31,135 nucleotides of DNA from IMG/VR virus record IMGVR_UViG_3300020439_000043, positions 1-31,135 of that record. One strand, 5' to 3'. The notes beneath the pieces were generated by a model. That model had not been told where the DNA came from and searched no databases. It saw only the letters and a list, made by a program, of their open reading frames with translations. The translations under genes were made by a program, and so were the position numbers. This DNA comes from a virus. Below are positions 1 through 31,135 of the stretch, piece after piece (within the stretch, counting starts at the first letter, position 1; each line of letters opens with the position of its first letter).

Positions 1-277
1 GAAGATCCACTTGTGCCAGAAGTTCCACTTGTGCCAGAAGTTCCGCTTGTGCCAGAAGACCCGCTAGAACCAGAAGATCCACTAGAACCAGAAGATCCGC
101 TAGAACCAGAAGATCCACCAGAACCAGATGATCCACTAGAACCAGAAGATCCACTAGAACCAGAAGATCCACTAGAACCAGAAGATCCACTTGTGCCAGA
201 AGTACCATTTGTACCAGAAGATCCATTAGTGCCGGAAGATCCATTAGTGCCACTACTTCCAGATGTACCAGAAGGAC
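1..277 (-). repeat. Collagen-like Gly-X-Y block 2 (about 30 triplets, continues past the edge)
   Basis: A second tandem Gly-Ser-Ser, Gly-Thr-Ser and Gly-Thr-Asn triplet run lies in the same frame as block 1. It is separated from block 1 by the beta module at about 290-525. It is still repeating at base 1, so its full length is unknown. Confidence 0.9.
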
Positions 278-3200
278 CGGCTGCAGCATTTAAATTTGTA
301 TCCCAAGAAGAATAAGTACCAGAACCAGTAATTGAAATAACTTCTAAAGTTAAAGACCCATTATTTATGTTATACGAAACAACGTAACCATCAAAACGAT
401 TGCTAGAGTTGTGAGAAACAAGCACAGATTGTCCATTTGTGTAACTTAATCCTGCACTTGTCGTTAAAGTGGTTTGAGCGTTTACTGATAAACTTGATAA
501 ATTTATAGAAGTACTAGATGTTCCAACATAAGTAGAACTAACTCCTGAAGTACCGCTTGTGCCAGAAGTGCCACTAGTTCCTGATGTACCACTAGTACCA
601 GAAGAACCGCTAGATCCTGATGTACCACTGGTTCCAGAAGACCCATTAGTTCCAGAAGACCCATTAGTTCCAGAAGACCCATTAGTTCCAGAAGTTCCGC
701 TTGTGCCAGAAGTCCCGCTTGTACCAGAAGTTCCACTTGTGCCAGAAGTTCCGCTTGTACCAGAAGTTCCACTTGTACCAGAAGTCCCGCTTGTCCCATC
801 AGTACCATCTGATCCACTAGATCCAGAAGTTCCGCTTGTGCCAGAAGTCCCACTTGTCCCATCAGTACCATCTGACCCACTTGATCCAGAAGTACCGCTT
901 GTTCCAGAAGTCCCACTTGTACCAGAAGTTCCAGTTCCACCACCACTCAAACCAGAAGTAGAAAAACTAATTAATTTAGTATCAGCATCCCATGTTAAAA
1001 CTTTATCTGCGTTTTGATCTTCTGAAACTATATCTACATATATGTCTCCACCAACGTGCAATTGCCCAGAAGGTCTTAATTTGTTAACACCAACTCTACC
1101 AGTGTATTCTACTACGAAATGAGTTCCGTTATCATTTTTTAATTTAAAATCTCCAGAATCCGAAGCTTCATTAAATAAACTCCAAGTAATTGGGCCCGTA
1201 ATAGGACCACTACCAAAAGAACTATGTAATTGAAAATAAGAATCATATGCCTCTGGAGCAGAAATTCTACCAATTACATTTGCTAAGCCAGAACCATTGA
1301 TATCTAAAGGAAAAGCAGGTTCTGTAGTATTAACCCCAAAATTACCATCATCCACAAATAAGTCATAACCACTTAAATGAAAAACAGAAACATCTTCTTT
1401 TAAACCACTTATATAATCGCCGGTTACACCAACACCTATATCACCAGATTCATTTTGATAAATAACAGAATCATATATTAAATCATCGCCGCTGAAATAA
1501 GGAATAAAACCACTTGTACCTGAACCAGCTACTACATATTTACCAGAAAAAATTTCTTCTACATTATTTAATATCTGACCTGAAGTAAATAAAAGTGAAT
1601 CTGAAAAATCAGAATAAGCTGTTGAATCATACACCGCTCTAACTTTTACTTCGTAATTTTTATTAGGCTTAACAGGAAATTTAACAAAAGACTCATGTTG
1701 AGAAAAAACAAAATCCACTTCTCCAGTAACGCCTGTTATCCTTTTAGCCATTAACGTACCTGTTTCAAAATCTATTTTTAATGGAGAATGCCCAGACAAC
1801 CCACTAAAACCAGAAGGAGGATAATCTTCAGGATTTAAATATTCACCAGTGTATTTTTGACCACTATAAGTCCCTGTGTATACACTATTTTCATATTTAC
1901 CCCCCGTAGGTAAAAAAACAAAACTGTTTGTTCCTGTATCATGAGCGTATATCAAATATAGTTCAGTAGAATCTAAATAACCAGAAGCAATTCTAATTTC
2001 ACTCAATATTTCCACACCGCTACCCGAAGGATATTCCCCTAAAGGTAAAGAACCATAATTATCAACAAATAAAGTATGATCTGACCATTTTATCCCCGAA
2101 TCTCCGTAAGCGCTAAAAACACCACTCGAATCTAACCCTGAATAGTAATTATCTTTATAAAGATTTGAAACTTTCCCACTTCCAGTTCCATAAACAATCG
2201 AGCTAATGCCTTGTATTTTAGCAGCTTTAGAAGTTAAAATGTAAGATGAGCTATTACTTTCATTACCTGAAATATAATCATCACCATACTCATTAATAAA
2301 AGTTTCAAAACTTAATCTTTTATCTATTTTAGGCGTTTGCCACTTAACAAAAGCGTCTAATTGTAAATCTTTGTCATACTTGTTTTGAGATTTAAATATA
2401 GACCCCGTTATATCTTGAATTTTATCTATGTAAGTATAATTTTCGTATATATTCTTTTTTAAAGTAGGCGATAAATAGTAATTACCTGTACTATAATAAT
2501 CTCTGGGTATTATTAAGTAACCAAAAGGGTAAGAATAAGAAGACCAAGGGTTTAGATTTTTAGGGACTGAAAGTTCTACAAATTTTTGACTTTTATTATT
2601 TTCTTGCAGGAAAGATACAGTCTTAGAAACCAGAACTTGATCGGATATTTTATTAAAATCACCTGTAAAATCACCAGTAAAAGTAAAAACGTCAAGCTCT
2701 TTTAAACTTTGAAAACTAGAAACTAAAGGGTTTATAATAAAAGGATGTTCACTCACAACCTCTACACCCGTCACATCTGACTTCAAAAAATTAAATAAAA
2801 CACTGTAATTACTAGCATAATCGCTATCACCAGTTCCGTTTACAGATTCATCAAAATTAACAATTGAAAAATCTAAAAACACTTCCCTTAACTGATCAGC
2901 CCCGGACAACACTTCACCATTTGTTAATACAAAATTTCCAGTACTCTCATACAGAAGGCCATCTAAAAAATTGTAAAATTCTGATGTATTAAAATTAAAA
3001 AAGGTGCCCTTTAAATTCGCATACTCATCTTCCAGCAAAACCCTGTCTTTAGTAAAGACAGATACTTTGATTCCTGAAAAATTAGGATCAAAATTTGCTG
3101 TATTAAAATAAGATTTCCCATTAGCTGGATTTTTAATGGTAAAATTTAAAATTAACGAATCTTGCGCTATGTTAATTTTTTTAACGTTAGCTAAAGAAGA

Positions 3201-3323
3201 TAAATTATAATCTTCGGGGTATGCCGATTCAATAAAAGTAGAATTAACTCTACCCGCAAGGCTTAAATTCTCAAACTTAAAGTTATCATAACTATTGCTT
3301 ATATTTCCTGTTACTGCCTCCAT
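1..3323 (-). CDS. Collagen-like tail fibre protein (3' end beyond the window)
   Basis: I read this frame codon by codon from the ATG at 3323-3321 to the window edge and found no stop, giving 1107 residues so far. The start lies one base after the stop of the J-like gene, so the two are probably co-translated. The N-terminal ~500 residues are a beta-rich region I do not recognise. A fibronectin-like stretch (YEVKVRAVYDSTAYS) follows near 1590-1680. Two motifs of the G(I/V)xxxxPxxxLxVxG type common in phage fibres come next: FGVNTTEPAFPLDING near 1310-1350 and VGVNKLRPSGQLHVGG near 1057-1110. Then come a Gly-X-Y block, a ~80-residue beta module ending SGTYSSW, and a second Gly-X-Y block running off the edge. 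Gly-X-Y runs form trimeric rods in phage fibres, so this is probably a side or tip fibre that contacts the host. The receptor-binding end is presumably outside the window. Confidence 0.85.
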   Translation of the reverse strand, partial: MEAVTGNISNSYDNFKFENLSLAGRVNSTFIESAYPEDYNLSSLANVKKINIAQDSLILNFTIKNPANGKSYFNTANFDPNFSGIKVSVFTKDRVLLEDEYANLKGTFFNFNTSEFYNFLDGLLYESTGNFVLTNGEVLSGADQLREVFLDFSIVNFDESVNGTGDSDYASNYSVLFNFLKSDVTGVEVVSEHPFIINPLVSSFQSLKELDVFTFTGDFTGDFNKISDQVLVSKTVSFLQENNKSQKFVELSVPKNLNPWSSYSYPFGYLIIPRDYYSTGNYYLSPTLKKNIYENYTYIDKIQDITGSIFKSQNKYDKDLQLDAFVKWQTPKIDKRLSFETFINEYGDDYISGNESNSSSYILTSKAAKIQGISSIVYGTGSGKVSNLYKDNYYSGLDSSGVFSAYGDSGIKWSDHTLFVDNYGSLPLGEYPSGSGVEILSEIRIASGYLDSTELYLIYAHDTGTNSFVFLPTGGKYENSVYTGTYSGQKYTGEYLNPEDYPPSGFSGLSGHSPLKIDFETGTLMAKRITGVTGEVDFVFSQHESFVKFPVKPNKNYEVKVRAVYDSTAYSDFSDSLLFTSGQILNNVEEIFSGKYVVAGSGTSGFIPYFSGDDLIYDSVIYQNESGDIGVGVTGDYISGLKEDVSVFHLSGYDLFVDDGNFGVNTTEPAFPLDINGSGLANVIGRISAPEAYDSYFQLHSSFGSGPITGPITWSLFNEASDSGDFKLKNDNGTHFVVEYTGRVGVNKLRPSGQLHVGGDIYVDIVSEDQNADKVLTWDADTKLISFSTSGLSGGGTGTSGTSGTSGTSGTSGSSGSDGTDGTSGTSGTSGTSGSSGSDGTDGTSGTSGTSGTSGTSGTSGTSGTSGTSGTSGTSGTSGTNGSSGTNGSSGTNGSSGTSGTSGSSGSSGTSGTSGTSGTSGTSGTSGVSSTYVGTSSTSINLSSLSVNAQTTLTTSAGLSYTNGQSVLVSHNSSNRFDGYVVSYNINNGSLTLEVISITGSGTYSSWDTNLNAAAGPSGTSGSSGTNGSSGTNGSSGTNGTSGTSGSSGSSGSSGSSGSSGSSGSSGSGGSSGSSGSSGSSGSSGSSGSSGTSGTSGTSGTSGTSGS
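545..941 (-). repeat. Collagen-like Gly-X-Y block 1 (about 44 triplets)
   Basis: On the minus strand a 9-bp periodic sequence encodes nearly uninterrupted Gly-Thr-Ser and Gly-Ser-Ser triplets, with GSDGTDG units occurring twice (near 790-830 and 850-885). Proline is absent from the X and Y positions, and Thr, Ser, Asp and Asn dominate, as in bacterial and phage collagen-like proteins. Synonymous codons differ between units, so most of the block is old and held by selection. A few neighbouring units (near 640-690) are almost identical in DNA and could be recent slippage copies. Confidence 0.9.
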
Positions 3324-3324
3324 A

Positions 3325-6300
3325 TCAAGCCTTAATATCTACTATTTGATTTAGTTTATTATATAAATATATTTTTATCCCAGAAACATGAGAAATCACA
3401 AATGGTTGTGCTGTCGCATCAGGATATCTACCTAAAAATACACTTTTAATTTTATTCTGATCGTCTTGAGAAATTTTAAAAGTCACAGATTGCCCTTTCG
3501 CTAAAATTTTACACAAAAATCCGCCACCATCTTCAAGAATTGATAAAGCTTCTTGGTAATAAGGTAAGTCATAATTATCTTTATCAGCTCTAGATATCAC
3601 TCTGCTTAAAATTTCATTAAAATCTATATTCAAAACAGCAAAAGTCCCAGCATCCGTTTCTGCAGTTATATAAGACTCATCTTCAACAATTGCGTAATCG
3701 CATTCAGAAGTATCAATAACACCTTGTATTCTGCTTACAGTATAAAAGTCATCTACTCCTCCCGCCCCAAAACCAAGTCTAGTTAAATCAAATTCTTTTA
3801 CGCTATCGGCTCTAGAAAACGAAACTATATCATCTTTTCTATTTGCATTAAAAACCAATTCATCTCTGTCAACATTTTCATACTTGACGGGGTTATGTTT
3901 GATACAGAATAAAGAGTATTCATTAATATCCTCTTCTGTTATTGTTACTATTTTATATAGCCCAGAATTTACTTTATTGCTATTAACATCTTCTATAATA
4001 AAAGGTGTTGAAGCTAAAACAGAAGTAAATCCATCAAAATTATAATCAGTATCTATATACACCCGACTAGTATTATTTTCTATCCTGTCAATTTTTAATT
4101 CTAAAATGTCTTTTCTATCTAATTCAGAAGATTCAGAAGAATCTTGAATTTCATCTACAGACTTATAATTTTTATCCATCAAAAATTTTATTTTTGACCC
4201 AGCTAAATTAACATCTAGCTTTCTATCTACTGTAACATAATTACTTGAGTAATTAATCGTAACAACCCTTCCCTGCAAACTAATAAAACTCTTAAAATCA
4301 TCTTCTATCTGTATGACATCACTGGGTTTTAATAAAAGCCCTTGAATATCAGTTGTAAAAGTTACAGTTTGATTTTCAAAACGATTTGTAGCTAAAAGCC
4401 AAACCCCCAACCTTTTAGCTTGATCCTTAGACGTAACCCCAAAACCAAGAATTTCTTTTGGCACGATACCGTAATTCTTGACTAAATCTGGATCTTCAAC
4501 AATTTCCACTTCATCGTTAAATAAATTAAACTTATCCTTATATAAAACTTTTGCTACACTATAATTTCCATCCAAACTCCCGCTTGAATAAGTGAACAAT
4601 CCATCTTTTACATTTGTATTATTAAAAATATAACTAGGCTCTTTATCTACATCAACTGTTGCAGTTAAGTATCCATTTTTATAATAAGATATCCCCCTAA
4701 ATATACTGGATATATCATCCAGTATCTTCAAAGCTTCTGTTTCATTTTCTATTAAAAGGTTAGCGGAAAATCTAGGTTCTAAAGCGTCTCTGTAATTTTC
4801 CGCCCTAGGCACACATGTGCCAAATATTTTTTTATTTTTATTCAACGAGTCCCGCACTTCTTCATCTTCACCAGTTCCACTAAAAATGCTTTTACTAACT
4901 TCATTTCTCACAAAAGCTCCAATTCCTTCTGGATCAAGCGATTTATATTTATCCTCATACTCATTTAAAATATAGTCTTTAGCCCCATCCTCAGTGTTTT
5001 TATCCGCTAGAGTTAACGCGTTCTCAATCTGGCTTTTTGTTGATAAAGCAACTAGTAAATCACCTTGCTGGCTAACATTGCTTTTAAAGCCTTCCAACAA
5101 TGTTCTAGTTTTATCTCTTTCAAAAATTTTCCTAGGGCCAAAATCATTTATTAAGGTTATTTTATAATGAGTTGAATAAGAAAATGAGTCATCATCATCA
5201 ATAACAGTAAAATCATTATTATCTCTCAAAACGCCTTCGACTACGGACCAAATAATTTTTTTGTAATTTGTTTTTATTTTTTTTCCATCTGAATCCTCTA
5301 AATCGAATAGAAAAATCATACTATTGTGAGGCCCTCCATTTTCTTCTTGAAAATTATAAACAAATGAACCATCAGGAAGATCGCTGGGAGCTACAGACCC
5401 AAAAACAATTTCACCATCTACCTCTACGTAAGTGCTATTTAGAACCGGAGGATATTGGGCCATAAAATCTCTTAAATTTCTACCTTTTCTTTCTATAAAT
5501 ATTTCGTTATGATTATGCTCGTTTATAATAAACTCATCAGGCACATACTTATAAGGGGTTTTACTTACAACTAATTCATCACAATATTTAGCTATTTTAT
5601 ATAAATCCCATTTATTTAAATCTTTGTCAAATATTTTACCTTTACCTATTCCGTATCTTGTATTTGTACAAAGATCGTAATAAACCCAAGCTGGATTATC
5701 AGTCCATTTTAGAAACCCGTCAAATTTTCCAACCCAATTCCCTTCGTAACTTCTTGCCTCAGCATCGTAATTATTAGGTATTTTCACTTTCAACAATTTT
5801 AAATCATAACTCCTTGAAGCATCCGTGCCAAAATGCCTAGACGATATAGCTGTTTTTGCACAAACCGTATAAGGATAAGAAAATTGCCCCCTTCTTCTTA
5901 CTTGCTCAATAATTGAAGCAACCCTTAATTTCACAAACACTTCGGAATCTTCAGGGTTCACTCTAGGCATTAAAGGGAAAACGCTTAAAACATATTCGTC
6001 AGAAGAATTAATGTTTAAATTTAATTGTATAGGTATATCTAAAACAAAACTATCCCTAGAGTAAGCCATGTCAAATCCTACTATACAATAATAAGCTTCA
6101 GCTGAATTAGATTTCGCTATTTCAACACAAAGGCCAAACTCCACAGGCTGTGTACTTCCCACTCCGTTACCTTCAGCTTCACCACTTTGCCTATATAGCT
6201 CGTCTATACCTATTTGAACTTTTATTAAATCACAATACTTATTTCTAATTTTATGCCTAAACGGATTACTAGAAGATCTAGCCCTTTCAACTATACTGGG

Positions 6301-7173
6301 CATAAGCATGAACAATGCTTTTTTTGAAACTTTGTCTCTAGTATCGGTAGAAGGGTCCAAACCAAACCATTTATCCCCTAAAGTCTCGATCCAATTTGTC
6401 TCTCTCGTTGTTTTATACCCTATTGTCACAGCATCAATACCCGCTGCATTTGAAATATATTCATAATACGTTCCTTTCAGCGAGCTTGCATTATCATTCC
6501 ACATGTATTCACTCGGAGACCAATTTAAAAAATCGCTAACTCTTTTATATTCTAAAAAACCCTGAAGTTGAAACACCTGCTCTGGCGCAGCATACTCAAG
6601 GGCCTCATCACGCTCCTGCGCTCCAAGCCCATTTTCGTAAAAATGATTTCCATCTATTACCTGCATACCATGGCCGTTAGCTACAGTAGGCTTATTGTAT
6701 TTTACGTTTAAGGTATTCTCGCATAAATATAATCTACTATTGTACCTATATATAGTAGAAGGATAATCTAAAACATTTTGACTTTCATCTCCGTAAACAA
6801 TATCAAACCCTGCGGTAACAAAGTTAAATCTTCTTAATTTAGTATCTATTATCGGAACATTATTAAGGTAAACTCCTTTCCCAAGAGCAACATTACTCAA
6901 ATTTTTTGTATTTACATAACTTAAAGCATTTCCTTTTTTGTCAACTAAACCCTCAATAGGGCCTTCACATAAAATTTCTGTACTTTTATATAATTCATCA
7001 CTTTCTAACGCATATATGTCCAAGTTTTTTATGTTATAATATTTTTCGCCGCCATATTCTGCCCTTTCAACTTCTTCAATAATGCCAGCTTCATTCAAAT
7101 TACCATGTAAATCGGCATAGTCTTCAGGAATCCCCCCAACAAAAAACTCTTCTTTAAAATTATCTTCATTCAT
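3325..7173 (-). CDS. Lambda J-like central tail tip / host-specificity protein
   Basis: This 1282-residue protein is the large baseplate-hub or tail-tip protein that closes the tube and connects it to host recognition (lambda J is about 1130 residues). Family signatures are the N-terminal ILCEGPIEGLV at residues 67-77, followed by YLNNVPI at 102-108. A second signature block is TDNPAWVYYDLCTNTRYGIG (491-510), then W522 and a YKIAKYCDELV segment (525-536). These match the conserved core of J-type tail tip proteins (COG4733). It lacks visible fibronectin or collagen repeats, so receptor binding may have moved to the next gene, the collagen-like fibre. Its start overlaps the I-like gene by an ATGA-type 4-base overlap, and it ends one base before the fibre ATG. 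Family assignment is strong; the C-terminal ~500 residues are not recognised in detail. Confidence 0.9.
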   Translation of the reverse strand: MNEDNFKEEFFVGGIPEDYADLHGNLNEAGIIEEVERAEYGGEKYYNIKNLDIYALESDELYKSTEILCEGPIEGLVDKKGNALSYVNTKNLSNVALGKGVYLNNVPIIDTKLRRFNFVTAGFDIVYGDESQNVLDYPSTIYRYNSRLYLCENTLNVKYNKPTVANGHGMQVIDGNHFYENGLGAQERDEALEYAAPEQVFQLQGFLEYKRVSDFLNWSPSEYMWNDNASSLKGTYYEYISNAAGIDAVTIGYKTTRETNWIETLGDKWFGLDPSTDTRDKVSKKALFMLMPSIVERARSSSNPFRHKIRNKYCDLIKVQIGIDELYRQSGEAEGNGVGSTQPVEFGLCVEIAKSNSAEAYYCIVGFDMAYSRDSFVLDIPIQLNLNINSSDEYVLSVFPLMPRVNPEDSEVFVKLRVASIIEQVRRRGQFSYPYTVCAKTAISSRHFGTDASRSYDLKLLKVKIPNNYDAEARSYEGNWVGKFDGFLKWTDNPAWVYYDLCTNTRYGIGKGKIFDKDLNKWDLYKIAKYCDELVVSKTPYKYVPDEFIINEHNHNEIFIERKGRNLRDFMAQYPPVLNSTYVEVDGEIVFGSVAPSDLPDGSFVYNFQEENGGPHNSMIFLFDLEDSDGKKIKTNYKKIIWSVVEGVLRDNNDFTVIDDDDSFSYSTHYKITLINDFGPRKIFERDKTRTLLEGFKSNVSQQGDLLVALSTKSQIENALTLADKNTEDGAKDYILNEYEDKYKSLDPEGIGAFVRNEVSKSIFSGTGEDEEVRDSLNKNKKIFGTCVPRAENYRDALEPRFSANLLIENETEALKILDDISSIFRGISYYKNGYLTATVDVDKEPSYIFNNTNVKDGLFTYSSGSLDGNYSVAKVLYKDKFNLFNDEVEIVEDPDLVKNYGIVPKEILGFGVTSKDQAKRLGVWLLATNRFENQTVTFTTDIQGLLLKPSDVIQIEDDFKSFISLQGRVVTINYSSNYVTVDRKLDVNLAGSKIKFLMDKNYKSVDEIQDSSESSELDRKDILELKIDRIENNTSRVYIDTDYNFDGFTSVLASTPFIIEDVNSNKVNSGLYKIVTITEEDINEYSLFCIKHNPVKYENVDRDELVFNANRKDDIVSFSRADSVKEFDLTRLGFGAGGVDDFYTVSRIQGVIDTSECDYAIVEDESYITAETDAGTFAVLNIDFNEILSRVISRADKDNYDLPYYQEALSILEDGGGFLCKILAKGQSVTFKISQDDQNKIKSVFLGRYPDATAQPFVISHVSGIKIYLYNKLNQIVDIKA

Positions 7174-7724
7174 AATGCATCGTTACTGTAAGGTGAATAT
7201 TGAGTAAACGGAGAGTCCGTGCCTTCTCTGTTTTCTTTCTTCCTAGGTACTGAAATTATATTATTACTAATAACTGAAGATCCTATTTTCAATCTTCCAT
7301 AACCTATTGGCACAGGTATATTTCTATTTAATACATTTCTAATATTACCTAAAACTGTTGAAGTTGACTGCCTATCTTTGAAAGCTTTTGGACTTAAAGC
7401 TTTTAATAAAAGGAAAGATAAAACAATTAAAACTAAACCTATTATTATTAAAACAACCGGACTGCCACCTTGAACCACGGGCACAATTTCCACTTTATCT
7501 TTTGGTTTTAAAATTTTAGCATTTATTAAATGAGACGGAAGAAAATTCCCATTGACTAAAATAGCGAAATGAGTGCAAAACTTATTTAAGTCATAGTAAT
7601 ATTTATTAACTTTCCCAGTATTAGCCTCTATAGCTTCAAAGACCTCAATAATGGAAGAAGCCTCCAAAGACCATTTTTCCCCTAATTTTTTACCCAAAAT
7701 ACCTCTTAAATTGACACTAATCAT
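7170..7724 (-). CDS. Lambda I-like tail assembly protein
   Basis: This 184-residue protein has a beta-grasp (ubiquitin/ThiS-like) N-terminus at about 1-85 ending EIVPVVQGG. A strongly hydrophobic segment follows at about 88-108 (VVLIIIGLVLIVLSFLLL). A conserved tail block, IPVPIGYGRLKIGSSVIS, lies at about 136-153. That order is the signature of lambda tail protein I, which acts with J, K and L in tail-tip assembly but is not known to stay in the virion. The start overlaps the JAMM gene by 8 bases and the end overlaps the J-like gene by 4, as expected for tightly coupled translation. The hydrophobic segment could be a membrane span; in this family it is usual and its role is unclear. Confidence 0.87.
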   Translation of the reverse strand: MISVNLRGILGKKLGEKWSLEASSIIEVFEAIEANTGKVNKYYYDLNKFCTHFAILVNGNFLPSHLINAKILKPKDKVEIVPVVQGGSPVVLIIIGLVLIVLSFLLLKALSPKAFKDRQSTSTVLGNIRNVLNRNIPVPIGYGRLKIGSSVISNNIISVPRKKENREGTDSPFTQYSPYSNDAL

Positions 7725-8049
7725 TTTTTTTATAGTAAAACTTTTTATTATTTACACTATATAATAACATATCAAGCTGAAAATAAAACTGATTTTCTAT
7801 ATCCCACTCAGAAAATCCTTCGTGAGTTATTTTATCAGGATGACTATGGAAAATAATAATATCATCTTCCCACATGCATTCTTTAGGGTCTATTAAAAAA
7901 AAATTCTCAGGATCTGGATGAACGTTTTCTTTTTCATAAAAAACTCCACTACTAGAAATGTAACCACACACCTCTTTTTTTGATTTTTCTGATAAATTTT
8001 TTAATAAATCTAAAATTTCTTTTTTAACCTCCGGGTAATCTGTATTCAT
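7717..8049 (-). CDS. Lambda K-like JAMM-domain protein (peptidase-like)
   Basis: Read from the ATG at 8049-8047 this is 110 residues. It carries a complete JAMM/MPN+ metallopeptidase signature: Glu26 in KEVCGYI, His68-Ser-His70-Pro, then Ser80-x-x-Asp83. Lambda K has this domain plus a C-terminal NlpC/P60 domain; here the protein stops right after the JAMM fold, so the NlpC/P60 half is absent. An upstream ATG at 8094 would add 15 residues. I prefer 8049 because the extra residues lie wholly inside the L-like coding end and JAMM proteins normally begin close to the helix preceding the Glu. Neither start has a Shine-Dalgarno sequence. It sits in the expected L-K-I order. In this position it probably processes or helps assemble tail-tip proteins, or acts on the cell wall; the substrate is unknown. 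Confidence 0.82.
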   Translation of the reverse strand: MNTDYPEVKKEILDLLKNLSEKSKKEVCGYISSSGVFYEKENVHPDPENFFLIDPKECMWEDDIIIFHSHPDKITHEGFSEWDIENQFYFQLDMLLYSVNNKKFYYKKND

Positions 8050-9985
8050 ATCCAACTGTACCGGGGAATCCACCAAAAGGTATAGGTAAGTCATTAGGCG
8101 GAAATCTTATTTGACAACCTGATAATTTTTTAGAACATCTATCTTCAATCCATATACTTGTAAAATCTAAAGGATTTTTATCTTTAGAAGCGGCAATACA
8201 AACAAAAAACCTAGAAGGAATTTCATCAGTTTTTTGATTGTAAGCTTCATTAAAATCAAAATCTATTTGCGAATCTATTTTCACAAAATCTCCTTTTTCA
8301 TAATACTCTTCTGAACTATAATCCCCTCTATATCGTAAATTTTTTAAGCCATAACTTTCATTATAATAACCACCTTTATCTCTTCTAAAAGTGAAAGTTT
8401 TATCATTGTCGTCCGCAACAGGAACGCCCATATTCCCATCAGGTATCAATTGCCCTTCTTCATCAAGAAAAAATGACTTACTTTTAACATCTCGAAAATT
8501 AAATCTATTATCATTTAAGAATTGAGAAGCATTATTAGAAGTAGACGAAAAAGCGTCTTCGATATCATATTTTAATTGCAAATATGATGATACTGCATTC
8601 GCTTCTTTAGCCGATAACTTTTTATTAAAGACAATTATTTCATACACAACACACTCACTTTCTTCATTTTCTTTAGAATTTATACCAAAGTTAGGAAAAA
8701 CATCAAACCCTTTTTTAACTTTGTAAAGAAAACCATTTTGAGAATAAAGTGATGGATCAGAAAACCGCTGAGAAGCAAGCTGACAACTTAAAGAGTATAA
8801 ATTTAATTTATTAATAGCTTTCTTAAAAGGAATTCCTTGTTTTTTTAACCCATTAAAACCACTTATTACGTTTACTTGTTGATTATCATAACCTAAAGCT
8901 ATGTCATTAGTTTCCCCGGTAGAAGATGTTAAAACTCTTCTGGCTAAACTATTATTAGAATAAAGTTTATTCACTAAAGCGGAAACGTAAAATACTGTTA
9001 AACCCGAGTTAAAAGACTGACCACTAACAGGGGACAGACTTAAAGAGGATGTATCATATTCATTTGTTGGAGATTTGGTTCCTTTTACAGTAAAATATGC
9101 CCCAGCTTTACCCGCAGCTATTAACCCTCCAGTATCATTCTGCTCTGTTCCATTAAAAGACAAAACATTATTTAAAACTATGTTACTAGGTTGCAAAATT
9201 ATGCCTCCGTTATTTGAGTTTATTGAACTAGCGGAATTAGACCATTGAGTTAATTTATTAAAAACTAAATTTTTTCCCGATTCATTAACATAAGAAACCG
9301 AATTACTTATTGTTCTGCTTGATTCAGGGTGGAGCCATAATGCTAAATTAATATCAATATTAAGCTCCGAGCAAACATTACTAAAGTCACTATAGTTTCT
9401 GCCTTCAACAATTTTAATACTAGGTCCATCGTAATTTAATTTTTTTCCATAATTACAACCCTTACCCCTATATTGCCACTGACAAGAATCGTTATAAACT
9501 TTTCTAGCTGGAACAGTTAAACCATCTACATCAAACACATTAGATAAAGAAAACTCAACTGTATCTCTATTTTCTGATATTTTTTTATTTATAATATATT
9601 TTTCATGAATTAAATACCCGGTGTAGGTTTTTGAGGGTAAAGTTTTGCGGCTACTACCCTGAAAATTAACATCATCTAAATCTCGCGTAAATATTTTTTT
9701 TCTATCGAACCTTCTTCCGACTAAATCACCCCTGTCTCTAATTATTTCGCTAATATATTTGTTAACATTAGACACAGAAAGCGTAGGCCTATTATGTTTA
9801 CCTTGAGAATCATAAACTACGCTAGATATTTCACACGGAATAAAAAGAAATGTCTTACCCTGAAAAACCACATCTCTAGTTAAATTTTTAGATCCGTGAA
9901 ACCTAAAATATCCATCAAGGTCCCCTAATTTAACTTCAAATAAATCTATTATTTGCTCATTATTTAATAAAAAACTGTCTGCCAT
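8024..9985 (-). CDS. Lambda L-like tail tip protein with a large LamG-like insertion
   Basis: This 653-residue protein has an L-type N-terminus (about 1-180) ending in C168-QWQYRGKG-C177. The very C-terminus carries C617-SKKLSG-C624 followed by RFPPND and PFGGFPG, which is the normal end of L. Lambda L binds an iron-sulfur cluster through four cysteines. The two spacings here, 9 and 7, match those I recall for lambda (173, 182, 205, 212). About 440 residues separate the two pairs. Most of that insert (about 203-480) looks like a concanavalin/LamG jelly roll, ending YEIIVFNKKLSAKEANAVSS and YLQLKYDI. A short RGDYSSEEYYEKGDF segment (553-567) resembles small carbohydrate-binding modules. The role is tail-tip assembly, and the insert probably projects from the tip and may bind surface glycans (inference). 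Confidence 0.87.
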   Translation of the reverse strand: MADSFLLNNEQIIDLFEVKLGDLDGYFRFHGSKNLTRDVVFQGKTFLFIPCEISSVVYDSQGKHNRPTLSVSNVNKYISEIIRDRGDLVGRRFDRKKIFTRDLDDVNFQGSSRKTLPSKTYTGYLIHEKYIINKKISENRDTVEFSLSNVFDVDGLTVPARKVYNDSCQWQYRGKGCNYGKKLNYDGPSIKIVEGRNYSDFSNVCSELNIDINLALWLHPESSRTISNSVSYVNESGKNLVFNKLTQWSNSASSINSNNGGIILQPSNIVLNNVLSFNGTEQNDTGGLIAAGKAGAYFTVKGTKSPTNEYDTSSLSLSPVSGQSFNSGLTVFYVSALVNKLYSNNSLARRVLTSSTGETNDIALGYDNQQVNVISGFNGLKKQGIPFKKAINKLNLYSLSCQLASQRFSDPSLYSQNGFLYKVKKGFDVFPNFGINSKENEESECVVYEIIVFNKKLSAKEANAVSSYLQLKYDIEDAFSSTSNNASQFLNDNRFNFRDVKSKSFFLDEEGQLIPDGNMGVPVADDNDKTFTFRRDKGGYYNESYGLKNLRYRGDYSSEEYYEKGDFVKIDSQIDFDFNEAYNQKTDEIPSRFFVCIAASKDKNPLDFTSIWIEDRCSKKLSGCQIRFPPNDLPIPFGGFPGTVGYEYRLPGG

Positions 9986-9994
9986 GATGTTTTA

Positions 9995-12900
9995 TTATGA
10001 TTTGTATTGATCTGTATAAAGTTTCAAAAACGGATGCGATATAGGAATTGGGTATCCTAAAATTGAACTCGAAGGAATATTATTTTTGTCAGAAGGGCCA
10101 AAATTTGTTAATTGTATATTATTATTTGTTGTTTTCAATATAATATTTCTGTATTTATACACTAAAGAATCTATTATTTTTTGTGAAATAGCATCTCTTT
10201 TTGTTGCGTCTGCAGCGTTTCCATGTATATAATCAAATAAAAACATTCTAGTGTTTTCATCATTTAAATTGTTGGTTAGATCATTATCAGCATTATTAGA
10301 CAATCCAATCCTAAATGCTCTCCGATCAGATACATACCCATAATTTGATTGCCCAACAATATTCGACTGACCTCCCCACAATTTATTAGGCTCTAAATAA
10401 TTGTGTACATTCATTACTTTTGTTCCATTTATTATTGTTTCATTTGTCAATTTATGACTTAAACCGTCTTGAAGGATATTACGTACGGCTAAGTTATGTG
10501 AACCTAAATAAGCGCTCCTCGCTTCTGAAGTTCCCGATAAATTTTCATATGTACTATGCATTTGAACGAAAAATAATGTAAATGTTTTAAAACTTGTTGG
10601 ATCATCTCCGCCCCCGTTTACCACCTGAACATCAACAGGAGGCCAGTAAGCATTTTTATACGGATCAAGTTCATCATTGATATCTGGAATTTCAACGAAT
10701 GAATTTATATCTGAAAAAGAACTTAAATTCGTAAGATATAAGTTATTATTTCTAGTTAATCTTTTTTCTCCGCCCACATCCACAAAAGAGTCTGCAAATT
10801 TTCCATATAAACTTCTCGCTTTTTTACCTCTGGAGGTTAGGTTGTTTGGATCTTGTAATATATTCACACCTTTTTCCGGCCAGAAAAGAGGGTTATTAAA
10901 AAACCAAATTTCCATCTCTCTCACACTGTTATGAGGCACAAAAGGATTTCCACCACCCAAACTAAGTTGGTATTCGCTGAGGATAGGTTTACCTTCGTTA
11001 TAGCCATCACCCGGAACTAAATATTTTGGCACAAGAAGTCCTATCGAATTAAGAGTAGACCCCACAAAACTAGCCTTGTTTAAATGCTTGAAAGCTCCCG
11101 TACCCCCTTCAGAAGAGTATGCATTATTTTCGCTATCGTAAGAGAAAAAATTATAAAAAGGATCTGTGGGAGAAAAAAATGGACTACCCACATAATACGC
11201 ACCTCCTTCTTCATATTCATTGAGAACAAATTGATGAATAGAATTACACTGTGTTAACATTTTTTGGTAAGTTTTATAAGGGTCATCAAAGCTGCCTGCC
11301 TTTTCCATCTTTTCTCTCGCTAAGGCGAAAACCAAAATTGTGTAACTAGGGTTTAGAGTAGTATTTAATGTAATTGCAGCTTGAATTTGGTTGGCGTAAT
11401 TTGGCCGAGTGTGCTCTAAAACAGGAGGAACGATGTCGGTGTTTTTTTCCACAACGCCTTCATGATGCCCAACACCTTTAATTTCATAAACTTTTTTACC
11501 ATAAATTTCTCTAATCGTCATGGGGTCATAGACTCTTACTTTCCAAGAAGAATAAGTTCCATTTCCAGACTTAGATGTTACTGTTACTACAAGTTCTGCA
11601 GTAGGATAAGCGTTATCTTCGAATTGCACAACCGTCCCCACAAAATTATTTTCGTTGTCAGCAAACACTAAAACAGATGTCCCTTGTTTTAAAGGAATAC
11701 CCTCTACTCTAGCATCAATATGCAAGGTTGTGTTTTGCCCTACAGTTAAAGCATCAATATTTATTGAGCTTTCAGAACTTTGCGTAAAAGCGGCTAATTT
11801 TATTTGCGGATTTTTAAGATCTACTATCTCTTTTTCAATTTCCCCCACTTCTTTGGATATATTGTCACAAGAAAAATGAAATTCTAAATCTATATCTTGA
11901 GGTATTTCATGTTTTATATATCCTAAAGATATTTTAGGAATTATGTCTTTATCATATGGCAGTAAACTCTTTATCTCTACCGACGGATTAACTAATTCCA
12001 CATTATATCCAATTTTATCATTAAGTGGATCTTTAATTTGGTTTTTTGAGCTAGTTATAAGATCTATAATTCGCGGATCATCCCCATCATAAGATTGTAT
12101 GACACCATTATATTGGTCTGTGATAATGTAAGCCGGACCTCCTTTCTGCCCTCCTACAAATCTAGTGTTTTTATCTATGTTAATTAGATATTCAAACTTT
12201 CTTTCTTTCCCCGCTGAATCTAGATAATTTAAAAAATCAAAATCAAAAACGGGTCCACCTTCAGAATATCTTTCGTTTATAATAACCTCTCCATTTTGAT
12301 TATATCCATCCACCTTAACACCCTCGCCTTGAAAACCTACAATTGTACAGTTTGAAAAATTTAAAACTAACGTAAAAACATCATCATCATTTGTCCCAAA
12401 AGTCCAGTTTTGAACTGCATTCGACACAACTTGAGATTCGTTTGGGTTGGAAAAATTAATAGCAGCCGCCTTTCGTGGAATTATCCCTCCATCATCAATA
12501 ACTTCTCCATTAGCGATCACATCTGTAAAATTTATTTGAATGCCAGAATAAGCAGTTAAATCATAAGGAGATTTTTCTAAATTTTCTAAATTCGCTGTTG
12601 CTCTAGTAATTACATCATTCAAAAAAATAGGACCACCCTCTGGATTGAACTTTTGCTGATTGTAATCAATGCTTAACAACGTAGGCTTAAATCTAAAATT
12701 CATACCGGGCTCTGGATGCAATGAATAACGAGTTTTGTCACTAAATGTTTCGGGAATTTTATCGTACCAATAACCTGTGGGATAAACGTAATCACTAGAT
12801 CGATCACCAACTTCATCTAAAGATGATATCCTGAAATAAAGATCGCTATCTTGAGGTAAATTATTTATTTGCTTGTAAAAATTTACCCCCGACAAACCTT

Positions 12901-13561
12901 TATAAGTTCCGTATTGCGGCAAAAGCTGTTGTGAATTTTGTTCTACAGAATGATAAAAAGGCGAATCATCTAAAGGAATTGTCAAATCAGAATTTATAAA
13001 ACCTTCTATTTTGAAACCCGTGGTATAAGTCAATCCACTTAAAAAAGACCAGTAAAAACCTATATTATAACCATTTTCAGTATCATTGTCCTGAATACCC
13101 CTAAACTCTGAAACAGTTTCTGTATTGGGAAATTGTAAAACCCTATTACCCGTAACATCTATAATTATATCATCTTCAGTTTCTTCCCAAAAAGATTTTG
13201 TTTTTACCGTAATCCTACAGCTTTCTTCCCCAGCTGTAGGAGTAACTTCTTCATTAAAATCGCTAAACGGTTTATGAAACACATAAAAATTTTTTTCATT
13301 AAACCCGGGAGAAGACCCCAAATTAAATACAAATTCATCTGTAATTATGCCATCAATATCATTATTTTTCGTAGACAAAAACAAACTATCGGTTAGCTCT
13401 CCATCTACGGAAGACAAGTTTTCAAAATCAGTATTAGAAATGGAGACTTTATACTCCATGGAGGTATTGCCTTTGTTTTTTATAGTAATACCCGTACAAC
13501 CACCAAAACCAGTTGGCACGTCAGACATTTCTATTCCGTAATAATATGGGTGTTCAGACAT
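9995..13561 (-). CDS. Large tail-tip protein of unknown function
   Basis: I do not recognise this 1188-residue protein as a whole. It sits between the M-like and L-like genes, where lambda has none, with gaps of 6 and 9 bases to its neighbours, so it is probably a structural part of the tip. Residues 20-145 look like an Ig-type beta sandwich (ITIKNKGNTSMEYKVSI). Residues ~160-265 resemble a fibronectin III fold ending in LYFRISSLDEVGDRSS. Residues ~600-680 match, by eye, the beta module in the collagen-like fibre: TTL, a G-x-SVLV strand, then GTYSSW. The C-terminal ~480 residues (from about 700) are rich in aromatic residues and Asn and lack recognisable catalytic motifs. A short cysteine-containing N-terminus (FGGCTGITI) is present but there is no signal peptide. 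A tip-bound adhesin or spike is possible, but the function is unknown. Confidence 0.8.
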   Translation of the reverse strand: MSEHPYYYGIEMSDVPTGFGGCTGITIKNKGNTSMEYKVSISNTDFENLSSVDGELTDSLFLSTKNNDIDGIITDEFVFNLGSSPGFNEKNFYVFHKPFSDFNEEVTPTAGEESCRITVKTKSFWEETEDDIIIDVTGNRVLQFPNTETVSEFRGIQDNDTENGYNIGFYWSFLSGLTYTTGFKIEGFINSDLTIPLDDSPFYHSVEQNSQQLLPQYGTYKGLSGVNFYKQINNLPQDSDLYFRISSLDEVGDRSSDYVYPTGYWYDKIPETFSDKTRYSLHPEPGMNFRFKPTLLSIDYNQQKFNPEGGPIFLNDVITRATANLENLEKSPYDLTAYSGIQINFTDVIANGEVIDDGGIIPRKAAAINFSNPNESQVVSNAVQNWTFGTNDDDVFTLVLNFSNCTIVGFQGEGVKVDGYNQNGEVIINERYSEGGPVFDFDFLNYLDSAGKERKFEYLINIDKNTRFVGGQKGGPAYIITDQYNGVIQSYDGDDPRIIDLITSSKNQIKDPLNDKIGYNVELVNPSVEIKSLLPYDKDIIPKISLGYIKHEIPQDIDLEFHFSCDNISKEVGEIEKEIVDLKNPQIKLAAFTQSSESSINIDALTVGQNTTLHIDARVEGIPLKQGTSVLVFADNENNFVGTVVQFEDNAYPTAELVVTVTSKSGNGTYSSWKVRVYDPMTIREIYGKKVYEIKGVGHHEGVVEKNTDIVPPVLEHTRPNYANQIQAAITLNTTLNPSYTILVFALAREKMEKAGSFDDPYKTYQKMLTQCNSIHQFVLNEYEEGGAYYVGSPFFSPTDPFYNFFSYDSENNAYSSEGGTGAFKHLNKASFVGSTLNSIGLLVPKYLVPGDGYNEGKPILSEYQLSLGGGNPFVPHNSVREMEIWFFNNPLFWPEKGVNILQDPNNLTSRGKKARSLYGKFADSFVDVGGEKRLTRNNNLYLTNLSSFSDINSFVEIPDINDELDPYKNAYWPPVDVQVVNGGGDDPTSFKTFTLFFVQMHSTYENLSGTSEARSAYLGSHNLAVRNILQDGLSHKLTNETIINGTKVMNVHNYLEPNKLWGGQSNIVGQSNYGYVSDRRAFRIGLSNNADNDLTNNLNDENTRMFLFDYIHGNAADATKRDAISQKIIDSLVYKYRNIILKTTNNNIQLTNFGPSDKNNIPSSSILGYPIPISHPFLKLYTDQYKS

Positions 13562-13567
13562 ATAAAA

Positions 13568-15490
13568 TCAGCACTTAAAAAATGTTATAATTGTATTAAA
13601 AACCGTCTTTCTACCTATCTCTACATTTACTTCTTCAGAACTGTCGCCTGTTTCTATAGCTAAAGCACCTCTGAATTCTAAAAATTTAGCATTTATAGTA
13701 TGATTATCTTTAAAATTATACTCATGACTCCACTGAGGACAATACACAGTTATATTTTTATTGTAAGGTTGAGGCAAAGTGTAAGAAAATAATTTAAAAC
13801 CAGCCCTATCATCAAAAAATTTTAATATAGCTCTAGCTTCTTTTTCAGATCTGTTACTGAATTTTAAATCAAATTCTAGCAAATTTGGATTTATACTTGC
13901 TTTAAAATACTCAACTGTTGATCCTTTTAAATCTGCGTAACCAAGCTTAAGGCTAGAATTCACAGAATAATCAACATCAGGCTTAAAATAAAAAGATCTA
14001 GTAAAATCAGATCTCAAACCTAAAGGTCCATTAATAGTTTCTAATGAAGAAGATGTAGCTTGCCCAGTGTAAAAATAGTAACCTCTGTTATTATAACCTT
14101 CATCTTCTAAATAAACGACATCATTATACTCAAAACCCTCTAAAGAATCAGTATAAGTTCTTATATCAACTTCATCTAAAGCAATGGTGTACCCCAAATA
14201 ATTTAAATTTGTTTCATAAACAGATTTTGCATCTATTGTTATATTATTAATATCATTATAAGGCGTTTGGTGATCTATATCTAAAAAGTAAACTTCTGCG
14301 TTCTTTTTGTGAGGCGTAAATAAATCTAAATTTACTCCATTAAATCCTTCATACTCGCTTTTTAATACATTATTTGGGGTGTTTTGAAAAAACGCAATAA
14401 GACATTTAGCTTGCCTATCTGTCAATCCCTCATATTTTAGTTTGTAAGATATTAAAAGATTATTAATATTTTTACTGACGCTTGACTGATATCCGTCCCC
14501 GAAATAAACAGTAGAAGAATTAGACTCTGCTGAAAACGAAGAACCGTAAGATAATTTAAACAAATCCCTCAAATCTCTTGTCCAATAATAATATTTCCCC
14601 ACTCTAGTTATAGGCGAAAATAATTCATTAGCCTCTACATCATCCTTAGCGTAGTAAAATCCATCTACATGAAAATATTTTTCAAATAAATATTTTTCAT
14701 ACTTATCAATTTCAGACTCTGACAAAACACCTGTAAAAGAAAAAACATCGTAATATTTTACTCCATTACTTGTTTTCGTATCCCCTAACAACAAAAGCTC
14801 TTCCATCCAACCATCGTTAAAAGTATTTATATCTGCTATTTCATAGCCGTTTTGCCTAAGTTTTAAATTTTTACTTCCACCATTGTAACTTTGAACAATT
14901 GTTATTATATTAGGTTCATTGTATATAGGGCAGACTGGTATATAGCCAACTGAATCTAAATATATTCTAGCGTAAGTTGTGTTATCTGGAGAATTATCTT
15001 GCCCACCTATGGATAAAGTCCCCGAAGAAGCGTAATTACCATAATCACTATCACCCCAAGCAAAAATATTTTGCTCTGAAAACAATCCATCAGAATGAGG
15101 ATACGCTTCAAAGCACACAAACATAGTTCGACTCTCAAATGACAAACCTTTACCAGTTAATAGCTGTTCATTATTTAACGAAGTGTAATTTGCGTTAAAG
15201 TCCAACAAAGGATAAAGATCATTATCATCCCCATCTTGCGTTAAAAATACTTCCCCAGAACCCCTGCTTGCCCATCCTGTTAATCTAGCCCTTGAATCAA
15301 CTAAAAAATCTTTTTGAAATTCATTATTAAACCAAAAATGCAAACCTGTTTGACCTAAACCAGTATAACTTGGATAAAACGATGGCCCTACAGTCAACTG
15401 ATAATCAACAACATCATATTTTTCGTATGAACTATTAGAATCATACTCATAAATATTTTTTATATTTACCCCTGATATTGTAGAACTCAT
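13568..15490 (-). CDS. Lambda M-like minor tail protein, tandemly duplicated, with LamG-like domain
   Basis: This 640-residue protein has two segments that look like the short lambda M minor tail protein. The first (about 308-435) contains YFGDGYQSSVSKNINNLLIS, then a helix with Asp-Arg-Gln-Ala-Lys and FF. The second (about 495-608) contains EKEARAILKFFDDRAGFKLF, then YTLPQPY and VYCPQW. N-terminal to them, residues ~47-275 resemble a concanavalin/LamG fold ending TGVLSESEIDKYEKYLFEKY, the same kind of ending as the insert in the L-like protein. It starts at a TAATG overlap with the preceding gene and precedes the unknown large protein by 6 bases. The family role is joining the tail tip to the tube. 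The LamG part is probably a surface-exposed, possibly sugar-binding addition. The M assignment is fairly strong; the LamG call is by pattern only. Confidence 0.78.
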   Translation of the reverse strand: MSSTISGVNIKNIYEYDSNSSYEKYDVVDYQLTVGPSFYPSYTGLGQTGLHFWFNNEFQKDFLVDSRARLTGWASRGSGEVFLTQDGDDNDLYPLLDFNANYTSLNNEQLLTGKGLSFESRTMFVCFEAYPHSDGLFSEQNIFAWGDSDYGNYASSGTLSIGGQDNSPDNTTYARIYLDSVGYIPVCPIYNEPNIITIVQSYNGGSKNLKLRQNGYEIADINTFNDGWMEELLLLGDTKTSNGVKYYDVFSFTGVLSESEIDKYEKYLFEKYFHVDGFYYAKDDVEANELFSPITRVGKYYYWTRDLRDLFKLSYGSSFSAESNSSTVYFGDGYQSSVSKNINNLLISYKLKYEGLTDRQAKCLIAFFQNTPNNVLKSEYEGFNGVNLDLFTPHKKNAEVYFLDIDHQTPYNDINNITIDAKSVYETNLNYLGYTIALDEVDIRTYTDSLEGFEYNDVVYLEDEGYNNRGYYFYTGQATSSSLETINGPLGLRSDFTRSFYFKPDVDYSVNSSLKLGYADLKGSTVEYFKASINPNLLEFDLKFSNRSEKEARAILKFFDDRAGFKLFSYTLPQPYNKNITVYCPQWSHEYNFKDNHTINAKFLEFRGALAIETGDSSEEVNVEIGRKTVFNTIITFFKC

Positions 15491-16281
15491 TATATTAAAA
15501 CTTTATTTTCTGTTACAACCTGCTCAATCGACGCATTAGACAACATGTAAGATCTATTTGATATATTATAATTTTGTTGAGTTAAAACTCCACTAATATT
15601 AAAAGAATGCATTTCTGTTCCATAAAAATCTTTAATAATAATATTTGTTTCAGCTTTTTTGCCTTTAGTAGAAACCATTTCTCCTAAAGAATTAGACTGC
15701 AAAGAAACTTCACATCTTTTATTTAATTTTGCCACCCTAAAAGGAACAGTTTCGTCTTGATTAAAATAAGCTGGCCTATCACAAGAAGAATTGTAAGATA
15801 AAGAAACAATATTCCCTACATCTAAACTTTCTTTATCTACGTAAGACTTCGCAGCATGAGCGATGTAATTAGGAACACTTTTGTTTTTTCTATTCGCTTC
15901 GCTTTGCTCAGTAAAATCTTCTACATTTATATTTCCATACCAATCAAACTCAGCGGAAAAAAGCAATGGCTGAAATGGCTCCAAAGAAAAAGATAAATCG
16001 ACCAAGTAACAATTTTTTATTTCAACTTCAGCAAAATTTACTTTAACAGCAGACTCATCTACACCTGTTACATTAAAATAAGAAGGTATTGCACCAGTTA
16101 AATAAAAATCAAAACTTAAAGAACCAACCACATTCGTAGAAGGGCTATAATCTAAAAGACTACCGTCACTTAAAATAATCGGATCAACAGAAGACTGAAT
16201 AGAAAGATCCACTCTTTCCGCATGAAAAACAGAATCTTCTATTTTAAAATCTATATCTCTGTAATTTAAAAAACTAGCCAT
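15490..16281 (-). CDS. Tail-tube-like / distal tail protein
   Basis: This is a 263-residue beta-rich protein. Its segment YLVDLSFSLEPFQPLLFSAE (92-111), followed by FDWYG, has the same layout as GFVTDYSFEAAVGGLPTATV in the major tail protein and YLSSFGLSCSVGEMPIIS in the protein at 18061-18960. It also shares DYSPSTNVVG (44-53) with EYSPINVVG in that latter protein. These three probably have the tail-tube fold. Its place downstream of the tape measure and just before the M-like gene suits a distal-tail (Dit-like) ring or a tube-end adaptor. Its ATG directly follows the fibre-gene... spacing on its 5' side is a shared base with the gene ending at 16281, and its stop overlaps the next ATG (TAATG). 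Function is inferred from fold and position, not from a named family hit. Confidence 0.68.
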   Translation of the reverse strand: MASFLNYRDIDFKIEDSVFHAERVDLSIQSSVDPIILSDGSLLDYSPSTNVVGSLSFDFYLTGAIPSYFNVTGVDESAVKVNFAEVEIKNCYLVDLSFSLEPFQPLLFSAEFDWYGNINVEDFTEQSEANRKNKSVPNYIAHAAKSYVDKESLDVGNIVSLSYNSSCDRPAYFNQDETVPFRVAKLNKRCEVSLQSNSLGEMVSTKGKKAETNIIIKDFYGTEMHSFNISGVLTQQNYNISNRSYMLSNASIEQVVTENKVLI

Positions 16282-18059
16282 TAATCAATATTATAATTTA
16301 TGGAAGACATCACCGTATAATTTGCATCAGGTTTTATTCCTTCCTGTGTTGATATTCTGTATTGAACTAATTGATTTTTATTAAAATTTAATACACCAGA
16401 AAATTCAGAAGAAGTTAAAGTGTAAACTTTACCCGGAGAATTAATTCCAGTTATAGGCGCTTGAGCAACAATCCCACTAGTAGGCAAAGATGTAGCAGCA
16501 GAAGAAGGTGTGCCATAAAAACCACTCACAAAACCATCAACACCAGACCCCGGCGTAACAGCAGATACTTCAAACCTCGCCCCACTAGAAGCAATATTAT
16601 AAATATTATCATCTACACTAATTATTTGAATTTTTTCTATAGATCCATTGTAAGGCGCAATACCAAATGGCGAATTTAATCCACTTACCCCGCTTGGACT
16701 CAAACTAGAGCTTGCGTGAAAAGGGTTAAAATAAACATCCGACCCAGTAACTTTTGTTTCGTGAACTTGAATAAACTTACCTTTAGAGTAATTTCCATTT
16801 GTTGTATACGAACCCTGTATATCTAAATCCCCATCTCTATCTATGTAAGCTTTTATGGCAGAATCAGAAGAAGTATCACCATCAACTCTAAAAACAAAAA
16901 CATCCTCGTAAGTATTTGTAGCTCCGTCGTCATACAAGCCAATACTCCACTTGCTAATATCTGTAGTAGTTGTTGGACCACTGCTGACATTAGCTCTACC
17001 AAATGTATAAACCGTGTTTCTTGGCCCACTGTAATCATTTGTAGCATAATTATGAACCTGAAACACTTCTGATTTAGAAGAATGAGTTCCTTCAAATTTA
17101 GACAATCTAGAATTCGAATTATCGTATACATGCAATTTATTAGCTGGACTAATTGTACCTAAACCTAATCTTTTAGTAGACACATCATAAACTAAATTAT
17201 TTACGCTACTTGTACTCGTTGACCCTAAATTTAAAACATTAGATTGTAAAGTTATAAAAGCGGTGCTTGCGTTATTGCTAATCCTTAATCTACTTCTTGA
17301 ACTAGAAGCGTTTTCTAAATCTAGAATTGTATTTTCACCATGTATTTCTAACGGATAACTCGGAGATGTGGTGCCTATCCCTACAGTTGGCGAAGAGTTG
17401 TTATTTGTTACGTAAAAAACGTCGTTACCTATTACTATGTCATTAGAATTACTTTTATTTATATAAAAAATGTCATTAGTAATAGTATTTTTAATCTCAG
17501 CATTCTGTGGATCAAAAATTATTCCAGATCCTTGGTTTTCAAACTTTACATTACCCCCTGATACAAAAAATTTATCTGTTAAATCTGCTGCACCATCAAA
17601 AATACCAACATTACCACCTGTAGTTATATTAAAAACTCCAGTGTAATTAGAATCATCATCTGAAACTTGAATGTAATAGTCAGTGTCATTTGATTTTTTA
17701 ATTGTTTGCCAATAGACACCAGAATCAGCAACAGTCATCGCAACAGACCTGCCTGTTTGAGATCCAGTTATCCTAAACTCAGGATTAGTAACTCCACCAT
17801 AATCCCCTACATGCAAAGAATATAAAGGCGAAGAGTTATCTATTCCTATAAACCCATTATCACCAACAGTTATACCGCTAGGCACAGTATTCCCAAAAAT
17901 ACTTATTCCGTCAGTTGTTCTGGCAACTAAACCTGTAAAAGAATTTTCCAACTGATCAAGCGTTAAAGACCTAGTATCTGAAGCTGTAGAAACCGCAAAA
18001 ACATAACTATTAGTCATGTTAGGGCCAGATATTGGAGTTAAATCTGTAAATTTTGCCAT
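16281..18059 (-). CDS. Tail fibre-like structural protein
   Basis: This 592-residue, Ser/Thr/Asn-rich protein has a fibre-type layout. Three copies of a G(I/L)(G/D)xxSPxxxLxV motif occur: GIDNSSPLYSLHVG at 72-85, GIGTTSPSYPLEIHG at 227-241 and GLGTISPANKLHV at 299-311. This motif recurs in trimeric phage fibres and adhesins. The N-terminus (1-45, with LTPISGPNMTNSYVFAVS) may be a virion anchor. The C-terminus after about residue 430 is a distinct beta domain, without the catalytic signature of an S74-type chaperone. It lies between two tube-like genes and is packed tightly (one base from the upstream gene, one shared base with the downstream gene). A fibre or collar attached at the distal tube is the best guess. 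No enzymatic motif is visible. Confidence 0.68.
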   Translation of the reverse strand: MAKFTDLTPISGPNMTNSYVFAVSTASDTRSLTLDQLENSFTGLVARTTDGISIFGNTVPSGITVGDNGFIGIDNSSPLYSLHVGDYGGVTNPEFRITGSQTGRSVAMTVADSGVYWQTIKKSNDTDYYIQVSDDDSNYTGVFNITTGGNVGIFDGAADLTDKFFVSGGNVKFENQGSGIIFDPQNAEIKNTITNDIFYINKSNSNDIVIGNDVFYVTNNNSSPTVGIGTTSPSYPLEIHGENTILDLENASSSRSRLRISNNASTAFITLQSNVLNLGSTSTSSVNNLVYDVSTKRLGLGTISPANKLHVYDNSNSRLSKFEGTHSSKSEVFQVHNYATNDYSGPRNTVYTFGRANVSSGPTTTTDISKWSIGLYDDGATNTYEDVFVFRVDGDTSSDSAIKAYIDRDGDLDIQGSYTTNGNYSKGKFIQVHETKVTGSDVYFNPFHASSSLSPSGVSGLNSPFGIAPYNGSIEKIQIISVDDNIYNIASSGARFEVSAVTPGSGVDGFVSGFYGTPSSAATSLPTSGIVAQAPITGINSPGKVYTLTSSEFSGVLNFNKNQLVQYRISTQEGIKPDANYTVMSSINYNID

Positions 18060-18060
18060 T

Positions 18061-18960
18061 TTAATTTAAATATGTTTTATATGATAGGTTTACACTCATT
18101 ACATCATCTGATGTAGAACTAACTTGTTCTGACACAATAACAGCATCAGAAGCGCTGAAACTAAAAATAGAAGGGTCATCCCCTTTGTTTTGGGAATTAA
18201 TTCCTTCGTTGTCAGAAGTTTCAAATTGAATGCCTTCAGCTGTCTCTAATCCTATGTCATTTAACACAGAAGCCTTTATGTCAATAGAAAATTCTGACGC
18301 GCTATTGCTAGTTAAATCATTAAAAATACTTTTTGTTTGATAGTCGTCTATTTCAATGGTAAAACTAGAAGTTATTTCTATAGGATACATATTGTGAACT
18401 TCTATAGGAATTTCAGAATTAAATTCAGATATTCCGTATATAGCAGACTTGGGTATACTATAATCAACATTAAACTGAGTAATTCTATTAGTCGCAGATC
18501 CTTTTGTTGTTAAAATAATATTTTTTACCTGAGGAACGAAAACCACACCAGCGTAAGCATCTCCAGAAGGGTCAAAATTTCCACCAATATCCCCATAAAC
18601 TTCAAAATCATTAGAAATAATTGGCATTTCTCCAACAGAACAGCTAAGCCCAAAAGAACTCAAATAACCATGTTGAAATGCAAAATATTTATTTTTATAA
18701 TACAAGCCAGCATTAACAGATTTAGCTAACCTATTTGACATTCCCGTAGCATCTAAAACAGGATCTTGCCTAGTTAAAAACCTACTTACAGACAGGCTAG
18801 CTGAAGGAACCGTAGACATAACCTGTTTTAAAAAACCTTTTCCAACTACATTTATAGGCGAATACTCTAAAGAGTAGGAGCCATCAACAGATAGAACACC
18901 AGATAAAGCGGATCGCTCGTAATAAAAAACATTCTCATAATTAGTTATAGCGTTTTTCAT
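18061..18960 (-). CDS. Tail-tube-like protein immediately after the tape measure gene
   Basis: This 299-residue protein appears to be a divergent relative of the major tail protein. Compare SLSVSRFLTRQD (55-66) with NFNFTLNRQDINEFGKLARI in the major tail protein, and YLSSFGLSCSVGEMPIISND (99-118), ending FEVYG, with the final beta hairpin of the major tail protein. It also shares YSPxxNVVG with the 263-residue protein downstream. Position just after the tape measure gene and before the distal-tail candidates suggests a minor tube ring at the tip end of the tube. The C-terminal third (about 180-299) is a second beta-rich part with an acidic, Ser-rich end. Its ATG comes one base after the tape measure stop, and an AAGGGG a few bases upstream could act as a ribosome-binding site, though those bases also encode the tape measure C-terminus. 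Confidence 0.65.
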   Translation of the reverse strand: MKNAITNYENVFYYERSALSGVLSVDGSYSLEYSPINVVGKGFLKQVMSTVPSASLSVSRFLTRQDPVLDATGMSNRLAKSVNAGLYYKNKYFAFQHGYLSSFGLSCSVGEMPIISNDFEVYGDIGGNFDPSGDAYAGVVFVPQVKNIILTTKGSATNRITQFNVDYSIPKSAIYGISEFNSEIPIEVHNMYPIEITSSFTIEIDDYQTKSIFNDLTSNSASEFSIDIKASVLNDIGLETAEGIQFETSDNEGINSQNKGDDPSIFSFSASDAVIVSEQVSSTSDDVMSVNLSYKTYLN

Positions 18961-18961
18961 T

Positions 18962-21900
18962 TTAACCCCTTAAATCATCTTTGTATAATTCTCCTCCGTA
19001 CCTTTTTTCATTAGACATGATTCCAATTACCATAGAATTAATTTGTTTTGCCATTTCTTTAGAAAATTTAATATCGTTCTGCTTGTAGCTTGTAGTGTCT
19101 GCGCCATAAGTTGTTGCACCATTTCTGTCTACGTTAATAGAAATGCTTGTGGAATTATTTGTATTGTTGGTTGTCGAGCTGTTAGATAAAGCTTCACCTC
19201 CAGCTTGATACGCGCCAGCATTCATAGAATTCATTGTCCCTAATCCATATTTTTTTACAGCTTTATTATTCATCACATATTCACCACCTGTAAGCATCGC
19301 AGGAATTGTATCACTTAACCTAGAACCATATGGAACAAAACCTCCTAAATTATAACCAATCAAACCCCCCTGTTGCCTTTTTCCTCTTTGCGTAACAAAT
19401 TCTCTTTGAAAATTACTTCCTGTATTAAACATCCTTTGAAACACACCTGTTTTAGGGGCCGTTTGTACACCAAAACCCTGAGAAGATATACCAGAACTTA
19501 TATTCCTCATTCCACTAAGGCCGCTAGTAGATTTTTGTAATACTGAATCCTGCACAGGACCTACGAAATTCTGCATATTAGCGGCCAAAGTATCAATGGG
19601 CACATTGTTAATGCTTATGCTCGAAGCATTTTGCTGCATGAACCTGCCAAAAGAATAATCGCTTTTTTGAGCTGCAGCCATCATTGCATCTTGAGTCGCT
19701 GTATCTTTAGCAGTCATTGCCCCTTGATTTAAAGCTGATTTACCTTGAGCTCCAGCTTGACTAGCACTACTATAACCAGATAAACCAGCACCTAAAAACA
19801 TACTTCCTACCGCACCCACAATAGAACTAATAAGCTGAGCTTGCCTCATTTTTCTATTGTATTTTTTTTCAATTTTCTTCATGTGCCTTTCGAAACGTTT
19901 TTCTTTTAAATTTTGGAAATAAGCGTCATTTTGAAGAGCAAAATCAGTGTAATTGCTTGGATCTATACCTGAAGCAGTATTGCCATAATCGTAAAAAGCC
20001 TCTCCAGTAAATTCTCCTGAAATTGTCTTTCCAGCCATGGAAGAAAAGCTTCCTCCCCTATTGAATCTTGGAGCCATTTTAAAGTTTAACTTATCTAAAG
20101 CTCTAGGTCCTCCCATTTTCATAACAGCGTTCCTGTTTAAAACGTATTCGCCATCCTCTAATAAAGCTAAATTTCTGTCTCCAGTTCTATTACCACTAAC
20201 ATACATTCCGTTTTGAGCTTTTATAAGACCTCCAGCCTGATTACCAAAAAGACCCGGAGCTATAGAACCTAAGGTTCTAGCAACTGCAGCTCGCATCACT
20301 TCTTTCATAATCATGCGACCAAAATCAATCGCTACATCTTCGAAAGCTTCTCCAATTTTTTTAGTACCTTGAGCAACCTCTGTTAAAGCGTTAGCCATGC
20401 CATCAGCAAATTGATTAGGAATATTTCTTCCTAAATTATCTAAAATAGTATCCGACTGACTCTTCATATCGAGGAAACCATTTTTCATGTTATTAACAAA
20501 TCCAGAAGACCTCTGAAAATCACTTGCAGATTGAGCTGCAGCTGCTTCAAAAACAGTAGCTGAAGAACTAAGTTCTTCTGAAGCTAATTTTAAATTATTT
20601 AACTGAACCTCATAACCCTGCTTTATAGTTTCATCAGTTGCATTTTCTATAGCCGCTTCTGTTTGAGCTATAGCGTCTGCTATTGTTGTGGCTGAATTAA
20701 GAGACACACCCTGCAAAGAACCAACATTAAAATTAGATCTATTATTAAAATTATTCTGGGCGGCTATAACATTTTTCATATTATTACTTGCTGCCGATAT
20801 TCTATTTCCATCCATAGCTGCTACTGCATCTTTTGTTTCTTGAGCATACATTGCTAAAGTCAAGTCCAACACAGCTTGAGTATTTCTATCTTGGGCATTT
20901 ATGTTAGCTTGCTGAGCGGCTATTTCTATTGCACTTCTTTGAGCTTCTGCTATAGCTTGTTTTTGTCGCATAGCTTGCTCTTTTTCAAATATAGATCTTT
21001 CATCAGCTTGACGAGCTATAAAAGCTTCTCCCCTACCTAATCCGGCATACCTAAATTGACTACCCGCAGCAATTCTTTGCAGCTCTACAGCTTGCTGATC
21101 TTGTATCCTTGTTGATTCAACGGCATACCTTAAATCTTCTGCTGCAGCTTTTTGCTGTAAGGTTATTCTTAGTCTTTCTTGATCTAGTTTTATTTGCTCG
21201 TCAGCTATTTGCTTGTTTAAATTAGCGCTAAACTCTTCCAGTCTAGATGTTTCAATCGCTAAATTTAATTTATTCTGTTCTTCTTCTGTTAAGTTTTCTA
21301 ATTTTTCTCTAGCGCCATCAATTGACTGAATAACAGTATCGTATTTAGGGGCTAATTTCCCATCTTCTCCCGCGAAAAGACTTGTAACAAAATTAGTTAT
21401 ATCTTCTCTTGTTTTATTGGCGAAATCTTCAGAATTTAAAAATGTACTTAACTGTTCTTGTTGACCACCTTCCCCACCGCTCAAAGTTAATCCTTGGCTA
21501 GTTATTTCTTTAAAAACCCCTTGCTTAAAATTAGTTTGACCAGCTTGAATATTTAATGCAGATAACCCTCTAGCCTGTGACTCAGCTCTATTAGCATTAC
21601 CTACAGCTATATCTCTGGCAAAAGATGCTTGGTTAGCCCTAAGAGCGAATTTACTTATATCATTCGCATTGTTAATAACAGAAGAAAAAACATTACTATT
21701 AATTTCATTAAGCTTAGAGTAAACCATGTTTTGCAAAGATGAATCAGCTTGAAAACTTCTTATTCTATCATTTATTCCTTCTAGCTCTTGTGTTAAACGA
21801 TTTTGCAAGTTAGTTCTAAAAGCTCTGTAGTTAGAAATCAAAGTTTCTCTTCCTTGTGCCTGACTTGAAGCTTTATCTATATTTTCCTTACGCTTCTGCA

Positions 21901-24900
21901 TTAAAGACACTAAGTTATTTATAATAGCGGCTCCCACCACATTGCCACTATCTTCTAACTGATTAAATAATCCAGCTAAATTAGAAGCTGTGCCTTCATC
22001 TAAAGATTGCTCGCCTAAAGAAGTTAAATAATCCCTTATATCTGATTCGTCAAAGGTTATCTCCATTTTCTCTCTTCTTAAAGCTGATTGTAGACCTTGT
22101 AATTGTTCTTCAGTTAAAGATCCCAAATCTTCAAAAGTTTGAGAAAAAGCATTTAAAATTTTTCCTTCCTGCCCTTCAGCTAACGCAGTATAATTTCTAA
22201 CGCTAACTGCCGGAGCACCGGGTCCAGCGCTAAAAACACCTGCCCCATTACTTATTTGGACTGTCCTTTGTTCTGCCGTAAATCCTAGTTGATTTAAAGA
22301 TTTTACGCTCGACCCAGCCTCACCCAAAGAAGCGGCCAAAACGTTTTCTTCAGCTCTTCTGCTGCCCTGTCTTCTTTCTTTTTCGTAAGTCTTTAAAGCC
22401 TCAGTTAATTTTCCAACATCTCCACCAGCTTCATCAAAAGCTTTCGATAAATTAACGTCTTTTATTTTTCTAAACTCATCTTCTAAAATGGTATTAGCTT
22501 TAGCTAATTTTTCAGGATCAGTTTCCGTTTCTAAAGTTTTTAACGCTTGTATATAATTCTGCGCTGCGCCTGTATTCTCTTGGGTAGTTTGATTGTATTT
22601 ATCCAAAATCTGCCCAAACTCTTCTGCGCTCAAAGACATAGCCCCTATCGCAGAAGCAGCAGTTATAGCTGCTGTAGCTACACCAGCACCAATTAAACCC
22701 GGAACACCAAATTGACCACCTATTGCAAAAGCTGTAGAAGCTGTAGTTAAGCCAGTGCTGAGAACATTTTGACCAGCTCTTTCTCCAGCAGACATGTCTG
22801 TCCTCTGCCTATTACCAAATGCAGCTTGCTCAATAAAACCAGCCACAAGTGGTCCACCTATCGCCAAAGCAGTCCCGGCAGCTGCAAAACCACCTCGGCC
22901 CTGAGATTCAGGCTTATTATTTTGTTTGGTTTTTTTGTCTTCTGATCTAGCTCTAGCACTAATGTTTTTTCTTAATCTCTTTTGAGATTCGAGTGTTAAT
23001 TTATTTTCGTCAGATAATTTATCTGTTGAAGCTATTAATTCCCTTCTTGTCAAAGCTCCTTCTTTGTATAACCTTATTAAATTCTTAAGCTCTAAATCTA
23101 ATTTTTTCTGCGAATCAGTTGTTAAATCAATGGCTTTTTTAACGCCTGTTGCAACGTCAATCCCAGCGCCTTCTGTCGTTTGGTATTTTGCCGCAAAGTT
23201 AGGTACATAACCACCATAAACCATTCCAGCAGCACTTTGATTTCTATATGAATCTTTTAAAGCGTTACTTAAACCACCGTGATCTGCGATAGCAGATGCG
23301 AATGTTGGCTGGCTCTCATTTCTAACATGAGGAAACGGACTTTCAGAATAAATAGCTTTTTGACCGCTAATAAATTCTTCGAGATCCATAACTTCACCTT
23401 TATAAGCAAGATTAGGAATGAATCCACCACTAGCACCTCTTCCTTTAGCAGCGGTGGTCCTAAAAATATAGTTTTTCCATTTTCTTTTTGGATTAAGAAT
23501 TTCAGGATTATTTTCTATCGCTTTAACAAATTTATTTTGAAGACCGGCTAAAGTAGCTCCGGGGTCACCAGCTTTCATTTCATACATTTCCCCAGCAGAT
23601 AAAGAATAACCATCTATACGCGCAGATGTTCCACCTTTTAAAGCTGCAGAGGAAACTACGTCTGGTCTAGCCGGAAGAGCAAAAGGAGCGCCCAGCGAAG
23701 TTGTCCCTTTTAATTTACCACTTCTAAGTAAGTTTAATATAAATTTTTCATAAGCTGTTCCTTGAGCTATATTTAACCTACCTCCACTTCTTCCACCTCT
23801 AAAACCTTCAATATCCCAAGGCACGTAAGCCATTGTATAATTCAAAGCGTTAACGGCGGCGGCTCTTTTATTTTTTCTAGCTTCTATCTTAGAGCCTGAA
23901 GTAGAGTACCCCATTGCTTGGGCTTGTTGTTGAGTAAGTTTTCCTGATCTAAGCCCTCTTGCTATAGCAGCATTATTTAATTCGCCAGTGAATGGATTAC
24001 GATAAGCTGCTGCGAAATTCGGAATATAACCACCGTATCTGCTACCTCTACTAGATTTACTTTTTACTGTTGGGTAATTAGCATTTTCTATAAGCATAGT
24101 CCTATTTTTTAAAGTTTCTTGGTTAGGACTTGTAAACATTTTGTTAAACCTGCTGTCGCTTAAATTTTCGGCTACAGCTCTAGCTGTTTTAAATGGAGTT
24201 ATCTCTGCATCATATCCACCCCCCTTAGCTTCTATTAATTTTGTTATCTTAGATCCCGTATTTATCATGTCTACGGCAGAACTAAAATCTCCCTTTAGTC
24301 CATGAGCTAATTGTATGCGACCAAACTTACCTGATTTTATAATAGCAGCTTCGAATGCTTCACCGAAAGCTTTTTTAGATAAACCGCTATCTCTAACATT
24401 AGTAACCCTTTGAAAACCCGGAACTTTAGTCGCATCAAACTTAACAACCTTATCAAAACCAAATTTCACTTGGTCTTCTAAATTAATATTGCTCTTCGAT
24501 AATTTATTACCTTTTCTATTAATTTCAGCATATTTTAATAATTCTGTTCTAGATCTAGAAAATGCATCTAAATCACCTAAATCCATATATCCTTTTGATA
24601 AGCTAGCAAAATTAGGAACAAATCCTCTATATTGATAAGGATCTACGCCAACCTGCTTCACTGCATTTGCTCTGTGTAATTTTCCAGCCCTAGAATTCCT
24701 AGGGGGATTAATAAACGGCTGCGCAAATCCGGGCACATATTTAACATCTTCAGCGGTATTCATCACCCCACCAACAGGAGAATTAACAACCTTACCCGGA
24801 GCATATCCGCCAGCAAAAGCGCCAGCTCTTTCTGCCATTCTTGTGGATGCTGGAATATAGCCACCGCTTCTTGTTTGTAAGCCTCTCGCTCCAACAGAAA

Positions 24901-26497
24901 CCCCTTGGCCCCTTAAAGTCGTAGCCAAAGATCCAGCCAACCTTAACTGCTCTCTATATTGATTAGTTTGCTGCTGAGCTACTCCTAATAATATCTTCGC
25001 TTGCTGAGCTTGATTTCCTGTATTACCTAAAATAGATTTAGATATATTACTTTCTGTTTGAAGTATGCCGAGAATAGCTTGTTCTAAATTTCTTCTTTTT
25101 TGCGTTTCTGTCGTTATGCCAGCTATTTGAGGTAAAGCTTGCGCAACATAAGTAAAAGAACTTTGAACTAATTTAAATAAAGTGTAAAAAGCAGCTACTG
25201 CACCCGGGCCTGCTAAAACATTTCTTATCCCTTTTAATAATCCATTAGCCAATTGACCTCCTAAGTCATCACCAGTTATTAAATTATTAATAGATTCTGT
25301 TATTGCGTTAGCAGCCCTAGCCGCTGATTTAACTAAAGGATCAAATGTTACACTACCTATAGTAGAAGCTAATTGTTGAGTGCTATTCCCAACTTGCACC
25401 AATAAAGCTGAGACTGTTTGATTTAATCTTGCATTAGCAACGGCAGCTTCATTTGTCGCTCTTGTTCCCTTAACTAAAGCATCTGCATAAATACTCTGCT
25501 CAGAATTTAAATCACTTATAACAGCCTTTAAAATATTAACCTGATAAACACCAGCAACTTGTTCTGATAATTGAGCTCTTTGAGCGTCAGCTAATTTATC
25601 GTAAGCGCCAGCAAAATTTTGAAGAATAGTAGTCGCCGGTAAGGTGTTGCCTTGGATATCCCTAACAGCAATATTAAATTCTTCCAATCTGTCTAGAGTA
25701 TCACTACGTTGTAAGCGAGTAAAAATTGTTTTTAATGCGTTACCAATAACAGCACCACCTCTAGCCGTTCTTTGCTGTGCTGCTGCTATTAAAGCGTTTA
25801 ACTGATCTATGTCAGCGCCAGCTTCTTGGGCCGCTTGACCAGTACGAGCCAAACCTTCGGATAAATCTCTAGCGCTAACAGCAAAAGCTTGTTCAACTGC
25901 AACTAATTTATTTAAAACCTGAGTGGTGTTAATTCCACTTTTAGCGAATCCGTTGACCGTAGCAGTTAAAGCTGCAACGGAAGCTTCAGCTCCTAAACCA
26001 GCTAGACGAGTTAATGTTAAAGCGTCGTTAGTTCTTCTTAAGGTTTCCTCCGCACTTAAACCTTGGCGAGAAAATTCAAGTAAAGCCTTTGAAGCATCGT
26101 TAAAAGAAGTCGCCGTTCTTTTGCTAATATCAAATAAAGCTCTGCCAAATTCCTGAAGCTGACCTGTTGATAAATTTAAAATACGATTAACATCCGTTAA
26201 ATTCTTTTCAACCTCAATAGTAGACTTAGCCAAAGCCCTGAAACTAGCTATTGCTGTACCCAAAACAGCTGTGGAAGCGCCAAATGCTATAACACGCGCA
26301 TTAGAAGCGGCCATTGCTGAACCAAAATCATCAACGGCTCCAGTTATTCTGCCTAAAGGCTGAGTAAAAGATCGCTCATTAATATTCAAATTAAGCGTGT
26401 TAGACTTAGCAAATCTTTGATTAAAAGCATTTACGCCTTGTTGAATAGAATTAATTAAGGCTTGCTGATTTGCTTGAACGTTTACTTGAACTGCCAT
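18962..26497 (-). CDS. Tape measure protein carrying two nuclease-like domains
   Basis: At 2511 residues this is the tail-length ruler. Residues ~60-400 match the TP901-type tape measure core (AFGASTAVLGTAIASFRALA, then NLTDVNRILNLSTGQLQEFG). Residues ~545-1105 form an unusual non-helical insert with repeated GG(Y/F)(I/V)PNFA motifs. It holds two PD-(D/E)XK-like segments (E716, D743, E756-x-K758; and E917, D962, E973-x-K975). Hydrophobic stretches at ~1204-1222, 1251-1290 and 2221-2245 could insert into the inner membrane during ejection. Long Gln/Ala/Glu-rich helices fill ~1295-2080. Two GEYV modules (2088-2138, 2376-2426) resemble the recurrent GGxVPxxxxD-GEYV block of tape measure C-termini. 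No lysozyme or peptidase domain is seen. It follows the chaperone frames by 38 bp. The tape-measure call is firm; the nuclease call is by motif only. Confidence 0.95.
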   Translation of the reverse strand: MAVQVNVQANQQALINSIQQGVNAFNQRFAKSNTLNLNINERSFTQPLGRITGAVDDFGSAMAASNARVIAFGASTAVLGTAIASFRALAKSTIEVEKNLTDVNRILNLSTGQLQEFGRALFDISKRTATSFNDASKALLEFSRQGLSAEETLRRTNDALTLTRLAGLGAEASVAALTATVNGFAKSGINTTQVLNKLVAVEQAFAVSARDLSEGLARTGQAAQEAGADIDQLNALIAAAQQRTARGGAVIGNALKTIFTRLQRSDTLDRLEEFNIAVRDIQGNTLPATTILQNFAGAYDKLADAQRAQLSEQVAGVYQVNILKAVISDLNSEQSIYADALVKGTRATNEAAVANARLNQTVSALLVQVGNSTQQLASTIGSVTFDPLVKSAARAANAITESINNLITGDDLGGQLANGLLKGIRNVLAGPGAVAAFYTLFKLVQSSFTYVAQALPQIAGITTETQKRRNLEQAILGILQTESNISKSILGNTGNQAQQAKILLGVAQQQTNQYREQLRLAGSLATTLRGQGVSVGARGLQTRSGGYIPASTRMAERAGAFAGGYAPGKVVNSPVGGVMNTAEDVKYVPGFAQPFINPPRNSRAGKLHRANAVKQVGVDPYQYRGFVPNFASLSKGYMDLGDLDAFSRSRTELLKYAEINRKGNKLSKSNINLEDQVKFGFDKVVKFDATKVPGFQRVTNVRDSGLSKKAFGEAFEAAIIKSGKFGRIQLAHGLKGDFSSAVDMINTGSKITKLIEAKGGGYDAEITPFKTARAVAENLSDSRFNKMFTSPNQETLKNRTMLIENANYPTVKSKSSRGSRYGGYIPNFAAAYRNPFTGELNNAAIARGLRSGKLTQQQAQAMGYSTSGSKIEARKNKRAAAVNALNYTMAYVPWDIEGFRGGRSGGRLNIAQGTAYEKFILNLLRSGKLKGTTSLGAPFALPARPDVVSSAALKGGTSARIDGYSLSAGEMYEMKAGDPGATLAGLQNKFVKAIENNPEILNPKRKWKNYIFRTTAAKGRGASGGFIPNLAYKGEVMDLEEFISGQKAIYSESPFPHVRNESQPTFASAIADHGGLSNALKDSYRNQSAAGMVYGGYVPNFAAKYQTTEGAGIDVATGVKKAIDLTTDSQKKLDLELKNLIRLYKEGALTRRELIASTDKLSDENKLTLESQKRLRKNISARARSEDKKTKQNNKPESQGRGGFAAAGTALAIGGPLVAGFIEQAAFGNRQRTDMSAGERAGQNVLSTGLTTASTAFAIGGQFGVPGLIGAGVATAAITAASAIGAMSLSAEEFGQILDKYNQTTQENTGAAQNYIQALKTLETETDPEKLAKANTILEDEFRKIKDVNLSKAFDEAGGDVGKLTEALKTYEKERRQGSRRAEENVLAASLGEAGSSVKSLNQLGFTAEQRTVQISNGAGVFSAGPGAPAVSVRNYTALAEGQEGKILNAFSQTFEDLGSLTEEQLQGLQSALRREKMEITFDESDIRDYLTSLGEQSLDEGTASNLAGLFNQLEDSGNVVGAAIINNLVSLMQKRKENIDKASSQAQGRETLISNYRAFRTNLQNRLTQELEGINDRIRSFQADSSLQNMVYSKLNEINSNVFSSVINNANDISKFALRANQASFARDIAVGNANRAESQARGLSALNIQAGQTNFKQGVFKEITSQGLTLSGGEGGQQEQLSTFLNSEDFANKTREDITNFVTSLFAGEDGKLAPKYDTVIQSIDGAREKLENLTEEEQNKLNLAIETSRLEEFSANLNKQIADEQIKLDQERLRITLQQKAAAEDLRYAVESTRIQDQQAVELQRIAAGSQFRYAGLGRGEAFIARQADERSIFEKEQAMRQKQAIAEAQRSAIEIAAQQANINAQDRNTQAVLDLTLAMYAQETKDAVAAMDGNRISAASNNMKNVIAAQNNFNNRSNFNVGSLQGVSLNSATTIADAIAQTEAAIENATDETIKQGYEVQLNNLKLASEELSSSATVFEAAAAQSASDFQRSSGFVNNMKNGFLDMKSQSDTILDNLGRNIPNQFADGMANALTEVAQGTKKIGEAFEDVAIDFGRMIMKEVMRAAVARTLGSIAPGLFGNQAGGLIKAQNGMYVSGNRTGDRNLALLEDGEYVLNRNAVMKMGGPRALDKLNFKMAPRFNRGGSFSSMAGKTISGEFTGEAFYDYGNTASGIDPSNYTDFALQNDAYFQNLKEKRFERHMKKIEKKYNRKMRQAQLISSIVGAVGSMFLGAGLSGYSSASQAGAQGKSALNQGAMTAKDTATQDAMMAAAQKSDYSFGRFMQQNASSISINNVPIDTLAANMQNFVGPVQDSVLQKSTSGLSGMRNISSGISSQGFGVQTAPKTGVFQRMFNTGSNFQREFVTQRGKRQQGGLIGYNLGGFVPYGSRLSDTIPAMLTGGEYVMNNKAVKKYGLGTMNSMNAGAYQAGGEALSNSSTTNNTNNSTSISINVDRNGATTYGADTTSYKQNDIKFSKEMAKQINSMVIGIMSNEKRYGGELYKDDLRG
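23468..23785 (-). other. Candidate PD-(D/E)XK nuclease domain B inside the tape measure protein
   Basis: Residues ~905-1010 have GTAYEKFILNLL (Glu917), ARIDGYSLSAGE (Asp962) and MYEMKAGD (Glu973-x-Lys975), then GLQNKFVKAIE with the Gln seen after the catalytic Lys in many members of this fold. The layout parallels domain A, but similarity outside the motifs is weak, so the two are either old duplicates or separate acquisitions. PNFA-type motifs follow at 1024-1031. Confidence 0.52.
24068..24400 (-). other. Candidate PD-(D/E)XK nuclease domain A inside the tape measure protein
   Basis: Residues ~700-810 read FGEAFEAAII, then SAVDMI, then KLIEAKGGGYDAE. A helix with Glu716, a strand with Asp743 and a strand with Glu756-x-Lys758 is the order of the restriction-endonuclease-like active site. 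PNFA motifs flank it (625-631 and 822-829). Positions of Glu756 and Lys758 were checked against the DNA (24230-24232 and 24224-24226). The family call is by pattern; Asp737 is an alternative metal ligand. Confidence 0.5.
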
Positions 26498-26535
26498 ACT
26501 ACACTATTTACACCAAAAAATAATATAAATTCAGC

Positions 26536-27606
26536 TTATCCAAACAATTTCATCATGTCTTCCATAGAAAGTGAGCCGCCTTTTTTCTTAGCTGCTTCAC
26601 TTAAAGAATTAGTTCGCTCACCTTCTCCCTTAAAGCCAATGTACTCCATGTCTTCTTCCGTAGCCCCGACTATAGTTTGGGCGGCACCTTCTTTTTCGCC
26701 TTTTTGATCCATTATCTTTTTAGCATTTTCATTTGCATTTACATAATCAATTATTCTTTCTGGATCTTTTTTGATGTGTTCAGGCATTTTGTCGTTATTA
26801 TTAAAAATATTTCTAAAATACCTTGAATAAATAAGAAGTTTTAGCTGATTGTAACTTAAATCACATATAGGCTTGCCATAAAACTCATGAGCATGCTCCG
26901 CAAACGGCATAAATAAATTGTAAAAATCTTGTAATACTATATATTGTATAGATTCATCATTAATATTAGAATATACATTATTATATTCTTTTATTATTTG
27001 AAACAAATCTTCAGAATCAATGTCGTCAAACTCTTGCTCTGAATAAGCTAAATTTTGCAACTTTTCGTCCCTATACAAACATTTCAAAATATAAAAATCA
27101 TTTACTCTTTCTTCAGCATAAGATTCGGCGGTTCTAGAAAATAACGCCGCTCTTTCGTTTTTCATTTCATTCAGCTTTTTAATTCCTTCGGCGATGTCTT
27201 TATTTAATCTTTGAATTTCTTTTTTTAGATACTGAACTTTTTTATTGTTTTTTAATTGTTCAATAAAATCTTCCTGCTGTTTAATTCTGCTTTCTTGTTT
27301 TGCGCTCCATTCACCTTCTTCAACCAATCTTTCCAAAGTGTCGTCGTGTGTAGGCACACCTCTTTCTTTTGCTTCTTCAAGATATCTATCGTATACATCA
27401 TCAATATCTATCTGATCGTCGAAAGATATATGCTTTAAATAAAAAGAATTCCCTAAGACATTTATCTTAGAGAATCCTCTTTTTATATCCCTAAAGGCCC
27501 TTCTTAAAGAATTACTCTTCTCCTGAGTTATCAGATTTTTCTGGCTCTTCTCCTGATCCTTCTGGCTCTGATTGCTCTGGTTCTGGTTCTGGCTCTGTTG
27601 TTCCAT
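26536..27606 (-). CDS. Tail assembly chaperone, downstream frame (probable frameshift extension)
   Basis: This frame encodes up to 356 residues and lies directly upstream of the tape measure gene, the usual place of the lambda T/GT-type chaperone extension. Its first ~30 residues (MEQQSQNQNQSNQ) are just the other-frame reading of the acidic end of the upstream gene, which argues that it is expressed by frameshifting rather than from its own ATG. The distinctive sequence begins at about residue 33 (SLRRAFRDIKRGFSKINV). A coiled coil occupies ~101-153. The C-terminal part ends with SMEDMMKLFG. A TAG codon stands immediately before the ATG in the same frame, so any frameshift must occur within the 95-base overlap. 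Chaperones of this kind coat the tape measure and recruit tube subunits. A weak GAG a few bases upstream of the ATG leaves independent initiation possible. Confidence 0.75.
   Translation of the reverse strand: MEQQSQNQNQSNQSQKDQEKSQKNLITQEKSNSLRRAFRDIKRGFSKINVLGNSFYLKHISFDDQIDIDDVYDRYLEEAKERGVPTHDDTLERLVEEGEWSAKQESRIKQQEDFIEQLKNNKKVQYLKKEIQRLNKDIAEGIKKLNEMKNERAALFSRTAESYAEERVNDFYILKCLYRDEKLQNLAYSEQEFDDIDSEDLFQIIKEYNNVYSNINDESIQYIVLQDFYNLFMPFAEHAHEFYGKPICDLSYNQLKLLIYSRYFRNIFNNNDKMPEHIKKDPERIIDYVNANENAKKIMDQKGEKEGAAQTIVGATEEDMEYIGFKGEGERTNSLSEAAKKKGGSLSMEDMMKLFG
27512..27606 (-). other. Probable programmed frameshift window (+1 or -2) in the chaperone
   Basis: The upstream frame ends with TAA at 27514-27512 and the downstream frame opens after TAG at 27609-27607, so the two overlap only here. 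The change from one frame to the other is +1, or equally -2. Candidate sites: the A5 run at 27540-27536 in GAAAAAT, where a lysyl-tRNA can re-pair two bases back; GGAGAAGAG at 27523-27515, where a glutamyl-tRNA on GAA can re-pair on GAG; and an AGGAG two bases upstream of GAG TAA, recalling the internal Shine-Dalgarno plus stop of prfB-type +1 shifting. Confidence 0.55.
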
Positions 27607-28360
27607 CTATTTCTCTAATAATCCTATCAAATTCTTCAGTATCAATATTACTAGTAAAAAACCAATGACTTACGATACTAGCTAATTTACTATAACATTT
27701 GTTATAAATTTCATTATCTGAATCTTCATAATCAAACATAACAGCTTCTCTTTGTTCGAAATTTTTACCCGGGAACAATGGCTCAAACTGATCACCCATT
27801 GTCTCATCGCTGTAAAAAGTAAGGTTTAGAATATACCATAAAATAGCTCTATTTTGAGCTTTAATATCAGCGGTATGATTAAAAAGAGTAATATAACTCG
27901 TTTCTTTTTCCATTAAAGTTTTACGCTTAGCTAAAATCTTCGACGTAAGATCACTCGCTTTTTCTTTTTCTTTTTCCGTTCTTTCTGATTCTGGTTTTAA
28001 ATTAAGAATGCTTAATTCGGCCTGAAGATCTCTCAACTCATCTGCAGCGCCAACCATAGATTTAGCATCAGATTCGCTAATTAAACCTCCAGTATCAGAG
28101 TATTTATTTAAAAGCATTGCTTTTGTTAAAATACCACTTCTAATACAACGACTCATTTCGACACTAAATTCCATATCAGCTTCCTGCATTTGTCGGCGCG
28201 AAGGCTGATTGATTTTAATTTTTACAGGTATCTTTTTCGTTACCTTTTCCTTATAAGAACGAGTGGTTTCTTCCCCTGCTTCGTTCTTTACTTTTTCTGT
28301 TTTTTCTTCTTCAATCTCAGCTAATCTGTTGACTGTGAATGTATGTAAAACTTTGGCCAT
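27512..28360 (-). CDS. Tail assembly chaperone, upstream frame (lambda G-like by position)
   Basis: This 282-residue protein is the first gene of the leftward arm and overlaps the next frame by 95 bases, the classic layout of tail assembly chaperones before a tape measure gene. It is charged and mostly helical. The N-terminus (1-60) is a Lys/Glu-rich beta segment, ~100-160 is probably a coiled coil, and a hydrophobic helix lies at 170-182 (NRAILWYILNLTF). The last ~30 residues are acidic Glu-Pro and Glu-Ser repeats. No database family is evident by eye; the call rests on gene order and the overlap. The start has no clear Shine-Dalgarno sequence and follows the divergent promoter region at 28361-28423. 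Confidence 0.78.
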   Translation of the reverse strand: MAKVLHTFTVNRLAEIEEEKTEKVKNEAGEETTRSYKEKVTKKIPVKIKINQPSRRQMQEADMEFSVEMSRCIRSGILTKAMLLNKYSDTGGLISESDAKSMVGAADELRDLQAELSILNLKPESERTEKEKEKASDLTSKILAKRKTLMEKETSYITLFNHTADIKAQNRAILWYILNLTFYSDETMGDQFEPLFPGKNFEQREAVMFDYEDSDNEIYNKCYSKLASIVSHWFFTSNIDTEEFDRIIREIDGTTEPEPEPEQSEPEGSGEEPEKSDNSGEE

Positions 28361-28382
28361 AGTTTTGTTATCTGTATATAAT
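28353..28382 (+). promoter_or_regulatory. Candidate rightward promoter for the connector-tube genes
   Basis: TATAAT at 28377-28382 is a perfect -10 match, 41 bases before the connector ATG. The only -35 candidate, TTGGCC (28353-28358, spacing 18), is weak and overlaps the chaperone start codon region. It would be back-to-back with the leftward promoter. Confidence 0.25.
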
Positions 28383-28406
28383 ATTAATAATTCTAAAGTT
28401 TTTCAA
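28378..28406 (-). promoter_or_regulatory. Candidate leftward sigma70-like promoter for the chaperone-tape measure-tip genes
   Basis: On the minus strand TTGAAA (28406-28401) is followed after 17 bases by TATTAT (28383-28378), 17 bases before the chaperone ATG. Spacing is ideal and the match good, but this is AT-rich DNA where such matches occur by chance. A Bacteroidota host would use a different consensus. Confidence 0.35.
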
Positions 28407-28423
28407 CCAGTGTAAAGATAAAT

Positions 28424-28879
28424 ATGGCAACAAGCTTAATATCAGCATCTGAAAGAACAGCGTTGAATGCAGTGATAGACGATATTCACGAAACATTTGC
28501 GCGTGATATTACCGTTTATAAAGAAGCCTCAAAAGTTGTTATTATAACTGACCCAAATTTTAACCCTTTGTATGATACTGGTGAAGGAACTACCTCATAT
28601 ATAAATACACCAGTTTATAAGACTTTTAAAGCTAGAATACAATATGAAGATGATATTGGCAAAAGACTTTGGACTGATTCAAATGTCGAATCTCAACTTA
28701 AAATTGACGCAGTTGTTGGCACTGTAAGATTAAAAATTGCTGTAGCAGACTACGCTTATATAAAAGACGCAAAAAGATTTGATTTAGACGGCAAAAGATA
28801 CGTGCTGAATTCATCTTTCAGACCTCATGGATTATTTGACAATAAATACTATACATTATATTTAAAACCTGAAGAATAA
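28424..28879 (+). CDS. Probable head-closure / head-tail connector protein
   Basis: This 151-residue protein opens the rightward arm. Residues ~1-30 form a helix (SERTALNAVIDDIHETFARD) and the rest is mainly beta, including KTFKARIQYEDD and a repeated strand pattern ending YYTLYLKPEE. A small helix-plus-barrel protein at this point, two genes before the tail terminator candidate and three before the tube gene, suits a head-closure or stopper ring. I do not recognise a named family with certainty. It starts behind an A/T-rich leader with no Shine-Dalgarno sequence, and its TAA overlaps the next ATG by one base. Confidence 0.55.
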   Translation: MATSLISASERTALNAVIDDIHETFARDITVYKEASKVVIITDPNFNPLYDTGEGTTSYINTPVYKTFKARIQYEDDIGKRLWTDSNVESQLKIDAVVGTVRLKIAVADYAYIKDAKRFDLDGKRYVLNSSFRPHGLFDNKYYTLYLKPEE

Positions 28880-29466
28880 TGGCATCGCCTTACAAAAATT
28901 TATTTAAAAACTTAGAAAGAGATAAAGACTTCGTGCTAGCTAGGCGAAATGCTATAAAAAAAGAATTTGAAAAAATAAAAAATCAAATGCTAGAAGAATT
29001 CAACGATCATCCTGTGACTAGAGAAATAGAAGCGGGAATAGATGCTTCAAACATATCAGGAACTTTAAACAATATTACTAATTTATTTTCTTTCATTGGT
29101 TTTAGTGCTGGCGATAACCCCATAGCACCAATAAAAGATTTATTACAAAAATCCACATTCAGAATACACGGAGGCGCTGCATCTGGCGTGGCGCTAGCGA
29201 CATTTGAAATACCTAGCGCTAAAACAATTTTTTCTGTTACACCTTTACCTTGGGCGTCAGGAAGAAGTTGGGCTAGAGGAATTGAAAGAGGTATATCAGG
29301 ACTTGGTTATTATTTAAGAAAATCTCAAGGAAGTAGATCTGGATTTGGCATTCAGGCAAAAAAACAAGTTCAAAAAGGGGTTAGATTTAGAAATACTCAA
29401 TATATTTCTGCGCTAATAAATAAATACGAAAAAAAATTTAAAGATTTAAACAACATTAAAATATGA
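28879..29466 (+). CDS. Neck / tail-completion-type structural protein
   Basis: This 195-residue, strongly basic protein is in the slot where long-tailed phages place HK97 gp10-type tail completion proteins. The N-terminal ~45 residues are a charged helix (ERDKDFVLARRNAIKKEF). The centre has a Gly/Asn-rich stretch with NLFSFIGFSAGDNPI. Residues ~125-155 contain the distinctive WASGRSWARGIERGISGLGY, and the C-terminus is a Lys-rich helix. Start and stop overlap both neighbours (TAATG and ATGA), so the four genes of this arm are likely translated together. Function is inferred from position; a role in DNA binding at the neck is possible given its charge. Confidence 0.55.
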   Translation: MASPYKNLFKNLERDKDFVLARRNAIKKEFEKIKNQMLEEFNDHPVTREIEAGIDASNISGTLNNITNLFSFIGFSAGDNPIAPIKDLLQKSTFRIHGGAASGVALATFEIPSAKTIFSVTPLPWASGRSWARGIERGISGLGYYLRKSQGSRSGFGIQAKKQVQKGVRFRNTQYISALINKYEKKFKDLNNIKI

Positions 29467-30323
29467 AACCAGCATTTTCACATGATTTAATAAATAGCTT
29501 TTTTCTTTGGTTTGATAATTTTTTACTTAAAAAAGTAGAAGCTTACAAAACTTACAGCACAAAACTTTATAATTATAACGACGAAAGACTTGGCGGCAGT
29601 AAAGTTGTCTATGGATCTCCCTATAAACAGTGGGTTTACGACCACAGTATCACTGGCGCAACAATACCTAGCGGATTAACAGTAGACGGCACATTTCTCG
29701 CGACGGGAACAAGTGGTATGCAATTTGATTTTGACAATGGAAGGGTGATTTTTAATAGTGGCGTAAATACTGGATTAGATATTTCCGGAACTTACACAGT
29801 AAAAGAAATAAACAGTTATATCACAGATCAAACAGAAGATAAATTAATAATTGAAAATAAATACATAACAAATAGCAGATTTACAATATCTGAAAATTAT
29901 GTAAAACCGTACACTCCGGCGACACCTTCTGTTTTTGTGTCTATGGAAGAAATTGATAACGAACCTTTTTCTTTTGGGGGAGAAGATCTAACTACATGTT
30001 ATGTCAAGGCTGTCGCATTTTGTGAAAATTTATACCAACTAGATGGTGTTTTAAGTACTTTTGCTGATTCTTTTAATGAAGTTATTGGAAAAATACCAAT
30101 GAATTGTCACCCTATAGCTGAGTTTGGCTTGTTGAAAACTGGCGTTTACAGCACTGGTTATGACTACAAAAATGTAGTTGCTGAATGTGGTCCTGAAAAA
30201 TTTTACGTAGCAGACGTAGAAACTTCAAAAATAAGAGATAATAACTTAAAAGAACTAAATCCAGAATTAAATATTGGTTTTATTGAATTTGAGATCAAAA
30301 CAAATAGATATCCCAGATTATAA
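29463..30323 (+). CDS. Probable tail terminator / tail-completion protein with inserted beta domain
   Basis: This 286-residue protein directly precedes the major tail protein gene, the normal place of the tail terminator. The first ~30 residues (SHDLINSFFLWFDNFLLKK) are amphipathic helix, and the C-terminal ~130 residues (PSVFVSMEEIDNEPFSFGGE onward, ending GFIEFEIKTNRYPRL) look like the core fold. Between them, residues ~45-120 form a beta insert with WVYDHSITGATIPSGLTVDG and TSGMQFDFDNGRVIF. The insert probably decorates the neck. Typical terminators are 130-200 residues, so this one is long. It begins in an ATGA overlap with the previous gene and is followed by a 59-bp A/T-rich spacer. The assignment rests mainly on order. 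Confidence 0.55.
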   Translation: MKPAFSHDLINSFFLWFDNFLLKKVEAYKTYSTKLYNYNDERLGGSKVVYGSPYKQWVYDHSITGATIPSGLTVDGTFLATGTSGMQFDFDNGRVIFNSGVNTGLDISGTYTVKEINSYITDQTEDKLIIENKYITNSRFTISENYVKPYTPATPSVFVSMEEIDNEPFSFGGEDLTTCYVKAVAFCENLYQLDGVLSTFADSFNEVIGKIPMNCHPIAEFGLLKTGVYSTGYDYKNVVAECGPEKFYVADVETSKIRDNNLKELNPELNIGFIEFEIKTNRYPRL

Positions 30324-30382
30324 AATTTCACAATATACCACATAAACTGTAAATAAAAATAACAATTTAACTAAAAAATATT

Positions 30383-31135
30383 ATGGCAAGAAGAAATCGT
30401 GTAATTTACCAAAGTCAAGCTTTATTTATCGCTCCTAGCTCTACTGGAGCTCAAGTTAGCGGTGTAGCATCAGGCCCTGAGCTATTCGCATCGAACGCAA
30501 CAGAATTCGGCCCTGATTCTCTAGATCAATTTAAGTCTGGTATTTCGCTACTTAAAAAAATGGACCGTATTCAAAACTGTAACTTTAACTTTACGTTAAA
30601 TAGACAGGATATCAACGAATTCGGTAAACTAGCTCGTATCGATACACTCGTAACAGAACCACCTACAGTTGGTCTCGATTTTAGCTATTATGTTACTGAT
30701 GGCTACAATGAAAGACTAATGGGCTTCAATATGACAGGATTAAAAGCTGGCGTAACTGATGGCCTCATGTCTACAGGCAGACTAGGAGCTCAATCTATTT
30801 CTGGCCTTTTACAAGATACACAAGGAAATAACTATTACATTTTAACCGTTGATGACGGTGAAGACGTTGTTGGTCAATCAGATACATTTGATGGAACAAA
30901 TTCTGTTGTGGCAATCGGAAACGGTTTTGTTACAGATTATTCTTTTGAAGCTGCTGTTGGTGGATTACCTACAGCAACTGTAACCGTTGAAGCTTTCAAT
31001 ATTAAAACCGATTACAATGTAGCAAAAGCATCGAATGCTGTTGCTGACGCCGCTGGAGCTTTCACAAATAAAATGGAGTATATATCTGGCAACAGCCCAG
31101 CTGTTAACCTATTTCAAACTCCAGCTACAAAGTTT
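30383..31135 (+). CDS. Major tail tube protein (3' end beyond the window)
   Basis: The reading frame from the ATG at 30383 (MARRNRVIYQSQALFIAPSS) is open to the window edge, 251 codons, and I found no stop. It is a beta-rich protein of the size and place expected for the tail tube subunit, after the terminator candidate. The hairpin GFVTDYSFEAAVGGLPTATV (181-200) and the NFNFTLNRQD strand (66-75) recur in two minor proteins of the leftward arm. It has its own 59-bp upstream spacer, an A/T-rich region without a clear Shine-Dalgarno sequence. More CGT, CTC and GGC codons appear here than in the leftward genes, which fits a highly expressed product. Tube identity is by pattern and context; a major tail protein fused to a C-terminal Ig-like domain is possible beyond the edge. 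Confidence 0.75.
   Translation, partial: MARRNRVIYQSQALFIAPSSTGAQVSGVASGPELFASNATEFGPDSLDQFKSGISLLKKMDRIQNCNFNFTLNRQDINEFGKLARIDTLVTEPPTVGLDFSYYVTDGYNERLMGFNMTGLKAGVTDGLMSTGRLGAQSISGLLQDTQGNNYYILTVDDGEDVVGQSDTFDGTNSVVAIGNGFVTDYSFEAAVGGLPTATVTVEAFNIKTDYNVAKASNAVADAAGAFTNKMEYISGNSPAVNLFQTPATKF

Follow-up and report, generated by a model that had tools for sequence, protein, structure and literature searches.

Tape measure proteins of uncultured tailed phages carry an exchangeable, motif-punctuated cargo region with candidate PD-(D/E)XK-type nucleases

The tape measure protein (TMP) described here carries a row of cassettes delimited by copies of a short motif, and its relatives exchange such cassettes at the motifs and keep catalytic-type residues within them. 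The explanation toward which we lean, if only slightly, is that this is an exchangeable cargo region of the TMP whose usual load is a nuclease of the PD-(D/E)XK type and which is injected with the genome into the new host. Whether it amounts to a previously undescribed mode of modular effector delivery, in which the TMP takes motif-punctuated, recombining cassettes with a near-constant PD-(D/E)XK-type nuclease into the host together with the genome, seems to us evenly balanced.

Organization of the tape measure protein

The window, by which we mean the whole stretch of DNA analyzed (31,135 nucleotides), corresponds to a virus record of 31 kb that includes a module of tail genes. Its TMP (2511 aa; 18962..26497, on the minus strand like all other features of the window given below) is an ORF with a Pfam PhageMin_Tail match at residues 123-316 (E=8e-26) and a match to the PHROG tail length tape measure families (E=1e-40), and its neighbors include J-, I- and K-like as well as Phage_min_tail proteins, all in agreement with the tape measure identity assigned by the initial annotation. 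The N-terminal part, which we call the chassis (residues 1-624; 24626..26497), was delimited by its BLAST conservation in relatives and ends in a pre-cassette element that starts with GGYIP (residues 545-624). The C-terminal part (residues 1103-2511; 18962..23191) is the presumed tail-length ruler.

Between these two parts, four copies of G[FY][IV]PN[FL]A, located by translation and motif statistics, divide the insert into three cassettes (191, 195 and 64 residues). The copies read GFVPNFA (residues 625-631; 24605..24625), GYIPNFA (823-829; 24011..24031), GFIPNLA (1025-1031; 23405..23425) and GYVPNFA (1096-1102; 23192..23212) and enclose cassette 1 (632-822; 24032..24604), cassette 2 (830-1024; 23426..24010) and the short cassette 3 (1032-1095; 23213..23404), the last being one of a group of ten among the matches listed. 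The residues that had been singled out as possible active sites are located as annotated, with E716, D743 and E756-A-K758 in cassette 1 and E917, D962, E973-M-K975 and Q987 in cassette 2, and each suspected nuclease thus occupies one whole cassette. Similarly, the insert that had been placed at about residues 545-1105 has real features at its edges, namely the GGYIP at 545 and the last GYVPNFA at 1096-1102. The repeated motif at residues 625, 823, 1025 and 1096 had been missed; it sets the limits of both domains and is of greater informative value.

A short cassette of ca. 55-70 aa frequently occupies the final position ahead of the ruler part, as in the window (23213-23404, minus strand) and at L033:3896-4102, L044:3549-3755, L057:7812-8018, L085:9046-9243 and L107:707-907. 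Two sequence types of this cassette were seen, that of the window and an 'NPLxxAISRExAAGV...NPxGLxVxNxRDEP' type, which may be distant relatives.

A boundary motif in giant tape measure proteins

A degenerate DNA pattern for GG[FY][IMV]PNFA, run against IMG/VR contigs, matches at least 120 stretches of viral contigs, and nearly all of the matches listed fall within very long (giant) TMP-like frames. The 310 motif copies found in about 120 TMP-like ORFs among these matches have the consensus [AS]GG[FY][IV]PNFA and occur 1 to 8 times per TMP, the first copy usually near residue 630. Conservation of the motif's G, P and N is preset, as these residues were fixed by the search expression. Not preset are the A/S at position -2, the G/S at position -1 (except that the -1 G belongs to the DNA pattern for those copies that this pattern retrieved) and the sharp loss of conservation just past the motif. 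Within each of five viral records (82-211 kb), the motif is confined to one short TMP stretch, and a control with the pattern written backwards gave zero matches in the same records.

Eight boundary motifs, including the variants GLIPNFA and GYIPNYG, are found in L130 (whose TMP frame, starting near locus base 10000, spans 3963 aa) and in L132, two contigs binned as Halobacteriovorax whose cargo regions, together with that of L111, are among the largest among the matches listed.

The motif probably serves as punctuation, and our guess would be a flexible joint or a docking element, possibly also a processing site. In the strongest form of the last option, it would be a proteolytic site whose cleavage, either before assembly or afterwards, releases the cassettes to act as free proteins. 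Such cleavage would suit a short motif with small flanking residues repeated between all cassettes, and the same tail module encodes a lambda K-like protein and a gpI-like protein of ThiS fold. However, K-like and gpI-like tail proteins are generic in siphophages, and the motif resembles GG-[FY]-[VI]-P elements at residue 545 and near residue 2385 of the window TMP, so that its copies may derive from an ancestral element of the TMP; we therefore regard excision of the cassettes as very unlikely.

Cassettes are exchanged on a conserved chassis

Among the matches listed, the chassis is conserved in 62 of 64 sequences with complete N-termini, is detected by BLAST in 90 of 118 motif-bearing ORFs and is mostly 33-87% identical to that of the window TMP. 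Homologues of cassette 1 close to the window's own are limited to L003/L004 among these matches, and cassette 2 is present only in L003/L004 and L025, while L006, L014, L120, L121 and L123 (57-69% chassis identity) carry different cargo at the same place. Along the alignment of the window with L003, identity changes from 94% over residues 541-624 to 44% in cassette 1, 85% in cassette 2, 95% in cassette 3 and 41% past the last motif; in L025, cassette 1 (20% identity) is an unrelated replacement between flanks of 79% and 78%. The coincidence of these identity breakpoints with the motifs argues strongly for an exchange of cassettes.

Chassis length is constant (CV 6%) and the cassette span varies with a CV of 34% (n=34 for the comparison of span with the C-terminal part). 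A constant delivery part is thus combined with variable cargo, the chassis being kept and the cassettes being unrelated or swapped at the motifs. What had appeared as an odd insert of one protein is instead a motif-delimited, exchangeable cargo region common to a lineage of TMPs, and the recurrence of the same motif around other cargo in more than 100 related viral contigs suggests that swappable enzymes are loaded into the tail and driven into the host along with the phage DNA.

Two candidate nuclease domains in the window

The E...D...E-x-K pattern that first drew attention to cassettes 1 and 2 was rejected as evidence in its own right, since E-x(15-50)-D-x(8-25)-E-x-K occurs at chance level: at least one occurrence is found in 51% of shuffles of residues 545-1105, as many as observed are found in 24%, and the remainder of the window TMP holds ten. 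The pattern becomes significant only because it is conserved in relatives. For cassette 1, the first HMM pass retrieved L115 at 4e-5 (best reversed decoy 0.5), followed by L121 and L091, and these remote homologues in three other phages keep the E and E-x-K unchanged. Across the five distant sequences of this family, G-x-x-F-E, E-x-K-x-G and K-x-x-R-x-x-x-E-N are invariant, and the Asp is present in all five, in L091 only after a two-residue shift made by eye. The catalytic-type residues thus do not vary freely among homologues, and their retention in distant relatives disfavors the dead active site that the initial annotation had entertained as an alternative.

For cassette 2, the conserved residues are kept in two close relatives only (among the matches listed), and, since all its relatives are 78-85% identical to it, this conservation test is uninformative. 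An iterated search at 1e-3 with reversed decoys found nothing beyond close relatives, and one at E=0.01 was discarded because it drifted into the conserved pre-cassette region. The candidate assignment of cassette 2 comes from the profile comparison described below, which bears on cassette 1 as well. No nuclease model of Pfam, PHROG, NCBIfam or PADLOC matched the window TMP or the cargo region of its closest relative, and a sequence search of the PDB gave chance matches only.

Cargo families across the lineage

For relatives, 92 cargo regions were scanned against Pfam, PHROGs, NCBIfam and PADLOC; matches were few and mostly weak, namely to a HIGH-type nucleotidyltransferase-associated domain (1e-7), GNAT acetyltransferase, SNase, P-loop AAA, polynucleotide kinase and DSBA. 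Sequence clustering identifies a single divergent family, fam0, as the dominant cargo, with 66 domains at a median identity of 20% among the matches listed. The top-conserved columns of its 58 non-redundant members (median identity 20%) are D (58/58), G (58/58), K (57/58), E (56/58, the other two having D), K/Q (56/56), F/Y and, two residues ahead of the conserved K, a D or E (57/58). The resulting order is E - D - [DE]-x-K - K/Q, with E/D, D and [DE]-x-K present in at least 56 of the 58 non-redundant sequences and a helical stretch separating D from [DE]-x-K. The families of cassettes 1 and 2 as well as famB and famC show the order D...E-x-K, some with a clear E before it. In famD, the E and D are present and D-x-[HYE] or D-x-K is found where [DE]-x-K is expected, a pattern by which this family may be a variant or inactive.

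This conservation bears on the idea that the cassettes lack catalytic activity and act as spacers or structural elements, making the tape longer or giving it its shape. TMPs tolerate length changes, and the cassette span indeed varies freely, with no correlation (rho 0.04, n=34) to C-terminal length. Spacers would be expected to lose catalytic-type residues, however, whereas the catalytic-type acids and lysines are the top-conserved columns of 58 domains at 20% identity, and we consider spacers the least probable of the alternatives discussed here.

One or more nuclease-like cassettes are present in 28 of 32 complete chassis-bearing TMPs among the matches listed, a sample that was selected by motif and not by nuclease content and that covers motif-bearing TMPs. 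Such constancy would be more typical of a core function than of a changing weapon, and it is conceivable that the nuclease serves phage DNA or assembly (e.g., by acting on branched packaging or injection intermediates) instead of being an anti-host effector; this would fit the VRR_NUC-like nucleases to which the window cassettes are compared below, which are structure-specific. Unlike housekeeping enzymes, though, the nuclease families are swapped, differ among relatives and adjoin non-nuclease cargo, which makes a role on the phage's own DNA or in assembly quite unlikely in our view.

Adjoining the fam0 nuclease-like cassette in several TMPs is a conserved P-loop cassette of ca. 154 aa ('KYIYDSDRI...NLLIGPAGSGKST...QIAGTxYAPLNQFDF'), found at L017:6852-7313, L027:1503-1970, L055:9576-10037, L057:7326-7787, L075:9835-10302, L096:3943-4410 and L107:2783-3250. 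An ADP-ribosyltransferase-like look of cassettes in L111 and L095 was noted by eye only and set aside, the L111 cassette having no Pfam match.

Profile comparison and predicted fold

Profiles of three known branches of the PD-(D/E)XK superfamily, YraN (UPF0102), Mrr_cat and VRR_NUC, were built from genome searches and detect each other at E=0.0008-0.017. Against VRR_NUC, cassette 2 scores E=0.0036 and the cassette-1 family E=0.006, values that lie in the range of these true pairs, though at low probabilities (6-9%); reversed profile controls were mostly >0.1, with one at E=0.02. These alignments place E-x-K on E-x-K and, for cassette 2, also L-Q-x-K-F on L-Q-x-K-F. The cassette-1 family and cassette 2 match each other at E=0.0011 over 124 columns (0.03 when reversed). 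The fam0 profile had no match among the known superfamily profiles. Comparisons by hhalign of the cassette-1 family with famB (98.5%) and of fam0 with famD (89%) were not taken as independent evidence, since the underlying alignments share members and the comparisons with famB and famD are partly circular.

The domains of the window thus resemble VRR_NUC, YraN and Mrr_cat in the order E, D, E-x-K, and VRR_NUC additionally in the L-Q-x-K-F element; they differ from these branches in that no curated model is significant here, that they sit in a TMP and that their fold is predicted from sequence. We take the profile similarity of cassettes 1 and 2 to the superfamily as supportive, not as proof.

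Structure prediction adds little to this picture. The AlphaFold model of the window's cassettes 1 and 2, made from a three-sequence alignment, has a pLDDT of 35 and is not interpretable, and a model of fam0 with a pLDDT of 82 is mostly helical with strands of only two residues. Foldseek searches of the latter against PDB and BFVD found no restriction-endonuclease-like match, an absence that leaves this fold possible. The proposal of two PD-(D/E)XK-like domains in the window is hence supported by sequence, through the conserved residues and suggestive profile scores, but not at the level of the fold. The helical fam0 model, like the helical stretch between its D and [DE]-x-K, would be better accommodated if the cassettes were metal-dependent enzymes of another fold or of an undescribed family whose E / D / [DE]-x-K site arose by convergence. 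We nevertheless find this unlikely, because the residues match the superfamily signature in both sequence and type, down to the K/Q after [DE]-x-K, and because the scores of the window cassettes against VRR_NUC fall where those of genuine superfamily pairs lie.

Distribution and candidate hosts

Among the 50,697 records of isolated phages in INPHARED, no cassette match was found, and the chassis is only 22-34% identical to TMPs of cultured phages, mainly those of Bacillus and Lactococcus; the lineage is one of uncultured tailed phages. At 36-49% identity, the chassis occurs in contigs binned with Halobacteriovorax, Neomarinimicrobiota, Flavobacteria, Verrucomicrobiales and a proteobacterium, taxa that we treat as leads and not as hosts because the binning of phage contigs is unreliable.

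A possible route into the host and comparison with known systems

TMPs occupy the tail lumen, get ejected and reach the inner membrane (summarized in PMC13277306), and for lambda, proximity labeling during injection has placed the TMP at the inner membrane (PMC13190303). Thermus phage P23-45 sets a precedent for enzymatic cargo in that its TMP gp96 carries a fused, working virion RNA polymerase (PMC10770324). From this ejection and the P23-45 precedent we infer that the cassettes travel into the cell along with the genome and that the nuclease works in the newly infected cell. Specifically, chassis and ruler would flank one or more cassettes separated by [AS]GG[FY][IV]PNFA in a TMP that is stored in the tail lumen, exits the virion before the DNA and brings the cassettes to or through the host inner membrane, and the cassette domains would then fold and act inside the newly infected host. 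Their most likely targets would be DNA other than the incoming phage genome, be it of the host, a plasmid or a competing phage, or particular DNA structures, and the phage genome itself could be protected by structure specificity, DNA modification or timing. An injected anti-host or anti-competitor role, as already suggested by the initial annotation, is plausible by analogy with these systems.

The usual view of TMPs is that of rulers and channels. If our explanation is true, those of one widespread phage lineage also carry cargo, exchanged according to a simple grammar, and a probable nuclease is one of the first things that the cell receives. This would show what siphophages inject besides DNA and would bear on host defenses at the injection site such as SNIPE, and a seven-residue motif would open a large catalogue of unannotated cargo domains.

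To the best of our knowledge, no PNFA-type boundary motif is known in the polyvalent proteins of phages and conjugative elements. Those proteins are similar in being large injected chains that combine unrelated enzyme domains, though their description does not mention tape measure proteins (PMC5512222). P23-45 gp96 is comparable as an enzyme built into a TMP that is present in the virion and acts early in the new host, which is predicted for the cassettes, but it has a single N-terminal RNA polymerase and no nuclease, and neither exchangeable cassettes nor a boundary motif have been described for it (PMC10770324). A TMP-like delivery part joined to an interchangeable functional domain is also seen in Sle1 (PMC13277306) and in Tme of S. 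davawensis (PMC11126660); these belong to contractile injection systems, which are bacterial nanomachines, and have one C-terminal domain, in contrast to the several internal cassettes of a phage TMP. Likewise, polymorphic toxins swap toxin domains by recombination on a conserved delivery part (PMC3482391), but the cargo described here is internal, serial and motif-punctuated. It is this combination of internal, serial, motif-punctuated cassettes within a TMP that sets the system apart from enzyme-bearing TMPs and from polyvalent or polymorphic effectors, which it otherwise resembles in its proposed mode of action. In the open-access literature (with subscription papers and preprints outside its scope), we found no earlier account of nuclease or cassette cargo in TMPs.

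Other genes of the window

Directly upstream of the TMP gene, two genes overlap in different frames (26536-27606 and 27512-28360, both on the minus strand) and are arranged like the lambda G/GT tail assembly chaperones made by frameshifting; a PHROG search with their products gave no match. Elsewhere in the window, two adjoining genes (7170-7724 and 7717-8094, both on the minus strand) encode a gpI-like tail assembly protein, whose ThiS-type domain ends close to a GG, and a small tail protein that is lambda-K-like and has an HSHPD motif; the two products are a possible processing pair. At the end of the contig, 3-3323 (minus strand) encodes a protein with long GTSGTSGTSG/SGSSGSSG tandem repeats that continues past the contig end and is probably a fiber or adhesin; the opposite-strand ORFs at this location are by-products of the repeat.
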